A DNA stretch of 64,000 nt. Source: Armatimonadota bacterium (lineage in GTDB: Bacteria > Armatimonadota > Fimbriimonadia > Fimbriimonadales > Fimbriimonadaceae). The translations under genes were made by a program, and so were the position numbers. The notes under the pieces are model-generated. The model did not search any database and had not been told where the DNA came from. It was given only the letters and a program-made list of their open reading frames with translations. Location of the stretch: positions 27,178 through 91,177 of the forward strand of contig JAFDWX010000007.1 in NCBI GenBank assembly GCA_018268255.1, read 5' to 3'. Below, in pieces: positions 1 through 64,000 of this stretch; positions within the stretch are counted from its first letter, which is position 1, and every line of letters begins with the position of its first letter.

Positions 1-42
1 GCAAGCAGGGGGTTAGGGGTTCGAATCCCCTTGCCTCCACCA
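1..42 (+). tRNA. tRNA-Ala (anticodon NGC, probably TGC), 3' part only
   Basis: The window opens inside the anticodon loop. The remaining parts read in order: anticodon bases G35-C36, loop bases AA, anticodon-stem 3' strand GCAGG, variable loop GGGTT, T-arm AGGGG-TTCGAAT-CCCCT, acceptor strand TGCCTCC, discriminator A and an encoded CCA. The U at acceptor position 70 would give the G3-U70 pair that identifies alanine tRNAs. The first anticodon base lies outside the window, so TGC and GGC cannot be separated. Confidence 0.85.
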
Positions 43-51
43 CTTACTTTT

Positions 52-483
52 TCATTCACCCACACCGAGGAGAGGTTCCGATCCTTCGTGACGGTTACCA
101 GGGCAAGAATCGGCGAATTCGATTGATATCCGGGCACCTTCCTCTTCCTCGCTTTCGACGAGTTTTCGGCGGAGTACGAGTTCCGACAGATGAAAGTCGT
201 CGCATTGAAAGAAGCATGCGACTGGATGTTTGGAAGCACGCGATTGCCGAAAAAGCGTATCGAGAACAGGTTTCGCCAAGTTATCTAGGTCACCACGCCG
301 GTGCTTCGTCATCCTGAAGTCCACCTCCACCCGACTGGGAATTGTCTCGGGTGGCCATTGCGAAGGGACCAGTTCACGAGCTTTCTCCGCGATGAGTTTG
401 CGCCAAATCCCTTCGTGAGGTTGGTTGGCCCAAGGACTGGGTCTACCCTTAACCTCAATTACCACCGTTTTGGTGATGTGCAT
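52..483 (-). CDS. RusA-family Holliday junction resolvase
   Basis: This encodes a small protein (143 aa from the ATG) resembling RusA endodeoxyribonucleases, metal-dependent dimers that cut four-way DNA junctions. The family signature is visible as GDLDN, with the acidic pair Asp65/Asp67 and Asn68 in ATG numbering, followed by a second acidic pair in QCDDFH near residues 95-96. The N-terminus has the usual beta strand leading into GRPSPWANQ. A GTG eight codons upstream (505-507) is an alternative start; neither start has a clear ribosome binding site. The C-terminal 20 residues are rich in Glu, Gly and Ser and look disordered. RusA is often phage-derived, but no phage genes are nearby. It is convergent with the upstream tRNA and separated from the PEP-CTERM gene by a strong hairpin. 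Confidence 0.75.
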   Translation of the reverse strand: MHITKTVVIEVKGRPSPWANQPHEGIWRKLIAEKARELVPSQWPPETIPSRVEVDFRMTKHRRGDLDNLAKPVLDTLFRQSRASKHPVACFFQCDDFHLSELVLRRKLVESEEEEGARISIEFADSCPGNRHEGSEPLLGVGE

Positions 484-524
484 AAGCTTAGGATACGCAG
501 ATTCCACCCGTCAACCGCAATAGA

Positions 525-559
525 GCCCGCCGTGCCAAGCCTTGTTTGGCACGGCGGGC
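525..559 (-). terminator. 14-bp perfect hairpin after the PEP-CTERM gene
   Basis: GCCCGCCGTGCCAA at 525-538 pairs perfectly with TTGGCACGGCGGGC at 546-559 around a 7-base loop. It lies just past the stop codon of the PEP-CTERM gene on the minus strand and before rusA. There is no clean T-run after it on either strand, so it may be a factor-assisted terminator or a 3' stabilising structure. Confidence 0.5.
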
Positions 560-573
560 ACAGAGTTGCGTGA

Positions 574-1431
574 TTAGGCCCTGCGGCGACGGCGAGCGAG
601 ACCGGCCACGCCGACTGCGAGCGCGATCATCGTTGCCGGCTCCGGAACAACTCGAGCGGCGGCGATACCGCGAATCTGGATTGCGGTCCCATCCGATCCC
701 GCCCCGTAAGGACCAATCGAGGTGATGGCCGTTCCTGCTGCATTTACCCAAGCCAAACTGTTAAGCCTAGTCAAAAACAGCTTCGATTCATCGCCCTTCC
801 AAGCATGGTCGTAATCGACATCATTGCCAGCAAAGCTGTAGATATTGGCACCGTAGTTACTGGATGAATAAACTCCAAATGGATTGATCAGTTTGTTGCG
901 TTGCCACCCAGCGTTGAAGTTATCATCTACGAGGTTGAGGTCGCCGCTACCGTCTAGGAAGAGATTGTCTCCGTCGGTCATGCCAGTTGCGGCATTATTG
1001 GCGATGAGCCCATAGCTGTTATTCAATAGCGCGAGCTTTCCGCTAAAGAAGCCGCCGTTGCCGTAGCTGACGACAAGTCCGCCGTGGCCCCCCGAGTACT
1101 CAACGCCTTCGAAGAAGTTGGTAGGAATTCCGGTCGAACCCACTACAGTTCCGGTCATCGCAACAGGGTCGATTTCGACTAGCTGCGATTGAAAAGCCGT
1201 CATCGTTTGCACGGTGACAAACTTATTCGTTGTGGGATTGTAGGTCAGGCCGGATGTATTAATGCTTCCATTGCTGCTGAAGCTAAAAAGTGCTGTCGCA
1301 GCACCTGTTGTCGTGTTGATTTGGTAGAAGGTGTCGAGTGTACTGCCGTGGGACACGCCATAAAGATCATCGGCGACTGCGCTGCCACACAAAGCGAAAA
1401 GAAGTGATGAGAGGAATAGTGTTTTTTTCAT
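574..1431 (-). CDS. PEP-CTERM sorted exported protein
   Basis: This is an exported protein of 285 aa. The chosen ATG at 1431 starts a classic Sec signal (MKKTLFLSSLLFALCGSAVA, cleavage before DD); an in-frame upstream start at 1494 would only bury it. The body is rich in Gly, Thr and Asn and reads like a beta-propeller or sheet repeat (GLTYNPTTNKF, DGDNLFLDGSGDL). The C-terminus carries the tripartite PEP-CTERM sorting signal: VPEPAT, a hydrophobic helix (MIALAVGVAGLA) and an arginine cluster (RRRRRA). Such proteins are recognised by an exosortase and are thought to reach the envelope or extracellular matrix. No exosortase gene is in the window. The specific function is unknown. Confidence 0.88.
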   Translation of the reverse strand: MKKTLFLSSLLFALCGSAVADDLYGVSHGSTLDTFYQINTTTGAATALFSFSSNGSINTSGLTYNPTTNKFVTVQTMTAFQSQLVEIDPVAMTGTVVGSTGIPTNFFEGVEYSGGHGGLVVSYGNGGFFSGKLALLNNSYGLIANNAATGMTDGDNLFLDGSGDLNLVDDNFNAGWQRNKLINPFGVYSSSNYGANIYSFAGNDVDYDHAWKGDESKLFLTRLNSLAWVNAAGTAITSIGPYGAGSDGTAIQIRGIAAARVVPEPATMIALAVGVAGLARRRRRA

Positions 1432-1464
1432 TGGATTTCTTGGGCGCCCCGCCCTTTGGTCCAT

Positions 1465-1486
1465 ATTGTTAGAACACCTTAACAAT
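1465..1486. promoter_or_regulatory. Inverted repeat upstream of the PEP-CTERM gene
   Basis: ATTGTTA (1465-1471) and TAACAAT (1480-1486) form a perfect 7-bp dyad with an 8-bp spacer, about 35 bp upstream of the chosen start codon. The geometry suits a dimeric repressor or activator site. A GGGCGCCC palindrome (1442-1449) lies between it and the start. No regulator gene is adjacent, so the role is inferred from position only. Confidence 0.3.
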
Positions 1487-1572
1487 GTGACCAAGTCTCA
1501 AAAATTGCGGTCTGTACGCTGAGGCCAGGTTCAACGCAATTATTTATGCTTGGGACTTTTGGCGAAAACCAG

Positions 1573-1610
1573 CAAAAAATAGAGGTACTGACAACTCTTG
1601 TCAGCACCTC
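1573..1610 (-). terminator. Rho-independent terminator of the VOC gene
   Basis: Read on the minus strand, GAGGTGCTGACA and TGTCAGTACCTC form a 12-bp stem with one mismatch and a 5-base loop, followed immediately by TATTTTTT. It lies just downstream of the stop codon of the VOC-family gene (1638). This is a textbook intrinsic terminator. Confidence 0.8.
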
Positions 1611-1637
1611 GCCTGAACCTCAATTTGGTTTGGAAAA

Positions 1638-2114
1638 TTACGAGGAACTTGCAGATGCGTAAGCAGCTTCGAGTCCGGCAACATCCAGTTTCACCATCTC
1701 CATCATGGCGGCCATCACGGCATTGCGTTGGGCCGGATTTCCCGACTTCATCAGTTCATCCATTCTCGCGGGATTGATCTGCCACGAAAAGCCCCACTTG
1801 TCCCGGAGCCAGCCGCATTGGACAGGCTCCCCACCATCCGCAATCAGGGCATCCCAAATCCGATCAAGTTCTTCTTGAGTGCTGCACGTGACCGTAAACG
1901 AATAGCTGTCCGTTGCACCTGGTGCTCCGTTTGCATCCATCGCGGTGTACTCCGTGCCGCCCAGCCTGAACTGGATAATCGACACCACCTCGCCTCCGGG
2001 CACGTCGATCCTCTCGATTTCATTGATCGCGCTGTCGTCGATGAGCGATGTGTAAAGGCGGGTCGCCTCTTCGGCACCGCTGGCGAACCAAAGGAATGGC
2101 TTGGCACTGGTCAT
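1638..2114 (-). CDS. VOC-superfamily (PhnB/3-demethylubiquinone-type) protein
   Basis: A 158-aa single-domain protein of the vicinal oxygen chelate fold. It matches the PhnB-like group often labelled '3-demethylubiquinone-9 3-methyltransferase' by old annotation: it opens with KPFLWFASGAEEATRLYTSL, has an FRLGGTEYTAMDANG strand, and ends in the WLRDKWGFSWQINPARMDEL segment with a helical tail. The family usually binds a metal or small molecules; the substrate cannot be read from sequence. It is a single-gene unit with its own terminator and is convergent with nothing. The start is the only ATG preceding the first beta strand. Confidence 0.85.
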   Translation of the reverse strand: MTSAKPFLWFASGAEEATRLYTSLIDDSAINEIERIDVPGGEVVSIIQFRLGGTEYTAMDANGAPGATDSYSFTVTCSTQEELDRIWDALIADGGEPVQCGWLRDKWGFSWQINPARMDELMKSGNPAQRNAVMAAMMEMVKLDVAGLEAAYASASSS

Positions 2115-2212
2115 GCTCAGAATTTACCTGCCACACATACTGGGAACGTGCCCCCGGTTGAATCATTGCCGTTATTGAGGCAGGAAGACGGTTCCAGTGC
2201 CAAGATAACGCA

Positions 2213-3139
2213 GTGCTCAAGTGGTTCAAGCCCAAGACCGCCCGCCTCAGCGTTGCCTACGACCATATCCTCGGGACCTCGTGCGAGTTCCACATCACAG
2301 GCGAAAGCCACCAGGTCTGCCAACAAGCAGTCGATCTCGCACTCAGCAAGATCGACGAGCTTGAGGCCATATTCTCGGTCTTCCGGCCCGATAGCGAATT
2401 TCAACGTTGGCAGCAAACGCTTGAAAAGCCAACTGAAGTGTCGATGGATCTCGCTCATGTCCTGCGAAAGGCGGAGCACTACCGACAGATTTCAAATAAC
2501 GCTTTCTTGCCTATTGCTGATTCCGTTCGCGACCTGTGGAAGGCGAACCCGGAGCAACCCAGACTGAGCGGAGACGAGCCGTTGTGGACTGTGGACCCCA
2601 ACCACCCCATCGCCACAAGGCACACCGACCTTCCTGCCAGCCTCAACGCTATCGCAAAGGGACACATCGTGGATCGTGCTGCCGAGGTCGCCCACGGCGT
2701 TTCGGGCATTCTGCAGGTGATGGTCAACATCGGCGGTGAAATCCGCCATATCGGAGAGGGGCATGTGGACGTTAGCGTGGCCGACCCACAGCGGGATGCC
2801 GAAAACGCTGATCCGCTCTGCCGGATTCGACTTTCAAACGAGGGAATGGCCACAAGTGGTGGGTATCGACGAGGGTTCAGTCACCAGGGACAAGAATGGT
2901 CCCACATCTTCGATCCCATCTCCGGAAAGCCGGCTCCGAGGGAAACGAGTGCCTCTGTCATCGCCCGCACAACGCTCGACGCAGACGCCATCGCGACAAT
3001 TTTGAGCGTTCTCCCGCAAGAACAGGGAGAATTTTGGGCAAGCACTCTGAACAACGTGGGATACTTCGTCGTTATTGCCCCGGGTTGTTCAACGTCGAAT
3101 GACTACTGGGACCAGAAGATCCTTCCGCCAACGCCATGA
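2213..3139 (+). CDS. apbE: ApbE-family FAD:protein FMN transferase, no export signal
   Basis: 308 aa. ApbE moves FMN from FAD onto a threonine or serine of a target protein. Family hallmarks are present: the FRPDSEFQRW region (57-66), NAIAKGHIVDR (145-155), TSGGYRRG (214-221), HIFDPISGKP (231-240) and the metal-site segment TTLDADAIAT (253-262). Most ApbE proteins are periplasmic lipoproteins or Sec-exported. Here the N-terminus is plain and soluble from a GTG start, and the in-frame sequence upstream back to the previous stop holds no signal peptide. The next gene overlaps it by 4 bp and encodes a Tat-exported DUF2271 protein. This suggests cytoplasmic flavinylation before folded export (inference). 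Confidence 0.9.
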   Translation: MLKWFKPKTARLSVAYDHILGTSCEFHITGESHQVCQQAVDLALSKIDELEAIFSVFRPDSEFQRWQQTLEKPTEVSMDLAHVLRKAEHYRQISNNAFLPIADSVRDLWKANPEQPRLSGDEPLWTVDPNHPIATRHTDLPASLNAIAKGHIVDRAAEVAHGVSGILQVMVNIGGEIRHIGEGHVDVSVADPQRDAENADPLCRIRLSNEGMATSGGYRRGFSHQGQEWSHIFDPISGKPAPRETSASVIARTTLDADAIATILSVLPQEQGEFWASTLNNVGYFVVIAPGCSTSNDYWDQKILPPTP

Positions 3140-3732
3140 ATCAGGAAACCGCTCCCCCGCACTCGCGCCGTAGCTTTCTCAAGCAACTCGGCAGTCTCGC
3201 GCTCATGCTCGCCGCTCCGTCGCTTCTCGCCAAAGCTCCAGCCAAAAAAGCTGCTAAGTGGGATATCCACTATGAAGCGCTGATCTCGCTGAGCATCGCG
3301 GAGCAGGAAGGGTTTCGCACGCACCGACCCTATGTGGCAGTGTGGGTCGAGGACGCTAATGGAAAGACGATCCGGACGCTGAGCCTGTGGGTCCAAACAG
3401 AGCGGCGAGGACCCAAGTGGATTCCAGACCTCCGGCGCTGGTTCCGAGGCGAAGAAGACCGGAGAACCGCGGACGGTGGAGACATGGTTACGACAATCTC
3501 CAGCGCCACACGTCAAGCGGGCAAATACTCTCTTGTTTGGAACGGCAAGAACGACAAAGGCGCCCTCGTCGACCAAGGCGATTACAACATCTGCATCGAA
3601 GCGGTCCGCGAGCATGGCACCTATCAGCTGATCCGCGAAAAAGTGAGCTTCGGGAAGAAGGTTTTCAAGCAGAACTTCCAGGGCAATCAGGAGATCGACG
3701 GAGCCTCAGTTGAATTCCGAAAGAAAGCCTGA
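3136..3732 (+). CDS. Tat-exported DUF2271 protein, probable flavinylation target
   Basis: 198 aa. The N-terminus is a Tat signal (SRRSFLKQLG at 10-19, then a hydrophobic run ending near ALAK-type residues 30-36). The rest matches DUF2271: AVWVEDANGKTIRTLSLWV (68-86) and a C-terminal FlgD/Ig-like half (GKYSLVWNGKNDKG, DYNICIEAVREHGTYQL). Between them, residues 119-125 read TTISSAT, where family members from memory often show a D-x-x-S-G-A-T sequence, the ApbE acceptor motif. Thr125 would be the FMN-carrying residue. The start overlaps apbE by 4 bp (ATGA), and the 3' end overlaps the PepSY gene by 23 bp. The role as an extracytoplasmic flavin carrier is inferred. Confidence 0.8.
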   Translation: MNQETAPPHSRRSFLKQLGSLALMLAAPSLLAKAPAKKAAKWDIHYEALISLSIAEQEGFRTHRPYVAVWVEDANGKTIRTLSLWVQTERRGPKWIPDLRRWFRGEEDRRTADGGDMVTTISSATRQAGKYSLVWNGKNDKGALVDQGDYNICIEAVREHGTYQLIREKVSFGKKVFKQNFQGNQEIDGASVEFRKKA

Positions 3733-4333
3733 AGGTCACCGGCCCAGGCCGTTTAAAATACGACTCCACCATTGGCTCCGGTGGCTGCACCTATACACGT
3801 CCCTGTTCTCGCTGATGACGGTGCTGTTTTTCGCGCTCACGGGCATCACGCTTAATCATCCGGAATGGACATTTGGCGGAAAGCCGATACGGACGGTGGT
3901 GCGCGGCAAACTCGATCCGGGATTTGCTCAAGGTGAAAAGGTTGATTGGCTGAAAGTCGTGGAGCAACTTCGTCGCGACCAGCCCGTGAAAGGCTCTGCA
4001 GTCGATATGCGAGTGGATGGAGACGAGGGAAGCCTCTCGTTCAAATCGCCAGGGTCGGTTTCGGAGTGTTTCTTCAAGCTGGAAAATGGCGATTACGAGA
4101 TGTCTATCAGCGCACAGGGATGGCTTGGCGTGATGAACGACTTGCATCGAGGGCGTGATTCAGGCTCCAATTGGGGCTGGCTGATCGACGTAAGCGGGGT
4201 GTTTTTGAGCCTGCTCTCGGTAACCGGGCTCGGCATTCTTTTCTATCTCAAAAAGTCGCGCGTGGCTGGCCTCATTGTTGGGTCCGTAGGTTTGGCAATC
4301 ATCCTTTTGTTGGGTTACCTGGCCTCGCGATAA
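3710..4333 (+). CDS. PepSY-associated membrane protein
   Basis: 207 aa with a TTG start preceded by GGAG. There are three membrane segments: about 27-47 (YTSLFSLMTVLFFALTGITL), about 155-178 (a WLIDVSGVFLSLLSVTGLGI-type helix) and about 186-205. A roughly 100-residue extracytoplasmic domain lies between the first two. Histidines at the first-helix edge (LHHWLRWLHLY) and in the NDLHRGRDSG motif just before the second helix match PepSY_TM proteins, which are thought to pass electrons across the membrane in ApbE-linked systems. It ends the apbE-DUF2271-PepSY operon and probably reduces or oxidises the flavinylated DUF2271 partner. Confidence 0.82.
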   Translation: MNSERKPEGHRPRPFKIRLHHWLRWLHLYTSLFSLMTVLFFALTGITLNHPEWTFGGKPIRTVVRGKLDPGFAQGEKVDWLKVVEQLRRDQPVKGSAVDMRVDGDEGSLSFKSPGSVSECFFKLENGDYEMSISAQGWLGVMNDLHRGRDSGSNWGWLIDVSGVFLSLLSVTGLGILFYLKKSRVAGLIVGSVGLAIILLLGYLASR

Positions 4334-4498
4334 CCGATGTCCTAAGTGGTAAATTGGTTCGCAAGGTGTGGCCCACGCCTCCTCCCTCCAAGTTGGGAAA
4401 GTACTCGATTCGTGCCGGGTTTCGATAGTTTTGTGGACTTTGTAGACGAACCACGCATGCGGAGGGATTGCGGATGAGGTTCGTCGCATGAGGTTCAA

Positions 4499-5212
4499 AT
4501 GATGAAACTATCTGCTCCAATTTTCCAACTTAAACGCCAAGCTAGACTGCTCGCCCGAGAGAAATCCATCGCCCTCCATGAGGCCCTTGACACGATTGCG
4601 CAACGCGAAGGGCTCGCCACCTGGAGCCACCTCGCCTCGGCCTATTCCAAAGATTCACCGGCAATCAGGCTCTACCGCACCATCAGGCCCGGAAGCCTTG
4701 TTCTGATTGCAGCCCGTCCAGGTCAGGGAAAGACGCTCATGGGGCTGGAACTGGCTCTGATCGCCATGAAAGGCGGTCACAAAAGCGTTTTCTTTACGCT
4801 GGAATACACCCAGCAAGAGTGTCTCGAACGGTTCAAATCCATTGGACAGGAGGTCGAACCCTTTGGTTCGCTCTTCACTTTTGATGGATCGGACGATCTG
4901 TGTGCGGACTACATCATACGGGCTCATCCAAATCCGACAGCGGGCACCATGATGGTGGTCGACTACCTTCAGTTGCTGGACCAACGCCGCGAAAATGCCG
5001 ACCTTTCCACGCAGGTTAACCTTTTGCACAGCTACGCGCGAGATTTCGGTGTCGTTCTGGTTTTCCTCTCACAGATTGATCGGAGCTATGACCCCACCAC
5101 CAAGCCGTGCCCAGAATTCTCTGACTTGCGCCTGCCCAACCCGTTGGATCTCGAGCTATTCCAATGCGGTTGTTTCTTGCACGGGTCCGAGATGCAAATC
5201 GTGTCCCGCTGA
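4499..5212 (+). CDS. Stand-alone DnaB-C-like RecA-fold ATPase
   Basis: 237 aa. The core is a RecA-fold ATPase resembling the C-terminal domain of the replicative helicase DnaB: Walker A ARPGQGKT (72-79), an FFTLEYT strand after it, Walker B around MMVVDYLQLL (near 155-164), and an FLSQIDR motif like the DnaB SQLSR motif. The N-terminal 50 residues (LKRQARLLAREKSIALHEAL, then EGLATWSHL) are not the DnaB primase-binding domain but a short helical segment. The end has an unusual DLRLPNPLDLELF motif. It is too short for a normal helicase and stands alone, with no primase or phage genes nearby. I recall a conserved family of this length called 'DNA helicase', but its function is not established. 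Confidence 0.7.
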   Translation: MMKLSAPIFQLKRQARLLAREKSIALHEALDTIAQREGLATWSHLASAYSKDSPAIRLYRTIRPGSLVLIAARPGQGKTLMGLELALIAMKGGHKSVFFTLEYTQQECLERFKSIGQEVEPFGSLFTFDGSDDLCADYIIRAHPNPTAGTMMVVDYLQLLDQRRENADLSTQVNLLHSYARDFGVVLVFLSQIDRSYDPTTKPCPEFSDLRLPNPLDLELFQCGCFLHGSEMQIVSR

Positions 5213-5285
5213 GGGATAACCACAACCTCTCCCCAGCGGGCACCGATTAGGGATAGCGCAAGGGGCGGAGTGATAGACTGGTTCC

Positions 5286-6089
5286 ATGTCGCTCCTCCCC
5301 TTGCTGATTGCTGCTGCTCTCCATCTGCAAGCACCGCCTGCACCGACAACCTACGACTTCGTGCCGAACATCCCGTACCGAGCGAGCAATGGAGACAAGC
5401 TCATCGAAAAGCAGTGTCGGCTGGATTTGTACGTCCCGAAGAGCACTAAAGATTTCCCAACGATCGTGTGGTTCCATGGTGGTGGCTTAACCGGTGGCCA
5501 AAAAGAGATTCCCACGCGCTTGAAGAACCAAAACGTGGCAGTTGTCGGTGCTGAGTATCGGCTGAGCCCTACTGTCAAGGCGCCAACTTACATCGAGGAT
5601 GCGGCTGCCGCAGTCGCGTGGACTGTCCAAAATATCGCCAAATACGGAGGTTCGACCAAGAAGATCTTTATCAGTGGACACTCCGCCGGGGGATATCTGG
5701 CCAGTATGGTCGTATTGGACAAGAGGTGGTTGAAGCCGTATGGTATCGACCCGGATTCCTTTGCCGGACTGGTGCCATTCAGCGGTCAGTCCATCACGCA
5801 TTTCACCATTCGCAAAGAGCGTGGGATTTCCGACAAACAGCCGGTGATCGACGATCTAGCACCAGTTTTTCACGTCCGCAAAGATGCTCCTCCGATTTTG
5901 CTGCTATCTGGGGACCGAAACAAGGAACTCCTGGGCCGCTATGAAGAATCAGCGTACTTTTGGAGGTTGCTGAAGGAAGTGGGCCATCCCAATGTTCAAC
6001 TCTTGGAACTCCAAGGGTTTGATCATGGCGGAATGATCGATCCCGGAATGCCGCTTCTCCTTGAGTTCGTTCGCGGTGCGAGTTCCTAG
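5286..6089 (+). CDS. Alpha/beta hydrolase (carboxylesterase/lipase-like)
   Basis: 267 aa with a short Sec signal (SLLPLLIAAALHLQA). It has the hormone-sensitive-lipase/BD-FAE type layout: oxyanion motif HGGG (64-67), nucleophile elbow GHSAGG with Ser133, and a catalytic His in GFDHGGM near the C-terminus. The acid is probably the Asp in LLLSGDRN. It likely hydrolyses small carboxylic esters in the periplasm; the substrate is not predictable. It is a monocistronic gene on the plus strand, 60 bp upstream of the aldo/keto reductase. Confidence 0.87.
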   Translation: MSLLPLLIAAALHLQAPPAPTTYDFVPNIPYRASNGDKLIEKQCRLDLYVPKSTKDFPTIVWFHGGGLTGGQKEIPTRLKNQNVAVVGAEYRLSPTVKAPTYIEDAAAAVAWTVQNIAKYGGSTKKIFISGHSAGGYLASMVVLDKRWLKPYGIDPDSFAGLVPFSGQSITHFTIRKERGISDKQPVIDDLAPVFHVRKDAPPILLLSGDRNKELLGRYEESAYFWRLLKEVGHPNVQLLELQGFDHGGMIDPGMPLLLEFVRGASS

Positions 6090-6149
6090 ATTCCCAGTGA
6101 ATTTGAACTGCATAGCATGAGGTTTGATTGAATTCAGTATCCTGAAACC

Positions 6150-8541
<2,392 letters not shown>

Positions 8542-8550
8542 TTTCTGGAA

Positions 8551-9567
8551 TCAAGTATTGCCGAGTGCCTTAATGGCTTGTTCAAACGAACCTTGGAATG
8601 GGACAGTTGAATCGAGTTGTTGAACCCTTTGCAACATAGAAAGTTGGCCATGATTTTCCATATCTAACACCAGGCAGGAACCCTGATCAGATGACGCAAC
8701 TTCGAGATAACGGGGCGAAGGAGTATTGTAGCACGTGTCCTCGAACCTATGGACTCGAGCACCATCTCCGCAACTCGTCAAGTGCATGTTAGCAATCCAT
8801 GAGAAATACCCTCCACATTGCGAATATGCATCTGTTTCCTCGAGAAGCGCTGCAAGTTCAGCGTTAAGGGCGTGCCCTGTTTCAATGGGTGGGAACCAGT
8901 CAAACACTGTCACTGAGCAATCATCTAGAGTTGCATCCACATCGGCATCCAGAAAGTCCAAAAATGCCTCGCCCGAGTCCTGCAAAGAAAGTAATATTCG
9001 ATGACCTACTTCAGTTCGGCACAAGCCGAATCGAGCAACAACTGGTTTGGATCTTTTCAGCAGGTTCGCGCACCGACCGAGAATCGTTGTAGTTTGAAAC
9101 TCGATTCTCCTCATTCCACAAGTTCGGATTCGGCGTGCTCTTTTGAGTCCTGCGATTTTTGCGACTTCCGGGCATAAATAGTTTGGTGTAGAAGTCTGCT
9201 TGGCAAGCCACCCAAGCAAGTGCCATATCGTTGGAGCTAAGTACTCAATCGACATCTTCTGTGGATATTCGATCTCGTACGCGCAAGCTTCTCCTGAATC
9301 CTTTATGGCATAACCGGCGAAAATGTCGGAGATGCCTATAAAGTGCCATCCTGGATCCAGCGGTATCAGATCAATATCATCCCCGATGTTGGGTTCAAAA
9401 CAATCAAACTCGGTTTGGAGTGATCCATATGTCCGATAAAACTCGTGCATCGCCACTACTCTCCCGAGGGCCTCTGGATTGTCCGGCGGCAGTTTGGTAA
9501 CGTGCCACCGCTTCGCGGCGATCTCTCTATCAATGAGTTTGATACAGTCCTGAACTTCAACGTCCAT
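8551..9567 (-). CDS. Two-domain immunity-like protein (A+B fusion)
   Basis: 338 aa, function not established. The N-terminal 130 residues resemble the neighbouring 158-aa protein: PGWHFIGISDIFAGYAI and the block LAPTIWHLLGWLAKQ versus SAPSIWHYVAHLIIFTKQ. The C-terminal 200 residues resemble the 222-aa protein at 10665: FLDFLDAD versus FFDFLDGD, GGYFSWI versus KGYFEYL, and LVLDMENHGQ versus LMLDMENQGS. The gene looks like a fusion of two immunity-type domains. It is last in the minus-strand array below the RHS toxin, 6 bp after the previous gene. A role in toxin neutralisation is inferred from context. No signal peptide is seen, so it should be cytoplasmic. Confidence 0.6.
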   Translation of the reverse strand: MDVEVQDCIKLIDREIAAKRWHVTKLPPDNPEALGRVVAMHEFYRTYGSLQTEFDCFEPNIGDDIDLIPLDPGWHFIGISDIFAGYAIKDSGEACAYEIEYPQKMSIEYLAPTIWHLLGWLAKQTSTPNYLCPEVAKIAGLKRARRIRTCGMRRIEFQTTTILGRCANLLKRSKPVVARFGLCRTEVGHRILLSLQDSGEAFLDFLDADVDATLDDCSVTVFDWFPPIETGHALNAELAALLEETDAYSQCGGYFSWIANMHLTSCGDGARVHRFEDTCYNTPSPRYLEVASSDQGSCLVLDMENHGQLSMLQRVQQLDSTVPFQGSFEQAIKALGNT

Positions 9568-9573
9568 GATGTG

Positions 9574-10050
9574 CTAACTTGATTCGGCGACTGCCTGTTT
9601 GGTGAATATGATGAGATGGGCGACGTAGTGCCAGATGGACGGAGCCGAAGTCTCTAGGTGAGCCGAGCACCTTGCCGGATTAAATAGATCACCTGTCTCT
9701 CCTGTCTCCTGGTTCATTGCAATCCCAAGTGCATACTCACTATCACCGATATAGATCCAGGGTGGCGGCATCTCTGCCACGGGATCCTTCACGTATTTCC
9801 AATGGATCTGATCGTCTGGTCCTGCCAGAAACTGAAAAGTCTTGAAGAAATCCGCATTTGGTGCCGTGAGGTTCCCTACGTCCGGGCACTCCTCCGTCTG
9901 CGGTTCAGCAGTCCAGATCCCAGTTGACACCTCGTCCAGCACCATAGCCTTGGCCTCTTTCCACGTTAGGTGATTGGCCAAGCCGGCCTCTGGACCATTG
10001 ACGATTCTCGGATCGGGCCGTGTTCCAAAGATGGATTTGAGTATGTTCAT
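9574..10050 (-). CDS. SUKH-like putative immunity protein (domain A)
   Basis: 158 aa, cytoplasmic, no recognised motif of catalysis. The pattern resembles SMI1/KNR4 (SUKH) immunity folds: a PPPWIYIGDSEYALGIAM strand pair, an acidic NQETGETGDLF turn and a C-terminal helix (APSIWHYVAHLIIF). The same block occurs in the N-terminal part of the next gene's 338-aa product. The start is ATG at 10050 without an obvious ribosome binding site. It sits in the five-gene array after the RHS toxin gene. SUKH assignment is by feel of the motif spacing, not by search. Confidence 0.55.
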   Translation of the reverse strand: MNILKSIFGTRPDPRIVNGPEAGLANHLTWKEAKAMVLDEVSTGIWTAEPQTEECPDVGNLTAPNADFFKTFQFLAGPDDQIHWKYVKDPVAEMPPPWIYIGDSEYALGIAMNQETGETGDLFNPARCSAHLETSAPSIWHYVAHLIIFTKQAVAESS

Positions 10051-10133
10051 AACCGAATTTCTAGATGGCCGCTGAATGCTATTTGCTACTCACTTTATCG
10101 GCGATCCATACTGGTTACGAGAGAGAAACCGGC

Positions 10134-10598
10134 CTATTCTGTATCTAATTCCAGCAGTGTCAGAAAATCTCCGAATGAATCACAAACATCCCAAAACTCT
10201 GGATCATCCGGGTCACTTTCGTGGTCATGAATTTTGATCGTCGAACTGCCGTTCTCGTCGTAGACGAAAAGGAAATTGTCTCCGATATCACTCCTCGCAA
10301 AGATGATTGAGTTGGCAACATCGTGCGAATCATTCGCTTCGACAAGGCCCATATCATCCAGGGTTGGACCAATCCCGTAGATCCCTGTGACATCGCTGAA
10401 CTCGTCGCCATAGCCTGGATCAACGGGACACATCACCATTTGTTTAAAATAGCAACCGTCTGAAATTTGGGTAACGAATTCAACGAAGTCGTCCGGTAAC
10501 TTTTTACGCAGTTGGCTCTCAGCTTCTCTCACGCGGTCAATATCTACAGGCGGTGCCTTTCGCGTAACTTCAAGAATGGTCTCTGGCAAAGTCTTCAT
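10134..10598 (-). CDS. SMI1/KNR4 (SUKH) family immunity protein
   Basis: 154 aa. The sequence follows the SUKH plan: an N-terminal helix (RVREAESQLRKKLPDDFVEFV), ISDGCYF, GDNFLFVYDENGSSTIKIHDH, and a C-terminal DSFGDFLTLL helix. SUKH proteins neutralise diverse nuclease toxins of polymorphic systems. The start at 10598 is favoured over an in-frame upstream codon at 10637 because a perfect AGGAGGT (reverse of 10610-10616) lies upstream at about 11-base spacing. It belongs to the array under the RHS toxin, flanked by two unrelated immunity-like genes. Confidence 0.75.
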   Translation of the reverse strand: MKTLPETILEVTRKAPPVDIDRVREAESQLRKKLPDDFVEFVTQISDGCYFKQMVMCPVDPGYGDEFSDVTGIYGIGPTLDDMGLVEANDSHDVANSIIFARSDIGDNFLFVYDENGSSTIKIHDHESDPDDPEFWDVCDSFGDFLTLLELDTE

Positions 10599-10664
10599 GT
10601 GTTTCGTGTACCTCCTACGGTCGAAATGATTTACCACTGTTCGACCAGCTATGCTCGCTAGATA

Positions 10665-11333
10665 TCAATCGAGTTCCTCATAGAGCATATTGAGTCTCTC
10701 CATAGCATCCACAAAGTCCCCATCGACCCGTTCAAGTGTGTCAAAATCATCATGGTCTTGCAGTATTACGTAACTACCTTGGTTTTCCATGTCGAGCATG
10801 AGGTAGCTCGGCCTGGGGCTATCTGCCACAATAATATAACGTTCCCCCAGCAGATCGTGGTAAATGGTTCTTCCATAGGGCCACACCTTAACTGAAGCGT
10901 CCGAAGGCAACGGTATTGGATTACTCAGATATTCAAAATATCCTTTGGAATTGGCATGCACTGACCCTGAGCACAGAAGTCGGCACGCATCGTGTGGCAA
11001 CAGTTTTGGTTCTGACGCAGGCGGTAGCATATCGAGCAAAAAGGTTTGTGGCGGATCGACCAAACCATGGCTATCTCCATCAAGAAAATCAAAAAAGCTC
11101 TGTTCGGTACTGCTATTGTACAGAATTGCCCTCGACCCGTTGTCAAACGTTATCAGCGCATATGTTATTGTACTCCTTTTCCCTCGGAAGCGGGTCAATA
11201 GCGAGCGCACCATCGAACCTGACAAGTGCTCAGTTATTCTATACTTCCCTGTCTGACTAAATCCTCCGCAATATTCACCTAACTGTCTCAGCACGGCTCT
11301 GCACAATTCAATCTCCGCGTCAGTCAATCTCAC
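10665..11333 (-). CDS. Putative immunity protein (domain B)
   Basis: 222 aa with a GTG start preceded by AGGGGA. No family was recognised. It shares its plan with the C-terminal half of the 338-aa protein at 8551: a DGSRAILY-type strand set, FFDFLDGD, a KGYFEYL strand and LMLDMENQGS near the end. There is no signal peptide or membrane segment. Position in the array below the RHS toxin, and the presence of a second copy fused to another immunity-like domain, suggest an immunity role. It could be a different small-ligand-binding family. Confidence 0.5.
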   Translation of the reverse strand: MRLTDAEIELCRAVLRQLGEYCGGFSQTGKYRITEHLSGSMVRSLLTRFRGKRSTITYALITFDNGSRAILYNSSTEQSFFDFLDGDSHGLVDPPQTFLLDMLPPASEPKLLPHDACRLLCSGSVHANSKGYFEYLSNPIPLPSDASVKVWPYGRTIYHDLLGERYIIVADSPRPSYLMLDMENQGSYVILQDHDDFDTLERVDGDFVDAMERLNMLYEELD

Positions 11334-11413
11334 TTTGATCCCCTGCTGTTCTTCTTCATTACACGGCAGTCATCCTATGAGTTCCGGCTTACCTCAACGC
11401 CGTGTGGTCTTAG

Positions 11414-12133
11414 TCAAATACGCAAGCCAGACCCTTCCATCTTCTGCTTCATCTTGTTACCAAGGGATTGCATTCGATTTATGATAGCATTAACATCCTC
11501 GTATCCAACGATGCGCAAAGCATATTCGTACACCTCAGTGCTTACAATCTGTTCAGCGGAAAGGTTCTCGGCGAGGTCAATAGCCCAAGCCCAATAGTTC
11601 ATCTCTGGCTGCTGCAATACCGCGACGATCGCTTCGCAAGGCGCAAAAGCGTGTTGTTTTGTTACAAGATGAAAAGCTTCATCAGAATCTAGGAACACAA
11701 ACGCCTTGGAAAAAAACTGGCTCTTAGATGCCGGAGTTTGCTTCGATTCGAGGACTGTTCTGACAAATTCCTCGGCACCAACTATTCGGGAAGGCCTTAC
11801 TAGATTAGCAATGAGCATCCTAAGGTGAACGTTCGGGTTCCGTGAAAAAATGTCCTGAATGATCTGGGAGGGGATTTTGAGTTTGGTCGCAATTAATACA
11901 TTTAGCAGCATTTCGAAATGGAAGACTGGAGGATACTCCTTGGTCAATTCTTCGTGAACAAACTGAATTACGGCCCTATTCTTGTACACCTTAGACTTGT
12001 CATACTGAAAATACTCTTCGTCCACCTTGTCGCCTATTAGCTGCGAAAAATTCCGCAGCATATTGTGGTACTTGACTTCTGATGGTGGGTTGGTGTCTGC
12101 AGTTCTCCCAATCTGATCCCTAAGCATGTGCAT
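11414..12133 (-). CDS. Unknown helical protein, coupled to the RHS toxin; probable cognate immunity
   Basis: 239 aa, not recognised. The sequence is mostly alpha-helical with HEAT-like character (LIANLVRPSRIVGAEEFV, FHLVTKQHAFAPCEAIVAVL). The start codon overlaps the toxin stop codon by one base (TAATG), and an AAGGA ribosome binding site lies inside the toxin 3' end at 7-base spacing. The two proteins are therefore made together, the usual arrangement for a toxin and its own immunity protein. The coding sequence looks more AT-rich than its neighbours, consistent with recent exchange. No homology supports the function. Confidence 0.55.
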   Translation of the reverse strand: MHMLRDQIGRTADTNPPSEVKYHNMLRNFSQLIGDKVDEEYFQYDKSKVYKNRAVIQFVHEELTKEYPPVFHFEMLLNVLIATKLKIPSQIIQDIFSRNPNVHLRMLIANLVRPSRIVGAEEFVRTVLESKQTPASKSQFFSKAFVFLDSDEAFHLVTKQHAFAPCEAIVAVLQQPEMNYWAWAIDLAENLSAEQIVSTEVYEYALRIVGYEDVNAIINRMQSLGNKMKQKMEGSGLRI

Positions 12134-15100
12134 TATCTCATCCTTATTCGACGTATGTCAATGAGAGGGTGGTTCGCCAAAGTCTTTGCCAATGTTGTAC
12201 CGCTGTCAACGATGAGGCAAAGGCGGCGGCCCAAGTTCTCGGCGATTTTTATTTCAGCTCTGATCTGCTTTGTCAGGCTCAAGTATCTTACGTTCTTGAC
12301 TTCGACAATATGTGTCGCGGTCACTGAGTCTGGAATCACCTTAACGATAACGCCGTTGAGCATGGTCGCAAACTTCTCGGTGTTCTTGACAATTCCTGCT
12401 GCTCGCTCACCTTCCATGCCAAGCTGCCAGGCAGTTTTTGCAATCTTGGCTTCGGAGACTGTGCCTTTGATCCATTGGCCAAGCCGCAACAGTGAGGGGG
12501 ATTCAGAAGCACCGGCGGTTGATACCACTGAAACCGTGAACCCAACAATTCTGCCACCAACATACTCACTTGAATTTGTCCGAACTCCGGCACCGTCGTA
12601 AACTTTGTCCCTAATCCACCGACCTGTACCGAAGGACATCTCGTCCCCCGCGCCAGCGCAAAAGTCCGAGAATCTGCGCTCCATTTCAGGGGTCAGCCAT
12701 TTGGGTGACCATGCGTACCAGGCCAAGTCCCCGCCAGCCGATGGGTCCAAGCCCAGCGGGTCGGCGAGACCGATGGGGTCTCCGGCGCAGTAAGCGTATT
12801 GGTTCAAGCCCCCGGCTTGCCCGATGGGGTCGCGGTTCAGAAACCGCCCATAAGCTGGATCATAGTAGCGATAGGTGCACAGGGAGAGCCCTGTTTCAGA
12901 GTCCCGGAGATACCCATGCTGAGCCTTGAAGCCAGCGTACGGATCAGTCGTCGCCACCGAAGAGCTGAACCCGCCATAGGCATCAGCAGAATGGTAGGAG
13001 AGTACTGAACCACCGGAATTCAGCCTGGAAGAAGTCGATCCCATAGGATCGAACATGTAAAAGGTCGAAGAGCCCGCCGTGCGACGGGAAACGAGGCCGG
13101 CCGCACCCCACGTGTTCACGGCACTAACCGCGCCAGTGCTATTCAGTTCCAGGATCGGAACGGCCCCATCGTAGATGTAGTAGGTGCGAGTCGACCCAGC
13201 TTGTTTCCACGCGCGCTTCCCGCCTGAGTCGTAGCCAGCAGTTAGGGAAGTTCCGAAAGATGTGGCGTGGTCATTTTCGGACCAAGCAACGGTCGATCCG
13301 GCATACTGGGTCGGGTTGCCATTGGCGTCGTAGCTGAATCCGGCCGCGGAAATCTGGTTCTTGGTGTTAAAGGTGCGGGTTCCGCCCTTAAATGTAGTCA
13401 GATTATCGGTCGCATCCAAGCCGTAGCTGTGCGTGTAGCCACCCATTCGGGTGCCGCTTTCCAGGGTAAGGCGTCCTCGAGTGTCATATTGGTATGCCAC
13501 TGAGCCGCCGTAGCTCGGCATCCCAGGAACGCTGACGCTGAATCCACTGAGATTCCCTTGGGCGTCGCGACTGATTCCTGTGTACGAGGAAATGACGCTT
13601 CCTCCCGAACCATAGTTGGTGAGTGATGTCAGCTCCGAGGCCGCATTCTGATTTAGGATCGAGTAGGCACCATTCGGTAGGTTGCTCTGCTCTAGCAGGT
13701 CGTTTTGGCGATAAACCCACGAACTGGCCTCTGAGTAAGGATTGGTGAGGCCGGTCAGCCGACCTCGCAGATCATAGGAGTAGGTGAAGCTTCCTGCCGG
13801 GGACGTGAGAGATGCTCTTGAACCATCGGCGTGGTATCCGTAACCCAAAGTCACTGCGGGCAGCCCCGTATAAGCTCGGGTTGCCGTCAGGAGCTGGTCA
13901 AGGTCTCCACGCGTGTAGGTTTCAGTTCCTTGCTCGTCGGTTAAGCCCTGTAGGCGACCAAGCGTGTCGTAGCTATACGTGACGTTAAGACCAGGAGCAG
14001 TGGGATGAACAACCTGTGTCAGGAGTCCATCCGGATCGCCGTAGACAAACTGCGTAACCTGTCCTTTCGGATCCGTCGTTTGCAGCAGTCTTCCGGCCGA
14101 GGAGTACGAGTCGTATGTCGTGGTTTCGCCCTGGAGCGATTCCGAAGCAAGGTAGCCCGCCGCCCCGTACGCATAGGACGTGGTTCGCCCCAGGCCGTCG
14201 GTAGTCGTGAGAAGCCTATTGTCTGCATCGTAGGTGGAACTGCTTGGCTCAGCATCGCCCGATACTCCAACTACTCGTCCCACCAAGTCGTAGGTTGGGA
14301 TGACCTGTTGAACCAATGCGCCCGATTCAGAAAAGAGCTTGGAAGCGCTTACCGGCCCTCCGGGATACAGATACTCCGTCGTAGACGTTTGCCTCCCCGC
14401 ACCGTTCTGCCCGGTTGCGGGGCGTTGGGTCTGCGTTACCTGGCCAGCGATGTTGTACGAGGTGTCGTACTGGTTGCCCAGACCGTCAAAGCTCGTCACC
14501 ACCCTTCCAAAAGAGTCGTATCGGTAGCGAGAAACCAAGCCGAGGTTGTCTTCCACTCGAATCGGCTGACCAAGGGCCGCAGCCTGGCTATAGCTCCCAT
14601 CCGTGGTGTAGTTAAAGGTCACAGTGCGGGTGGAGCCGGCGTTATTGCCCGGCCCAATTACGGTCAGGATATTGCCCAGCGAGTCATAGGTCAGAGTTCG
14701 AGTGACGGTTCCGGACCCGGTGGGGGAAGGTCCGGTAACCGTTTGGAGGAGACCTGAAGGCTCGTAGTAGGTGAATGTGGTTGCAGGATGCCCCGTTTCC
14801 TGCACAGAGACCAGCCGACCCATGGCATAGGTGCCGTAGTCGTAGGTGTAGGTGGTGACGATGCCTCGAGGCGTCGTAGTGGAAAGCAGATTGCCGTAGA
14901 CATCCCAGTTGTAAAGGGTCGTTTTGCCGTCACCATCTGTGACTTCGCTCGGCAGGTACGGCGCGTCGGCATCGCCGTACACTCTGGATTCGACCACCGT
15001 GGAGAGCGAACCGTCCGTACTCGAAGTCGGCATCATGTCCGAGTTCGAACTCACCTGGTACTTGTTGACGACATTGCCATTCGGGTCTTTTACAGTGACC

Positions 15101-17757
15101 CGGCGGGTCCCAGCAACCGGAACGCTATATTCACGCTTGTTGCCAAGAGCATCGGTTTGGCTCGAAATCTGACCGTTCGTAAGGTTGAAAGCAAAGGTTC
15201 TGGTGCTAAACCCAGTTCCGGTCGGCGAGATCTCTGAAATCGAGACGATCGGCTTCTCGTGGGATGCGCCAGTGGCGTAATACGAATAGGTTTGCCGAGT
15301 TGGGGGATTGGAGGTCCCTGTCGATACGATCTGGCTGCACCCAGTCAAAAATCCGGAGGTCCAATAGTAGGCAACAGTTCGGTTGTACCGATCCGCAACC
15401 GAAAGAATAACCGGTGAACTCCCTGTCTGCCGCGAGATGGTCAGCAGCGCCGTCCCGTTCTGGTCGTCGATTCGGCTTAATAATGCTGGGATCGCGGTAT
15501 ACGAAGGATTGGAATAGTAACTGAAGCTGATATAGTGACCCAGCCGATCGGTGAGTCGAACCAGTGGGTGAACCGCCCATGTGCCAGAACCAGTCACGTC
15601 GGGTCTCTGGACTTTGAAGCGCATCACCGTTTGACTCTTGTCCTCCACCTCCCACTGCCCGTAGGCGCAAGTCGAGTCGTACAGCCACCGGACAATGTAA
15701 GGTTGGCCGGCGGGCACCTGACAATTCACTACCGGATTGCCAGACGTAGGAACGCTGTTTGCGACCACCCTTGCCTGTGCCAGGTTAGGAAACCGAACGA
15801 GCTTCGGACCAGTGGTCAGGGCGATTGCTTCCGGCGTGACCGTGAAGCTCGCGGAGCGGTAGTTCACCACGCCATTGGACGACCATTTTCGGCGGATGAC
15901 ATACCCGGAACCCAGTGCCGCGCTGAGCGGAGTCCGAACTGTGAAGTCGTAGTTGCCCGTATCGAAGCTCGCCAGTCGCCATTCGCCAGGACTGTTGATG
16001 TCGGCAATCACCGTACCGTTGAGAGTCAAGTCCCAATAGGTGCCAAGGCTTGAGGGGCCAGGGGGAATGGTCCCATCGCTGCTGAGCTTGAGTTCAGAAA
16101 CACGTCGACACTCACGCTCCACGATGATTTGGAAATCACCGACGATGGTGGTGGATCCAACCGTGCTTTTCCAGGTTGCCAGGTAGTCCGTACCCAAAGC
16201 CGCGCCTATAGGCGGTGTGACCGTACAACTGCTGCTGCTTCGGACCAGTACCCAACCGTTAGTCGCGGAGGAAGTGGCGACCACCGTCGTGCCCTTATTG
16301 ATCTGCCAAGTCAGAGTGCCAGTGAGGGTTCCGGTTCCAGTAGTGGCCACCGTGACGACTCGGTTCGGCTTTGTGATCGGAATCTTGCGCGCACCTGGGT
16401 CGTAGACGTCGATGTTATAGCTCTGGGACCACCGAACTCCGAAGTCGATGTCGTTCCGGGCGTTCGGCTCGTTCCAGTCCTGCGTGACAGTGTTTGGAAA
16501 GCTGTGGTAATTCCGCGCCCACGCCACACTTGGCCCGACAGGATTGTAAACGGAAAGGTCAACGCCAGGGCTGAACGATTCCTCGCCAGTAGCCAGATTA
16601 ACTGGGTCACCATCGGTCGCTGGGTTTTGGCCTGCAAGGCCATGTGGGCTGGAACTACCCGTTCCGGGCCCGCAAACCGAGGTCGTCAAGATAGGAAGGA
16701 GCTGCGCCTGACCGCGCATCGCGGCCGCGATCGCTCCATTGACTGGCGCAGGGGTGAACACAACCTGTGGATGATTCGCAGCTAACACATCGGCGAAATC
16801 TCTTCCTTGGGGAGGTCCAAGGACTGATTCCAGCGTCGAGTAATCCACAGAGCCCGGTTTGGCAATCAGCAGATAGTGATCTGCATCCAGGGCTTCCCAT
16901 TGTTTCCAGGAGATTTTCGTCTTTGCGCCTGTGCCTCCGCATCCCGCGCAAGTGATTTCTAACCCCCGAGAATCCGCCGAGTAGACCGTGACAAACCGCC
17001 GATGTTCCACATGCGCGATCGCAGGTTTGGGTGCAGAGATGAGCGCAGCGGGAGTCAGAGTTACGGGCCATGATCCAAATCCCAGCGAGTTCACGCCCCG
17101 CTCAAGACCGCGGAGGTCGCTTCCGAATTCGGTCCTTCCGGTTACCCGACTCAGGTTCTCAAGCGAAATACTGCAGCCATGTGTGGCAAGAATGGCTTGG
17201 AGGCTCTTGACTCCGCATTCCGGATCACCGACTTCAGGCGATTCAAGGCCCTTGGACCGGTTCTCTTCACAAGCTTTGAGGCGGCTCTCCGCTTGGTCTG
17301 CCCAGCGAGCAATCGCAGATCGTTGAGCCAAATCGACATTGCACAATCTGGCACAGTGCTTCGCTAACCCGTCGAGTAACTGGCTGTATTGCCCGCGTCG
17401 ATACGAGACTTCAACTTGAAGCTGGATGACCTTGGCCCAAAGGGGTCCCTCAATATTATCGGCAGACAAGAGATAGTCTAACTTAGCCGCTACTGGCTTT
17501 AATAAGCGATATTGTTGGAATTCACTTCTCGCCGCTCGATAGATTGCCTCTTGTCTTTCAGAGCGACTTCTGGAACGATCATTCGCAATACAATAGGCAT
17601 CTAGAACCTCTCTCAGAGCCGAATGACTTGGAGCGATGGATTCTGCGGCAACCTGAAACTCTCTCTCAGCGAGGACTCGAGGGACATCCCAAACCGGCAT
17701 CGCCCCAATCACTTTCGTTGAAACAATCGCCAAACATAAGACTATCAAACGCCACAT
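12133..17757 (-). CDS. RHS/YD-repeat polymorphic toxin with REase-type C-terminus
   Basis: 1874 aa. Order of parts: Sec-like signal (1-20); helical region (30-165); a C39-peptidase-like domain (about 178-305) with Cys181 in ECGVKSLQ and AHVEHRRFVTVY, where the catalytic His and Asp are not cleanly placed; a DUF6531-like entry (DGDPVNLATGEESF); many YD repeats such as YDSLGRL-type units (about 800-1600); the RHS core end (RFLNRDPIGQAGGLNQYAY ... DPLGLDP); a pretoxin stretch (AGDEMSFGTGRWIRD); and a variable 200-residue tip. The tip has Asp1810 (IPD), Glu1819 and Lys1821 (VEVKN), a PD-(D/E)XK pattern like Tox-REase-7. It is presumably a DNase delivered into competitors. An immunity-like array follows directly. 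Confidence 0.88.
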   Translation of the reverse strand: MWRLIVLCLAIVSTKVIGAMPVWDVPRVLAEREFQVAAESIAPSHSALREVLDAYCIANDRSRSRSERQEAIYRAARSEFQQYRLLKPVAAKLDYLLSADNIEGPLWAKVIQLQVEVSYRRGQYSQLLDGLAKHCARLCNVDLAQRSAIARWADQAESRLKACEENRSKGLESPEVGDPECGVKSLQAILATHGCSISLENLSRVTGRTEFGSDLRGLERGVNSLGFGSWPVTLTPAALISAPKPAIAHVEHRRFVTVYSADSRGLEITCAGCGGTGAKTKISWKQWEALDADHYLLIAKPGSVDYSTLESVLGPPQGRDFADVLAANHPQVVFTPAPVNGAIAAAMRGQAQLLPILTTSVCGPGTGSSSPHGLAGQNPATDGDPVNLATGEESFSPGVDLSVYNPVGPSVAWARNYHSFPNTVTQDWNEPNARNDIDFGVRWSQSYNIDVYDPGARKIPITKPNRVVTVATTGTGTLTGTLTWQINKGTTVVATSSATNGWVLVRSSSSCTVTPPIGAALGTDYLATWKSTVGSTTIVGDFQIIVERECRRVSELKLSSDGTIPPGPSSLGTYWDLTLNGTVIADINSPGEWRLASFDTGNYDFTVRTPLSAALGSGYVIRRKWSSNGVVNYRSASFTVTPEAIALTTGPKLVRFPNLAQARVVANSVPTSGNPVVNCQVPAGQPYIVRWLYDSTCAYGQWEVEDKSQTVMRFKVQRPDVTGSGTWAVHPLVRLTDRLGHYISFSYYSNPSYTAIPALLSRIDDQNGTALLTISRQTGSSPVILSVADRYNRTVAYYWTSGFLTGCSQIVSTGTSNPPTRQTYSYYATGASHEKPIVSISEISPTGTGFSTRTFAFNLTNGQISSQTDALGNKREYSVPVAGTRRVTVKDPNGNVVNKYQVSSNSDMMPTSSTDGSLSTVVESRVYGDADAPYLPSEVTDGDGKTTLYNWDVYGNLLSTTTPRGIVTTYTYDYGTYAMGRLVSVQETGHPATTFTYYEPSGLLQTVTGPSPTGSGTVTRTLTYDSLGNILTVIGPGNNAGSTRTVTFNYTTDGSYSQAAALGQPIRVEDNLGLVSRYRYDSFGRVVTSFDGLGNQYDTSYNIAGQVTQTQRPATGQNGAGRQTSTTEYLYPGGPVSASKLFSESGALVQQVIPTYDLVGRVVGVSGDAEPSSSTYDADNRLLTTTDGLGRTTSYAYGAAGYLASESLQGETTTYDSYSSAGRLLQTTDPKGQVTQFVYGDPDGLLTQVVHPTAPGLNVTYSYDTLGRLQGLTDEQGTETYTRGDLDQLLTATRAYTGLPAVTLGYGYHADGSRASLTSPAGSFTYSYDLRGRLTGLTNPYSEASSWVYRQNDLLEQSNLPNGAYSILNQNAASELTSLTNYGSGGSVISSYTGISRDAQGNLSGFSVSVPGMPSYGGSVAYQYDTRGRLTLESGTRMGGYTHSYGLDATDNLTTFKGGTRTFNTKNQISAAGFSYDANGNPTQYAGSTVAWSENDHATSFGTSLTAGYDSGGKRAWKQAGSTRTYYIYDGAVPILELNSTGAVSAVNTWGAAGLVSRRTAGSSTFYMFDPMGSTSSRLNSGGSVLSYHSADAYGGFSSSVATTDPYAGFKAQHGYLRDSETGLSLCTYRYYDPAYGRFLNRDPIGQAGGLNQYAYCAGDPIGLADPLGLDPSAGGDLAWYAWSPKWLTPEMERRFSDFCAGAGDEMSFGTGRWIRDKVYDGAGVRTNSSEYVGGRIVGFTVSVVSTAGASESPSLLRLGQWIKGTVSEAKIAKTAWQLGMEGERAAGIVKNTEKFATMLNGVIVKVIPDSVTATHIVEVKNVRYLSLTKQIRAEIKIAENLGRRLCLIVDSGTTLAKTLANHPLIDIRRIRMR

Positions 17758-17814
17758 ACACGCATGTATGAAGTACTCGTGAACAAAAAATCAAGATTCT
17801 TAGTGGGGTCTGTG

Positions 17815-17840
17815 AATATTGCCTTTATTCGAGCAATATT
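17815..17840. promoter_or_regulatory. AT-rich inverted repeat upstream of the RHS gene
   Basis: AATATTGC (17815-17822) and GCAATATT (17833-17840) form a perfect 8-bp dyad in a markedly AT-rich 70-bp stretch, about 60-80 bp before the RHS start codon. A third partial copy, CAATATT, follows at about 17853. The spacing suits an operator or a nucleoid-protein site controlling the toxin operon. No regulator gene is adjacent. Confidence 0.3.
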
Positions 17841-18007
17841 TCAGTTATTTACAATATTAATAGCACCTAGGACGACTTCACCTGATCTCCAGTGAAGGCA
17901 GTGACTAGAAAGAGACCACAACAGGCATCAAAGCACCAGGGGAGGCAAAAGTTGCTTCTGGATGGGGGAAGGTCTTCGAAAGCGTTAGACTCGAAAGAGG
18001 CCTGGTC

Positions 18008-18370
18008 TCAACCCACGACGCTAAACGGCGTCATATCTCGGACGATCTCGTTCCGCTCATTAAGAAGAACCATTTTGGGAATGATGGGCTCATCCGAAAG
18101 ATCGAACGCGGCAATGATCACGCGATCACCGGCGTTGAAGAATCTCGCCGCACCACCGTTCAGGCCTATTACACCTGTGGCACCTGAAAACGCGTAAGTC
18201 GTGATTCGGGATTCATGATCGACCGCCCAGACGTGCACAAGCTCGCCATCTTTCAGGCCAACGGCTTCCATAAGGTCCCGCCCAATCTCGATACTGCCGA
18301 CGTACTCTGGGTTGGCATACGTCACATGGCCGTGATGGAGTTTTGCTTTAAGGAGCTGTGAGAGACGCAT
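18008..18370 (-). CDS. panD: Aspartate 1-decarboxylase
   Basis: 120 aa. PanD makes beta-alanine from aspartate for pantothenate and CoA, using a pyruvoyl group created by self-cleavage between Gly and Ser. The site is visible as YVGSIEI (Gly25-Ser26). Other family marks are the N-terminal KAKLHHGHVTYAN, the YAFSGATGVIGLNGGAARFF block and DRVIIAAF. The 5' end overlaps ccmF by 23 bp, so it is translated from the same message as the cytochrome maturation genes, an unrelated function sharing an operon. Confidence 0.97.
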   Translation of the reverse strand: MRLSQLLKAKLHHGHVTYANPEYVGSIEIGRDLMEAVGLKDGELVHVWAVDHESRITTYAFSGATGVIGLNGGAARFFNAGDRVIIAAFDLSDEPIIPKMVLLNERNEIVRDMTPFSVVG

Positions 18371-20750
18371 CGATTATTAAGTCCGAATGTTCGACGTCGG
18401 AGGCGTTTTTGGGTTCCCCAGACAACGGGCTCTGTCTACTTCTACGCGAAAGTGCGGACCAAAATCCGCCAATCGCCATGATACCAGCCCCGATCCATAC
18501 CAAAATAGTGAGCGGCTTGTAATAAATGTCCAGGGGATAAAGGGGAGATTTGTAGAAAAACTGGAGTGTAACGGCTTTGTTGGCCGCGTCCATCCTTTGA
18601 AAGGCGATCGTAAAATCTTGGGTTTCTGCTGGGTAGAACTCGGGACCACTATCTCCAATCTTCATCGCCGGGGACAGGGTGTGCGACCCCGATTCATCCG
18701 TCGCAAGGAGTTCCGCGCTGAACTTGGTGCCAGCCATTCCCGCTTCCCCTTCGCGCTTGAACGCCTTGTAGGTCACTTCCAAATCGTCCACCTTGTGCGA
18801 TTCTCCTGGTCTGAGAGTGACTGGGTTGCCAGCCTCAAATGCCATGGGATAGATCGCCACATACACGTCGTAAAGACCATGGCTCACCACAGCCGGCCGG
18901 ACTGTTGGTGCAGGCTCAGGGTTATTCGGTCTCAAGGTGTAGAAAAGGACTGGAGATACTCGGGTCGAGGTCTTGTCAGTAGTGACCAACTCGAAGTCCA
19001 CCGTATTCTCACGTTGGAAGAAGTTCTTGCCAGAGGTTGGAAGCAATCGCACCAGGTTTCCAAACGCGAATCCTGGGTTGCCTGCTTGCACCACCAGCTC
19101 CTCCTTTCTCTCAAGCCCCCGGGAGACGATCAGTCCGAGCATCGTGACCACTACACCCACGTGAGTCACAAAGCCTCCCAAACCGGATCGCGTTTTCCGA
19201 GCCATCTCTGCGAGCCGAGCCAGATTCGAAGTCGCCGCAAAAATACAGATCCAGGCTAAGAACAAAATCCAGCCGGTCAACGGCAACTTCAGTCCGAGTA
19301 AGCCCTCGATCACTGCACCAGGCTCTTGCTTGAACTCATTGGCCGTACCGAATTTTATGTAGGCGATGAGAGCGGTGAGAATCAGGAAAGACGCCCCAAG
19401 AATCCCTGCCACGCGTGAGAAGAGTTTGCCGAGAGACATCCCGCGCCAAGTCACGAGAGGCGCAATGGCCACACCCAGCATAAGCGGAATGAAGAGAAAT
19501 ACAGAGAGTTGGTTATAGAGGTGCTCTTCGACGATCTTGGGCTTCTCCCCACGCAAGAACTGGAAGAACGGCACGCTCATGCCGAGCCCTGCGGCAACGC
19601 CCAAACCCAGCAAAGTCCATGTCGCGAGGCTGTAGAAGCGCTCTCGGTTGAGCCAAAAGTCTGGCGGAGCAATCGTGTGCTTGGGCTCTCCCCTATGGCG
19701 CCAGAGTGCACGAACGAAGCTGATTGCGAATCCACCCGTAAACACCACGAACATGGCGATGAGCATCCGGAGCGCGGTTGTGTTCATCTCCGCGAAGCTG
19801 TGGACGCTGGTGTCCTTCAGGACTCCCGATCGCGTGAGATAGGTGCCGTAGAGGAAGGTCAGGAGACTCGTTCCGGAAAGGAGGATATTTGCCAGCACCC
19901 ACTTCTTCCGCGATACTTGCATGAAGAGCCCGTGGATCAAGGCGACTACCCAAACCCAGGAAACGAAGCTCTGGTTTTCGACAGGGTCCCACGCCCAGAA
20001 CCCCCCCCAGCCCAAAGTCTCGTAAGCCCAAAATCCGCCCATGCATAATCCGATTCCCAAGAGCGTTGCTGTGAAAATTGCCCAGGGCCGGACCATGGGA
20101 GCCCAGTTGTTGTGGTCGCCTTTGAGCAATGCCGCCCACGCCCACGCAAACAAAATTGTCAGTGAACCGAACCCGAGGAAGATCACCGGCGGGTGAATGG
20201 TGACCCATGGGTTCATCAGAGTCGGATTGAGCCCCGAACCATCTGGCGGGGCAAATTTACCGTCAAGCAGCTCAAATCGGAATGGCGACTCATAGGCCAA
20301 GATGCCAGCCAATCCACCCAGAAACGCCGCATATACCACGGTGAACCAGCGACGATACTCACCGGTAGTCCGAATAGCTACAAGACCAATGGCAGCGCTG
20401 AGTGTCGCCCAAAGGAGAAAGCTGCCTTCCTGTCCGCTCCAGATAGCCGCAATTTGATAGGCTAGCGGACTGCCTTTATCAGAATGGTTGAAGACGTAGA
20501 TGAAGTGAAACTGGTGGGTGAGAAAGAGTGTCCCTAGGCTGACAAACGCAGTGATGAGACCCAGGCAACCTGCCGTGAATCCCCAAGCACCGATTCGCTC
20601 AACAGCCTTTGATCGGAAAGCGAATAGCGAACCAAGGGCTGAGATCGCAAAAAAGCAGATTGCAGACAAAATAGCAATCCTGCCAAGTTCGCCGACTCCC
20701 AGCGACCAGGCGGGGGCAGGCACCAGCATCTGCTGCGCGTGCGGATCCAA
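18348..20750 (-). CDS. ccmF: Cytochrome c maturation heme lyase subunit CcmF
   Basis: 800 aa, a multi-spanning membrane protein of system I cytochrome c biogenesis. It takes heme from CcmE and joins it to CxxCH cysteines of exported apocytochromes. The tryptophan-rich WWD signature is clear (WGGFWAWDPVENQSF, about 230-245), along with the conserved HPPVIFLGF and GTYLTRSGVLKDTSVHSF histidine segments. A large extracytoplasmic domain near the C-terminus (about 560-740) is followed by a final helix and a polar tail of about 30 residues. It lies 3 bp downstream of ccmE and overlaps panD. CcmA, B, C and H are not in the window. Confidence 0.95.
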   Translation of the reverse strand: MDPHAQQMLVPAPAWSLGVGELGRIAILSAICFFAISALGSLFAFRSKAVERIGAWGFTAGCLGLITAFVSLGTLFLTHQFHFIYVFNHSDKGSPLAYQIAAIWSGQEGSFLLWATLSAAIGLVAIRTTGEYRRWFTVVYAAFLGGLAGILAYESPFRFELLDGKFAPPDGSGLNPTLMNPWVTIHPPVIFLGFGSLTILFAWAWAALLKGDHNNWAPMVRPWAIFTATLLGIGLCMGGFWAYETLGWGGFWAWDPVENQSFVSWVWVVALIHGLFMQVSRKKWVLANILLSGTSLLTFLYGTYLTRSGVLKDTSVHSFAEMNTTALRMLIAMFVVFTGGFAISFVRALWRHRGEPKHTIAPPDFWLNRERFYSLATWTLLGLGVAAGLGMSVPFFQFLRGEKPKIVEEHLYNQLSVFLFIPLMLGVAIAPLVTWRGMSLGKLFSRVAGILGASFLILTALIAYIKFGTANEFKQEPGAVIEGLLGLKLPLTGWILFLAWICIFAATSNLARLAEMARKTRSGLGGFVTHVGVVVTMLGLIVSRGLERKEELVVQAGNPGFAFGNLVRLLPTSGKNFFQRENTVDFELVTTDKTSTRVSPVLFYTLRPNNPEPAPTVRPAVVSHGLYDVYVAIYPMAFEAGNPVTLRPGESHKVDDLEVTYKAFKREGEAGMAGTKFSAELLATDESGSHTLSPAMKIGDSGPEFYPAETQDFTIAFQRMDAANKAVTLQFFYKSPLYPLDIYYKPLTILVWIGAGIMAIGGFWSALSRRSRQSPLSGEPKNASDVEHSDLIIDASLTAP

Positions 20751-20753
20751 GGA

Positions 20754-21131
20754 CTAGGCCTTCTCCTTGCTCTCGTACTTACTGGGGCACTTCAAAAGGA
20801 GTTTATCAGCCTTAAAAACGCCATCACGCATCCCACCTACTGCCACAACTCGAGTCGCATCACCCATGTTGGCAGGAGTATGGCCCTCGTAGACAACAGG
20901 AACTGTGTCCCCTTTCTCGTCTGTTAAGGTGAAAGCCACCCGGCTCTGGCGAGCATCGACTTGAAGCGAATTAGGGTTGATATCGCCCGCAAGATGCAGA
21001 TTGTTCGCGCTGGCTTTCTTAGCTTGCTCAATATCTACGTAGGGGCTCGCCGTGCTCATAAACGCGGCCAACATCCCAGTGGCACCTGCCAAACCCACGG
21101 CGACTGCGAGAATTGCTCCTTTGGAAATCAC
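20754..21131 (-). CDS. ccmE: Heme chaperone CcmE, CxxxY variant
   Basis: 125 aa. CcmE is a membrane-anchored OB-fold protein that binds heme covalently and hands it to CcmF. It has one N-terminal anchor (about 5-27), then a beta-rich domain (NSLQVDARQSRVAFTLTD, VPVVYEGHTPANM). The heme-binding motif, normally HxxxY, reads C115-P-S-K-Y119, the rarer CxxxY form known from some deltaproteobacteria and archaea. The C-terminal tail after it is very short. The gene is first in ccmE-ccmF-panD and is divergent from a secreted protein gene at 21215. Confidence 0.92.
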   Translation of the reverse strand: MISKGAILAVAVGLAGATGMLAAFMSTASPYVDIEQAKKASANNLHLAGDINPNSLQVDARQSRVAFTLTDEKGDTVPVVYEGHTPANMGDATRVVAVGGMRDGVFKADKLLLKCPSKYESKEKA

Positions 21132-21189
21132 TGCTTTCTATTGTACGATGTACGCCACTCTGGGTGAATTCATTTCGGGAATCACGTGC

Positions 21190-21214
21190 GGTTGGGATAC
21201 AATAATTCCCAACC
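21190..21214 (+). promoter_or_regulatory. Hairpin/operator abutting a start codon, with -10-like TACAAT
   Basis: GGTTGGGA (21190-21197) and TCCCAACC (21207-21214) form a perfect 8-bp dyad ending directly at the ATG at 21215. The 9-base loop begins with TACAAT (21198-21203), a plausible -10 box. If that box is used, transcription would start a few bases before the ATG, giving an almost leaderless mRNA. The dyad could instead be an operator for the divergent ccmE promoter region. Confidence 0.35.
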
Positions 21215-21793
21215 ATGTTTCCATCGCGATCCGCCCTGCGTCAAGCTTTAATCTGTGCAGTATCAGTGGGCGGCTCGGCGTTCACCTACGCCCAACCGGT
21301 TCCGGCCGACTTCAAAGCCGGGCTGGACCAATTCGGAATTAAGGATCAGTCACAGTACTCGACTTTACATTTCACATCACAGGTAGGGAGTTTCAAGACG
21401 ATTGATTGCGAGGGCCACTTTCGCGTCAATTTTGCGGGCACGCTTTTATTGAACGTTGGCAAAACCGCCGCCGTCAACGTGACCGGCAACGTCCGTGTGG
21501 AACTGGACGCGCACGGACGGACCGTCTACTTCGGACGAGGTACGGCGGACGTCAAGGGCAAATGGCGAGGGATCCAGTTCTTTGGCAAGGACATCGAGGC
21601 TGTGTTCTGGGGCAGGGGCATTTTCCAACTCGTTGCGGAGTTCTTCAAAGATCCGAAAACTGGCGACCTCGTCACTGGACAGTACTGGCAAGATGACCTC
21701 AATAACAAAGAATATTGGTTCGCGACCGGAATTACGACCGTCACCCTGCCACGTATGAAGGAAGTCCAGCCGAAGGAACGGAAGGACAAGTAG
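21215..21793 (+). CDS. Secreted protein of unknown function
   Basis: 192 aa with a Sec signal (ALICAVSVGGSAFTYAQ, cleavage near residue 27). The mature part looks like a single beta-rich domain: FKTIDCEGHFRVNFAGTLLL, then AAVNVTGNVRVEL, then aromatic-rich strands (GIQFFGKDIEAVFWGRG, YWQDDLNNKEYWF). The C-terminus is a lysine-rich tail. No family was recognised. It is 6 bp upstream of the YprB-like gene and likely cotranscribed with it. A polysaccharide- or lipid-binding envelope role is possible, but nothing proves it. Confidence 0.7.
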   Translation: MFPSRSALRQALICAVSVGGSAFTYAQPVPADFKAGLDQFGIKDQSQYSTLHFTSQVGSFKTIDCEGHFRVNFAGTLLLNVGKTAAVNVTGNVRVELDAHGRTVYFGRGTADVKGKWRGIQFFGKDIEAVFWGRGIFQLVAEFFKDPKTGDLVTGQYWQDDLNNKEYWFATGITTVTLPRMKEVQPKERKDK

Positions 21794-21799
21794 TCCCCA

Positions 21800-22594
21800 G
21801 TGCTGCGTTCCACGTTTTGTCACGTTCAAGGAATCGGGCCCGAAACTGAGCGCAGTTTGTGGGACCAAGGGTGCTACACCTGGGAATGCCTTCTGGAGCG
21901 AATCGACGAGATTTCGATTGGATCTGCGGCAAAAGAAGTCGCCCTTCGGTCCATCACGCAATCCATTGAAGCTTTGGATCGGGGGGAACACCAGTACTTC
22001 CGGAAGTGCTTGGGTCAAGCCGAGTTGTGGCGCGCATGGGCAGATTTTCGACACTCCACGGTCTATCTGGATATCGAGACTGACGGTGGACGGCAAGGCC
22101 ACGCCGTCACCGTGATCGGCCTGTATGATGGGAGCGACTTTAGCTGCCTTGTTAAGGGCGATAATCTCGAATCTTTCCGCGACATCATCTCGCGATACTC
22201 CATGATCGTCACCTTCTTCGGTACCGGGTTCGACATTCCCATGCTCCAAAAGCGGTTCAAGGATCTGGAATTCGACCACCTTCATCTTGATCTCTGCTAT
22301 GCCCTGAAGAAAATAGGGTTCTCAGGCGGACTCAAGAAAATAGAGAAGCAAGTGGGAATTTCTCGTGGTGGTGATACCGAAGGCCTGAGTGGACTCGATG
22401 CAATACGGCTCTGGGAGTCCTATCGCCGCGGTTCGCAAGAGTGCCTCAACCGGCTGATCGCCTACAACCGGGAAGACGTCGTCAATCTTGAACGCTTGGC
22501 AGAAATCGCCTACAAAGGACTGTGCGAGCGTACCTATGGTGCGCACTATGCGCCGATTTCAGAAGCCGCTGTCCGGAAAGCGTCGATACACTGA
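21800..22594 (+). CDS. YprB-like DEDD exonuclease (RNase H-like)
   Basis: 264 aa. The RNase H-like fold of the YprB group is recognised from the DEDD acidic motifs: VYLDIETDGG (Asp/Glu), FFGTGFDIPML (Asp), and YNREDVVNLERLA near the C-terminus, with LHLDLCYALKK between. An N-terminal helix-hairpin-helix-like segment (VQGIGPETERSLWDQGCYTWECLL) may bind DNA. It likely acts as a 3'-5' exonuclease on nucleic acid. The 3' end overlaps the threonine aldolase gene by 49 bp on the opposite strand, an unusually long convergent overlap that is coding on both strands. Confidence 0.82.
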   Translation: MLRSTFCHVQGIGPETERSLWDQGCYTWECLLERIDEISIGSAAKEVALRSITQSIEALDRGEHQYFRKCLGQAELWRAWADFRHSTVYLDIETDGGRQGHAVTVIGLYDGSDFSCLVKGDNLESFRDIISRYSMIVTFFGTGFDIPMLQKRFKDLEFDHLHLDLCYALKKIGFSGGLKKIEKQVGISRGGDTEGLSGLDAIRLWESYRRGSQECLNRLIAYNREDVVNLERLAEIAYKGLCERTYGAHYAPISEAAVRKASIH

Positions 22595-23577
22595 GCCACC
22601 GCTTGGTCGTCAATGTGATAATGCAAGACCAGTCGGACCCTATGCGGTCCGAACGCGATAGCCTTCACCCCATGTCTGGAGATAGCTTCGACCCATAGAG
22701 TTACTGGCAGAACAGTATCCACCATCACAAAGTTCGTAACGATGTCCTCTTGCTGGATTGAAAGGCCCGGAATCTCCGCGAGCCCTGCTCCCAGTGCTTT
22801 AGCCCGTAGATGGTCTTCGGCAAGTCGGTCAACGTTATGCTCCAACGCGTAGATCCCCGCCGCAGCCAGAATCCCAGATTGGCGCATCCCTCCGCCCATC
22901 CTCTTTCGGACGTACTTCGCCTCCTCTATAAACGCCGCAGGCCCGCACAGCACTGAGCCGACAGGCGCGCCAAGTGCTTTGGACAAACAGAAGTTCACTG
23001 TATCCACCGACTTCGTCAGCTTCTGGACTGGAGCGCCCAGAGCAACCGAGGCATTGAATATTCGTGCGCCATCTAGATGGGTTGCCATTGCATTCTCGGT
23101 AGCGATGGTCTGATACTTTTCCATCAAATCCGGTGGGACAATCGCTCCGCCCGCACGGTTATGAGTGTTTTCGATACAGAGCAGCACTGTCCCGGGAGTG
23201 TGATAGTTTCGTCGGGTGATTCTGGACTCGATGTCCGCCAAACTCATGATCCCATTCGTTCCGGGCACGGTTTTCGTTAGAACCCCGGCAAACACCGCAG
23301 GCGCACCGCCTTCGTACCAAACCATGTGGGCCTGCTCCTCGAATAGCACTGCGTCGCCGGGTCGGCAGTGAACGCACAAGGCGATCTGGTTGCCCATCGT
23401 CCCGCTCGGGACGAAGAGACCGGCTTCTTTACCCATGGCTGCGGCGGCCAAAGATTCCAGTTCTTTGACAGTGGGATCGTCCCCCAGTACATCATCGCCA
23501 AGAGGCGCAGAAGCCATCGCCCGAATCATCTCGGCACTCGGCTGGGTTACGGTGTCACTTCGCAGGTCTACAACCAT
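22546..23577 (-). CDS. ltaE: Low-specificity L-threonine aldolase
   Basis: 343 aa, PLP enzyme that splits L-threonine or L-allo-threonine to glycine and acetaldehyde. Family marks are [11 protein letters not shown] at the N-terminus, [37 protein letters not shown] with the PLP-binding Asp, and the PLP lysine in [13 protein letters not shown]. It is full length. It is monocistronic on the minus strand and convergent with the YprB-like gene, overlapping its last 49 bp. Confidence 0.95.
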
Positions 23578-23755
23578 TGGAACGGCTTCTATTCAACCTT
23601 ATTTGAAGGTCGGACAATCGTCATTTCAACAATTACGTAGAATTTGACGATCTGTACTTAAGAATGTATACACCCTGCCAACTATCAAATGTAGGTGTTG
23701 TGTAAGTACGGTTCTTGCATTAGGAGATGCTGGACGGAATCTAATTAGGGAATGT

Positions 23756-24730
23756 GTGGAAACGATGGATACGGTTGGTACTTCCCATTTTGAAGGATAT
23801 CCTTCTTTTGAGCGTCTTGAGCTCATGTTTAAGCGGCCCAAAGATCCCGCGGTGCAACCCGCGACGATCACCGCGATAACAAAGAGCCTGGATTCCGAGG
23901 CTTCAGTCGAGGAACTCTGTCACGTCGTCGTATCGGACCCAGGCTTGGCACTCCGGACGATCAAACTGATGGGTATCTTCGATTACCACAATTCGGTTCG
24001 AATGATCGATTTGGAAGGAGCTTTCGCCAAACATGGAGTCACCGCTTTCCGTTCGTTTTTGACAAGTACGATCATTGGCGGGAATGTCCTCTCGGCAGAC
24101 AAAAAGGTTGTTGATATTCAGCGCATGAACCTCCACAGCCAGTTTGTGGCGGAGGTCCTGGCGAGGTTCGCAAGACGACGACCCGAATTCGGAGTCAAGC
24201 CCAGCGAGGCACTCGCTCTGGGTGCAATTCACGACGTCGGTCTCATCCTGCTGTCCAGCATGTGCCCAGAAGGCTATCTTCGAGTTGTCGACTTCGCTAC
24301 CCAGTGCAACATTGGACTTGATATCGCCTTTTCGTGCATCTATCCAAAGTCGATTCACTCTCTGGCTGCGTCCGCGTTGCACGCCTGGCGAGTAGAACAG
24401 TGGGCTTGCGACATAATTAACCGGTATGAGGAAGCACTCGGGGAGGATCCCACGCCCTACCGCTGCTTCTTGAGAATTGCTGACTGGCTTAGCTACCAAT
24501 TCGGCTATCATCCTGAGCCATTCGCGGCAACCACCGCCTTGCCTCCCGGATTTGAAACTGAACTTGCAACCGAAATCGAAATCATGGCTACGGAAGCTGA
24601 GTTCTTGGCACTGAACGGGCTATGTACTGATGTTTCGTTTGAAACAACGGCTCCTGTCGATACCTCTCGCAAGGAATGCCCGCTAGAATTTCCCGGTGCG
24701 CCCTCGGGACAGCTGGACCAAGCCGCCTAA
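23756..24730 (+). CDS. HDOD-domain signalling protein
   Basis: 324 aa. The centre (about 35-230) is an HDOD domain, a degenerate HD phosphohydrolase fold used in signalling: SVEELCHVVVSDPGLALRTIKLM, GVTAFRSFLTSTIIGG, LGAIHDVGLILLSS and SIHSLAASALHAW. The HD metal ligands are only partly kept (HD in AIHDVG). The C-terminal 60 residues are acidic and probably flexible. HDOD proteins often work with c-di-GMP or chemosensory circuits, but no such gene is adjacent. GTG 23756 and ATG 23765 are both possible starts. Confidence 0.85.
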   Translation: METMDTVGTSHFEGYPSFERLELMFKRPKDPAVQPATITAITKSLDSEASVEELCHVVVSDPGLALRTIKLMGIFDYHNSVRMIDLEGAFAKHGVTAFRSFLTSTIIGGNVLSADKKVVDIQRMNLHSQFVAEVLARFARRRPEFGVKPSEALALGAIHDVGLILLSSMCPEGYLRVVDFATQCNIGLDIAFSCIYPKSIHSLAASALHAWRVEQWACDIINRYEEALGEDPTPYRCFLRIADWLSYQFGYHPEPFAATTALPPGFETELATEIEIMATEAEFLALNGLCTDVSFETTAPVDTSRKECPLEFPGAPSGQLDQAA

Positions 24731-24733
24731 GAA

Positions 24734-26029
24734 CTAGACCATCGAATTGCTTTCCTGACCAAATCCCTCCAGCGCTCCTAGTTCCGTCAGGAGCGCTTCA
24801 GTTTCTGCAAGTGCACCGTCAAATGCTTCCAGCGCGGAGTCAATCTGCTCACGAGTCACCACGAGCGGTGGCTCCATCCGAATAACGCGTGGGTTGTTCA
24901 GCGTGTAGGCTGCAATAACCCCGCGTTTCGTAAGCTGTGCGATTGTCAGTTCTCCAACCTCATCGTACGCGAACTCCACACCGACCATGAGACCCATGCC
25001 TCGCACTTGGTTGACCAATGCTGGCCGCGCCTGAGCAAGGCTCCGCAGTCTCTCGAAGAGATAACTTCCCAGTTCTCGACTGCGCTCGATCAGGCCCTCT
25101 TCCTCGATCACGTCCAACGCGGCGATGCCTGCCGCACAAGCGATAGGGTTGCCCCCGAAGGTGCTGGTGTGAATCAGTGGATTCTTGCCAAAGGTCTTTT
25201 CCCACACCTCAGCGGTACCCAAAGTTGCTCCGATCGGCATCACGCCGCCACCAAGGCACTTGGCCAGCGTCATCAGGTCAGGCTCGACCCCTTCGTGTTC
25301 GCAAGCAAACATCTTGCCCGTGCGTCCCAAGCCGGTTTGGACTTCATCCATGATGAAGAGAGCTCCGTGCTTGCGGCACAGTTCTTGAGCTCTCTTAAGG
25401 TAGCCCGGGGGCGCAACGTGGATACCGCCTTCGCCCTGCACAGCTTCAACAATGAACGCTGCCGTATTGGTCGTAATGGCCTTGTCGAGAGCATCGGCGT
25501 CGCCAAACGGGACGAAGTTGGGTCCAGGGAGAAGAGGCTCAAAGGGGAGGCGGTATTTCTCGCGCCCGGTGATCGAAAGGGCCCCCAGGGTTTTGCCATG
25601 GTAGCCGCCTACCGTGCTGACGATATCGGTGCGCCCGGTTGCACCTTTGGCGAGCTTCATCGCCGCTTCAACCGCCTCGGTACCGCTGTTGCTAAAGAAG
25701 GTGAATTGGAGTTGTCCGGGAGCTAGATTGCCCAGTCGCTCTGCCAATTCGGCCATGACCGGAGAGAAAAAGACCTTACTCGAAAGCGGCATCTTATCGA
25801 GCTGTTTGTGAACGGCGTCCACGACGCGAGGGTGCCGATGCCCCAAGCTGAACACACCATATCCCCCGAGGAAATCCAGGTATCGCCTTCCCTCGTGATC
25901 GATGACATAGCAGCCTTCCCCTTCGACCTCGACGCCGAAGCCCGCGAAGTTCATCAGTTTGGCGAGGTAAGGGTTTACGTACTGGTGGTATTGCTCAACC
26001 ACTTTGGCGTGGAACTGATCCGCATCCAT
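24734..26029 (-). CDS. Class III PLP aminotransferase, putrescine aminotransferase-like
   Basis: 431 aa from the chosen start. Class III aminotransferases move amino groups from omega-amines to 2-oxoglutarate or pyruvate. Seen here: [61 protein letters not shown] and the PLP lysine in TLAKCLGGG. The YVNP and [15 protein letters not shown] stretches resemble PatA (YgjG) of E. coli. An in-frame ATG at 26092 adds 21 residues but would leave only 8 bp to the divergent cytochrome-like gene, with no room for promoters, so 26029 is preferred. Ornithine or other amine substrates are also possible. Confidence 0.85.
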
Positions 26030-26100
26030 ACAGGCGAGTATGGCATCTCGGATTGAAATTCCAATGTTGGCTCTTCGATCCTCCACCGTCATGCATTAGA

Positions 26101-28419
26101 ATGAAGAGGATGGCTCGCCACGAAAAATTGCGGTTGAAATTGCTCGGAATGGCAGTTGCGATGCTGGCAGCGATCACCCTTTTTCCCGCAGATGGTGCCC
26201 GAGCACAACCCAACTCGAAACGATTGGACGACAAAGGCTTTGGCGAGACCGTCCGACCATTCGTAGAGCGGTACTGCTCCATTTGCCACGGGATCAGTTC
26301 GCCACCCGGAGGATTTGCTTCGGAGAAATTCCTCACAGCGAGATCCGTACGTGAAGAGCGTGAAGTCTGGGCCAAAGTCTTGCGGGCCGTCGAGACCCGC
26401 CACATGCCTCCTCCAGATCGCGAGCAACCCGATGATCATGAGCGTGCTGCTGTGGTCGAATGGGTCAAGACCTACCTGGAAGCCACCATCAGCGAAGAAC
26501 CGGGCAAGGTGACGCTTCGCAGACTCAATCGAGCGCAGTACGACAACACGATTCGCGACCTCGTCGGAACCGATTTGCATTTGGCTGCGGACTTCCCCTC
26601 AGATGACGTCGGGTACGGGTTTGACAACATCGGAGATGTTTTAAGTACTTCTCCGCTTCTGCTCGAACGATGGATTTCGGCAGCGGAAAAGGTCGCGCGT
26701 TTCGCCTTGCCGGTCCTTGATCCAACAACTATCGAGCGTAGCTCCGACGATCTCAAGTTCGGTTCTCAACAGGGCGCTCCCTACGAAGGAGACATCTTGC
26801 TCGCTACAACGGGCGACGTTTGGGGCGAGTTCAAACTCGACCATGGCGGAGACTACTCGCTCGAATTTGTCGGCTACGCTCAGCAAGCTGGTCCGGAGAT
26901 CGCGCAGATTCAATTTGTCGTGGATGACCGCGGGTTCGACCGATTTGACGTGAAGGAATCGAACGGAAAGTACGGTCGATACGAGATCAATGTTTCGCTA
27001 CCGGCTGGCACTCACCGGATCGGAGTTCGCTTTCTCAACGATTACTATGACCCGGGTTCGGGTGCAGATCGGAACTTAGTCGTGCGATCACTCACCGTGC
27101 GAGGGCCGTTCGGCGCCTCAGACCCAGCCACACCGTTTTCGCAACGCATGGAAGTTCCCCAGCCCCAGCAGCGAGCCGCTTGGAAGGGCGCCGCTCGGGA
27201 GTCGCTTAAACGATTTCTCCCTCGCGTCTTTCGTCGCCCTCCGTCGGAATCTGAAGTGGATCGGTACCTCGAACTGGTCCAAATTGCTTGGACTGCGGGC
27301 GATTCGTATCGCCAAGGACTGCAATTGGCCCTACAGGCGTCACTGGCGAGCCCGAGCTTCCTTTATCGTCCGGAACAATCCCGAGGTTCTGGCAGCCGCG
27401 ACCTCAATTCTTATGAACTCGCCAATCGCCTGTCGTACTTCCTTTGGAACTCCATGCCAGACGACCAACTCTTCATGACGGCCGCCGATGGGTCTATCAA
27501 GAAGTCTGAGGTCCTCGCAAGTCAGGTGGACCGGATGCTCAAAGATGCCAAAAGCGAATCGCTTGCCACTGACTTTGGGACTCAGTGGCTGCAGTTGCGC
27601 CGGATGCAGAACTTCAAGCCCGACTCCAAGCTCTATCCCGGTTATGGAGACAAAGTGAAAGCCATGGCTGTGGAGGAAACGCAGCGATTTTTCAGCTATG
27701 TAGTCTCCGCTGATCGCTCGATTCTGGACTTCGTTTCAGCACGCTACTCCTTCGTCAATGGGACGTTGGCGAATCTGTACGGTATCTCTGGAGTCGAGGG
27801 AGACGAGTTCCAAAAGGTCGAACTTAAGGACCCGAACCGATTCGGCGTCATCACGCATTCCAGTGTGTTGGCAACCACCAGCAACCCCGATCGGACATCG
27901 CCGACCAAGCGAGGTAAGTGGATTCTCGAGACGATCTTCGGAACGCCCCCTCCCGATCCGCCCCCCGGCGTTGGGACTCTGGAGAAGGCTAATAGCGCAG
28001 AAAAGGCGCTGACGCTCAAACAGCGGTTGGAAATCCACAGAAAGGATCCTTCATGTGCTAGTTGCCATCAGCTGATGGACCCCCTTGGATTTGGGCTTGA
28101 AAACTTCGGGGTGACCGGTAAATGGCGGGCCGACGACTTCGGCAAAAAGATTGATCCGATCGGTGAGATGGCAGATGGTTCGAAGTTCAACGGTCCAGCC
28201 GAGATGGAAAAAGTCCTGGTGAAGAAAAAGGACTTGTTCGTGCAAAACTTCGCGCGACAGCTTGCGACTTATGCCATCGGTCGGGGACTGACCTTGGACG
28301 ATGACCTGAAAGTGAAATCGATGCTGCCAAAAATCCAGGCGCAGGACCATAAATTTTCCAGCGTGGTGCACCAGATCGTGCAAAGCGACATTTTTCGAAG
28401 GACAATGAACGGAGACTAG
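26101..28419 (+). CDS. DUF1592-type cytochrome-like secreted protein
   Basis: 772 aa with a signal peptide (LLGMAVAMLAAITLFPADGARA). Order: N-terminal cytochrome-like domain with heme motif CSICH; DUF1587 (LRRLNRAQYDNTIRDLVG); a beta-rich carbohydrate-binding-like region (HGGDYSLEFVGYAQQAG); DUF1595 (FLPRVFRRPPSESEVDRYL); DUF1592 (YELANRLSYFLWNSMPDDQLF); DUF1588 (GVITHSSVLATTSNPDRTSPTKR, then CASCHQLMDPLGFGLENF); and DUF1585 at the end. This architecture is common in Planctomycetes and relatives and is suspected to act in polymer breakdown or electron transfer, but no activity is established. CcmE/F in this window could mature the CxxCH sites. The next gene follows after 3 bp. Confidence 0.9.
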   Translation: MKRMARHEKLRLKLLGMAVAMLAAITLFPADGARAQPNSKRLDDKGFGETVRPFVERYCSICHGISSPPGGFASEKFLTARSVREEREVWAKVLRAVETRHMPPPDREQPDDHERAAVVEWVKTYLEATISEEPGKVTLRRLNRAQYDNTIRDLVGTDLHLAADFPSDDVGYGFDNIGDVLSTSPLLLERWISAAEKVARFALPVLDPTTIERSSDDLKFGSQQGAPYEGDILLATTGDVWGEFKLDHGGDYSLEFVGYAQQAGPEIAQIQFVVDDRGFDRFDVKESNGKYGRYEINVSLPAGTHRIGVRFLNDYYDPGSGADRNLVVRSLTVRGPFGASDPATPFSQRMEVPQPQQRAAWKGAARESLKRFLPRVFRRPPSESEVDRYLELVQIAWTAGDSYRQGLQLALQASLASPSFLYRPEQSRGSGSRDLNSYELANRLSYFLWNSMPDDQLFMTAADGSIKKSEVLASQVDRMLKDAKSESLATDFGTQWLQLRRMQNFKPDSKLYPGYGDKVKAMAVEETQRFFSYVVSADRSILDFVSARYSFVNGTLANLYGISGVEGDEFQKVELKDPNRFGVITHSSVLATTSNPDRTSPTKRGKWILETIFGTPPPDPPPGVGTLEKANSAEKALTLKQRLEIHRKDPSCASCHQLMDPLGFGLENFGVTGKWRADDFGKKIDPIGEMADGSKFNGPAEMEKVLVKKKDLFVQNFARQLATYAIGRGLTLDDDLKVKSMLPKIQAQDHKFSSVVHQIVQSDIFRRTMNGD

Positions 28420-28422
28420 GGC

Positions 28423-29763
28423 ATGAGCCAATCAATTTCACGGAGAACGGTATTGCGAGGATTGGGAACGGCTGTCGCTCTTCCCTACTTGGAAGCCATG
28501 ATGCCCCTTACGGCTATGGCTCAGTCCGCAGCACCTCCGCCGATCCGAATGGGGTTCGTGTTCGTACCCAACGGTGTCCGAATCGAACACTGGACTCCAA
28601 CCGCCGTCGGTACCAATTTCGAACTCCCGTCGATTCTTAAGCCGCTCCAGGATGTTCGAGGGTCGCTTAATGTCCTCACAGGACTGGCTCAGCAAAACGC
28701 TGCAGCCTTGGGTGACGGAGCAGGCGACCATGCACGGTCCACGGCATGTTGGCTCACCGGAGTCCATCCGAAAAAGACTGCGGGGAGCGACATCCACAAC
28801 GGGATCTCCGTCGACCAAGTTGCGGCCCAGAGAATCGGTCAGCACACACGGTTGGCGAGCATCGAACTGGGTTGCGAACGAGGCGCTGTGGCTGGCGACT
28901 GCGATTCCGGATACAGCTGTGCGTATTCCTCAAGCATCTCCTGGAGAGGAGAATCCACGCCAAACGCCAAAGAAATCAACCCAAGGTTAGTGTTCGAGCG
29001 GCTCTTCGGCTCTGAAGATTCGACCGAGTCTGCCGAGGCGCGTGCGCGGAGAGAACGTAATCGGAAAAGCGTTCTGGATTTCGTCATGGAAGATGCTTCG
29101 GGTCTCAAGAAGCAGCTTGGCCGAAAGGACCAGACCAAACTCGACGAGTATCTGGAAGGAGTCAGGGATCTGGAGAAGCGTGTCCTCAAGCTTGAGGCGC
29201 AAGAAGGTGGCGTCTTCGCCAGCCGAGGATCCAAACCGCAGGGAATTCCCCAGGATTATCGAGAACACCTGCGGCTGATGGGTGACATGATGGTGCTTGC
29301 TTTTCAAGCGGATGTCACTCGGATCGCCACATTCATGTTCGCGAACGAGGGCAGCAACCGAAGTTTCCCCCAGTTGAACATCAGCAGGGGCCACCATGAG
29401 ATCTCCCACCATGGCGGTGAAGCGGAAAAACTCAATCAAAAGGAGGCGATCGACCACTTTTACATGGAGCAGTTCGCCTACATCCTCGGACGAATGCGCG
29501 AGATCAAAGAAGGCGATGGAACTCTACTGGACCACTCCATGATCGTCTATGGCGGAGGAATCAGCGACGGGAATCGCCACAACCACGACGATTTGCCGAT
29601 CTTGTTCGCGGGTCGCGGGGGAGGCTCCATCAAGACTGGTCGCCATATCCGATACGAGTCAGGAACGCCCATGACCAATCTCTTCCTGTCAATGCTTGAC
29701 CGATCTGGAGTCAACGTCGACAAGCTTGGCGATTCAACGGGCAAGTTGCAGGGATTATTCTAG
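28423..29763 (+). CDS. Tat-exported DUF1552 protein
   Basis: 446 aa. The N-terminus has a Tat signal (SRRTVLRGLGTAVALPYLEAM). The body matches DUF1552: GFVFVPNGVRIEHWTP, DHARSTACWLTGVHPKKT, ASIELGCERG, and a C-terminal metal-rich part with FANEGSNRSFP, SRGHHEISHHGG and DHSMIVYGGGISDGNRHNHDDLPILFAG, which resembles the alkaline-phosphatase-like DUF1501 relatives. It is almost always found next to DUF1592 proteins, as here (3 bp apart), so the two probably form one exported complex. Its stop codon overlaps that of the opposite-strand CDF gene through a shared CTAG. Confidence 0.92.
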   Translation: MSQSISRRTVLRGLGTAVALPYLEAMMPLTAMAQSAAPPPIRMGFVFVPNGVRIEHWTPTAVGTNFELPSILKPLQDVRGSLNVLTGLAQQNAAALGDGAGDHARSTACWLTGVHPKKTAGSDIHNGISVDQVAAQRIGQHTRLASIELGCERGAVAGDCDSGYSCAYSSSISWRGESTPNAKEINPRLVFERLFGSEDSTESAEARARRERNRKSVLDFVMEDASGLKKQLGRKDQTKLDEYLEGVRDLEKRVLKLEAQEGGVFASRGSKPQGIPQDYREHLRLMGDMMVLAFQADVTRIATFMFANEGSNRSFPQLNISRGHHEISHHGGEAEKLNQKEAIDHFYMEQFAYILGRMREIKEGDGTLLDHSMIVYGGGISDGNRHNHDDLPILFAGRGGGSIKTGRHIRYESGTPMTNLFLSMLDRSGVNVDKLGDSTGKLQGLF

Positions 29764-30674
29764 GAATTCTCGGCCGGATGCTTCTCGGCACGGTGAGCCA
29801 TCTCGGCCCGATAAGGTTCGTAGTGGATGTTCACAATCGCTCCATCCAAGGCTGCGCTGAGTTCAGACTCAATCTCCTCGGTGAGGTCATGAGCTTCGAT
29901 GAATGAAAGTTCGTCTTCCAGGAGCAGGTGCAGTTCCACAAAGCGGTGGGCACCGGCTTGTCGCGTACGGAGATAGTGGTAGTCCATTGCGCTCGGATGG
30001 TTCTGGAGCACTTCACGGACCTTGGCAATTTCTGGCTCGGGCAGCGATCCATCCATGAGCGAGTGCAGAGTCTGCCCGAACTGACGAATCGCGAGAACGA
30101 CGGTGATCCCAGTAAAAATGATGGCCACCACAGGGTCCAGCCAAACTTGCTTGGTCACCAGTACCAAGGTCAGGCCCACAACTATCCCCAATCCAGAGAA
30201 CAGATCGCCTCTGAGGTGAAGCACCTCGGATGCAAGCGCAGCACTGTTGTGCTTTCGCGCAATTGCAGCTAGATAGACCGAAAGGATGAAATCGGAGCCT
30301 ATTGCTATGAGCATGACGATCAGACCTGCGGACGCCTCAATGGGTGATGGTCGCAGAAGTCGTCCCAGAGCCTCATAGATAATCCAAGCGCACGAGACAA
30401 AGATGAGCATCGTCTGCGCCGCAGAGACAAGAGCCTCAGCCTTGCCATGGCCATAGGGGTGGTCCTCATCAGCGGGTCGTGCGGCGATGCGCACCGTCTG
30501 GAAAATTGCAAAACTGACAAAGACGTCGACGCCGGACTGGAGTGCTTCGGCGGTCACACTCACGCTGTGCGAGACAGCGGCACCAACCAGCTTGGTGATT
30601 ACGACCAGCGACGTTATGAGAAACGACAGGCGCGCGCCTCGTTCGACCGGTCCCGTCGCGGTCAAGATATTCAC
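29760..30674 (-). CDS. Cation diffusion facilitator transporter
   Basis: 304 aa from GTG 30674. CDF proteins export divalent metals (Zn, Co, Fe, Mn, Cd) by proton exchange. The domains are as usual: six helices starting at RLSFLITSLVVITKLVGA, metal-site HSVSVTAEALQSGVDVFVSF in helix 2, ADEDHPYGHGKAEAL, LHLRGDLFSGLGIVVG in helix 5, then the cytoplasmic domain with GAHRFVELHLLL. In helix 2 the usual HxxxD site reads SxxxxE/S-x-VD, so metal specificity may be unusual. The frame remains open 270 bp further upstream, antisense to recN, but homology begins only at the GTG. Divergent from recN. Confidence 0.88.
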   Translation of the reverse strand: MNILTATGPVERGARLSFLITSLVVITKLVGAAVSHSVSVTAEALQSGVDVFVSFAIFQTVRIAARPADEDHPYGHGKAEALVSAAQTMLIFVSCAWIIYEALGRLLRPSPIEASAGLIVMLIAIGSDFILSVYLAAIARKHNSAALASEVLHLRGDLFSGLGIVVGLTLVLVTKQVWLDPVVAIIFTGITVVLAIRQFGQTLHSLMDGSLPEPEIAKVREVLQNHPSAMDYHYLRTRQAGAHRFVELHLLLEDELSFIEAHDLTEEIESELSAALDGAIVNIHYEPYRAEMAHRAEKHPAENS

Positions 30675-30714
30675 TTTTGTATTGTGACACTCCGTCTCGC
30701 CTGATTCCGTCAGA

Positions 30715-32415
30715 ATGAACGGAGCGATGGTCGTCCAGCTGATTGTTGAGAATATCGCGATTATCGAGCGCTCGGAGCTCAACCTGGGTCCGGGTTTCAC
30801 AGTGCTCACCGGGGAAACGGGTGCTGGAAAGTCGCTCCTCATCGACTCCATCGGCTTGGCGCTGGGAGATCGAGCTGATTCGACCTTGGTCCGGACGGGC
30901 GCCAGCCGCGGATCAGTTGCTGCGGACGTGGAGATATCGAGCAATCCTCACGCATTGGAATACTGCCTTTCTCTAGGAATCGATGTTCGGAACGGACGGC
31001 TCCGTATTGCTCGAGATGTGTCTGCAGAAGGGCGGTCTTCGTGCCGCATTGGAGAACGACCCGCGTCAGTTTCGGTGCTCAAGACACTGGGTGGATTCCT
31101 GGTCGATCTCCATGGTCAACACGATCACCAACAGCTACTCAACTCCGAAAGCCATCTTCTAACCTATGACCTCTGGATAGGCTCAGAGGCAATGGCACTC
31201 CGGGAACGGTGCGACAACGAGTTTCGGGAGGTCGAAGCCACCAAGCACAGATTGACTCAGTTTCGCCGAGGGCAGCGAGACCGTGACTTCAGAATCCAGC
31301 GCCTCCAGACCCAAATTGAGGAGACCCGAGCGGTCAACCCGCGACTCGGAGAATTAGCCGAGTTGGAAAGCCAGATCGCGAGACTCCAGCACGTGGAGCA
31401 GCTCCGGGACTTGGCCACCCGCGCCCACGAGTTGCTCAGTGCTGGCGAGGGGAGCGCACTTGAAAAGGCCCAACTCGCCCTGCAGCACATGGATTCCGGG
31501 GTTCGACTGGATCCCGCGCTGGAGGAGGATGCCGAAGCCTTGCGCTCAGCGCTTTACGGGCTCGAGGATGCCTCGACACTTGTGCGCGAGTACCTTGGTA
31601 GATTGGATGACGACCCCGATGCACTTCAGCTTGCGAGAGATCGCCGCGAGGAAGTCGTCCGGCTGGTCAGAAAATACGGTGATTCTGAAATTGCTGTGCT
31701 TGAGGGCTTGACCGAAGCGACTGCCGAACTGGAACTCCTCGAGAATGGCGACATCAGCGCTGAAAGCTTGGAGCATGATTTCGCCGTCGCCGAAGCTGCC
31801 TTCGCTCGGACCGCCCAACAGCTGACCGCAACTCGCCGAGCAAATGCCGAGGCGTTTTCACTCCAGGTTGAGCGTGAACTGGGTGAACTCGCCATGCCTG
31901 GAGCGGTTCTGCAGGTCGCGATAGGATCCAAACCGCCTGGACCAGACGGTGTGGACTCGCTAGAGTTCCTGTTTTCCGCCAACACCGGCGAAGCGGCCAA
32001 GCCGTTGGCTCGTATCGCAAGCGGCGGTGAGGTTTCGCGAGTCATGTTGGCGATGAAGGTCGCTCTTGCTGGGCGAGCCGGAGTTCCCACGCTAATCTTC
32101 GATGAAGCCGATACGGGGCTCAGCGGCCGTGCAGCTGCACTGGTGGCAAGGAAGATGCGACAGCTTTCGGACCACTACCAGGTCATCGCGATCAGCCATC
32201 TTCCCCAACTCGCCGGCTTGGCCACGCGCCATCTTCGGATCGAAAAGGTCGAACAAGCGGGGCGAGTGGTTACCCGGGTTGTCGAGCTCGATGGTGAGGA
32301 ACGCGTACGAGAAATTGCACGGATGCTGGCAGGTGAGGAGATCGGCGATTCGGCACTTGCCAATGCGCGAGAACTCCTGGGCTGGGTTGGAGGTCGATCA
32401 TCGCTCGTAAGCTGA
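30715..32415 (+). CDS. recN: DNA repair protein RecN
   Basis: 566 aa, SMC-like ATPase that acts at double-strand breaks. Walker A is in LTGETGAGKSLLIDSIGLALG, the coiled-coil arms lie at about 170-380 (LAELESQIARLQHVEQLRDLATRA), the signature region is GEAAKPLARIASGGEVSRVMLAMK, and Walker B is LIFDEADTGLSGRAA followed by the VIAISHLPQLAG switch. It is full length. It is first in a plus-strand group with an EEP hydrolase, a lipoprotein and pyrE. Its 3' end appears to contain the ribosome binding site and start of the next gene. Confidence 0.95.
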   Translation: MNGAMVVQLIVENIAIIERSELNLGPGFTVLTGETGAGKSLLIDSIGLALGDRADSTLVRTGASRGSVAADVEISSNPHALEYCLSLGIDVRNGRLRIARDVSAEGRSSCRIGERPASVSVLKTLGGFLVDLHGQHDHQQLLNSESHLLTYDLWIGSEAMALRERCDNEFREVEATKHRLTQFRRGQRDRDFRIQRLQTQIEETRAVNPRLGELAELESQIARLQHVEQLRDLATRAHELLSAGEGSALEKAQLALQHMDSGVRLDPALEEDAEALRSALYGLEDASTLVREYLGRLDDDPDALQLARDRREEVVRLVRKYGDSEIAVLEGLTEATAELELLENGDISAESLEHDFAVAEAAFARTAQQLTATRRANAEAFSLQVERELGELAMPGAVLQVAIGSKPPGPDGVDSLEFLFSANTGEAAKPLARIASGGEVSRVMLAMKVALAGRAGVPTLIFDEADTGLSGRAAALVARKMRQLSDHYQVIAISHLPQLAGLATRHLRIEKVEQAGRVVTRVVELDGEERVREIARMLAGEEIGDSALANARELLGWVGGRSSLVS

Positions 32416-33152
32416 AAGTCGGAACATGGAACCTGCGATTGGACGTCGAAGGTGACGGCGCAGATGCATGGCAGTACCGAGTCTCAAGAGTGCGAGAGGT
32501 CCTAGCACAAGCTGATGCCGACGTTTGGGGATTTCAAGAGCCCTTTTTGCACCAGGTGCGGGACGTTTCCCAAATGTTGCCCGAATGGAAGTGGGTTGGC
32601 GTCGGTCGCGGCGATGGAGCCGAACTGGACGAGTTCAATCCGATCTTCGTGCGTCCTGGGCTGGAGATTCTTGAGTGGAACACGCGGTGGATCTCTACCA
32701 CCCCGGAAGTTCCTGGATCGATGTTCGACGGTGCTGGCTGCCCCAGGCTCATCACCTCCGTTCGTCTACGCTGGGAAGGACGCGAGTTGTGGATGCTGAA
32801 CACGCATTTCGACCACCTTTCACACCAAGCCCGGTTGCATGGCATCAAGCAAATCGCCGAGTTGGTGGCCACGCTGGGCTCGGTGGTGATCACGGGAGAT
32901 TTCAACTGCGACCCCCTTGGGCCCGATTTTGACTCCTGGCGCGAACTCGGAATGAAGGACCTCTTGGGTTGCTTCGCCTCAGAACTCCCAGGCCACACGT
33001 ACCACGGCTTTGGGTTGCCCGAGACCGAGTGGCAGAGGATCGACTCAATATGGGTGAGTTCCGACATCCGCATTGAGAACGCACAAGCGTCGGAGCAAAA
33101 GTTCTGGGGTGCGAGCGACCACGTGTGTCTTCTCGCAGAAATCAGCCTTTAG
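32400..33152 (+). CDS. Endonuclease/exonuclease/phosphatase (EEP) family hydrolase, non-canonical start
   Basis: About 250 aa. EEP enzymes hydrolyse phosphodiesters in nucleic acids, lipids or sugars. Motifs: VGTWNLRLD with the metal-binding Asn, WGFQEPFL with the Glu, LNTHFDHLSH, ITGDFNCDP, and SDHVCLL with the catalytic His. The first conserved strand lies upstream of the first ordinary start (TTG at 32439). Between it and the preceding in-frame stop there is no ATG, GTG or TTG. A GGAGG at 32389-32393 sits 6 bases before ATC 32400, which is taken as the likely start; CTG 32412 is the alternative. The gene overlaps recN. The specific substrate is unknown. Confidence 0.78.
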   Translation: MARKLKVGTWNLRLDVEGDGADAWQYRVSRVREVLAQADADVWGFQEPFLHQVRDVSQMLPEWKWVGVGRGDGAELDEFNPIFVRPGLEILEWNTRWISTTPEVPGSMFDGAGCPRLITSVRLRWEGRELWMLNTHFDHLSHQARLHGIKQIAELVATLGSVVITGDFNCDPLGPDFDSWRELGMKDLLGCFASELPGHTYHGFGLPETEWQRIDSIWVSSDIRIENAQASEQKFWGASDHVCLLAEISL

Positions 33153-33209
33153 GAACGGCTGATTCCCGAGGCTCCACTGATCTCCCAGTTCTGCCGACAA
33201 TAACGGTAG

Positions 33210-33422
33210 ATGAACTCAAAACGATGGATCTTGCTCGCGGTTGGATTGATCCTGGCGAGCGTACACGTGGGTGGATGCGGACAACCTGATGCCAAGGCCA
33301 GCGGCGAGGCTTCCAAGGACCCAGCAACCGCAACCCTTGATAAAGCCAAAGCAGAGTCGGATATCGCCTCCCAGCGAAAAGAGGAAACGGACAACGCGGA
33401 TGCTCCTGATCCGGAAAAGTAA
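33210..33422 (+). CDS. Small lipoprotein
   Basis: 70 aa. The N-terminus is a type II signal peptide (KRWILLAVGLILASVHVGGC) with lipobox VGGC and Cys23 as the lipidated residue. The mature 47 residues are charged and low complexity (Ala, Asp, Glu, Lys), probably disordered. It is in line between the EEP gene and pyrE, only 9 bp before pyrE, so it shares their message. The function is unknown; tiny Lys/Ala-rich lipoproteins like this often act as spacers or are rapidly evolving. Confidence 0.72.
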   Translation: MNSKRWILLAVGLILASVHVGGCGQPDAKASGEASKDPATATLDKAKAESDIASQRKEETDNADAPDPEK

Positions 33423-33431
33423 ACTGGCGCC

Positions 33432-34004
33432 ATGGTCGAAGACCTTGGCAAACTGCTCGAACAGTCGGGAGCGATCCTTCGGGGTCATTTCCTGCTCACT
33501 TCAGGACGTCACAGCGACGTTTATTTCGAAAAGTTCAGAATTCTGGAGCAGCCCCAGGTTTTATCTGCGTTGTGTCGGCAAGTAGCCGAGCACTTTGCCA
33601 ACGAAGTTTTTGACGCGGTGGCTGGCCCAACGACAGGCGGGATCATCATCGCTTTCGAGGTCGCTCGACAAATGGGTCTGCCCGCCATCTATGTCGAGAC
33701 CGAAAACGGGGTTAAGATGCTCCGGCGGGGAAAGACTCTTTCGCCGGGGACCCGTGTCCTCGTTGTAGACGATGTCCTTACAACCGGCAAGTCCATCGAG
33801 GAAACCATTCAGGCGATTCGGCAAGCCGGCGGCAAAGTTTCGGCAACGTCTGCGTTGATCGATCGCGCGGAGTCACCTCCTGACTTCGGATGCGTCCATT
33901 TTTCAGCTTATAAAGTCGACGCAAGGAGTTTCGCCGAGCAGGAAGTACCCGAATGGTTAGCGAAAATCCCTGTAACAAAGCCTGGCACCAGAGCGTCAAT
34001 CTAG
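33432..34004 (+). CDS. pyrE: Orotate phosphoribosyltransferase
   Basis: 190 aa. PyrE joins orotate to PRPP to make OMP in pyrimidine synthesis. The PRPP-binding motif is VLVVDDVLTTGKSI (about 107-120). Other marks are LTSGRHSDVYFEKFRIL near the N-terminus and DAVAGPTTGGIIIAFEVAR. The archaeal/Thermus-like short form fits the length. The plus-strand frame that starts at 33953 inside its 3' end is not used; the pilin start lies after the pyrE stop. Confidence 0.95.
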   Translation: MVEDLGKLLEQSGAILRGHFLLTSGRHSDVYFEKFRILEQPQVLSALCRQVAEHFANEVFDAVAGPTTGGIIIAFEVARQMGLPAIYVETENGVKMLRRGKTLSPGTRVLVVDDVLTTGKSIEETIQAIRQAGGKVSATSALIDRAESPPDFGCVHFSAYKVDARSFAEQEVPEWLAKIPVTKPGTRASI

Positions 34005-34057
34005 GGAGATTTTCTGAGAGACCTTGTGATTTTCGTTGTCATACGTTAAGATACGGT

Positions 34058-35044
34058 ATGGCAAGTAATCGTCATTGCAATCATTTCCGCGCGTTTACTC
34101 TCATTGAGCTTCTTGTCGTCATTGCCATTATTGCCATTTTGGCGGCGATTCTCTTCCCTGTTTTTGCCCAAGCCAAGGCGGCTGCTTGGAAGACCAAGGA
34201 CCTCAGCAACTTCAAACAAGTTGCGACAGCAAGCGCTATGTATGTCTCCGACTATGACGGGGCCTTCATGATGTCCAACCGGGGCGGACTCTGCTCCCAG
34301 GTAATTGGTTGGGGATTCCAACCACCCGACGCTGTTCCGGGAGTTGTGCTCTATCCCTACACCAAGAACACCGAGATCCACGCGTGCCCGGTCGATCCTC
34401 ATCGAAGTGAGGAATACCGAATCAACGAGCACATTAAAGAAGTCGGATGGGCCAAGCCGATCAATGCAGACCAACGGCTTTACGCCTTGATGGTTCGAAG
34501 CAACATCGGTTACAACTATGCCTTCTTCAGCCCCTGGCGGTATTACGGCAATCCGAGGCTCTGCACCTCCGGAACTGTGACCGAATCTGAAGTAACCAAT
34601 CCATCAGCCACGATGATGTTTGGCGATTCGATTTGGTATCGCGACGTTCCGAGCGGCAATATATCTGGCGGCGGAAACTGGGTCGTTGAAACCCCCTGCT
34701 GGGAAGATGAGAACAACGTTCCCTTGCGGCCGATCAACAAGTACGCACCAGGAGTCGGAGACGACTCACTGTTTAGCTATCCAAACGGCTGGAAGGTCGC
34801 TACGGCATCGGTCAACTCGGACTCGTGGTTGGTCTATGGCGGTCTGTGGCCCATGCATAACCAAAAGAGCCTGTCGAATATCCAGCCAGGGCTCAAAGAC
34901 GGTCAGTTGATCATTATTAATGCCGACACTAGCGCAAAGTCTGTGCCTATCAACCGGTTAACTCAGGGTTGCACGGCCTATGGAACCCGGCAGAACAAAG
35001 GCAACCGAACCGATCCTGAGAAGTTCATCTGGGACTTGGACTGA
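34058..35044 (+). CDS. Type II/IV pseudopilin-like DUF1559 protein
   Basis: 328 aa. The N-terminal RAFTLIELLVVIAIIAILAA helix is a prepilin methylation and assembly segment; Ala, not Gly, precedes the Phe at the cleavage site, as is frequent in this group. The remainder is the large variable domain (DLSNFKQVATASAMYVSDYDG, NPSATMMFGDSIWY) with a C-terminal DGQLIIINADTSAKSVP element like the DG-containing end of DUF1559 proteins. Armatimonadota carry many copies. ATG 34058 is chosen because it begins the conserved leader. The 62-aa lipoprotein gene overlaps its stop (TGATG). Confidence 0.88.
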   Translation: MASNRHCNHFRAFTLIELLVVIAIIAILAAILFPVFAQAKAAAWKTKDLSNFKQVATASAMYVSDYDGAFMMSNRGGLCSQVIGWGFQPPDAVPGVVLYPYTKNTEIHACPVDPHRSEEYRINEHIKEVGWAKPINADQRLYALMVRSNIGYNYAFFSPWRYYGNPRLCTSGTVTESEVTNPSATMMFGDSIWYRDVPSGNISGGGNWVVETPCWEDENNVPLRPINKYAPGVGDDSLFSYPNGWKVATASVNSDSWLVYGGLWPMHNQKSLSNIQPGLKDGQLIIINADTSAKSVPINRLTQGCTAYGTRQNKGNRTDPEKFIWDLD

Positions 35045-35232
35045 TGAGGAATCTCGGCAAGATGTTCATCTCATTGATGGCCGCAACAGCGATAAGCGGC
35101 TGTTCCGGTGGGGACACCAAGTCAAAAGACTCCATGGAGAGCACTCTCTTGGAGGGTCAGAAGGCTGAAGCAGCCGAAGGGGCAGCGAACCAACCATCCC
35201 CCCGGCAACGCAAAGCACCGGACACGCCATAG
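35044..35232 (+). CDS. Small lipoprotein paired with the pseudopilin
   Basis: 62 aa. The signal peptide NLGKMFISLMAATAISGC ends in lipobox ISGC with Cys20 lipidated. The mature 43 residues are rich in Glu, Ala, Gln and Pro. Its ATG overlaps the pseudopilin stop codon by one base, so translation is coupled. A hairpin terminator follows 20 bp later. Pairing of a DUF1559-like pseudopilin with a tiny lipoprotein recurs in this phylum in my recollection. Function unknown. Confidence 0.7.
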   Translation: MRNLGKMFISLMAATAISGCSGGDTKSKDSMESTLLEGQKAEAAEGAANQPSPRQRKAPDTP

Positions 35233-35250
35233 AGCCGAGTTCCATTCAAA

Positions 35251-35288
35251 ATCGATCCCAGCAGCTTTGTCAAGTTGCTGGGATCGAT
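35251..35288 (+). terminator. Hairpin terminator after the pseudopilin operon
   Basis: ATCGATCCCAGCA (35251-35263) pairs perfectly with TGCTGGGATCGAT (35276-35288), and the stem extends inward through CTT/AAG. It is followed by TCATTTTCC, a weak T-tract. It lies 18 bp past the lipoprotein stop and before the hisN promoter region, so it probably separates the two operons. Confidence 0.7.
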
Positions 35289-35369
35289 TCATTTTCCAAG
35301 ATTGAAAACGTTGGAAACCTGAACTAGCATCCTGCGAACCTTCCAAATCGGCCAAACTCACCTAATATC

Positions 35370-36122
35370 ATGTCGCCGATGCTGGAATTCGCTTTGAACG
35401 CCGCCTACATCGCTGGGAGAGGCACGCTCAAGCATTTTGATGCAGGAATAGCCGTCGATCTCAAGTCGGACCAATCTCCCGTAACAGTAGCCGATCGTGA
35501 AGCCGAGGCACTGCTCCGTTCGATGATCCGTGCCTCGTATCCAACGCACGGGATCCTGGGAGAGGAAGAAGGCACGGAAGGAAGCCAGAACGAGCGGTGG
35601 GTGATCGATCCCATCGATGGAACTAAGTCCTTCATCACAGGGGTTCCGCTCTATGCAACCTTGCTAAGTTTCGAGTTGGACGGCGAACCTCAATTTGGCG
35701 TGGCCTATTTTCCCGCCCTCGACACGATGGTGTGCGCAGCGAAAGGTGAAGGCACCTACATCAACGGCCGACGGTGCCGCGTCAGGCAAAACGACGACAT
35801 TGGCGCAGCCATCATCTGCACGGGGAGTTTCGACTCTCTCCGGAAGAGAGGTCTCCACGAGGGCGTCGCAAAGCTCTCCGAACAAGCCATGTTTTCCCGC
35901 ACGTGGGGCGATGCCTACGGACACTGCCTCGTTGCGACCGGTCGCGCAGATATGATGTTGGACCCAGTAGTGGCCCGCTATGACGTTTCATCCATCAAGG
36001 TGATCGTTGAGGAGGCAGGGGGAAGTTTCACGAGTTTCAGCGGAGAAACGGGGATTTTTAGCGAGGCCGTGAGCACCACCCCTGCTCTTCGCGATCAGGT
36101 GCTGGCCGCTTTTCGACCATGA
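35370..36122 (+). CDS. hisN: Histidinol-phosphatase, inositol monophosphatase type
   Basis: 250 aa, metal-dependent phosphatase of the IMPase fold. Motifs: ILGEEEG (metal Glu), WVIDPIDGTKSFITGVPLY (metal Asp-x-Ile-Asp-Gly-Thr), and YDVSSIKVIVEEAGG at the end. The TKSF form is the one usually found in histidinol-phosphatases and 3'-phosphoadenosine enzymes have other residues there; assignment to histidine synthesis is therefore likely but not certain, since no other his gene is near. It opens a six-gene run with 4-bp overlaps (ruvX, mltG, yqeG::gtrA, aroE, tsaC). Confidence 0.82.
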   Translation: MSPMLEFALNAAYIAGRGTLKHFDAGIAVDLKSDQSPVTVADREAEALLRSMIRASYPTHGILGEEEGTEGSQNERWVIDPIDGTKSFITGVPLYATLLSFELDGEPQFGVAYFPALDTMVCAAKGEGTYINGRRCRVRQNDDIGAAIICTGSFDSLRKRGLHEGVAKLSEQAMFSRTWGDAYGHCLVATGRADMMLDPVVARYDVSSIKVIVEEAGGSFTSFSGETGIFSEAVSTTPALRDQVLAAFRP

Positions 36123-36529
36123 GAGTGCTCGGAATCGATTTTGGTGCTGCTCGGATCGGAGTGGCTGTTGGGGTCACCGAGGCAAGTATCGCGACCCCTC
36201 GGCCGACGATTTCTGCCACAGGCACCCTCGCTCGAGATATCGACGCGATCGTGAAGGTGGCGAAAGACGAGGAAGTTGAACTCGTGGTCGTTGGAGTCCC
36301 GTATGGAACGGAGGACTCCAAGCAAGAGCGAATATGCAAAAGAGTCGCCGAAGATCTGCGCCAAAGAGGCTGGAGTGTCGCAACTATCGACGAATCCCTT
36401 ACGTCCATTGAAGCGCAAACCCGGCTTACGGAAGCTGGATTGACCGGTGCCCAGAGAAAACGCCACCGAGACGGAGAGGCCGCCTGCCTCATCCTGCAAC
36501 GCTATTTCATGGAGAACCCAAACGATTGA
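36119..36529 (+). CDS. ruvX: Pre-16S rRNA nuclease / RuvX (YqgF)
   Basis: 136 aa. YqgF proteins have an RNase H-like fold and process the 5' end of 16S rRNA; they were earlier called Holliday junction resolvases. Seen: RVLGIDFGAARIGVAV with the first catalytic Asp, ELVVVGVPYGTE, and IDESLTSIEAQ with the Glu, plus KRHRDGEAACLILQRY with the last Asp. It overlaps hisN by 4 bp (ATGA) and is followed by mltG, whose TTG start overlaps its stop, the usual ruvX-mltG neighbourhood. Confidence 0.94.
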   Translation: MRVLGIDFGAARIGVAVGVTEASIATPRPTISATGTLARDIDAIVKVAKDEEVELVVVGVPYGTEDSKQERICKRVAEDLRQRGWSVATIDESLTSIEAQTRLTEAGLTGAQRKRHRDGEAACLILQRYFMENPND

Positions 36530-37530
36530 AAGCAGCCAAGGTAGTCGGAGTCCTCTTCGGGTTGGGCCTTGTCGGTATCGGCGTGGGATATTACTATCTC
36601 ACGCAGGGAATCGCGCCGACCAAAAAGGGCTCCCCTGAATTCATCAAGTTGGACAAAGGTGAGACGTTTCGCGGTGCTCTCACCACCCTGAAATCTAGGG
36701 GAATCATCTCCTCCTCAGAGGGTTTTGAACGGTACGCGAAATTGACCCGCCAGGTGCCAACTATCCATCCTGGGATCTACAAATTGCGGCCTGGCATGAC
36801 CTTCAATGAGGTTCTCAATGCTCTCAAACAGCCGATCCATCGCAATCTGAGAATTCCCGAAGGGTGGTGGATCGAGCGCACTGCCAAATTGCTCGAACAA
36901 AAGAATGTCTGTTCGTCTCAGGAGTACACCATCCTCGCCCATCGGCCCGACGAATTCCGAGATATGGTCGATTTCCCACTGCCTGCAAACAGCCTCGAAG
37001 GATATTTGTTCCCCGACACGTACGACATTCCGCCCCATTTGGGCGCCCGAGCCGTGATCGTGAAGCAGCTTCAAACATTTCAGGCCAAGGCGTGGCCTGT
37101 GCTTAAGAAGACTAAGCACCCCCAGCGAACCATGACCATTGCTTCATTAGTCGAACTGGAGGTGGCTGCACCACCCGAACGACCTATCGTGGCCGGCCTC
37201 ATTGAAAATCGGTTGAAAAGGTCGATGCGGCTCCAAATTGATGCCACCGTGCTGTACGCTCTTAAGCAATGGAAAGTGCTTGGCCCCGGAGAAGTAAATA
37301 AGGTGGAGAGTCCGTACAACACCTACCGGATTCCAGGGCTTCCCCCTGGACCGATTGGATCGCCGAGCTTGGCCAGCATCAAGGCAGCGGCAAAACCCGA
37401 GGCGACCCCGTTCCTTTTCTACGTTGCGAAGCCGGACCGCACGCATTTGTTTTCGACGGACTACTCAAGCCACCTCGCCAATATCCGCAAAGCAAGGGCT
37501 CTGGCTGCATCGCAGGGCAAATCAGGATGA
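36526..37530 (+). CDS. mltG: Endolytic murein transglycosylase MltG
   Basis: 334 aa, TTG start overlapping the ruvX stop. MltG cuts nascent peptidoglycan strands and sets glycan length. One N-terminal membrane anchor (VVGVLFGLGLVGIGVGYYYL, 6-25), a LysM-like region (about 38-105), then the YceG domain with IASLVELEV holding catalytic Glu210 and the typical LEGYLFPDTYDIP and SPYNTYRIPGLPPGPIGSPSLASIKAA blocks. It is complete. In the hisN-tsaC operon. Confidence 0.95.
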   Translation: MKAAKVVGVLFGLGLVGIGVGYYYLTQGIAPTKKGSPEFIKLDKGETFRGALTTLKSRGIISSSEGFERYAKLTRQVPTIHPGIYKLRPGMTFNEVLNALKQPIHRNLRIPEGWWIERTAKLLEQKNVCSSQEYTILAHRPDEFRDMVDFPLPANSLEGYLFPDTYDIPPHLGARAVIVKQLQTFQAKAWPVLKKTKHPQRTMTIASLVELEVAAPPERPIVAGLIENRLKRSMRLQIDATVLYALKQWKVLGPGEVNKVESPYNTYRIPGLPPGPIGSPSLASIKAAAKPEATPFLFYVAKPDRTHLFSTDYSSHLANIRKARALAASQGKSG

Positions 37531-38624
37531 GCTCGTTCCGACCCGGCAAATTCACTCGCACTAGGGCGCCGGGACTCCTCCGCCAATTCGTTCCGGATCA
37601 CGCCTATCATTCGATTTTCGACGTTGCGCCGAGCGCCTTGGTTGCCGATGGTGTGAAGCTCGTCCTCATGGACGTGGATAACACGCTGCTCCCTTGGAGA
37701 AGCGAGGAGATCCCCGAAGACACCCAAAAATGGATCAAGGCGGGCCGAGATCTAGGACTTGAGTTCTGCTTGGTCAGCAACACGCGCAATCCCAGCCGAC
37801 TCCAGAGGCTCGCCACCGCCATGGGCGTGGACTTGGTCGATGGCAAATTCAAGCCCAGTCGCGAGATGTTCCTGAGAGCCCTTCAGCGCCACAAGGTGGA
37901 GCCCCGACAGGCGGTGATGATCGGCGACCAACTCCTTACCGACATCTTAGGAGCGAATCGGTCTGGGATCAGCACCATTTGGGTGCAGCGCATGTCTGAA
38001 AAGGAGTTCTTGGGCACCCGAGCAAACCGATTCATCGAAAAGCTCATCACCCCGGGAATCTACCGTGCGCTCCAGGAAGAAGAGGACGATCTGCCGATTG
38101 TTAAGCCAGAAGGGATCTTCCAGTCACGGATCGTCCGGCAGATATTCAAGTTTTGTATCGTCGGCGGGTCCTCTTTCATCATCGATGCGGGCCTACACCG
38201 TATCCTGATGTTCAATCTCCACCTGGGCAATCAACTCATGAGCCAAAGAGTCGGTGGATTTCTCTACAGCTCCCTCAACGGCGGTAAATCACCTACGGAA
38301 TGGCAGGCGCACAACGCTGCGTTCACCGCCTTCAAGATAGTCTCCGCAGGATTGGCTATTTTGAACAGTTTCTACTGGAACAGAAGGTGGACTTTTGGGA
38401 TCAAGAGCAGCGAGGACCAGGCAAGCCAACTCGTCAAGTTTTTGGTGGTGTCACTCATCGGCATGGGCCTCAATATCGTGATCGCTTCGGGCCTGAATCA
38501 CCTTGGGAAAGGTTCACAGGAAGGCAATTGGTGGTTCGCGACTTTGGTTGCGGCAGCACTCGTCGCAGTCTGGAACTTTACCGGGCAGCGATTGTGGGCG
38601 TTTCGTAAGGGGCGCGCAGCGTGA
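37527..38624 (+). CDS. YqeG-type HAD phosphatase fused to a GtrA-like membrane domain
   Basis: 365 aa, two domains in one frame. Residues 10-185 match YqeG-family HAD-IIIA phosphatases: FVPDHAYHSIFDV, VLMDVDNTLLPW with Asp49/Asp51, LVSNTRNPSR, and MIGDQLLTDILGANRSG. Residues 205-362 match GtrA/DPMS-like four-helix membrane proteins: FKFCIVGGSSFIIDAGLH, NSFYWNRRWTFG, and FLVVSLIGMGLNIVIASGL. YqeG normally stands alone next to aroE, as this one does. GtrA proteins help flip or transfer polyprenyl-linked sugars. The fusion suggests a phosphatase acting on a lipid-linked or membrane substrate (inference). It overlaps mltG and aroE by 4 bp. Confidence 0.85.
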   Translation: MSSFRPGKFTRTRAPGLLRQFVPDHAYHSIFDVAPSALVADGVKLVLMDVDNTLLPWRSEEIPEDTQKWIKAGRDLGLEFCLVSNTRNPSRLQRLATAMGVDLVDGKFKPSREMFLRALQRHKVEPRQAVMIGDQLLTDILGANRSGISTIWVQRMSEKEFLGTRANRFIEKLITPGIYRALQEEEDDLPIVKPEGIFQSRIVRQIFKFCIVGGSSFIIDAGLHRILMFNLHLGNQLMSQRVGGFLYSSLNGGKSPTEWQAHNAAFTAFKIVSAGLAILNSFYWNRRWTFGIKSSEDQASQLVKFLVVSLIGMGLNIVIASGLNHLGKGSQEGNWWFATLVAAALVAVWNFTGQRLWAFRKGRAA

Positions 38625-39433
38625 CGTGGTACGAGTGGCAAGAAGCGCCGAAAGCTGAGTTCGCGGTTCTGGGTGACCCTGTGAGCCACAGCTGGTCACC
38701 ATTAATGCACTCTGCAGCGTTGAAATCGCTGGGGAGGACGGAGCGGTATGTTGCGATCCGGGTTCCCCTCGGGGAATTCACCTCCGCGATGGAGTTCTTA
38801 GGCGAGCGTGGTTACGTGGGGGTCAACTGCACCGTGCCTCTGAAGGAAGCCGCCTTCCAATGGTGCCGTGAAACCACTTCGGCAGAGGATCGCATTCGAT
38901 CCGTCAACACCGTTCGTCTCTCTGACCGGACTGGTATCAGCACGGATGGCCCCGGGTTTATGGACACCCTTCCTGTCTTGGGAGTCACCCCAGAGTCAAA
39001 GATCCTTTTGTTAGGTGCCGGAGGGAGTGCACGCGCGGTCGCGTCCAGCCTGGCGCAAGCGGGGTATTCGCTGTCCATCTTCAACCGGACATCCAGCCGA
39101 GCTGAGGAGTTGGTGAATAGCCTCGAAATTGCGGCCGAAATCACGGAATTTGCCGATGCGGAGGGATTTGACGTGGTGATCAACGCAACAAGTTCGAACC
39201 TCTCGGGTTCCAACCTGGATGTGCGGTTTGGTCCTAACTCCGCGAACGTAATGGCCTACGACCTGATGTACAGCCGCGAGCAAACGCCGTTTCTGAGGAT
39301 GGCGGAGTTATCCGGATGCAAGAAGTGCATCGATGGACGTTTGATGTTGGTCCACCAGGGGAGCCGTGCTCTGAGTTTTTGGACGGGCGAGCCACCAACA
39401 CACGAGATCATGCTTCGGGCGTTGGAATCATGA
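38621..39433 (+). CDS. aroE: Shikimate dehydrogenase
   Basis: 270 aa, GTG start overlapping the preceding stop. AroE reduces 3-dehydroshikimate with NADPH. Shikimate-binding SHSWSP is present, as are the catalytic Lys in CTVPLKEAA and Asp in GISTDGPGF. The NADP fold has LLGAGGSARAVASSLAQAG and NRTSSRAEEL. GQG near the end is replaced by VHQGSRAL. The whole enzyme is present. Its last four bases overlap tsaC. Confidence 0.94.
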   Translation: MTWYEWQEAPKAEFAVLGDPVSHSWSPLMHSAALKSLGRTERYVAIRVPLGEFTSAMEFLGERGYVGVNCTVPLKEAAFQWCRETTSAEDRIRSVNTVRLSDRTGISTDGPGFMDTLPVLGVTPESKILLLGAGGSARAVASSLAQAGYSLSIFNRTSSRAEELVNSLEIAAEITEFADAEGFDVVINATSSNLSGSNLDVRFGPNSANVMAYDLMYSREQTPFLRMAELSGCKKCIDGRLMLVHQGSRALSFWTGEPPTHEIMLRALES

Positions 39434-40329
39434 ACGGAGACGACGCGATCCAAGCCCTTCGAGCCGGACGACTCGTGGTTATTCCGACCGAAACGGTGTA
39501 CGGTTTGGCAGCAGATGCCACCCTTCCGGATGCGGTAGCCGAGATCTTCAGGCTCAAAGGCCGTCCAGCGGAAAACCCGCTCATTGCCCATTTTGCCAGT
39601 GTCGGTGACATCGACGAGTTTGCCGAAACAGACTCCGAGTATTTTCTGCCTTTGGTGACCGCGTTTTGGCCCGGTCCGCTTACTTTGGTACTTCCCTATC
39701 GTGGTGGGCTTGCTCCACAGGTAACCGCTGGGCTCGCGACCCTTGCGGTGCGGATACCAGCCGTAGAAGTGACTCGCGCAATCATCGCCGGGGTGGGGCA
39801 TCCTTTGGCCGCTCCGAGCGCAAACCCGTTCATGCGTCTTTCCCCAACTCGTGCTGAAGATGTCGGGGGCTCAATCGTATCGGGCTCTGCTGGAGTTGTG
39901 GACGGGGGCCCGTGCGCAGTCGGCCTAGAGTCCACGATCATCGACCTAACCAGAGAAGTCCCAACGCTGCTCCGACTGGGAATGGTATCCGCTACCGAGA
40001 TCGCAAAAGTCCTCGGTGTCCAGGTGGACGAACGCAAGCCCGATGAGGTTATATCGGCCCCCGGACAATACCTACGGCACTACTCACCCAAGACGCCGCT
40101 TAATTTAGTCCACAAGCTTGGCGATCAGCCAGGGATCGGGTTTGGTCGTGCGGGTAACCACCAAGTTCAAATGCCCGAGGACCCGGTGAGATATGCCCGC
40201 GATCTGTACGCCTCGCTGGCCAAGCTCGATCAACTCGGGTTGGATGCCATTTATGTCGAAAGCGTCCCGGACGATCCCAGCTGGGGTGCCATTCGAGATC
40301 GACTGAGTCGAGCTACGAACCAAGGCTAG
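39430..40329 (+). CDS. tsaC: Threonylcarbamoyl-AMP synthase, Sua5 type
   Basis: 299 aa from ATG 39430 (ATGA overlap with aroE). The enzyme makes threonylcarbamoyl-AMP from threonine, bicarbonate and ATP for the t6A modification of ANN-decoding tRNAs. The YrdC domain has GRLVVIPTETVYGLAADA, FRLKGRPAENPLI, FWPGPLTLVL, VRIPAVEVT and PLAAPSANPFMRLSPT. The C-terminal 100 residues form a Sua5 domain (ISAPGQYLRHYSPKTPL). An in-frame start at 39316 inside aroE is not credible. Its stop codon shares CTAG with the convergent STAS-USP gene. Confidence 0.94.
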   Translation: MNGDDAIQALRAGRLVVIPTETVYGLAADATLPDAVAEIFRLKGRPAENPLIAHFASVGDIDEFAETDSEYFLPLVTAFWPGPLTLVLPYRGGLAPQVTAGLATLAVRIPAVEVTRAIIAGVGHPLAAPSANPFMRLSPTRAEDVGGSIVSGSAGVVDGGPCAVGLESTIIDLTREVPTLLRLGMVSATEIAKVLGVQVDERKPDEVISAPGQYLRHYSPKTPLNLVHKLGDQPGIGFGRAGNHQVQMPEDPVRYARDLYASLAKLDQLGLDAIYVESVPDDPSWGAIRDRLSRATNQG

Positions 40330-41126
40330 TCTGCTCCACGGACGAACATGATCGGCACTCGGACTTTAGGGAGCACACTCCGCACGAGCTTCGCTGCTAG
40401 TTCGGCACTTTCTTCGCCAGAAGGCAATGCCACGATCAACCTCTCGGCTTTGGTCTCATCCATCGCCTCTTCTATGATGGCTGCGACCTCGCGGCCGCGT
40501 TCCATCTTGACGGAAGCTGGAATTTGGTTTGTTTCAGCCTCAACTTCTGCCCATCGGAGCACCTCGGCACCCCGACCTTCTTCTTCCGGTAGCGCGCTTT
40601 GCAGAGGCAGCTCACGCGGGACGATCAGCGGGAAGACCAGGCTCAGGTGACCTTGAAGGTTATTGGCATACTCGATGGCTGCTTCCAAAGCGGCCGAATC
40701 GCTTCCTCGATCAGTCAGGCACACCAAAACCTGCATTCCGCCGGTCACCACGGGCTTTTTCTTTTTCTTCTTGTGCGGCTCATCCTCGTGGTCGTGCAGG
40801 CGAAAGAGCGATTGGCGTGCTTCCTCAACCGTGCTGGAGATGGCAAGCTGCGACCGAACCTCAGGCGCCTGTTTCAATACAAAGAGAACCTGCTCGGGCA
40901 CCTCCGCCACCAAGACTCGGGCATCGTGACTCTTTGTGAAGAGCATGATGTCTCGGAAGGTATCTGCGCCCTCCAGTGTGCACTCCGTGATGCCGCTGCA
41001 ATTGATAATGACGCCTTGTGGGGATTTCTTAAGTGCCAACGAGATAGCGGTGTGGATGGTGTCCCAGAAATTAGACCGAAGAGGTCCCGAGAGGATGATC
41101 TGATCTTCGTAGCTTTCGACAATCAT
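40326..41126 (-). CDS. STAS-USP fusion protein
   Basis: 266 aa, soluble. Residues 1-110 look like a STAS (anti-sigma-antagonist-like) domain: GVIINCSGITECTLEGADTF followed by a loop and DARVLVAEVPEQVLFVL. A lysine-run linker (HKKKKKK, about 119-125) leads to a universal stress protein-like domain (MQVLVCLTDRGSDSAALEAAIEYA ... ERLIVALPSGEESAELAAKLV). It starts by overlapping the KimA-like transporter stop by 4 bp, so the two are coexpressed. A regulatory role on the transporter is inferred from this and from the many transporters that carry STAS or USP domains. The phosphoacceptor of STAS proteins is not obvious. Confidence 0.7.
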   Translation of the reverse strand: MIVESYEDQIILSGPLRSNFWDTIHTAISLALKKSPQGVIINCSGITECTLEGADTFRDIMLFTKSHDARVLVAEVPEQVLFVLKQAPEVRSQLAISSTVEEARQSLFRLHDHEDEPHKKKKKKPVVTGGMQVLVCLTDRGSDSAALEAAIEYANNLQGHLSLVFPLIVPRELPLQSALPEEEGRGAEVLRWAEVEAETNQIPASVKMERGREVAAIIEEAMDETKAERLIVALPSGEESAELAAKLVRSVLPKVRVPIMFVRGAD

Positions 41127-42964
41127 GACAAGAAATACCTAACATTAGTAATGATTACGTTCTTTCTGGAAGCTAAGGCAAGCTTCAAACCCACTGCTGC
41201 ATTGGTATGCAACAGAGAATGCCAAGCAACCTTTGGGATTGCCTGAGGCACAATTACAGTGAAGAAGTGATTCGGGCGATCTTCGCTGGACTGATCGATA
41301 TATTCTGTAATAGGTTCAACAAGAGATCGATAAGGAGATTCCAGAATGACCAGAGGAATATCTGCACCAAATTTCGCCCAATCGCTTTTGATTTTTTCTG
41401 CGCTGGCCTTATCCAGGGTCACGTGAATAGCACGAACATCGGTCGCCATTGCTCGAGCATATGCTATCGCCTTGAGAATCCCCCTGTGAACACGAGGCAC
41501 AAGCAGCAAGGCCGTCATCGTAACTTCCTTGACGTTGTCATCCTGAGCCAAGTTGAGTTGATCCGCGAGGTAATTATAATGCTTGCGAATCGCGGTAAAC
41601 ATTATCAATATTGCGGTGGCAGCCACCATGACAATCCAAGCACCATCTTTAAATTTCGTACTGAAGATGACGATGGTAACGATCCCCGTAATTATCCCTC
41701 CGATAAAGCTGAGCGCGACCGACCAAAATGGTCGCTTATTTTGCTTTTCATGGATGACCATTCCGAATTGGCTAAGCGTAAAGCACAGGAATACACCTAC
41801 CGCGTATAGAGGGATAAGCGAGGAAGTATCACCGTGGAAGACCACCACCAGTATCGTAGCTAAGACAGCCAGTACGATGATTCCATTCTGGAATACGAGT
41901 CGATCGCCAACTGCTGCAAGCTGCCTCGGTACAAATCCGTCGCGGGCTAAAATGCTTGCCAATCGAGGGAAGTCCGCGTAAGCAGTATTTGCAGCCAGAA
42001 TAAGTATCATAGCGGTTGCAATTTGCACGGCTTTGAAGAAGACGCTGTTCCCACCGAACACTGTTGAGGCGATCTGAGCGACAACGGTCTTAAAGCCTTG
42101 TTCGCCATATTCCATCGGTATTGCGTGGAATTTCTCGGCGAGGAAGCTCATTCCGATAAACAGTACGCCAAGGATAATCGCCATCCAGAGCAAAGTGACC
42201 GAAGCGTTCTTGGAAACCGGATCTTTGAAAGCCGATGTGCCGTTTGAGACCGCCTCAATGCCCGTTAAAGCCGTACATCCAGCAGCAAAGGCACGCATGA
42301 GCAACCATACGTACAGGAGATTGAACTGCTGGGGGGGACCAGAGTGTGCCTGGACGAGCATTGGAGGCATCGGTGTACCTGCCGTAAACAAGCCCTTTAC
42401 CATCAAAATAAGCAGGAGCAAGATGAAAGAGTAGGTAGGAATGGCAAAAAGTGCACCACTCTCTTTCGCACCTCTTAAGTTTGCAATCGTGATGATCCCT
42501 ATGAAGAACACGCAAAGTGGTACCACGTAGGGTTGGACTCTTCCATCCAGTGAGACTATGGCAGCTACGCCAGCCGATATAGAAACCGACACTGTTAGGA
42601 CATAGTCTATTAGGAGAGCCGCTCCAGCAACCATTCCCGCCTTTTCACCCAGATTATTTTTCGCAACGGTATAGGAACCGCCGCCGGACGGGTACGCATA
42701 AATTGTTTGGAAGTAACTGAGACTTACAATGGCGATAAGTATGGAAATTACGATAGATATATTAAGAGTTAACTGCAACAACTGCATAGCGTTGTTAACT
42801 CTAAATATGTGCATTATTTCTTCCGTTGCGTAGGCAACTGAAGAAAGCGCGTCTGAGGCAAAGACCGGGAGCGCGATAAGTTTTGGTAGTTTCTCGTGGT
42901 GGGCGTACTTGGTAGCAATTGGTTTTCCAACCAAGAATCGTCTGAACGAGGTGAAAGTTGCCAT
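41123..42964 (-). CDS. KimA-like high-affinity potassium transporter (APC superfamily)
   Basis: 613 aa with twelve predicted membrane helices. It matches KimA (YdaO) of Bacillus subtilis in length and in the N-terminal KRFLVGKP-type start (RRFLVGKPIATKYAHHEKL), FASDALSSVAYATEEIM, FQTIYAYPSGGGSYTVAKNNLG and AALLIDYVLTVSVSISAG; it is close to amino acid permeases too. The cytoplasmic C-terminal 150 residues (DDNVKEVTMTALLLVPRVHRG) form a USP-like domain. KimA imports K+ with protons. The gene is in an operon after nagA and before the STAS-USP gene. An RNA hairpin abuts its start codon. Potassium rather than amino acid as substrate is inferred from similarity. Confidence 0.8.
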   Translation of the reverse strand: MATFTSFRRFLVGKPIATKYAHHEKLPKLIALPVFASDALSSVAYATEEIMHIFRVNNAMQLLQLTLNISIVISILIAIVSLSYFQTIYAYPSGGGSYTVAKNNLGEKAGMVAGAALLIDYVLTVSVSISAGVAAIVSLDGRVQPYVVPLCVFFIGIITIANLRGAKESGALFAIPTYSFILLLLILMVKGLFTAGTPMPPMLVQAHSGPPQQFNLLYVWLLMRAFAAGCTALTGIEAVSNGTSAFKDPVSKNASVTLLWMAIILGVLFIGMSFLAEKFHAIPMEYGEQGFKTVVAQIASTVFGGNSVFFKAVQIATAMILILAANTAYADFPRLASILARDGFVPRQLAAVGDRLVFQNGIIVLAVLATILVVVFHGDTSSLIPLYAVGVFLCFTLSQFGMVIHEKQNKRPFWSVALSFIGGIITGIVTIVIFSTKFKDGAWIVMVAATAILIMFTAIRKHYNYLADQLNLAQDDNVKEVTMTALLLVPRVHRGILKAIAYARAMATDVRAIHVTLDKASAEKIKSDWAKFGADIPLVILESPYRSLVEPITEYIDQSSEDRPNHFFTVIVPQAIPKVAWHSLLHTNAAVGLKLALASRKNVIITNVRYFLS

Positions 42965-42967
42965 ATT

Positions 42968-42990
42968 CGTGCGTTTAGAAGAGACGCACG
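42968..42990 (-). promoter_or_regulatory. Hairpin at the kimA-like gene start
   Basis: On the minus strand CGTGCGT and ACGCACG form a perfect 7-bp stem with a 9-base loop, ending 3 bases before the ATG. It occupies the place where a ribosome binding site should be, and no such site is otherwise visible. It could limit translation of the transporter, or be the last structure of the nagA message. The nagA stop is only 31 bases upstream. Confidence 0.35.
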
Positions 42991-42995
42991 CCTAC

Positions 42996-44042
42996 TTATA
43001 CCTGATGCTCGTACCGAGATACGATGTCCAGTTTTTCGTCCAGTAGCAAGTATGTCCGCGGCGGCTTCGAGACTCCGAGGGCAAGCCTTGGGTTGAGGCA
43101 GCATGCTCGAATCGCGACTTCAGCACCGAAGTCGTCGTGGAGGTTTTTGAAGCAGTCGTAGAGCGTCACGGCGCTCCCAGCCAGGGAACCTGAGTCCGCC
43201 AACCGCACCTGCTTCTTCCCTACCTCGCACCGATGCCCCCACATCACAACTTCCGTTCCCGGAGGAAGGCCGGTGGCCCGGCTGGAATCGCTGACCGCGA
43301 CAATTCCGTCGCTCGGCTTGTTCCTAATGAGAACTCGGGCAGACTCCTTACATACGTGGATGCGGTCGTAGATCAGTTCGCATCGCAGTGCTTCTTGGGT
43401 GAGCGCATATCCCACAGTTCCGGCTTCGCGATGGTGGAAACCGCGCATCGCGTTAAAGGTGTGGGTGGTATGCCTGGCTCCGAACTCAAACCCAAACCGT
43501 GTCGCATCGTAAGTGGCATCGGTGTGGCCCATGCTCACCACGACGCCCCGATCATCCAGTCTACGGATCAACTCCAAAGCTCCCGGCATCTCCGGCGCAA
43601 GAGTGATCACCTTCAATCGAGTATCGTTCAACACGGCATCCCACTCGCTGGGACCTTGGGGTGGCTCTGCTATATGTTGCGGAGGTTGGGCACCGGGAAA
43701 CACCGGGGAAATGAATGGACCCTCCAGATGGAATCCCCAGATAAGAGGATCATCCGGCAAATTATCCAGAGCGTTCAAAATATCGGAACAAGGAGCGGTG
43801 ATCGTCGTGGGCAAAAACCCTTCATAGCCATCCGCGTGGAGCTTCTTGCACAGAATCTCCATATCGGTCTTACTCGCATCCATGAAGTCGATATCGAATG
43901 CGCCGTGGATGTGGATATCGACAAAACCGGGAATGAGAAGCCCATGCGGCGGTTTGGAAACACGCTCCATCGGCATTCCGGGCGCGTGCAGATCGACTTC
44001 GTAGACGCCGAAACCTTGGGGGCCAAGCGCATCAACTATCAT
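42996..44042 (-). CDS. nagA: N-acetylglucosamine-6-phosphate deacetylase
   Basis: 348 aa, amidohydrolase barrel. It removes acetyl from GlcNAc-6-P. Motifs: LIPGFVDIHIHGAFDIDFMD (metal His-x-His), WGFHLEGPFISP (metal Glu), VSMGHTDATYD and HTTHTFNAMRGFHHREAG (metal His residues), and catalytic Asp in VAVSDSSRATG. It begins by overlapping dprA by 4 bp. With the GH20 enzyme and the sugar ABC transporter elsewhere in the window it completes part of a GlcNAc pathway; a kinase or nagB is not seen. Confidence 0.93.
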   Translation of the reverse strand: MIVDALGPQGFGVYEVDLHAPGMPMERVSKPPHGLLIPGFVDIHIHGAFDIDFMDASKTDMEILCKKLHADGYEGFLPTTITAPCSDILNALDNLPDDPLIWGFHLEGPFISPVFPGAQPPQHIAEPPQGPSEWDAVLNDTRLKVITLAPEMPGALELIRRLDDRGVVVSMGHTDATYDATRFGFEFGARHTTHTFNAMRGFHHREAGTVGYALTQEALRCELIYDRIHVCKESARVLIRNKPSDGIVAVSDSSRATGLPPGTEVVMWGHRCEVGKKQVRLADSGSLAGSAVTLYDCFKNLHDDFGAEVAIRACCLNPRLALGVSKPPRTYLLLDEKLDIVSRYEHQV

Positions 44043-45073
44043 GGCTTCATTTGGTATTTGACCCCACTTCGCATCACCATTGCTTCCATCTCAAGCGTAG
44101 TCAGTTCGGCGAGAATCGTGGCGGGATCGAGGCCGCATCGCTCTCCGATTTCGTCGGGGCTCAAGGGCTCCATCGCAAGCAGGTCGATAATCACTTGTTG
44201 ATCCGGAGTGAACGACGGCAGGATTCGCGCCGGCATAGCGTCCATGTCCAAAACTTCCAGAATCTGGTCGGGATGATCCACCAACGTGGCCCCATCGCGG
44301 ATAAGGGCGTGTGAGCCACGGAACCCGTTCATGGTGATGTTCCCTGGGACCACGAATACTGGCTTTCCCTGCTCATTCGCCGCGCCAGCAGTCCCCAGCG
44401 CACCAGACTTCTCCGGAGCTTCAACCACCAGCACCGCATCGGCCAGAGCTGCGATTGTCACGTTCCGCTGTTGGAATTCAGTTTGGATTGGCGAGTGCCC
44501 GAGAGGAAACTGACTGACCAAAAGGCCGACTTCCCGGATACGGCGGCACAAGTCCCGATGCCGAGGAGGATAGATTTTGTCGACTCCGCTGGGCAACACG
44601 GCGACCGTAAGTCCTGAAGCGTTGAGTGCTCCTTCGTGACTTGCGGCATCCACCCCTAGCGCTCCACCACTGATGACGGTCACGCCAGCTTGCGCCAGAG
44701 ACTCGCCAAACTTATGGGCAACCGCCAAACCATAAGTTGACGCAGACCGAGTTCCGACGATGGCGACACGCGGCCTTTCCAGGACCGAAACGTCCCCCAA
44801 CGCAAAGAGTGCAGGCGGAAAGTGAATGGGATCGACCATCCGGTAGGGTGGATCTTCCAAAACCAACAGGCCCTCTCGGTCCATGGCGGCCAGAGCGGTC
44901 AAATTGGCCTTCATCGCTCTCTCTCGTGCAGCTGAAGGCACTACGGAAGAGGTTTTGAGAGCACTGATTGGGTCAATAGCAGAGCGCCCGAGTTCCTCCA
45001 GGAGGACTCGGGCGTCCTTTGCCGAGAGCTGAGCACTCAGCAGATGTTGCCAGAAAGTGACTGGATACCTCAA
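44039..45073 (-). CDS. dprA: DNA-processing protein DprA
   Basis: 344 aa. DprA loads RecA on incoming single-stranded DNA during transformation. Rossmann-like core: RVAIVGTRSASTYGLAVAHKFGESLA, ISGGALGVDAASHEGAL, AVLPSGVDKIYPPRH and FPLGHSPIQTEFQQRNVTIAALADAVLVVEAPEKSGAL. The last 60 residues form a winged helix (FTPDQQVIIDLLAMEPLSPDEIG). The DNA-binding FPxRNR-like box reads FQQRNVT. It overlaps its neighbours by 4 bp on both sides. Another competence-type protein (TfoX N-terminal) lies at 55981. Confidence 0.93.
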   Translation of the reverse strand: MRYPVTFWQHLLSAQLSAKDARVLLEELGRSAIDPISALKTSSVVPSAARERAMKANLTALAAMDREGLLVLEDPPYRMVDPIHFPPALFALGDVSVLERPRVAIVGTRSASTYGLAVAHKFGESLAQAGVTVISGGALGVDAASHEGALNASGLTVAVLPSGVDKIYPPRHRDLCRRIREVGLLVSQFPLGHSPIQTEFQQRNVTIAALADAVLVVEAPEKSGALGTAGAANEQGKPVFVVPGNITMNGFRGSHALIRDGATLVDHPDQILEVLDMDAMPARILPSFTPDQQVIIDLLAMEPLSPDEIGERCGLDPATILAELTTLEMEAMVMRSGVKYQMKP

Positions 45074-46593
45074 TCGATGGCTGATCCTGAGCCGCCGACG
45101 CCCGTTCCCGGGGTTCCATTGCCGCCCTGTTTGTCCGGCGGAGTCGGTCGACCAAATGGCGCCAGCGCGCTATCAACGGCCAGAGCGAACTCCTTGGTTT
45201 GCTTGTTGCCAAGCCAGTCGGCCACGGTCAGTTTGAAAACCCGTCTTCCATCAGTGAGAGGCTTGTTCTTACCTTCCAGACTGAACGACACCACCAGATA
45301 GTTGTCTTTGGTGAACTGCCCTGTGAGTTTGGTGCCATCCACTGTCAAATCGATCGATGCCGGATTGACACCGGTCGCCAAATCCAGGATTCGGAAGTAC
45401 ATATCCATCGGTGGTCTGGGCGAACCCTGTTCACCTGGACGCGGAAAGAGCATGTCAACTTCTGGAGGGCTCACGTCCACGCCGTTTTTGGCGTCGAACG
45501 ACAGAATGCTGCCGTCGCGTGCTGCCACAAGCATCGAATCACCCGCAATGAGCGGAGAGCCAGATGCTTGCACATTCTTGATTTCCTTGCCACTGGCGTC
45601 GGTCATTTTGGTGATCGGCGGGATGACGTAGTTCCACACCAATTCGCCAGTCTTTTGGTTGACCAAATTCAGCGAGCCGTTGGTTCCGGCGACCACCACA
45701 AAATCTCCCACGATTTCGGGATCGACTCCGGGAATCGTGTCTAGGGCGATCGGCTTGGTAAGCGTAGGCTTACCAGCAAAATCGAATACGGCAACTTCTC
45801 CGGATCTTGAAACCACCGCGACAGTCTCTTTACCGATCGCTGGGCTGCGAGCGATATCGAGCTGCGAGTCTCGCTGCCACCGAACGTAGCCATCTTGTGC
45901 TCGAAGGGAAGTCAGGAATGTCCCGGTCGAAACGTAAATAGCATCTCCGTAAATCACCGGTCTCGGAGACGCGGGGAGCTGACCGAACTGCTTGCGCCAG
46001 TTCACGGCTTGGGTGCTGAGGTTGATGCTAACCAGTTCGCCGATCCCCGTGAACAGCACGACATTATCGAGGTAACCAGAAATCTGACCTTGGACTCCGT
46101 CGAGCAGCCGCAACGGGTTTTCCCAAGCTGACTGGCCCGACTCGGTGTACAGCGCCATCACGGAGCCATCCGTTAGGACCGTTACAACATATTTCCCAAC
46201 AACGACAGCTTCACCCAGTGAAGTCGAAGGCAGATTGGCGGTCCACGAAACCTGTCCCGTCGATTTGTCGATCGCATAGACAGTCTTGTCATCGGAGATG
46301 GCGATAATTCGATCGCCAGCCACCACTAGTCCGTTTCGGAAATTACTCGTGAGTGGCTCCCCGCTGGGATATCGCCACTTCTGGTTTCCGGAATCCTGTT
46401 CGATCGCATAGACGCGATTGCCAACAGCTGCGTAGACGACGCCTCCCTCGACTGCAAGCTTGCCGCCGGGAGCAACAGAAGTGGGTTGCATCCATCGCCA
46501 TGCGAGCGGAGCAGGACCATTAAAATCAGCTAAGGCTGCGGCGGCAAACGCCGCCACGGCAAAAGAAGTTGCAACGATACGGGCAATCGACAT
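45070..46593 (-). CDS. Exported PQQ-like beta-propeller protein
   Basis: 507 aa with a Sec signal (IVATSFAVAAFAAAALA). The main body (40-380) has seven or eight propeller repeats of the PQQ/Trp-docking type: GNRVYAIEQDSGNQKWRYP, DKTVYAIDKSTGQVSWTA, ELVSINLSTQAVNWRK. A beta-sandwich follows (390-470) and the tail is Gly/Pro-rich (PPDKQGGNGTPGTGVGG). No PQQ-dehydrogenase residues are apparent, so it is more likely a scaffold of BamB type than an enzyme. ATG 46593 has an AGGAG about 12 bases upstream. It heads the operon with dprA, nagA, the KimA-like gene and STAS-USP. Confidence 0.82.
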   Translation of the reverse strand: MSIARIVATSFAVAAFAAAALADFNGPAPLAWRWMQPTSVAPGGKLAVEGGVVYAAVGNRVYAIEQDSGNQKWRYPSGEPLTSNFRNGLVVAGDRIIAISDDKTVYAIDKSTGQVSWTANLPSTSLGEAVVVGKYVVTVLTDGSVMALYTESGQSAWENPLRLLDGVQGQISGYLDNVVLFTGIGELVSINLSTQAVNWRKQFGQLPASPRPVIYGDAIYVSTGTFLTSLRAQDGYVRWQRDSQLDIARSPAIGKETVAVVSRSGEVAVFDFAGKPTLTKPIALDTIPGVDPEIVGDFVVVAGTNGSLNLVNQKTGELVWNYVIPPITKMTDASGKEIKNVQASGSPLIAGDSMLVAARDGSILSFDAKNGVDVSPPEVDMLFPRPGEQGSPRPPMDMYFRILDLATGVNPASIDLTVDGTKLTGQFTKDNYLVVSFSLEGKNKPLTDGRRVFKLTVADWLGNKQTKEFALAVDSALAPFGRPTPPDKQGGNGTPGTGVGGSGSAID

Positions 46594-46756
46594 GTCTTCG
46601 GCGAATCTCCTACAGGGTTCCGAGTCCTCAGTATAGCGGGCAATCGCGTTTCAGTTCCACGTGCAACGGGTTCCCCACGCTATTGACGAATTGAAAGTCC
46701 GAAACGTCACGACAGAAGATCAAGGAGGGGTGGCAAGATGCTTGCGCCAGGGGTAT

Positions 46757-46762
46757 TATAAT
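46757..46762 (+). promoter_or_regulatory. -10 box of the tRNA-Ile gene
   Basis: A consensus TATAAT lies 9 bases before the mature tRNA 5' end, so transcription would begin very close to it. The -35 region at about 46734-46739 (CAAGAT, next to TGGCAAG) is not consensus. Strong -10 promoters directly ahead of a tRNA are common. Confidence 0.6.
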
Positions 46763-46770
46763 GCCTCTGC

Positions 46771-46847
<77 letters not shown>

Positions 46848-46869
46848 GACTTCCTTCCCCCCTTTGCTT

Positions 46870-47874
46870 TCAGTCGTTGTGGAGCCAACCTTTTCGCCAG
46901 AAGACGAAGAGCAGGCCAAACGCGATCATAGCCATGATCGACAGCGCAAACGGGTAGCCAAGTGGCCATTTCAATTCAGGCATGTTGACTCGGCTCACAC
47001 TCGTGTCGAAATTCATGCCGTAAACCCCAGCCACAAAACTCAGCGGAATGAAAATCGTGGAGGTAACAGTAAGTACCTTCATCACCTCGTTCATTCGCTG
47101 GCTAACGCTTGAAAGATACAGGTCGGCGAGGCCCCCGGCGATTTCCCGATAGGTCTCAATGAGGTCGATGACGTGGAGCATGCTCTCGTTTAGGTCGCGG
47201 AAGTAAGTCCGGGTCGCCTCGTCGATGAAAATGAGCTCTTCACGCGACAGAGAACTGAGCATTTCACGATGGGGCCAAGCCCGGCGCCTCATGCCGAGGA
47301 GTTCGCGTTTCAACCGAAACAAATTCTGCCTATCCGCGCGATTGGCTTGGTCCAGGATGCTGTCCTCAAGGTCCTCCAATTCATCCCCGATCGCTTCGAT
47401 GGCCACAAAATAGCTGTGGATCGCAGCATCAACCAGCGCATGGGCAAGCGCATCGAGCCTCTTGCGCCTCAGTCGATCTCCCGGCGCACAGAGCCGCTTG
47501 CGAATCTGGTCGAAGCAGTCCGCCTCTGTCTGTTGCACCGTGATGAGAGCCCGCTCGGTCAAGATCATCGCAAGCTGATCGAAATGCCGCACTTGGTTTT
47601 CGCCTGATTCAGGCAGTCGCACGACCATCAACAGGCTGGAATCGAACTCCTCCACTTTCGCTCGCTGATCAAAGGCCAAAGCATCCTCAAGTGCCAGGGG
47701 GTGGAGATTGAACAATTCCTGGAGCTTTGCCTGCTCCTCTGGTGGGATTTCTCCGGCGATATCGATCCAAGTGCACTGGTGGGACTCGACCTGATCCACA
47801 CATTCTCCAATGGAACTCGGAGCAGTTTCCAAATAATCGTCGGGTGCGTATGAAATACAGCGGATGGAGTACAT
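46870..47874 (-). CDS. corA: CorA-family divalent metal transporter
   Basis: 334 aa from ATG 47874. CorA forms pentameric Mg2+ (also Co2+, Ni2+, Zn2+) channels. The large N-terminal cytoplasmic domain (TWIDIAGEIPPEEQAKLQELF, HPLALEDAL) leads to the long stalk helix and two C-terminal helices, with the selectivity motif YGMNF between them. The C-terminus is a short polar tail (FWRKGWLHND). The start follows the sugar permease stop by two bases, so it is the last gene of the sugar ABC operon, an unusual partner. An upstream in-frame start at 47979 would overlap the permease and is less likely. Confidence 0.9.
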   Translation of the reverse strand: MYSIRCISYAPDDYLETAPSSIGECVDQVESHQCTWIDIAGEIPPEEQAKLQELFNLHPLALEDALAFDQRAKVEEFDSSLLMVVRLPESGENQVRHFDQLAMILTERALITVQQTEADCFDQIRKRLCAPGDRLRRKRLDALAHALVDAAIHSYFVAIEAIGDELEDLEDSILDQANRADRQNLFRLKRELLGMRRRAWPHREMLSSLSREELIFIDEATRTYFRDLNESMLHVIDLIETYREIAGGLADLYLSSVSQRMNEVMKVLTVTSTIFIPLSFVAGVYGMNFDTSVSRVNMPELKWPLGYPFALSIMAMIAFGLLFVFWRKGWLHND

Positions 47875-47876
47875 GA

Positions 47877-48695
47877 TCAGCCCTTGATTGCGCCTGCTAA
47901 CATGGCCGACTGAATCTTCTCCCGGAAAATCCAGTACAAAATGGATACGGGCACCATCGCCATGGTGAGGCCAGCGCACAGAGCTCCCCAGTCAGCCTGA
48001 TACTGCTGGACATTGACCAAATCTGCAATTCCAAGCGCCATCGTTCTATTCGTATTAGACGATATCAAAACCAGAGCCAGACTGTACTCATTCCACAATC
48101 CTATCGCATTGAAGATGGTCACAACGGCCAACCCTGGCATGCTGATAGGCCACATCACTTTCCAAAACGTTGATGCGTACGAACAACCATCCAGCTCGGC
48201 AGCTTCAGCCAATTCTCTCGGGAGCGAACTGAAAAAGCCTCTCAAGACGAAAATCGTGAAGGATAGGCTGAAAGCGACATAGGCTATGATGAGACCTGCT
48301 TTCGTATCGTGCAGTCCCAGCTTGCTCATCAATAGAAATAACGGGACTATCACAAGAAAGTTCGGAAACATCATTCCACCCGCAAAGAGCCCGGATAAGA
48401 ACTGGGATCCTCGGAATGGAAACATAGTCAAGACGTAAGCGGCCATTGCCCCAATCGGGATGAGAATCAACAGCGAAAGCAGGCTTACAATAAAGCTGTT
48501 AATGAAATAAGCACCTAGATTATTTTCACTCCATGCAGTCGCATAATTGCTCCACTTGAGGCTCCTTGGCATCCCCCAAGGGTTACTGAAAATCTCTGGA
48601 CTGGACTTGAAGGAACTTACTACGATCCATAGGAGAGGGACAACGATGAGAATGCCTACGAACGCTAGGAGGGCTGGCCGTGCAATGCGAATCAT
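47877..48695 (-). CDS. Sugar ABC transporter permease, MalG type
   Basis: 272 aa with six membrane helices. It belongs to the carbohydrate uptake transporter 1 family, inner-membrane permease partner of the neighbouring MalF-like protein. The EAA loop that contacts the ATPase reads ELAEAAELDGCSYASTFWKVMWPISMPG. N-terminal IVVPLLWIVVSSFKSSPEIF is typical for MalG. The start overlaps the MalF-like stop by 4 bp, and CorA follows 2 bp downstream. The ATPase is absent here and must be supplied from elsewhere. Confidence 0.93.
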   Translation of the reverse strand: MIRIARPALLAFVGILIVVPLLWIVVSSFKSSPEIFSNPWGMPRSLKWSNYATAWSENNLGAYFINSFIVSLLSLLILIPIGAMAAYVLTMFPFRGSQFLSGLFAGGMMFPNFLVIVPLFLLMSKLGLHDTKAGLIIAYVAFSLSFTIFVLRGFFSSLPRELAEAAELDGCSYASTFWKVMWPISMPGLAVVTIFNAIGLWNEYSLALVLISSNTNRTMALGIADLVNVQQYQADWGALCAGLTMAMVPVSILYWIFREKIQSAMLAGAIKG

Positions 48696-49579
48696 CGAGC
48701 ACTCTCCATTGGGCTCTTTCGATAGATCAAGAGAATCGAGAGACTCACGAAGGTTGTAAGGAGAAAAGTCAGAACTGCGATCGCTGTTGCATATCCAAAC
48801 TGGTAATTCTCAAATCCGTGAAAGTACAAATAGCTGAGTAAGGTATCGGTTCCATGATCCGGTCCTCCTCGAGTCATTAGGTACACAAGCGCAAATACCT
48901 GGATTCCGTTGATTACGGTGTAGATCGTCGCAACTTTGCGGATAGGCCAGAGCAGAGGCCATGTAATGCGAGTAAATTGCTGTGACCCCGATGCGCCATC
49001 CAATTGCGAAGCTTCCTTGAGTTCCTTATCGATGTTCTGAAGCCCAGCGCTAAACAACAGTGCAAAGAAGCCGACTCCACACCAGATGTAAACTCCAATT
49101 ACGCTCGGCAGAGCCGTTGTGACCTCGCCTAACCAAGCGTGCTGCAAGTTCTTAAGGCCGAGAAGTGCCAATCCTGAGTTCACCAAACCAATGCTTGGAT
49201 TGAGAACGAACTGCCATACCACAGCTACCACGACCAGTGACATAATCTGCGGAAACAGCATTATGTTTTGGACAAAGTTGCCACCACGGGTGCGTCTTTG
49301 CAAAGATTGAGCCAGCGCGAGGCCAATTGCCATCACCAAGAATCCTCCGATCAGAAGGATCCATAGATTATTCTTCAGTGACTTCCAAAACACCTCGTCG
49401 TGGAGAACCTTCTGAAAATTCTCCAACCAGATGAAAGACCGGCGTTTGCTCACCCCACGCCAATTGAACAGGCTGATGTAGAGCGATTGCCCTAGCGGAT
49501 AGATAACAAATACCGTGTAGAGCAAGAGCGCCGGGCTGAGAAACGTGATGATAAATCTCGTTCGCTCCGCCCGTCTCAA
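48692..49579 (-). CDS. Sugar ABC transporter permease, MalF type
   Basis: 295 aa with six membrane helices. It is the other half of the sugar permease dimer. N-terminal FIITFLSPALLLYTVFVIYPLGQSLYISLFNWRG is typical. The EAA loop reads ELKEASQLDGASGSQQFTRITWPLLWP, and a QVFALVYLMTRGGPDHGTDTLLSYLY block is shared by the family. It lies between the binding protein and the MalG-like gene; the stop of the binding protein gene is 1 bp upstream of its start. Confidence 0.93.
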   Translation of the reverse strand: MRRAERTRFIITFLSPALLLYTVFVIYPLGQSLYISLFNWRGVSKRRSFIWLENFQKVLHDEVFWKSLKNNLWILLIGGFLVMAIGLALAQSLQRRTRGGNFVQNIMLFPQIMSLVVVAVVWQFVLNPSIGLVNSGLALLGLKNLQHAWLGEVTTALPSVIGVYIWCGVGFFALLFSAGLQNIDKELKEASQLDGASGSQQFTRITWPLLWPIRKVATIYTVINGIQVFALVYLMTRGGPDHGTDTLLSYLYFHGFENYQFGYATAIAVLTFLLTTFVSLSILLIYRKSPMESAR

Positions 49580-49580
49580 T

Positions 49581-50945
49581 TCAGCTCACCTTGTGTTTCT
49601 TCACAGAGTCGTTCTTCCGTACCTTCTCTTCGGCAGCCAGCTCGACACGATCACAGAATTGCTGGGCACTCAACTGCTTGTTAAGCAATGCGGTCAGCGC
49701 ACTTTCCAGTTCTTTCTCAAAATCCGGATACCAAGCTCGGAATTCATTGGAGTACAAATCTGCGCTCGCTTTGTAGGCTTCCGCAGGCTTCTTAAGAACT
49801 TCCGGGAGATTAGCTGGCTCTGAATCCTTAATGGACATAAGCGTTCCCTTCTGCTCAACAAATTTCTTCGCATTTTCGACGCTCGTCATAAATTTGAAAA
49901 ACGCGATCCCAGCATCAGGATTCTTGGCATCTGTAGGTACCATCCACGGCTCGATGCCGATCATCATCGCGGTGGGATCTCCAGCACCATCAGCTACAAC
50001 TGGAGGCAGGAAGAATTCCATCTTTGCACCTTTCGGCATTACGTTGAGCATCTCAGAATAAAGCCAAGTGCCACACGGGATCATGGCTGCACGCCCCTGA
50101 AGGAACTCTTGCTGTGAATCGGTGTGATTCATTGCAACAGCTCCCTTCTGAAAGAACCCTTTGTCGTTGAGTTCCGCAATCATGGATGCGGCTTTCAGCA
50201 TCCCCGGTGATTTCCACGCACCAACTTCCATGTTCTGTGCATCCTTCACAGCTTGTGCACCACCAGCGCTATAGCACCACGGCAAAAGCATGCCGTTGAC
50301 CATATAGTAAGGATATTGACCTTGGAAAGTGATTGGTGCTATTCCTTTCGAGGAAATCTTCGCGCAAAGATCTAGTAGCTCCGTATAACTCTTCGGTGGG
50401 AGCCATCCATTCTTAGCGAACACGCCTGGGTCGTACCACCAACCGTAGGCCATAACATAGTAGGGCAACACATACTGCTTTCCGTTGAGCTGACCTAACT
50501 TTAAGATGCGAGGATCAAAGGTGTCGCGCCACCTCGTCTTGCCGTCCTCCGCCATGGAATCTAGCGCGGAGTCCAGCGTCATCAACTGCCCCTCTTCGGC
50601 CAGAGCCCAGTGGTCCATCAACCAGCCAGGGAACGCCAAATCCGGAACGTCGCCCTTCACAAACCGAGGACGAAGCTGCTCCCAGATGCGAGGGTTGCCC
50701 CATACGTTCATCGTGACGCCAGGGTGTTTGGTCTGGAATTCCTTCGCGGCAGCTTCATAGAAATCGATTCCGTAGCCCCCTTTGAATGCCGCAACCTCAA
50801 CATTTCCCTTGAGTTCTTTCGCATCGCCAGTTAAGGGTTTTTCGCTACCGCCCGATTCGCCATTACTCTGCGAACCTTTGTCGCCGCACCCAACCAAACA
50901 GCTGCCCATCGCCGTCAGTGCAGCCAATCCCAGAAGAAGCTTCAT
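49581..50945 (-). CDS. Sugar-binding lipoprotein of an ABC transporter
   Basis: 454 aa. The signal peptide ends in lipobox LVGC with the lipidated Cys20, then a Gly/Ser linker. The body is a CUT1 solute-binding protein: FYEAAAKEFQTKHPGVTMNVWG, WEQLRPRFVKGDVPDLAFPGW, FLQGRAAMIPCGTWLYSEM, and DAGIAFFKFMTSVENAKKFVE. It supplies substrate to the two permeases that follow. The start has AAGGAG close upstream. It is divergent from the GH20 gene (51 bp), so the likely substrate is GlcNAc or chito-oligosaccharide, by context only. Confidence 0.92.
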   Translation of the reverse strand: MKLLLGLAALTAMGSCLVGCGDKGSQSNGESGGSEKPLTGDAKELKGNVEVAAFKGGYGIDFYEAAAKEFQTKHPGVTMNVWGNPRIWEQLRPRFVKGDVPDLAFPGWLMDHWALAEEGQLMTLDSALDSMAEDGKTRWRDTFDPRILKLGQLNGKQYVLPYYVMAYGWWYDPGVFAKNGWLPPKSYTELLDLCAKISSKGIAPITFQGQYPYYMVNGMLLPWCYSAGGAQAVKDAQNMEVGAWKSPGMLKAASMIAELNDKGFFQKGAVAMNHTDSQQEFLQGRAAMIPCGTWLYSEMLNVMPKGAKMEFFLPPVVADGAGDPTAMMIGIEPWMVPTDAKNPDAGIAFFKFMTSVENAKKFVEQKGTLMSIKDSEPANLPEVLKKPAEAYKASADLYSNEFRAWYPDFEKELESALTALLNKQLSAQQFCDRVELAAEEKVRKNDSVKKHKVS

Positions 50946-50996
50946 TGCTCCTTATCCTAGCATGAACGAGCGGGCACAAATGGGTAAGAATGAAGA

Positions 50997-52547
50997 ATGC
51001 TAGTTCTTGCAGCGGCGGCTGCCATAGGTGCAATCTCCATGAGCGAACCCGATATCGCCATCGTTCCCAAACCGGTCTCCCTCAAGAGGATGGCTGGATC
51101 TTTCCATCTCACTCGTTCCACGAAGTTCAACATTCCTGGTGGCCACGATGCATTAGTACAAGCCTCCCGGGCACTCCTTGACTCAACAACATCAGATTCG
51201 GCGGAAAAGGCCTCGGGGGAGATCTACCTCAACTTGGATGCCAAGTCGCCTCTAGGTCCGGAAGGTTATCAGTTACTGGTTGGACCCAAAAAGATCGAAA
51301 TCAACGCTGCGAGCGATGCAGGACTCTTTTACGCGCTCCAATCGCTCCGGATGATGGCTGGCCCCAAATCGCCCATCCAGGAAATTCCTGGAGTCGCCAT
51401 TGAAGATAAGCCGAGATTCCCCTGGCGAGGAATGCATCTGGACTGCTGCCGCCATTTTATGCCCAAGAGCTTCATTCTGAAGTTCATCGATGCGCTCGCG
51501 CTTCACAAGATGAATTCGTTCCACTGGCACTTAACAGATGACCAGGGTTGGCGAATCGAGATCAAGAAGTATCCAAAGCTCACGGAGGTGGGCAGCAAGC
51601 GCAAACGCACGATGCTGACTTATAGCCCGCCGACCTTCGATGAGACTCCCCACGGAGGCTATTACACTCAGGACGATATCCGCGAAGTGGTGGCATACGC
51701 TCAAGCGCGTTTCATCAATGTTGTGCCGGAGATCGAGATGCCGGGACACGCGACTGCTGCGATCGCGGCGTACCCCGAGCTGGGAATGGGCACTCCGGTA
51801 GATGTCCTGTGCGAATGGGGTGTCACCTCGGCCGTTTTCAATACTGAGGACACGACCGTCAAGTTCCTCCAAGACGTTTTGGACGAAGTCCTAACGCTTT
51901 TCCCCAGCAAATACATCCATGTTGGAGGCGACGAGTGCCCCAAAGAACAATGGAAAGCCGACCCGCGCTCTCAGGCCAAAATCAAGAACCTGGGGCTAAA
52001 GGATGAACATGAGCTCCAGAGCTGGTTCATCAGGCAGATGGACAAATACCTCACCAGCAAAGGTCGTCGGCTAATCGGTTGGGACGAGATCCTCGAAGGT
52101 GGCCTTGCCGAAAACGCGGTCGTGATGTCCTGGCGCGGGATCGACGGTGGAATTGAGGCTGCGAAACAAAAGCATGATGTGGTGATGACTCCCACGGGAT
52201 GGACCTATTTCGATTACTACCAATCCAAGGATCTTTCGCGAGAACCGCATGGCATTGGCGGGTACGTGCCTCTGCAGAAGGTTTATGAATTCGAACCTAT
52301 TCCGGATGTTCTAAGCACAGATGAGTCGAAACATATTCTGGGTGCCCAAGGACAGCTTTGGACGGAGTACATCCGGGACCAAAACCACGTGTCTTACATG
52401 GCGTTTCCACGCGCGTGTGCACTTGCGGAAATCCTTTGGACTCCAAAGGAAAAGACGGACTACTCCGACTTCAGAGCTCGACTTCGAAATGGTCTTGAAC
52501 TGCTCAAGGAAATGGGTTTGAAGTATCGCGACCCGGACATTCCTTAG
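50997..52547 (+). CDS. Beta-N-acetylhexosaminidase (GH20)
   Basis: 516 aa, exported (alanine-rich signal MLVLAAAAAIGAISM). GH20 enzymes release terminal GlcNAc or GalNAc by substrate-assisted catalysis. N-terminal GH20b-like domain (IAIVPKPVSLKRMAGSFHL), then the barrel: RGMHLDCCRHFMP, FHWHLTDDQGWRIEIKKYPKL, and YIHVGGDECPKEQW with the catalytic Asp312-Glu313 pair, then GWDEILEGG, VMSWRG and the final GAQGQLWTEYI. It is divergent from the sugar ABC operon and probably feeds it. A TAAGAAT -10-like box sits just before the start, so the leader may be very short. Confidence 0.93.
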   Translation: MLVLAAAAAIGAISMSEPDIAIVPKPVSLKRMAGSFHLTRSTKFNIPGGHDALVQASRALLDSTTSDSAEKASGEIYLNLDAKSPLGPEGYQLLVGPKKIEINAASDAGLFYALQSLRMMAGPKSPIQEIPGVAIEDKPRFPWRGMHLDCCRHFMPKSFILKFIDALALHKMNSFHWHLTDDQGWRIEIKKYPKLTEVGSKRKRTMLTYSPPTFDETPHGGYYTQDDIREVVAYAQARFINVVPEIEMPGHATAAIAAYPELGMGTPVDVLCEWGVTSAVFNTEDTTVKFLQDVLDEVLTLFPSKYIHVGGDECPKEQWKADPRSQAKIKNLGLKDEHELQSWFIRQMDKYLTSKGRRLIGWDEILEGGLAENAVVMSWRGIDGGIEAAKQKHDVVMTPTGWTYFDYYQSKDLSREPHGIGGYVPLQKVYEFEPIPDVLSTDESKHILGAQGQLWTEYIRDQNHVSYMAFPRACALAEILWTPKEKTDYSDFRARLRNGLELLKEMGLKYRDPDIP

Positions 52548-52584
52548 CAACTGCCGACGCCGGGCGGCCCGAAGCCGCGCCCTC

Positions 52585-52605
52585 GCCCCGACCCTAAGTC
52601 GGGGC
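52585..52605. terminator. GC-rich hairpin between convergent GH20 and AI-2E genes
   Basis: GCCCCGAC (52585-52592) pairs with GTCGGGGC (52598-52605) around CCTAA; the loop contains the stop codon of the minus-strand AI-2E gene. There is no T-run. As it lies 38 bp after the GH20 stop on the plus strand it may serve both convergent genes. Confidence 0.45.
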
Positions 52606-53685
52606 TCCGCCCTCGCCCGGCGTCACCGTTGCTTTACCTCGAAGCTCCTGAATGACATCGAGCAAACCCAAACAGATGGCCAAAAATACCGGACCTACCA
52701 TAAGGCCAACCGGCCCCAAAGCCAAGACCCCGCCCAACAGCGAGACGAATACAGCCACAACGTGGAAGTTCGTGCTGTTGCCAATGTAGTAAGGCCGAAG
52801 CAAGTTGTCAACCTGACTGATGACCGCAAATCCGACCGCCAGCACTAAGATCCCCTGCCAAATTTTGCCTTGCGCCAAAAGCATGAGCGAAACCGGAACG
52901 TAAACGACGGGACCGCCCAGAAGTGGGACGAGGCAGGCGATAAAGGTCACGAACGCAAAGACGGCTGGCGACGGCACACCCGCAATCCAGTAGGCGATAA
53001 ACCCGATGGTGGCTTGAACAAATGAGACCACGACGATCGCCATAAACACAGATCGAATCGTAACGGCACATCGCGTGAGGATTCGACCGGTGGACTCTGG
53101 AGGCAAAGGCATCAGGCTCAAGAACGGAGCCTTAAGCTTGTGCCCATCGCGAACCATATAGAACATCACGAACAGGGCGACGACGGCTGTAAAAATGCCC
53201 GTTCCGAACTTCACGGCTAGATTCCCAAGTGGCTTGGCCGCTTGTTTGGCCCAGTCAGATTGATTTTCTGCCACGATGGCTGAAAGATCCCCCTGGAATC
53301 CAACCGATCGGAGCGTTGGTTCGATCGATTTCGCCAACTGGTCGAGCGCGTCGCCGAGCGGATTCGCGGAATGGGAGCTGTTAACAGTGAGGGCGGAAAT
53401 CGTGTCCGATGCTTGGACGTACAGCAGGAGCCCAGCAATCGCCAGCGGCACCATCACAAAGACGATCGTTGCTAGCACCGTGAAAATACTCGCTGGCGTC
53501 TCCGCAAACTTCTTACGGAATCGCTGGTAAATCGGAAACATCAGGACGGAAAGAACGCCGGCCCAGCAGAGGGCTGGAACGAACGGCTGAACAATCACCC
53601 CCGCCAGAATAAGTGCGCCCAGCAGAATAATCCAAAAGCCGTAGCGACGATAGGCCACCTCAAACGCTGGAGGATCTCGATGCAT
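52594..53685 (-). CDS. AI-2E family transporter
   Basis: 363 aa with about eight membrane helices. It belongs to the PerM/AI-2E exporter family (YGFWIILLGALILAGVIVQPFVPALCWAGVL at the start; ATIGFIAYWIAGVPSPAVFAFVTFIACLVPLLGGPVVYVP and LLGGVLALGPVGLMVGPVFLAICLG near the end). Members include autoinducer-2 exporters and Na+/H+ antiporters, so the substrate cannot be named. It is monocistronic, 45 bp downstream of the prfA end on the same strand, and convergent with GH20. Confidence 0.88.
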   Translation of the reverse strand: MHRDPPAFEVAYRRYGFWIILLGALILAGVIVQPFVPALCWAGVLSVLMFPIYQRFRKKFAETPASIFTVLATIVFVMVPLAIAGLLLYVQASDTISALTVNSSHSANPLGDALDQLAKSIEPTLRSVGFQGDLSAIVAENQSDWAKQAAKPLGNLAVKFGTGIFTAVVALFVMFYMVRDGHKLKAPFLSLMPLPPESTGRILTRCAVTIRSVFMAIVVVSFVQATIGFIAYWIAGVPSPAVFAFVTFIACLVPLLGGPVVYVPVSLMLLAQGKIWQGILVLAVGFAVISQVDNLLRPYYIGNSTNFHVVAVFVSLLGGVLALGPVGLMVGPVFLAICLGLLDVIQELRGKATVTPGEGGAPT

Positions 53686-53730
53686 AACGTTCTTTATGAC
53701 GAAATCGCGGGAAGCGTTGCACTAACAGCA

Positions 53731-54795
53731 CTACTGGCCAGCAGCTTCAGCCAATCGCGCTGCCTGATCGGATTGGATGAGGGCATCCAGAAGCTTCTGG
53801 ATGTCGCCATCCATAAAAGCAACCGTGTTATGCATGTCCATCCCGATGCGGTGGTCCGTGATCCGGCTCTGAGGAAAGTTGTAGGTCCGGATCTTCTCGC
53901 TACGGTCACCGGAGCCAATCAGCCCCTTGCGTAGGTCGCCGCGCTCCTTGGCCATGCGCTCCTGCTCAGCCTGATACAGCTTGGTTCTCAACACCGCCAT
54001 CGCCTTCGCTTTGTTCTGGTGGCTGGAACGCTCGTCTTGGCAGCTCACAACGATGCCCGACGGCTTATGCATGATCCGGATTGCGCTCTCCGTCTTCTGC
54101 ATGTGCTGTCCACCTGCAGAGCTGGACTTGAACGACGTGACCTCAAGATCCTGTTCCTTGATGTCGACTTCAACCTCCTGAGCCTCAGGCATCACAGCGA
54201 CGGTTACGGTTGAAGTGTGGGTTCTTCCGCTGCTTTCGGTTGCAGGCACCCGCTGGACCCGATGCACTCCGGATTCGAACTTGAGTTGCGAGTAGGCCCC
54301 TCGAGCATCGATTTCAAACGTCACTCGACTAATCGAACCCATGCCATCTTCCTCAAGGTCGATAATCTCCGTTTTCCACTTCCGACGCTCGGCATATCTC
54401 AGATACATCCGAAAGAGTTCGCTGGCAAACAGCCCCGCTTCATCGCCGCCGGCTGCCGGGCGAACCTCCACAATGACGGATTTTTCGTCATTGGGGTCCC
54501 GCGGCAGAAGCATGAGCTTGAGCGTATTCTCAATCTCGTCTTTGGATTCCTTCAGAACCGGCAGTTCTTCTTGGGCCAACTCCCGCATGTCGGGATCGTT
54601 CAACATGCCTTCGGCATCGCCGATCTGTTCGATCACCGCCCTGTACTTCCGTATCACAGGAACAATGTCTTCGATTTCAGCCCGAGCCTTCCCTATTCTC
54701 TGCAGTTGGGCTGGGTCGCTTACGACGTTGGGATCTTGAAGCTGCAGCTCAAGGTCTTCGTACTTCTTCTCAATTTCTTCCAGCCGCTCTAACAT
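53731..54795 (-). CDS. prfA: Peptide chain release factor 1
   Basis: 354 aa from ATG 54795. RF1 reads UAA and UAG and triggers peptide release. The tripeptide anticodon PAT is at 184-186 (RVPATESSGRTHTS) and GGQ at 228-230 (SSSAGGQHMQKTES). The acidic VEVRPAAGGDEAGLFASEL block is normal. The context around GGQ differs from the usual SGAGGQHVN. An upstream in-frame start adds 34 residues that read as the divergent promoter region of mscL and is rejected. Confidence 0.95.
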   Translation of the reverse strand: MLERLEEIEKKYEDLELQLQDPNVVSDPAQLQRIGKARAEIEDIVPVIRKYRAVIEQIGDAEGMLNDPDMRELAQEELPVLKESKDEIENTLKLMLLPRDPNDEKSVIVEVRPAAGGDEAGLFASELFRMYLRYAERRKWKTEIIDLEEDGMGSISRVTFEIDARGAYSQLKFESGVHRVQRVPATESSGRTHTSTVTVAVMPEAQEVEVDIKEQDLEVTSFKSSSAGGQHMQKTESAIRIMHKPSGIVVSCQDERSSHQNKAKAMAVLRTKLYQAEQERMAKERGDLRKGLIGSGDRSEKIRTYNFPQSRITDHRIGMDMHNTVAFMDGDIQKLLDALIQSDQAARLAEAAGQ

Positions 54796-54911
54796 GCAGT
54801 TTCCAATTTTACCAACCGCGGGGTTGTCCCACAAAATAGGCACGTCGGACGCAAAGTGCTCCTCGTCTGCGTCCGTTAGATGACTCTTTGTCACCAAGGT
54901 CTGTGATCGTT

Positions 54912-55271
54912 ATGAGCTTAGTACAGGAATTTAAGGACTTCATCAATCGCGGAAACGTGATGGATCTAGCCGTCGGTGTGATCATCGGCGGAGCTTTTGG
55001 CAAGATTATTGACTCCTTCGTCGGCGACATCATCATGCCGATCATTGGATCGGTCATTGGCAAACCCGACTACTCAGCTTTGGTCGTAGGCCCCGTCAAG
55101 TTGGGATCGTTCCTAAACGCCCTCATCGGCTTCCTCATCCTCGCCTTCGTGGTATTCATGATGGTCAAGGCCGTAAACAAGCTGATGCCCAAGAAAGAGG
55201 CACCGCCTGCGGGTCCCAGTGAAACTGATCTTCTTACGGACATCCGAGATCTCCTCAAAAGCCGACCTTGA
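54912..55271 (+). CDS. mscL: Large-conductance mechanosensitive channel
   Basis: 119 aa. MscL opens under membrane tension and releases solutes on osmotic downshock. N-terminal amphipathic helix [40 protein letters not shown], a short periplasmic loop ([10 protein letters not shown]), second helix [25 protein letters not shown], and a charged C-terminal bundle ([12 protein letters not shown]). ATG 54912 is used instead of the in-frame start 24 bases upstream. Divergent from prfA. Confidence 0.96.
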
Positions 55272-55311
55272 GCCGGCCCGACCTCGACTTGAGCGCATGC
55301 TTGGGCCGAGG

Positions 55312-55851
55312 TCAATCTCCTTCGGGGTCCATATCTGGCAGGAGCGCAGCACCAAGGGAAAAACGCGAACGTCCTTCCGGTCCCTTACCCAGTTTGTGCC
55401 TCTGCACCAACTGAAGCAGGTCCTTCCAGAACTCTTGCCGTTCTTTATCGGTCAGGTGAAGTGCCAGGGAACAGATCATCGGCGAAGCCAGTTCGTGCTG
55501 GGCTTTGATCAGCGCATTTCGATAATCGGCGCTCAACATGAGCAGCAAATTGTTCACAAGCGCCCAACGTTCCTCGGACGACATCTGCTTGATCTCATCC
55601 AGGTTGAGTTGCGAGCGATCATCAGCTACTTGGAGCCATTTCTCGGTTGCGCCCCGAACCTTGGCTTCTCGTACAATTTTGAGGACCCCTGCTGCCGCTA
55701 GGCGATTCACATGGCGATAGACGCTCGGACGTGGAACATCCGGCATAAGGTCGGCGATTGCCGTGGCTGTGAGTTCCCGATCCGTCACGAGGCTGACAAT
55801 GCGTGACCGCACCGGATGAATCACCAAATCGAGTTTACTGACCGCGCCCAT
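55312..55851 (-). CDS. Winged-helix transcriptional regulator (ArsR-like)
   Basis: 179 aa. The N-terminal 75 residues form a winged helix: VIHPVRSRIVSLVTDRELTATAIADLMPDVPRPSVYRHVNRLAAAGVLKIV, with DVPRPSVYRHVNRL as recognition helix. The remaining 100 residues are mainly helical with no sensor motif recognised (RWALVNNLLLMLSADYRNALIKAQ), perhaps for dimerisation. The upstream 130 bp (55852-55980) is AT-rich and has near-repeats of ATAATTGC and GCAATAAT, possibly its own operator. The target genes are unknown. Confidence 0.82.
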   Translation of the reverse strand: MGAVSKLDLVIHPVRSRIVSLVTDRELTATAIADLMPDVPRPSVYRHVNRLAAAGVLKIVREAKVRGATEKWLQVADDRSQLNLDEIKQMSSEERWALVNNLLLMLSADYRNALIKAQHELASPMICSLALHLTDKERQEFWKDLLQLVQRHKLGKGPEGRSRFSLGAALLPDMDPEGD

Positions 55852-55980
55852 GAGGCAATATGACTGCGAGATGTGGCTACAGTGTTAGTCTAGCGCCCCC
55901 CAAATAATATACAAAGTGATAATAATTGCTTAAACTACAGCAATAATATCGGTATTCCTCTAAATGTGCCGTGAGAGCCG

Positions 55981-56337
55981 CTATTTTCGCCTGGTCTTGG
56001 CAGCTCTTGGTTTTTTGGCTGCTTCGGCCACAGCAAGCGCCTTTTCTACCCACACCCGCAGCTCGTCGGGTTCATCAATGAGGCCCTCCGGCAACGGATA
56101 ATAGGGCATGGTCGCACGGCCGTCCTCCCAGGGTTCGAAAGGCTTCAGCCCGAGTGCCTCGAAGTCGGCTCGGTTGAGATCGGAAGTTTTGAGCCAGATG
56201 TTCTTATCATCCATGATTGCAAAGAACAGATCTCTGGAGTAAATTCCCACCCCTCCAAACATGGACCGGGTACGGATAGGGACCGCGCGGCTCAGCTTCT
56301 CCTCCATCATCGCTCGAAAATCGGGGTCAATTGCCAT
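55981..56337 (-). CDS. TfoX N-terminal-domain protein
   Basis: 118 aa from ATG 56337. It matches the TfoX/Sxy N-terminal domain: RAMMEEKLSRAV, MFGGVGIYSRDLFFAIMDDKNIWLKTSD, PFEPWEDGRATMPYYPLPEGLIDEPDEL. The tail is Lys/Arg/Ala-rich (AEAAKKPRAAKTRRK). In Haemophilus TfoX turns on competence genes, but stand-alone N-terminal domains in other bacteria have unknown roles. It starts 56 bp from the divergent PrcB-like gene. In-frame starts further upstream would overlap that gene and lack homology. Confidence 0.88.
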   Translation of the reverse strand: MAIDPDFRAMMEEKLSRAVPIRTRSMFGGVGIYSRDLFFAIMDDKNIWLKTSDLNRADFEALGLKPFEPWEDGRATMPYYPLPEGLIDEPDELRVWVEKALAVAEAAKKPRAAKTRRK

Positions 56338-56393
56338 GGCTTTCCTTTTGCGGACCGGGAACCTCTCGGAGTTGGTCCAGCGTCTTCTTGAGT

Positions 56394-56936
56394 ATGCCGC
56401 TAACTTGGACGCTTGCATTTGTCTCACTGGTGATGGGCCAATCCGCACCAACAGCTCCAGGAGCACCGTCGGCACCTGCAGAAGCCGGAAATTCGGAGTT
56501 TGCCTCAACCTTCTTCGGCAGCAACAGTAGTATCAAAACGCGCCAAATCGTGCTCTGCAGATCGGAAGGCGAGTACCTGCAAATGCTCAGTGACCATGAG
56601 GGGAACCCTGAGCCGACACCGCTCAACTTCGAGCCAAATTTTGAAAAGCACATGGTGCTCGGCATTTTTATGGGCGAGACCACGAATAGCCACGGGATCC
56701 GCTTCGTTTCGTTCGATAACGCTCAGAACACGCATCGCATCGCGATTCGCAGTATGTCGTACCAGACGATGGGAGACGGAGTAGCCGGACAGGCATGGGG
56801 AATCGCAGTGATCAATAAGTCACTGAGCCCTATCCAAATCGATCTGGACATTCAAGGGATTATCGGCGGAGATCCCAAGTGGAAAACCATTGCCAGACTG
56901 GACCCACGTTCGAATCGAGTGAAAGTGAAGTTCTGA
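56394..56936 (+). CDS. Secreted PrcB-like protein
   Basis: 180 aa. The chosen ATG begins a Sec signal (PLTWTLAFVSLVMGQSA); the more upstream TTG at 56331 would run into the TfoX gene. After a Pro/Ala-rich spacer, the C-terminal 130 residues resemble the PrcB C-terminal domain: FEPNFEKHMVLGIFMGETTNSHGIRF, then RSMSYQTMGDGVAGQAWGIAVINKS. PrcB was first seen as a partner of the Treponema dentilisin protease; elsewhere its role is unknown. The assignment is tentative. It is 27 bp upstream of the fucosidase pair. Confidence 0.55.
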   Translation: MPLTWTLAFVSLVMGQSAPTAPGAPSAPAEAGNSEFASTFFGSNSSIKTRQIVLCRSEGEYLQMLSDHEGNPEPTPLNFEPNFEKHMVLGIFMGETTNSHGIRFVSFDNAQNTHRIAIRSMSYQTMGDGVAGQAWGIAVINKSLSPIQIDLDIQGIIGGDPKWKTIARLDPRSNRVKVKF

Positions 56937-56963
56937 ACGAACGGGTAATGTTAGCCTTAAGCC

Positions 56964-58385
56964 ATGCTTTGGGCTCCGTTTGTGTTCGCAATGTCGCAAC
57001 CATATGGTGCTGGGTTGCCCCAGCCAATTCCACCGCTTCCCACCGAAGCCCAGCTCCGATATCAGGACATGGAAATTGTGGGGTTCCTCCATTTCGGACC
57101 CAACACTTTCTCCGGCCTGGAATGGGGCAAGGGATCTGAAGACCCCAAGATTTTTCAGCCCGCCCAACTCAATTGCAAACAATGGGCTGACACGTTCAAA
57201 GCGACTGGTGTTCGAGGGGCGATCATCACCGCAAAGCACCACGATGGCTTCTGTCTGTGGCCCACCAAATTCTCGGACCACACGGTAGCGCAAACTACCT
57301 GGCGGGATGGCAAGGGCGACGTATTGGCAGATTTTAGTCAGGCGTTTAAGGCTGCAAATCTTCCCGTCGGTTTCTACCTATCGCCCTGGGACCGAAACCA
57401 CCCGACCTACGGCACGCCACACTACAACGATGTTTTCGTGAACATGATCGACGAGGTCCTTTCCAAATACGGACCCGCGTTCGAGTTTTGGTTCGATGGA
57501 GCCAATGGAGAAGGGCCGAACGGCAAGCGCCAGGTCTACGACTGGCCGCGGTTCAACACCATGGTGTTCTCCCACAACAAGGACACGATCATATTCAGCG
57601 ATGGAGGTCCCGGGTGCCGATGGGTCGGCAATGAGTCCGGCATCGCCTCGGAAACCAACTGGAACATGTTGGATCGAGATCGCTTTGAGCCGGGCACCGA
57701 CCACAGCACCGAGTTGGGCGAAGGTCACGAATCAGGCACCCACTGGGTTCCAGCAGAGTGCGACGTGTCCATCAGACCAGGATGGTTTTGGCGCGAATCT
57801 GAGAATTCACAAGTCAAATCCGTGGCCCAGTTGATGGACATCTATCTGAAGTCGGTGGGTCGTGGATCAAACCTGCTGCTCAACATTCCGCCCGATTCAC
57901 AGGGGTTGCTCAACGAAAGTGATGTAAAGAGGCTCCAGGAATTCGCCCAAGCGCGTGCGGCGTTTTTTGCAAATCCAATTTGGCCGGACTCCGTCAAGGC
58001 GAGTTCCGAATTCTCCTCGCAGACTGCCGTCACAAACATTTTCAACGCTCGACCGGGCAATTGCTGGGCGCCTCTGGAGTCCGACACAGAGCCCTGGATC
58101 GAGTTCACCTTTGGTCCAGCACGAACGCCCGCCACGGTTGTGCTGCAGGAGGACTTGCACTTCGGACAGAGAGTCAAGGTGTTTCGACTTGAGGAGTTCC
58201 AAGACTCTCGCTGGACACCCCTCTTCCAGAACACGCAGGATCATCCCAAGCAGGCCACGACCATTGGGCATAAGCGGATCATCCAGATCCAGCCCAAATC
58301 TGGCCAAAAACTCCGCATTGTCTTCGAGAAGTTTCGCGCACTTCCCGTGCTCCGACGAATCCAATTCTTTGGGAAATCATCATGA
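56964..58385 (+). CDS. GH29 alpha-L-fucosidase with F5/8-type C-terminal domain
   Basis: 473 aa. The signal region is short (MLWAPFVFAMSQ). The GH29 barrel has VGFLHFGPNTFSGLEWG, ITAKHHDGFCLWPTKFSDH, GFYLSPWDRN and FEFWFDGANGEGP with the nucleophile at Asp178; RGSNLLLNIPPDSQGLLN closes it. This form resembles the GH29-B enzymes that act on 1,3/1,4 linkages. Residues 340-470 resemble an F5/8 type C sugar-binding domain (EPWIEFTFGPARTPATVVLQED). The stop overlaps the second fucosidase by 4 bp. Confidence 0.88.
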   Translation: MLWAPFVFAMSQPYGAGLPQPIPPLPTEAQLRYQDMEIVGFLHFGPNTFSGLEWGKGSEDPKIFQPAQLNCKQWADTFKATGVRGAIITAKHHDGFCLWPTKFSDHTVAQTTWRDGKGDVLADFSQAFKAANLPVGFYLSPWDRNHPTYGTPHYNDVFVNMIDEVLSKYGPAFEFWFDGANGEGPNGKRQVYDWPRFNTMVFSHNKDTIIFSDGGPGCRWVGNESGIASETNWNMLDRDRFEPGTDHSTELGEGHESGTHWVPAECDVSIRPGWFWRESENSQVKSVAQLMDIYLKSVGRGSNLLLNIPPDSQGLLNESDVKRLQEFAQARAAFFANPIWPDSVKASSEFSSQTAVTNIFNARPGNCWAPLESDTEPWIEFTFGPARTPATVVLQEDLHFGQRVKVFRLEEFQDSRWTPLFQNTQDHPKQATTIGHKRIIQIQPKSGQKLRIVFEKFRALPVLRRIQFFGKSS

Positions 58386-60430
58386 AAACCCTTGCTGCTC
58401 TGGCACTCATCTTTGGAATCACCGCAATGGCTTATCCACAAAAACTTAAAGAATCTCACGCTGACTACAAAAAGCGTATGGCCTGGTTTGATGAGGCCCG
58501 ATTTGGCATGTTCATCCACTGGGGCCTGTACTCCCTGCTGGAAGGCGAGTGGAACGGCTCTAAGGGCCATGCCGAGTGGATTCGTACAACAGCACAAATT
58601 CCGATTGACGAATACAACAAGCTGCAACCGAAATTCAATCCCGTGAGGTTCGAGGCCGAAAAGTGGGCCAAGATGGCGCACGACGCTGGCATGAAGTATC
58701 TGGTGATCACTACCAAGCACCACGATGGGTTTGGTCTGTTCGACTCCAAGTACACGGATTGGGACGTCATGAACACTCCGTTCAAGCGGGACATCCTCAA
58801 AGAGATGGCAGCAGCATGCAAAAAGCACAATGTCAAGCTCTGCTTCTACCACTCCATCATGGATTGGCATCACCCGGACTACCTTCCCCGACGAGATTGG
58901 GAAGTGGCCAACAGGCCCGCAAATGGAGCGAATTTCGACCGATTTGTGGAGTATCTGAGAAACCAAGTGACCGAACTGCTCACCAACTACGGCGACATCG
59001 GAATCATGTGGTTCGATGGCGAATGGGAGTCCACTTGGAGCGACCAGTACGGCACGCCTCTCTACAACCTCTGCCGGACTTTACAACCCAATGTCATTGT
59101 CAACAACCGCGTCAGTGTCTCGCGTCGCGGGTCGATGGAAGCCAGCGAACCTGAGCAGGGCATGGTGGGAGACTATATGACCCCCGAGCAGTACATCCCG
59201 CCCACGGGCATTCCAGGCATGGAGTGGGAGAGCTGCATGACGATGAACGACCACTGGGGATGGAACAAGAACGACAAGAACTGGAAGTCATCCACGACGC
59301 TTATCCGCAACCTTGTGGACATCGTCAGCAAAGGCGGAAACTATCTCCTCAACATCGGCCCAACGGGAGAAGGCGAGTTTCCTCAACTAGCGGTAGATCG
59401 GTTAAAGGAAATCGGAACCTGGATGGATGTCAATCACGATGCCATATACGGCACCACCGCCTCGCTTTTCGAATCCATTACGTGGGGCAGAAGTACCACC
59501 AAAGTTCACGGCAACGGTGCCACGCTTAACTTCTTCGTATTTGACTGGCCCAAGTCCGGGAAGCTTGAGATCCCCGGACTGGCGAGTCTTCCCAAATCAG
59601 CCAAGATCTTGGGCCATAGCGAGAACCTCAAAGCCTCTGCGGGAATGGGCAGCCTTGAACTCACGGTTCCCCATCAGGCTCCCGATAAGCACGCGACGGT
59701 TATCCAAATGGAGTTCGCGACCGCACCAGTCGTCTATCGAACGCCAAAACTTCACACAGACGCTGAGAAGTTCATCGACGCGACGGAGATTTCGATGCAG
59801 GCGAGCACCGACGCGATGGAGCTCCACTACACCTTGGATGGCAGCACGCCGACGGCAGCATCGCCTAAGTACACCAAACCAGTCAACGTTCGTACGAATG
59901 CCGAGGTGGCGGTGGCAGGCTTCGTTGCTGGGAAGCAAGTCACGGGTGTGGTGAAGCAGAAGCTCCAAAAAGTCGATCCCTGGCCCTCCAGCGCACTGGA
60001 TATCGCTGGCAATGGATTGGCGGTCAAAAGATATGAAGGCAAGTGGGACACGATGCCCGATTTTGCAAAGCTCACTCCGGCGTCTACCTACACCGCCTCT
60101 GTACCAGAACTTCCCGCCAAGAAGGAGGAGTTCGTGGCATTGGTGTTCACAGGTGGGATAAGAGTGCCCAAAACGGGAATGTACCGTTTCGAACTGACCT
60201 CGGATGATGGCTCCCTACTTCTCGTGGATGGCAAAGTGGTCGTGGATAACGACGGACTCCACGGGTCCACCGCAAAAACGGAGTTGGTTGCCCTTGCTGG
60301 AGGCATGCACCGAATCGAGATCCGCTACTTTAACAAGGAAGGCGGCGCAGACCTGAGCCTAAGGTGGAGCCTCGCAACAGAGAAGCTCGCGAAGGCAGAA
60401 GCCTCCGCGTTCAGCAGACTTAAGGACTGA
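58382..60430 (+). CDS. GH29 alpha-L-fucosidase with chitobiase-like and PA14 domains
   Basis: 682 aa, exported (LAALALIFGITAMAYP). GH29-A-like barrel: RFGMFIHWGLYSLLEGEW, ITTKHHDGFGLFDSKYTDWD, GIMWFDGEWESTW with nucleophile Asp212, KGGNYLLNIGPTGEG. Then a chitobiase C-terminal-like beta module (FIDATEISMQASTD, YTLDGSTPTAASPKYTKP; about 461-520) and a PA14 domain (about 545-672: GMYRFELTSDDGSLLLVDGKVV, HRIEIRYFNKEGGADLSLRW) that probably binds glycans. It is cotranslated with the other fucosidase and ends immediately before the convergent lipoprotein stop. Confidence 0.92.
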   Translation: MKTLAALALIFGITAMAYPQKLKESHADYKKRMAWFDEARFGMFIHWGLYSLLEGEWNGSKGHAEWIRTTAQIPIDEYNKLQPKFNPVRFEAEKWAKMAHDAGMKYLVITTKHHDGFGLFDSKYTDWDVMNTPFKRDILKEMAAACKKHNVKLCFYHSIMDWHHPDYLPRRDWEVANRPANGANFDRFVEYLRNQVTELLTNYGDIGIMWFDGEWESTWSDQYGTPLYNLCRTLQPNVIVNNRVSVSRRGSMEASEPEQGMVGDYMTPEQYIPPTGIPGMEWESCMTMNDHWGWNKNDKNWKSSTTLIRNLVDIVSKGGNYLLNIGPTGEGEFPQLAVDRLKEIGTWMDVNHDAIYGTTASLFESITWGRSTTKVHGNGATLNFFVFDWPKSGKLEIPGLASLPKSAKILGHSENLKASAGMGSLELTVPHQAPDKHATVIQMEFATAPVVYRTPKLHTDAEKFIDATEISMQASTDAMELHYTLDGSTPTAASPKYTKPVNVRTNAEVAVAGFVAGKQVTGVVKQKLQKVDPWPSSALDIAGNGLAVKRYEGKWDTMPDFAKLTPASTYTASVPELPAKKEEFVALVFTGGIRVPKTGMYRFELTSDDGSLLLVDGKVVVDNDGLHGSTAKTELVALAGGMHRIEIRYFNKEGGADLSLRWSLATEKLAKAEASAFSRLKD

Positions 60431-61012
60431 TTACGGTCCCTTGACGTAATCCAAGGAGCGGACCAAGACGGTTCCGCTCCTTACTTCTTGGCGAACAATT
60501 CCGATCCCCCGTGTGAACCACGTTAGGACGCTGTACTCCCTTCCTTCCAATTGGAAGCTCACCTCGCTTTGGAGCGCATCGGTATCCACTCCACCCAGTT
60601 TGATGGTGCTCTTTGACGTCACAGTGGTGACCGTCGCCTGATAGCTTCTTCGACCCACGGTGACAATGTGCTTGGAAGGCTTGGCCCTGGCTCGCGGCTC
60701 TTTGGAGTTCGGGTCATAGGCCGCGGCCGGTTCGAGCATCACGATGCTCGGGGCGTAGTTTGTTCCGCCGAGTTCAGCCGCACGCAGACTCCCTCCGGTC
60801 CAAACCAACCTTGAATCGCCCCCGGGTCCAGTCAATCGATAGCCCTGCTCGCCGTCAACGGGGTCTTTAGCGGCCACTTGGATCGACTCTACAGAAGTAT
60901 TCAGACCGGCTTTTTGGGTGTAAGTCCACGAATTTCCTTGAGCGAGCGGCATCCAGTTCTCCTGGCTCCCGCCGCAGCCCAGCAGTGTGATCCCTCCACA
61001 CAGAATGGCCAC
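60431..61012 (-). CDS. Lipoprotein of unknown function
   Basis: 193 aa. The signal peptide MAILCGGITLLGC ends in lipobox LLGC with Cys13 lipidated. The mature protein is beta-rich (LAQGNSWTYTQKAGLNTSVESIQVAAKD, SRLVWTGGSLRAAELGG, SYQATVTTVTSKSTIKLGG) with a WFTRGIGIVRQE end, a pattern common in small bacterial surface proteins that begin with NSWTY. It starts 17 bp after the pcrA stop on the same strand and may be cotranscribed. No function could be assigned. Confidence 0.72.
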   Translation of the reverse strand: MAILCGGITLLGCGGSQENWMPLAQGNSWTYTQKAGLNTSVESIQVAAKDPVDGEQGYRLTGPGGDSRLVWTGGSLRAAELGGTNYAPSIVMLEPAAAYDPNSKEPRARAKPSKHIVTVGRRSYQATVTTVTSKSTIKLGGVDTDALQSEVSFQLEGREYSVLTWFTRGIGIVRQEVRSGTVLVRSLDYVKGP

Positions 61013-61029
61013 GGATCGGAACTGGAGTT

Positions 61030-63240
61030 TCAGAGCGCCTCCAACTTGGCCAAGCTTTGGACTAGTTTTTTCACACCGGTGACCCCGGGAAATGCAACCG
61101 TAACCTCAGCGTCGCCTTTCAGCGGCGCACAAGCGACAACCACTCCGATCCCAAACTTCGCATGCTTCACCTTTTGTCCCACCGTAAACGGTGGATTCCA
61201 TTCCGGCTGGCGCAGGGCGGGCTTGGTGTGGGTTGGCTCGGATACAGAATACGATCCGGAGCGCTCTTGCCGGACAGAAACCACTCCGTAGGCAGGTGCG
61301 TCCACCGGACGAACAACATCCAAGACAGAATCCGGGATGTCGTCGATGAACCTGGAACGCTTATTGAAGTTCGGCTGGCCGTAGAGCGCGCGCCGTCGAG
61401 CGTGGGTCATCACGAGCTCTTCTTGGGCTCTCGTCATCCCGACATAGCAGAGTCTCCTCTCTTCTTCCAGCTCTTGATCGCTGGTCAGAGATCGGGAATG
61501 GGGAAAGACGCCTTCTTCCAATCCCACCAAGAGGACCACGGGAAATTCCAGACCCTTTGCCGAGTGCAACGTCATGAGCGTTACGGCCTCCGAGCCTTCG
61601 TTGAGCGAATCGACGTCCGAGATGAGTGCGACACTCTCCAGAAAATCGCCCAATGACGGTTCATCCGCGGTCATATCGTACTGGGTGGTCACGTTGACCA
61701 ATTCTTGAAGGTTCTCCAGGCGACTGATCGCCTCCTCGGTCCGCTCCGCCTTCAGCGTATCTTGGTATCCCGACTTGTTCAAAAGGTGCTTGAGGACGTT
61801 GGTCACGGACCCCTTCTCAGCGATATCTACTCCCTCATCGATGAGAGCTATGAAGGTTTTGATATTGACCAGGTTCTTTTTGGTGAGCTTGGCCTGGTTT
61901 TCCTGATCATTGATCGCATCCCAAAGTGATTTGTCCCGCTGCGATGCCCACGTGTCCATCGGCCCCAGGGTGCCAGGTCCGATTCCCCTCGCAGGAACGT
62001 TGATGACGCGCCTGAGCGACGTCGTGTCGTGTGGATTAAGGACCAGCCGCAGATAGGCGACCATATCCTTGATCTCTTTGCGTTCGTAGAACCTCTGGCC
62101 GCCAACCAACACGTGAGGAACTCTCATCGTGAGAAAGGCTTCTTCCATTACGCGGCTTTGAGCGTTGGTGCGATACAGGACAGCGAAGTCTCCATACGTT
62201 CGCCTCCCGCCCCGGACTTCGCGCTGAATGTGATCGGCTACCAGCATGGCTTCATCCGTTTCGGTGCCAGCCTCGCGGAGCATGATCTGAGTCCCAGTCT
62301 GATTCTCCGTCCAGAGCCGCTTGTCCGCACGTCCGCGGTTGTGGCGAATAACGTTGTAGGCTCCTTCCAGAATCGTCTTAGTCGACCGGTAATTTTGCAT
62401 TAGCATGATGACCTTGGCGTCGGGATGATCCGAACTGAACCGCATCATGAGGGAAAGGTCGGCGCCGCGCCAAGCGTAAATGCTCTGGTCATCATCTCCA
62501 ACGATCGTGATGTTTCGATGCTTGCCGCTGATCAGGTCGGCCAATTTGTACTGACTGTAGTTGACGTCTTGATACTCGTCGATCATGACGTGGAGAAAAC
62601 GTTCCTGATATTTCTCGCGGACGTCGGCGCGCTGCTCCAACATCCGTACTGCCATGACCAAAATATCGTCGAAGTCCAGGGCGTTCGCCTTACGAAGCTG
62701 CCGATCGTACTGAGGATAGATTTCGCCGACAATCCGCTCGAAAAAGCTGGCCGCTTGTTCCTTGTATTGATCTGGCGACCACAGTTGCTCCTTTGCACGG
62801 GAAATCTCGCTGAGAACGGCTCTCGGCTGGATGGATTTCTCATCCAAGTTCTTTTGCTTGATGAGTTCCTTGACAAGGCTCATCTGATCGCCATCGTCGT
62901 AAATCACGAAATTCTGGTCGATGCCGATGGACATCCCATCGATTCGAAGCATCTTCGCGCAAAGCGAGTGGAAAGTACCCAGCCACATCGCCCTGGCTGC
63001 CGCACCGCCAACCATCCCTTCGACGCGGTCGCGCATCTCTCGTGCGGCTTTGTTCGTGAACGTCACCGCGAGGATTCGGCTGGGCCAAACTCCTTCGGAA
63101 ATGAGCTTGGCGATTCGGCACGTGATCACCCGCGTTTTGCCAGATCCCGCGCCGGCAAAGATCATCATGGGGCCGCCCGGCCACTCCACGGCTTCGCGTT
63201 GTTCTGGATTTAATAGGGAGAGGTCAAACGGAAGCACCAT
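61030..63240 (-). CDS. pcrA: ATP-dependent DNA helicase PcrA/UvrD
   Basis: 736 aa from ATG 63240. A superfamily 1A 3'-5' helicase used in excision repair and removal of RecA. Motifs: LLNPEQREAVEW (Q motif), IFAGAGSGKTRVIT (Walker A), LAVTFTNKAAREM (Ia), VMIDEYQDVNYSQYKLADLI (Walker B), VGDDDQSIYAWRGA (III), NYRSTKTIL (IV), VTLMTLHSAKGLEFPVVLLVG (V), and YVGMTRAQEEL (VI). The last 60 residues form the Tudor-like tail of PcrA (VGQKVKHAKFGIGVVVA). An upstream in-frame start at 63300 lacks homology. Confidence 0.96.
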   Translation of the reverse strand: MVLPFDLSLLNPEQREAVEWPGGPMMIFAGAGSGKTRVITCRIAKLISEGVWPSRILAVTFTNKAAREMRDRVEGMVGGAAARAMWLGTFHSLCAKMLRIDGMSIGIDQNFVIYDDGDQMSLVKELIKQKNLDEKSIQPRAVLSEISRAKEQLWSPDQYKEQAASFFERIVGEIYPQYDRQLRKANALDFDDILVMAVRMLEQRADVREKYQERFLHVMIDEYQDVNYSQYKLADLISGKHRNITIVGDDDQSIYAWRGADLSLMMRFSSDHPDAKVIMLMQNYRSTKTILEGAYNVIRHNRGRADKRLWTENQTGTQIMLREAGTETDEAMLVADHIQREVRGGRRTYGDFAVLYRTNAQSRVMEEAFLTMRVPHVLVGGQRFYERKEIKDMVAYLRLVLNPHDTTSLRRVINVPARGIGPGTLGPMDTWASQRDKSLWDAINDQENQAKLTKKNLVNIKTFIALIDEGVDIAEKGSVTNVLKHLLNKSGYQDTLKAERTEEAISRLENLQELVNVTTQYDMTADEPSLGDFLESVALISDVDSLNEGSEAVTLMTLHSAKGLEFPVVLLVGLEEGVFPHSRSLTSDQELEEERRLCYVGMTRAQEELVMTHARRRALYGQPNFNKRSRFIDDIPDSVLDVVRPVDAPAYGVVSVRQERSGSYSVSEPTHTKPALRQPEWNPPFTVGQKVKHAKFGIGVVVACAPLKGDAEVTVAFPGVTGVKKLVQSLAKLEAL

Positions 63241-63372
63241 GAGTTCATGTATTATGACGAGCGTAGGCGGGATAGCGCGGCTGTAACATAATCGTGCCAA
63301 AATCCGTCGTACATAGTGAACCTACAGGCATTTTCTGCCGAACGATCACGTTAGAGGGAATCAATTACTAGC

Positions 63373-64000
63373 ATGAAGCGTTTGCTTATAGCCGCACTAG
63401 TCACTGGAATCAGCGTCTCGGCGCTGGCCCAAGTATTCACGATCCGTACTCCGGTCTCGGGGTCCACGGTTCGCGAAACTGTTAAGGTCCGAATTCCTAA
63501 AAACAGCATTCCCGACAACGGGTACATCGCCATTTTGATCAATGATCAATTTTTGGAGGCAGTCAGTCCGAAAGCTCTGGGTACGTTCGATGGCAAGGAC
63601 TTCGTCTACAGCCTCAACACCAAAGAGCGCGGATTCTCCGACGGGAACCTCAAGATCGATGCCGTCTTGTACGGAATGTTCAACGACACGCCCAAGCCGC
63701 TCAACAAAACTTCGGTAAGGCTGAGATTGGACAATCACACAAGTATCAAGGCACCGGATGCAGGCTTTAAGCTGCGTTACCGCTTTAATACGGGATCCAG
63801 CTACACCTACAAACTCGAGTATCGACAGACGAGCCAAATCGCCAGTGAGGCCCAGGTCAAGCTTGGCGTTCGTCCTCCCGAGTTGCGAGGTCCCAGTTTC
63901 CATGCGCGGTACGAGTACGAATTTATGAACTCGTATGCGGGCCAAAACGGCCGAAGAGAAGGTCTGGTGCGGTTGCAGGTCTTGCCCGATAAAGGGAAGG
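63373..64000 (+). CDS. Secreted protein, cut off by the window end
   Basis: The frame is open from ATG 63373 to the last base of the window (209 codons seen), so the C-terminus is missing. The signal peptide is clear (MKRLLIAALVTGISVSALAQ). The next part looks Ig-like or beta-sandwich (FTIRTPVSGSTVRETVKVRI, YIAILINDQFLEAV, KIDAVLYGMFNDTPKPL), followed by GFKLRYRFNTGSSYTYKLEYRQ. It is divergent from pcrA, with 132 bp between. No family recognised. Confidence 0.75.
   Translation, partial: MKRLLIAALVTGISVSALAQVFTIRTPVSGSTVRETVKVRIPKNSIPDNGYIAILINDQFLEAVSPKALGTFDGKDFVYSLNTKERGFSDGNLKIDAVLYGMFNDTPKPLNKTSVRLRLDNHTSIKAPDAGFKLRYRFNTGSSYTYKLEYRQTSQIASEAQVKLGVRPPELRGPSFHARYEYEFMNSYAGQNGRREGLVRLQVLPDKGK

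What the first reader, a model, noticed from the sequence alone, without database searches (positions are those of the whole stretch)
8551..17757. RHS polymorphic toxin with a REase-type tip and a five-gene immunity-like array
The sequence shows an RHS/YD-repeat protein of 1874 aa whose last 200 residues are a variable tip with IPD-x8-E-x-K. It is followed on the same strand by five small cytoplasmic genes with short gaps. Polymorphic toxin loci with several immunity genes are known, but this set combines a SUKH gene, an unknown coupled gene and a novel duplicated domain. It could be a poly-immunity locus against rival toxins.
Basis: partly seen in the sequence, partly recalled or inferred. 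Interest (0 to 1): 0.75.

Follow-up and report, generated by a model that had tools for sequence, protein, structure and literature searches.

The report
RHS nuclease-type toxin with immunity-like array
A bacterium carries a large exported-type toxin gene that ends in a nuclease-type domain, followed by five small genes that most likely protect it from this and other toxins; the design is already known, but two of the small-gene domains match no described family.

Summary
On the minus strand an 1874-aa RHS protein (12133-17757) ends in a domain scoring above Pfam's cut-off for Tox-REase-7. Five small genes follow, gaps at most 83 bp. The first, c239, starts inside the toxin stop codon (TAATG). 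In relatives this slot mostly holds one HEAT-type family: 15 of 21 other places in the phylum and 8 of 10 contig loci. Zhang et al. 2012 already list HEAT repeats as immunity for Tox-REase-7. c239 itself is not shown to be HEAT: sequence tests fail. Gene 3 is SUKH. Genes 2, 4 and 5 carry two unclassified domains: gene 2 has D, gene 4 has E, gene 5 fuses E and D. No convincing relative of D or E was found outside this locus in the searches made. Best reading: toxin, coupled cognate immunity, then a small polyimmunity array ending in a fusion protein. A new member of a known kind; D and E are candidate new immunity families. Toxicity and protection are untested.

The parts
12133..17757 (-). RHS/YD-repeat polymorphic toxin, 1874 aa, with a signal-peptide-like start (by eye)
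   Evidence: RHS_repeat PF05593 110 bits; RHS-associated core TIGR03696 70 bits over cut-off at aa 1593-1670
16951..17226 (-). Peptidase_C39-like domain, aa 178-269; Cys kept, His position is Arg, so probably not a working protease
   Evidence: PF03412 38.7 bits, cut-off 22; alignment to solved C39 transporters and to relatives
12178..12420 (-). Tox-REase-7 tip, aa 1780-1860, with PD...ExK
   Evidence: PF15649 52.1 bits; alignment with 16 relatives
11414..12133 (-). c239: coupled gene, probable cognate immunity by position
   Evidence: TAATG overlap; slot holds an immunity-type gene in relatives; no Pfam family at E <= 1
10665..11333 (-). d222: stand-alone domain D (match to f338 over aa 50-214)
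10134..10637 (-). s167: SUKH-superfamily protein
   Evidence: PF14568 36.8 bits and PF09346 32.6 bits, both over cut-off
9574..10050 (-). e158: stand-alone domain E (match to f338 over aa 44-146)
8551..9567 (-). f338: fusion of E (aa 15-121, 9205-9525) and D (aa 171-335, 8563-9057); candidate polyimmunity protein
12132..12161 (-). promoter-like site TTGACA-18-GATAAT at the toxin/c239 junction
   Evidence: the only 11-of-12 match in the window, 0.18 expected; a pattern match, not evidence of function

Best explanation
An exported-type RHS polymorphic toxin carries a PD-(D/E)xK-type nuclease tip (Tox-REase-7). Its own cell is protected by the translationally coupled c239, which most likely binds and blocks the tip. 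The next four genes form a small co-oriented polyimmunity array: stand-alone D, a SUKH protein, stand-alone E and an E-D fusion. They most likely bind other toxin tips, from kin or rivals. Shown by sequence: gene order; family of backbone, tip and SUKH gene; the D and E pairs and the fusion; and that most relatives of the tip keep an immunity-type gene in the c239 slot. Inferred: export, nuclease activity, that c239 neutralises this tip, that D and E are immunity domains, and what they act against.
For: Tip and backbone families over cut-off. Of 21 other Tox-REase-7 places in 291 phylum genomes, 15 have one linked family as first downstream gene, 5 a second family, 1 none directly behind it; 8 of 10 contig loci have the first family, HEAT_2 over cut-off in 7 of 7 given to Pfam. 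TAATG coupling here, 4-nt overlap at 10 relatives. SUKH gene. E-D fusion beside stand-alone D and E. Tandem, same-strand, short gaps, no toxin remnant detected between the genes. Polyimmunity loci and proteins with these traits are described in PMC3482391 (section read).
Against: c239 is not linked to the HEAT family by sequence: 1.9 bits, at least 8 of 500 shuffles higher, hhalign probability under 1%; its model is poor (pLDDT 49.6). D and E fit no family and are not linked to SUKH above shuffles (13 and 19 of 60 shuffles as good or better). Described polyimmunity loci usually lack a toxin gene; this one is headed by one. No activity was tested.
Confidence: 0.68

Rival explanations
1. Layered immunity: two or more of the five genes act on this same tip, at different surfaces, as reported for Tdi5a and Tdi5b against the DNase Tde5.
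For: All five genes sit directly behind one toxin; dual immunity encoded downstream of one toxin is reported in PMC13392607 (abstract and passages).
Against: Runs of five small non-toxin genes were not seen at the other 28 Tox-REase-7 junctions tested, although several had little sequence left downstream, so the extra genes do not travel with the tip.
Confidence: 0.15
2. Fossil array: d222, s167, e158 and f338 are immunity genes left behind by earlier tips of this RHS gene, the old tips having been lost.
For: The same N-terminal backbone carries other tips in relatives (3 readable); array genes are mostly poorer in GC (0.45-0.53) than the toxin (0.56).
Against: No RHS-core or tip remnant found between the genes (RHS best E 1.7; best of 17 tips E 0.02). 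Fossil and polyimmunity readings overlap: retained genes could still protect.
Confidence: 0.2
3. D and E are not immunity domains but accessory proteins of the RHS toxin (chaperone, adaptor or processing factor).
For: No immunity family assigned to them in Pfam, NCBIfam or PADLOC.
Against: They alternate with a SUKH gene and show the stand-alone-plus-fusion pattern described for polyimmunity genes; adaptors usually lie upstream of the toxin (recalled).
Confidence: 0.15

Closest known systems
Tox-REase-7 polymorphic toxins with HEAT-repeat immunity (Zhang et al. 2012, PMC3482391, passages)
   Same: Tip family over Pfam cut-off; immunity-type gene directly downstream and coupled
   Different: c239 has no detectable HEAT signature
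Polyimmunity loci and polyimmunity proteins (PMC3482391, section read)
   Same: Tandem same-strand small genes with short gaps, a SUKH member, and a fusion of two domains that also stand alone
   Different: Headed by a toxin gene; three genes carry domains of no known family; phylum outside the four listed there for extended loci (proteobacteria, bacteroidetes, firmicutes, actinobacteria)
rAID orphan-immunity arrays of Bacteroidales (PMC12247911, abstract)
   Same: Array of immunity genes that includes SUKH domains
   Different: Attached to a toxin gene; no recombinase recognised by eye among neighbouring ORFs, neighbours not scanned by profile
Dual immunity Tdi5a/Tdi5b against Tde5 (PMC13392607, abstract and passages)
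   Same: More than one small gene directly behind one nuclease toxin
   Different: Tde5 is a beta-beta-alpha-metal DNase; that several genes here act on one tip is not shown

Membership tests
RHS polymorphic toxin | RHS/YD repeats and RHS-associated core | tested here: met
   PF05593 and TIGR03696 over cut-off
RHS polymorphic toxin | Variable C-terminal tip behind a shared backbone | tested here: met
   N-terminal part matched in 9 of 85 family genomes incl. own; one of these (G132) reads as an ABC transporter; 3 relatives with readable C-terminus have other tips
RHS polymorphic toxin | Export and toxicity | not testable with these tools
   signal-like start seen by eye only
Tox-REase-7 (PF15649) | Family score over curated cut-off | tested here: met
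   52.1 bits, cut-off 25
Tox-REase-7 (PF15649) | PD and ExK residues | tested here: met
   both present in the window; of 16 relatives 13 have PD and 15 ExK
Tox-REase-7 (PF15649) | Nuclease activity | not testable with these tools
   none
HEAT-repeat immunity of Tox-REase-7 (c239) | Gene directly behind and coupled to the toxin | tested here: met
   TAATG overlap
HEAT-repeat immunity of Tox-REase-7 (c239) | HEAT family score | tested here: not met
   no Pfam family at E <= 1; 1.9 bits to the relatives' profile, within shuffles
HEAT-repeat immunity of Tox-REase-7 (c239) | Helical-repeat fold | tested here: inconclusive
   14 helices but pLDDT 49.6; no Foldseek match at E <= 0.001, top rows armadillo-type and other helical chains, 14-3-3 among them
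SUKH superfamily (s167) | Family score over curated cut-off | tested here: met
   PF14568 and PF09346
SUKH superfamily (domains D and E) | Family or profile match | tested here: inconclusive
   no Pfam SUKH match at E <= 1; hhalign to a small SUKH profile not above shuffles; f338 model poor
Polyimmunity locus | Four or more tandem same-strand genes with short gaps | tested here: met
Polyimmunity locus | No toxin gene between the immunity genes | tested here: met
   at tblastn sensitivity
Polyimmunity locus | Members are immunity proteins | tested here: inconclusive
   one of five by family, one by position, three by context only
Polyimmunity locus | Usually without an associated toxin gene (usual, not strict) | tested here: not met
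   array begins at the toxin stop codon; hence 'array like a polyimmunity locus'

The most novel reading that the evidence does not exclude
D and E are two undescribed immunity families; their stand-alone copies beside the E-D fusion show a polyimmunity protein being assembled within one operon, in a phylum outside those listed for extended polyimmunity loci in the 2012 survey; and c239 is a further, highly diverged or unrelated, immunity type for Tox-REase-7.
Probability: 0.35. Interest if true: 0.45.

Novelty: new member of a known kind. Interest (0 to 1): 0.33.

Why it matters
If true, it adds an intact toxin-immunity system and two candidate immunity families, and a compact case in which single domains and their fusion lie side by side, so one could test whether fused immunity proteins block more toxins than single ones. 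Otherwise it is a typical polymorphic-toxin locus.

Tried and rejected
Relatives of c239, f338 and d222: at E <= 0.001 only the own genome among 291 phylum genomes. Profile of D at E <= 0.5: 29 of the 290 other genomes gave weak matches, best E 0.04, taken as chance. Profile of E at E <= 0.05: one match in another genome, E 0.007 in a 2764-aa frame, taken as chance for 291 genomes and not looked at further. Plasmids by tblastn: no match for any of the five small proteins; one Rhizobium plasmid for the tip. Genome contigs with D: 231 pattern matches, 0 confirmed; E and c239 were not scanned there. Viral contigs: E 26 and tip 76 pattern matches, 0 confirmed. Solved structures by sequence: chance-level rows only for c239, f338 and the tip; d222, e158 and s167 were not given.

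f338 model: pLDDT 42.2; Foldseek no match at E <= 0.001; VIA best Z 4.0. A Listeria chain, 2icg, appears at Z 2.5 over the D part (that it is a SMI1/KNR4 protein is recalled); not used. Sub-threshold hits set aside: DUF6748 on f338, DUF7191 and WsaF_C on d222, PDC-M16B on c239. A shared junction promoter was rejected: best scores at 18 relatives' junctions are 5-9 of 12. A SUKH link of D or E: not above shuffles. One search stopped with an error after three of eight planned comparisons; the rest were not rerun. One search uses a crude longest-ORF rule that hid the HEAT-type gene at L051 and L058; G077 and one G184 place were not given to it. The HEAT label rests on Pfam for seven contig proteins; the phylum proteins are tied to these through a profile, not by a Pfam run.

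Full report
What is there. On the minus strand lie an 1874-aa RHS protein and five small genes behind it, joined by a 1-nt TAATG overlap and gaps of 80, 27, 83 and 6 bp. The genome has 3.19 Mb in 9 contigs. That its phylum is Armatimonadota is my reading of a record title (an uncultured Chthonomonas contig, L059, that appears to be contig 673 of phylum genome G027).

The toxin. Pfam gives RHS repeats, Tox-REase-7 (52.1 bits, cut-off 25) and Peptidase_C39 (38.7 bits, cut-off 22); NCBIfam adds the RHS-associated core at aa 1593-1670. Against 16 relatives, the window tip keeps the PD and ExK residues; 13 of the 16 have PD and 15 have ExK, G027, G180 and G241 being the exceptions. The C39 part aligns with solved bacteriocin transporters, E 0.0013. 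In relatives with this N-terminus, L124, L125 and L130 keep both Cys and His, L127, L128 and L129 lack the Cys, and the His part of L126 was not covered; the window keeps Cys but has Arg for His. So it is probably not a working protease here. The N-terminal part matches in 9 of 85 family genomes, own one included; one of these, G132, reads as an ABC transporter. Three relatives have a readable C-terminus (L125, L126, L127), with other tips; four run off their contig or stretch.

The coupled gene. Tox-REase-7 occurs in 17 of 291 phylum genomes, 22 places with the own one. Of the 21 others the first downstream gene is one linked family at 15 places, a second family at 5 (G044, G241, G054, G082 twice), and at one G184 place nothing of 60 aa or more lies directly behind. 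Some of these toxin copies are broken, and the gene then lies up to 240 bp away. Ten further contig loci came from a scan with the tip, one of them the G027 contig again; 8 of 10 carry the first family, L050 and L054 do not, L054 ending 760 bp behind the toxin. Seven of these proteins were given to Pfam and 7 of 7 pass HEAT_2. At ten relatives the gene overlaps the toxin by 4 nt. Zhang et al. 2012 list HEAT repeats as immunity for Tox-REase-7 (passages). c239 holds this slot, but its sequence does not reach the family: best pairwise E 0.02, 1.9 bits to the profile with at least 8 of 500 shuffles higher, hhalign probability under 1%. A single-sequence model has 14 helices but pLDDT 49.6; its Foldseek list is led by armadillo-type and designed helical chains, with 14-3-3 chains among them, none at E <= 0.001. 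I call c239 the probable cognate immunity by position and do not file it as HEAT.

The array. s167 is SUKH. d222 and the C-half of f338 share domain D (51.7 bits); e158 and the N-part of f338 share domain E (14.3 and 14.8 bits); 0 of 1000 shuffles reach any of these. f338 is thus an E-D fusion of types that also stand alone beside it. Outside this locus no match to d222 or f338 passed E <= 0.001 in 291 phylum genomes, profiles of D and E gave only weak matches taken as chance, plasmids gave none, and a genome-contig scan with D confirmed none; that scan needs short conserved peptides, and E was not scanned there. D and E are not linked to SUKH above shuffles. No RHS or tip remnant was found in the array. 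Among 29 junctions tested, own one included, the run of five small non-toxin genes is seen only here; G180 also reaches five, but through RHS tails. Several junctions had under 1.1 kb left downstream.

Setting. The panD- and CcmF-like neighbours (names recalled) are kept side by side in 5 of 5 relatives' regions looked at, but none of the 5 shows the RHS or array proteins nearby at E <= 1e-4, so the locus is accessory. SUKH_6 occurs in 5 of 85 family genomes; one, G134, has four matches in one region. Array genes have 0.45-0.53 GC, the toxin 0.56.

Literature. PMC3482391: passages and the section on polyimmunity. PMC13392607: abstract and passages. PMC12247911: abstract. A search for papers with both 'Armatimonadetes' and 'polymorphic toxin' found 0; other name forms of the phylum were not tried.

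Verdict. The system is of a known kind: a tip family with immunity in the expected slot, then a small array like a polyimmunity locus. What is new is an uncharacterised member, two orphan domains with a clear stand-alone-plus-fusion pattern, and a phylum outside the 2012 list of extended loci.

Noticed in passing
12132-12161, minus strand: Promoter-like TTGACA-18-GATAAT at the toxin stop / c239 start, the only 11-of-12 match in the window (0.18 expected per window). Its start point would fall just inside c239, so it could serve the array without the toxin. 18 relatives' junctions do not share it.
   Followed up: partly
16951-17226, minus strand: C39-like domain at the N-terminus of the RHS toxin with the catalytic His position replaced by Arg; some relatives lack the Cys instead.
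   Followed up: partly
18008-18370 (-) and 33432-34004 (+): panD- and pyrE-like genes (names recalled, matched by eye) are neighbours in L094 and L097 but lie 15 kb apart on opposite strands here, so the RHS locus may sit at a rearrangement breakpoint.
   Followed up: no
L045, L046, L047, L048: A second family of genes behind Tox-REase-7 tips, linked by pairwise matches; the one member given to Pfam had no family at E <= 0.1.
   Followed up: partly
L126 (G113:C3): A relative of the RHS backbone with a GIY-YIG-like tip (by eye), followed by several small same-strand ORFs; three given to Pfam had no family at E <= 0.1. Possibly another array.
   Followed up: partly
L111 (G134:C15), 756-5569: Four SUKH_6 matches in one region of another genome of the family, with paralogous small genes between them.
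   Followed up: partly
L049 (G000:C3), 5048-9580: A second RHS-repeat protein in the same genome (1510 aa) with a cysteine-rich tail and an RHS-core fragment repeated downstream.
   Followed up: no

Follow-up and report, generated by a model that had tools for sequence, protein, structure and literature searches.

Gene row behind the RHS toxin gene

The window, that is, the whole 64-kb stretch of DNA that was analyzed, contains a gene for a large RHS-repeat protein and, behind it, five tightly spaced genes on the minus strand (from position 12133 to 8551) without a toxin ORF in between. In the order of transcription, the row reads RHS gene, 239-aa ORF, B, SUKH gene, A and AB, and the gaps between them are −1, 80, 27, 83 and 6 bases. 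The designations A, B and AB refer to the three ORFs that were compared in the sequence-only reading, all of which were found at the positions and on the strand given here:

12133–17757, minus strand: RHS-repeat protein, 1874 aa (Pfam RHS_repeat 4e-32, Tox-REase-7 8e-14, Peptidase_C39 1e-9)
12132–12161, minus strand: sigma-70-like promoter match TTGACA-18-GATAAT (11 of 12 consensus positions)
11414–12133, minus strand: 239-aa ORF, putative cognate immunity gene (by its position; the HEAT-type slot in relatives)
10665–11333, minus strand: B, 222 aa, C-terminal third SUKH-like (similarity to the C-terminal part of AB; SUKH profile)
10134–10637, minus strand: SUKH (SMI1/KNR4) immunity-type protein, 167 aa (Pfam SUKH_6 6e-9 and SMI1_KNR4 1e-7, both above the cut-off)
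9574–10050, minus strand: A, 158 aa (similarity to the N-terminal part of AB, 0 of 2000 shuffles)
8551–9567, minus strand: AB, 338-aa composite (A-like from 1 to about 122, junction at about 123–171, B-like at 172–335)

Downstream of the row lies a convergent gene encoding a beta-eliminating lyase, and the cytochrome c biogenesis genes CcmF/CcmE are located upstream. The RHS protein contains a C39-peptidase-like N-terminal domain, RHS repeats and a Tox-REase-7 nuclease domain at the C-terminus. The C39-peptidase-like domain (residues 178–269, Pfam E 1e-9) includes an ECG motif, followed later by a histidine, and is preceded by a signal-like N-terminus; this domain might process the RHS protein. 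The same genome contains a second RHS gene with a 1513-aa open frame (L078, G000:C3:405000-423115) and a short lone RHS fragment about 6 kb beyond it; a search of this region with AB gave no match.

The promoter-like site is located at the start of the row, within the end of the RHS gene and exactly at the junction of toxin and immunity genes. It is the only sigma-70-like site with 11 of 12 consensus positions in the 64-kb window, and, as a consensus match, it may permit expression of the array without the toxin.

The 239-aa ORF and the RHS gene overlap at position 12133, where the former starts and the latter ends. A scan with the Tox-REase-7 domain revealed ten relatives (L123–L132), nine of them titled outside the phylum of the window, from Actinomycetes, Acidobacteria, Phycisphaerales, Anaerolineaceae and other groups. 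The toxin in the window shares the motif G..GE...PD...EVKN...Q with relatives. A HEAT-type gene was found directly downstream of the toxin in all ten cases (one truncated by the contig end), and the four HEAT-type genes tested all exceeded the Pfam HEAT_2 cut-off. No detectable relative of A or B was found near the ten toxins. The pairing of Tox-REase-7 with HEAT-repeat immunity proteins is listed in PMC3482391, and the window contains the same toxin family, its immunity slot likewise being occupied by an ORF of about that size. In contrast to the listed pair, the 239-aa ORF had no Pfam match and no detectable HEAT repeats. Its HEAT profile score was no better than that of shuffled sequences, and sequence homology to the HEAT immunity genes was not demonstrable. 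Because HEAT-type immunity genes fill this slot in the ten relatives, the 239-aa ORF, rather than A, B or AB, is likely by its position to encode the cognate antidote of the RHS toxin; A, B, the SUKH protein and AB would therefore be accessory. Among the loci collected, an 11.8-kb contig (L080, G184:C12) contains three near-identical cassettes of toxin tip and HEAT immunity gene, resembling displaced RHS tips.

Relation of AB to A and B

Comparison of the N-terminal part of AB (residues 1–130) with A gave a local score of 69, compared with 28 ± 4.6 on average for shuffled sequences, and none of 2000 shuffles scored as high. The two are 26% identical over 103 columns (BLASTP E 2e-4), and the blocks W..IG and APxIWH are common to both. 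The C-terminal part (residues 131–338) scored 160 against B (shuffles 31 ± 4.9, 0 of 2000 as high), with 28% identity over 164 columns (BLASTP E 4e-17) and the common blocks F.DFLD.D, RY..VA.S and LDMEN.G. The remaining pairings of A, B and the parts of AB stayed at chance level in the shuffle test, as did A, B and the AB parts when each was compared with the 239-aa ORF. The two likenesses proposed from the sequence thus hold far above the level of shuffled sequences, with one amendment: similarity to B becomes detectable only at residue 172 of AB, corresponding to residue 50 of B. As these alignments show, AB consists of an A-type module joined head to tail with a B-type one.

Between the modules, AB residues from about 124 to 171 (40–50 residues) showed no match beyond chance to either neighbour in their own frame. 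In 18 tests of frames and segments, the best result was obtained for the +2 frame against the tail of A (27–31 of 2000 shuffles as high); once multiple testing was counted, this signal was unconvincing, and a hidden frameshift at the junction was not established. AB is a single open frame of 340 codons, coding-like on either side of the junction. By codon statistics, its frame ranks first or nearly so along the whole gene, with a weak stretch at about 9095–9155. A and B are complete genes, each with its own start. No repeat at the DNA level was found between the paired genes (A and AB, B and AB), which rules out DNA-level duplication as a recent origin and implies that any duplication is old.

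SUKH likeness and distribution of the modules

A, B and AB had no match in Pfam, NCBIfam, PHROGs and PADLOC. A more distant relationship was found with a SUKH profile built from 33 sequences, almost all of them from genomes of the same phylum. Residues 163–212 of B align with positions 68–118 of this profile (hhalign P 1.8e-4, 0 of 100 shuffles), and the C-terminal third of B thus matches the C-terminal half of SUKH at the profile level. The N-terminal half of the SUKH profile was unmatched in B, and B gave no match to the Pfam SUKH models at E up to 10. Against SUKH, a joint profile of B and the C-terminal part of AB (ABc) scored lower than B, yet none of the 95 non-SUKH control ORFs and none of 300 column shuffles reached its score. 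Seven controls scored higher; each of them is a SUKH protein, and several are also contained in the SUKH profile. ABc by itself did not match the SUKH profile, and its SUKH likeness follows from its homology to B. The B module of AB therefore probably has a divergent SUKH-like fold, with support for the C-terminal third. Protein A aligns with the same C-terminal part of SUKH marginally (P 0.027, 8 of 300 shuffles), and six of the 95 non-SUKH controls scored as high. AlphaFold2 modeling, with two or three sequences in each alignment, led to poor models (pLDDT of 42 for AB and 46 for B), and empty fold searches consequently carry no meaning. The sequence-only reading could assign neither domain to a family; this still applies to A, which matches no library, and needs to be amended for B, whose C-terminal third is SUKH-like by profile.

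Homologues of A or B were sought in approximately 880 genomes of three phyla. Searches with A and with the B alignment gave no credible match beyond the window locus in 291 genomes of the same phylum, nor did AB in 85 genomes of its own family. An alignment of three rows gave none in 294 Planctomycetota and 297 Acidobacteriota genomes. Searches with tblastn revealed nothing credible in plasmids (A, B, AB) or phages (AB), and neither the viral contigs scanned for patterns of A and B nor the genome contigs scanned for that of B contained any. Two matches were dismissed: L008 proved to be a methyltransferase-like protein, and a plasmid match lay on the wrong strand. The sensitivity of the searches falls below about 30% identity, and the absence of homologues is weak evidence, given the limited sensitivity of the contig pattern scans and of the three-row profile. 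Taken as it stands, the lack of relatives elsewhere indicates that the A and B families are rare or fast-evolving.

A different genome from this bacterial family offers a parallel, namely a row of SUKH genes at L081 (positions 1–5569; G061 contig 15). Two of its ORFs (162 and 163 aa) consist of SUKH alone, and three (253 aa, 254 aa and one clipped by the contig end) carry SUKH with a tail of about 100 aa. A separate 83-aa ORF consists of the tail only, and its match to the tail exceeds shuffles by 37 standard deviations. Amid these ORFs lie two further proteins of 159 aa, near-identical to each other and without a match to a Pfam family. Since L081 includes both single and fused forms, this pattern is not unique to the window, and a second locus of this kind suggests its recurrence in Fimbriimonadaceae.

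Comparison with polyimmunity loci and proteins

Polyimmunity loci and polyimmunity proteins were described in PMC3482391 (Biol Direct 2012, 7:18; section 39). The row in the window resembles them in having co-oriented, closely spaced immunity-type genes without an intervening toxin gene, in the presence of SUKH, which is common there, and in joining two immunity-type domains in one polypeptide: each domain of AB is also encoded singly next door (0 of 2000 shuffles for each). From this context, and for B also from the SUKH likeness, we infer that the A and B parts are immunity domains. The differences are as follows. The described loci are usually toxin-free operons, which is a tendency and not part of the definition, whereas the row in the window is headed by the RHS/Tox-REase-7 gene directly upstream. 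None of the libraries searched contains a family that matches A or B of the window, and the fused protein shares its row with four other genes, including both of its single-domain relatives. Armatimonadota, in addition, are absent from the phyla given there for extended loci.

A second comparison is offered by I2, an orphan immunity protein with two SUKH domains from the rAID clusters of Bacteroidales and the closest analogue that has been tested experimentally; its C-terminal domain suffices for protection from its toxin (PMC12247911). Both I2 and AB are two-domain immunity-type proteins in arrays of short co-oriented genes, and strong sequence divergence is tolerated in both. However, both domains of I2 are SUKH and its target is a WHH nuclease, while domain A in the window aligned with SUKH only marginally; and rAID clusters have a tyrosine recombinase, which was not found by Pfam among the eight genes flanking the row in the window. 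Joined antidote proteins are thus already known, and AB is a further case with two unnamed domains.

All these characteristics allow us to assume, with a probability of about two in three, that the RHS toxin gene in the window is joined by a small, heterogeneous polyimmunity locus, with AB as a polyimmunity protein. This reading is based on the domain pairs that exceed shuffles, the co-oriented row behind the RHS/Tox-REase-7 gene with a SUKH gene within it, the HEAT pairing in the ten relatives, the SUKH match of B, the parallel at L081 and the fact that this kind of locus has already been described. Counting against it are the lack of a named family, the poor models, the missing SUKH match of ABc, the marginal result for A, the 239-aa ORF not being demonstrably a HEAT protein and the departure of the locus from the tendencies described in PMC3482391. 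According to the polyimmunity reading, the RHS protein, which carries a Tox-REase-7 nuclease tip, would have its cognate antidote encoded by the overlapping 239-aa ORF, and B, the SUKH protein, A and AB would be accessory immunity-type proteins of the same co-oriented row. In the cytoplasm, one or both modules of AB would bind the nuclease-type tip of an incoming toxin and block it.

The genes A, B and AB could instead form part of the immunity to this single RHS toxin, either being jointly needed or representing successive versions that track changes of the tip. The co-orientation of all genes directly behind the toxin gene, their small gaps and the promoter-like site ahead of the row agree with this, as do the two cognate immunity proteins against one toxin that are reported from Bacteroides (PMC11699363). 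Nevertheless, the ten Tox-REase-7 relatives all have a single adjacent HEAT-type gene with no detectable A or B nearby, and the 239-aa ORF occupies that slot in the window; immunity to one toxin therefore appears doubtful. We regard it as quite improbable that AB is the source from which A and B arose by fission, or that the 338-aa frame results from two genes joined by decay or by an assembly error. The junction unlike either neighbour and its weak codon signal would fit such an origin, and the state before the event is preserved in no other genome, but the frame is open, with a coding character before and after the junction, A and B each form a complete gene with its own start, and fused and single forms stand side by side at L081. 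Very improbable is a role unrelated to immunity, for example with A, B and AB serving the RHS protein as chaperones or adaptors, or being chance cargo behind its gene: the three proteins belong to no named immunity family, but a SUKH gene lies in the row, B has a SUKH-like C-terminus and the flanking genes belong to ordinary metabolism.

The polyimmunity reading retains from the sequence-only reading the composite of domains that occur singly next door in an immunity-like setting; the claims that the duplication was local, that the event ran in the direction of fusion and that the toxin range was widened did not gain the same support. Local duplication and fusion are plausible; the confinement of the relatives found to the window locus is compatible with a local duplication, but identities of 26–28% tell no history. 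A wider toxin range for AB is likewise plausible, but since the C-terminal domain of I2 suffices for protection, the presence of a second domain does not have to bring a further target. A further-reaching version, in which A and B are two new immunity families, the array builds and tests composites in place and AB covers both the resident and a foreign toxin, is unlikely.

The occurrence of a composite and both of its parts in one array makes the locus a natural test set for the origin of two-domain antidotes. Such arrays bear on what the second domain contributes, a further target or stability only. If the polyimmunity reading is correct, the locus would place a polyimmunity protein in Armatimonadota.
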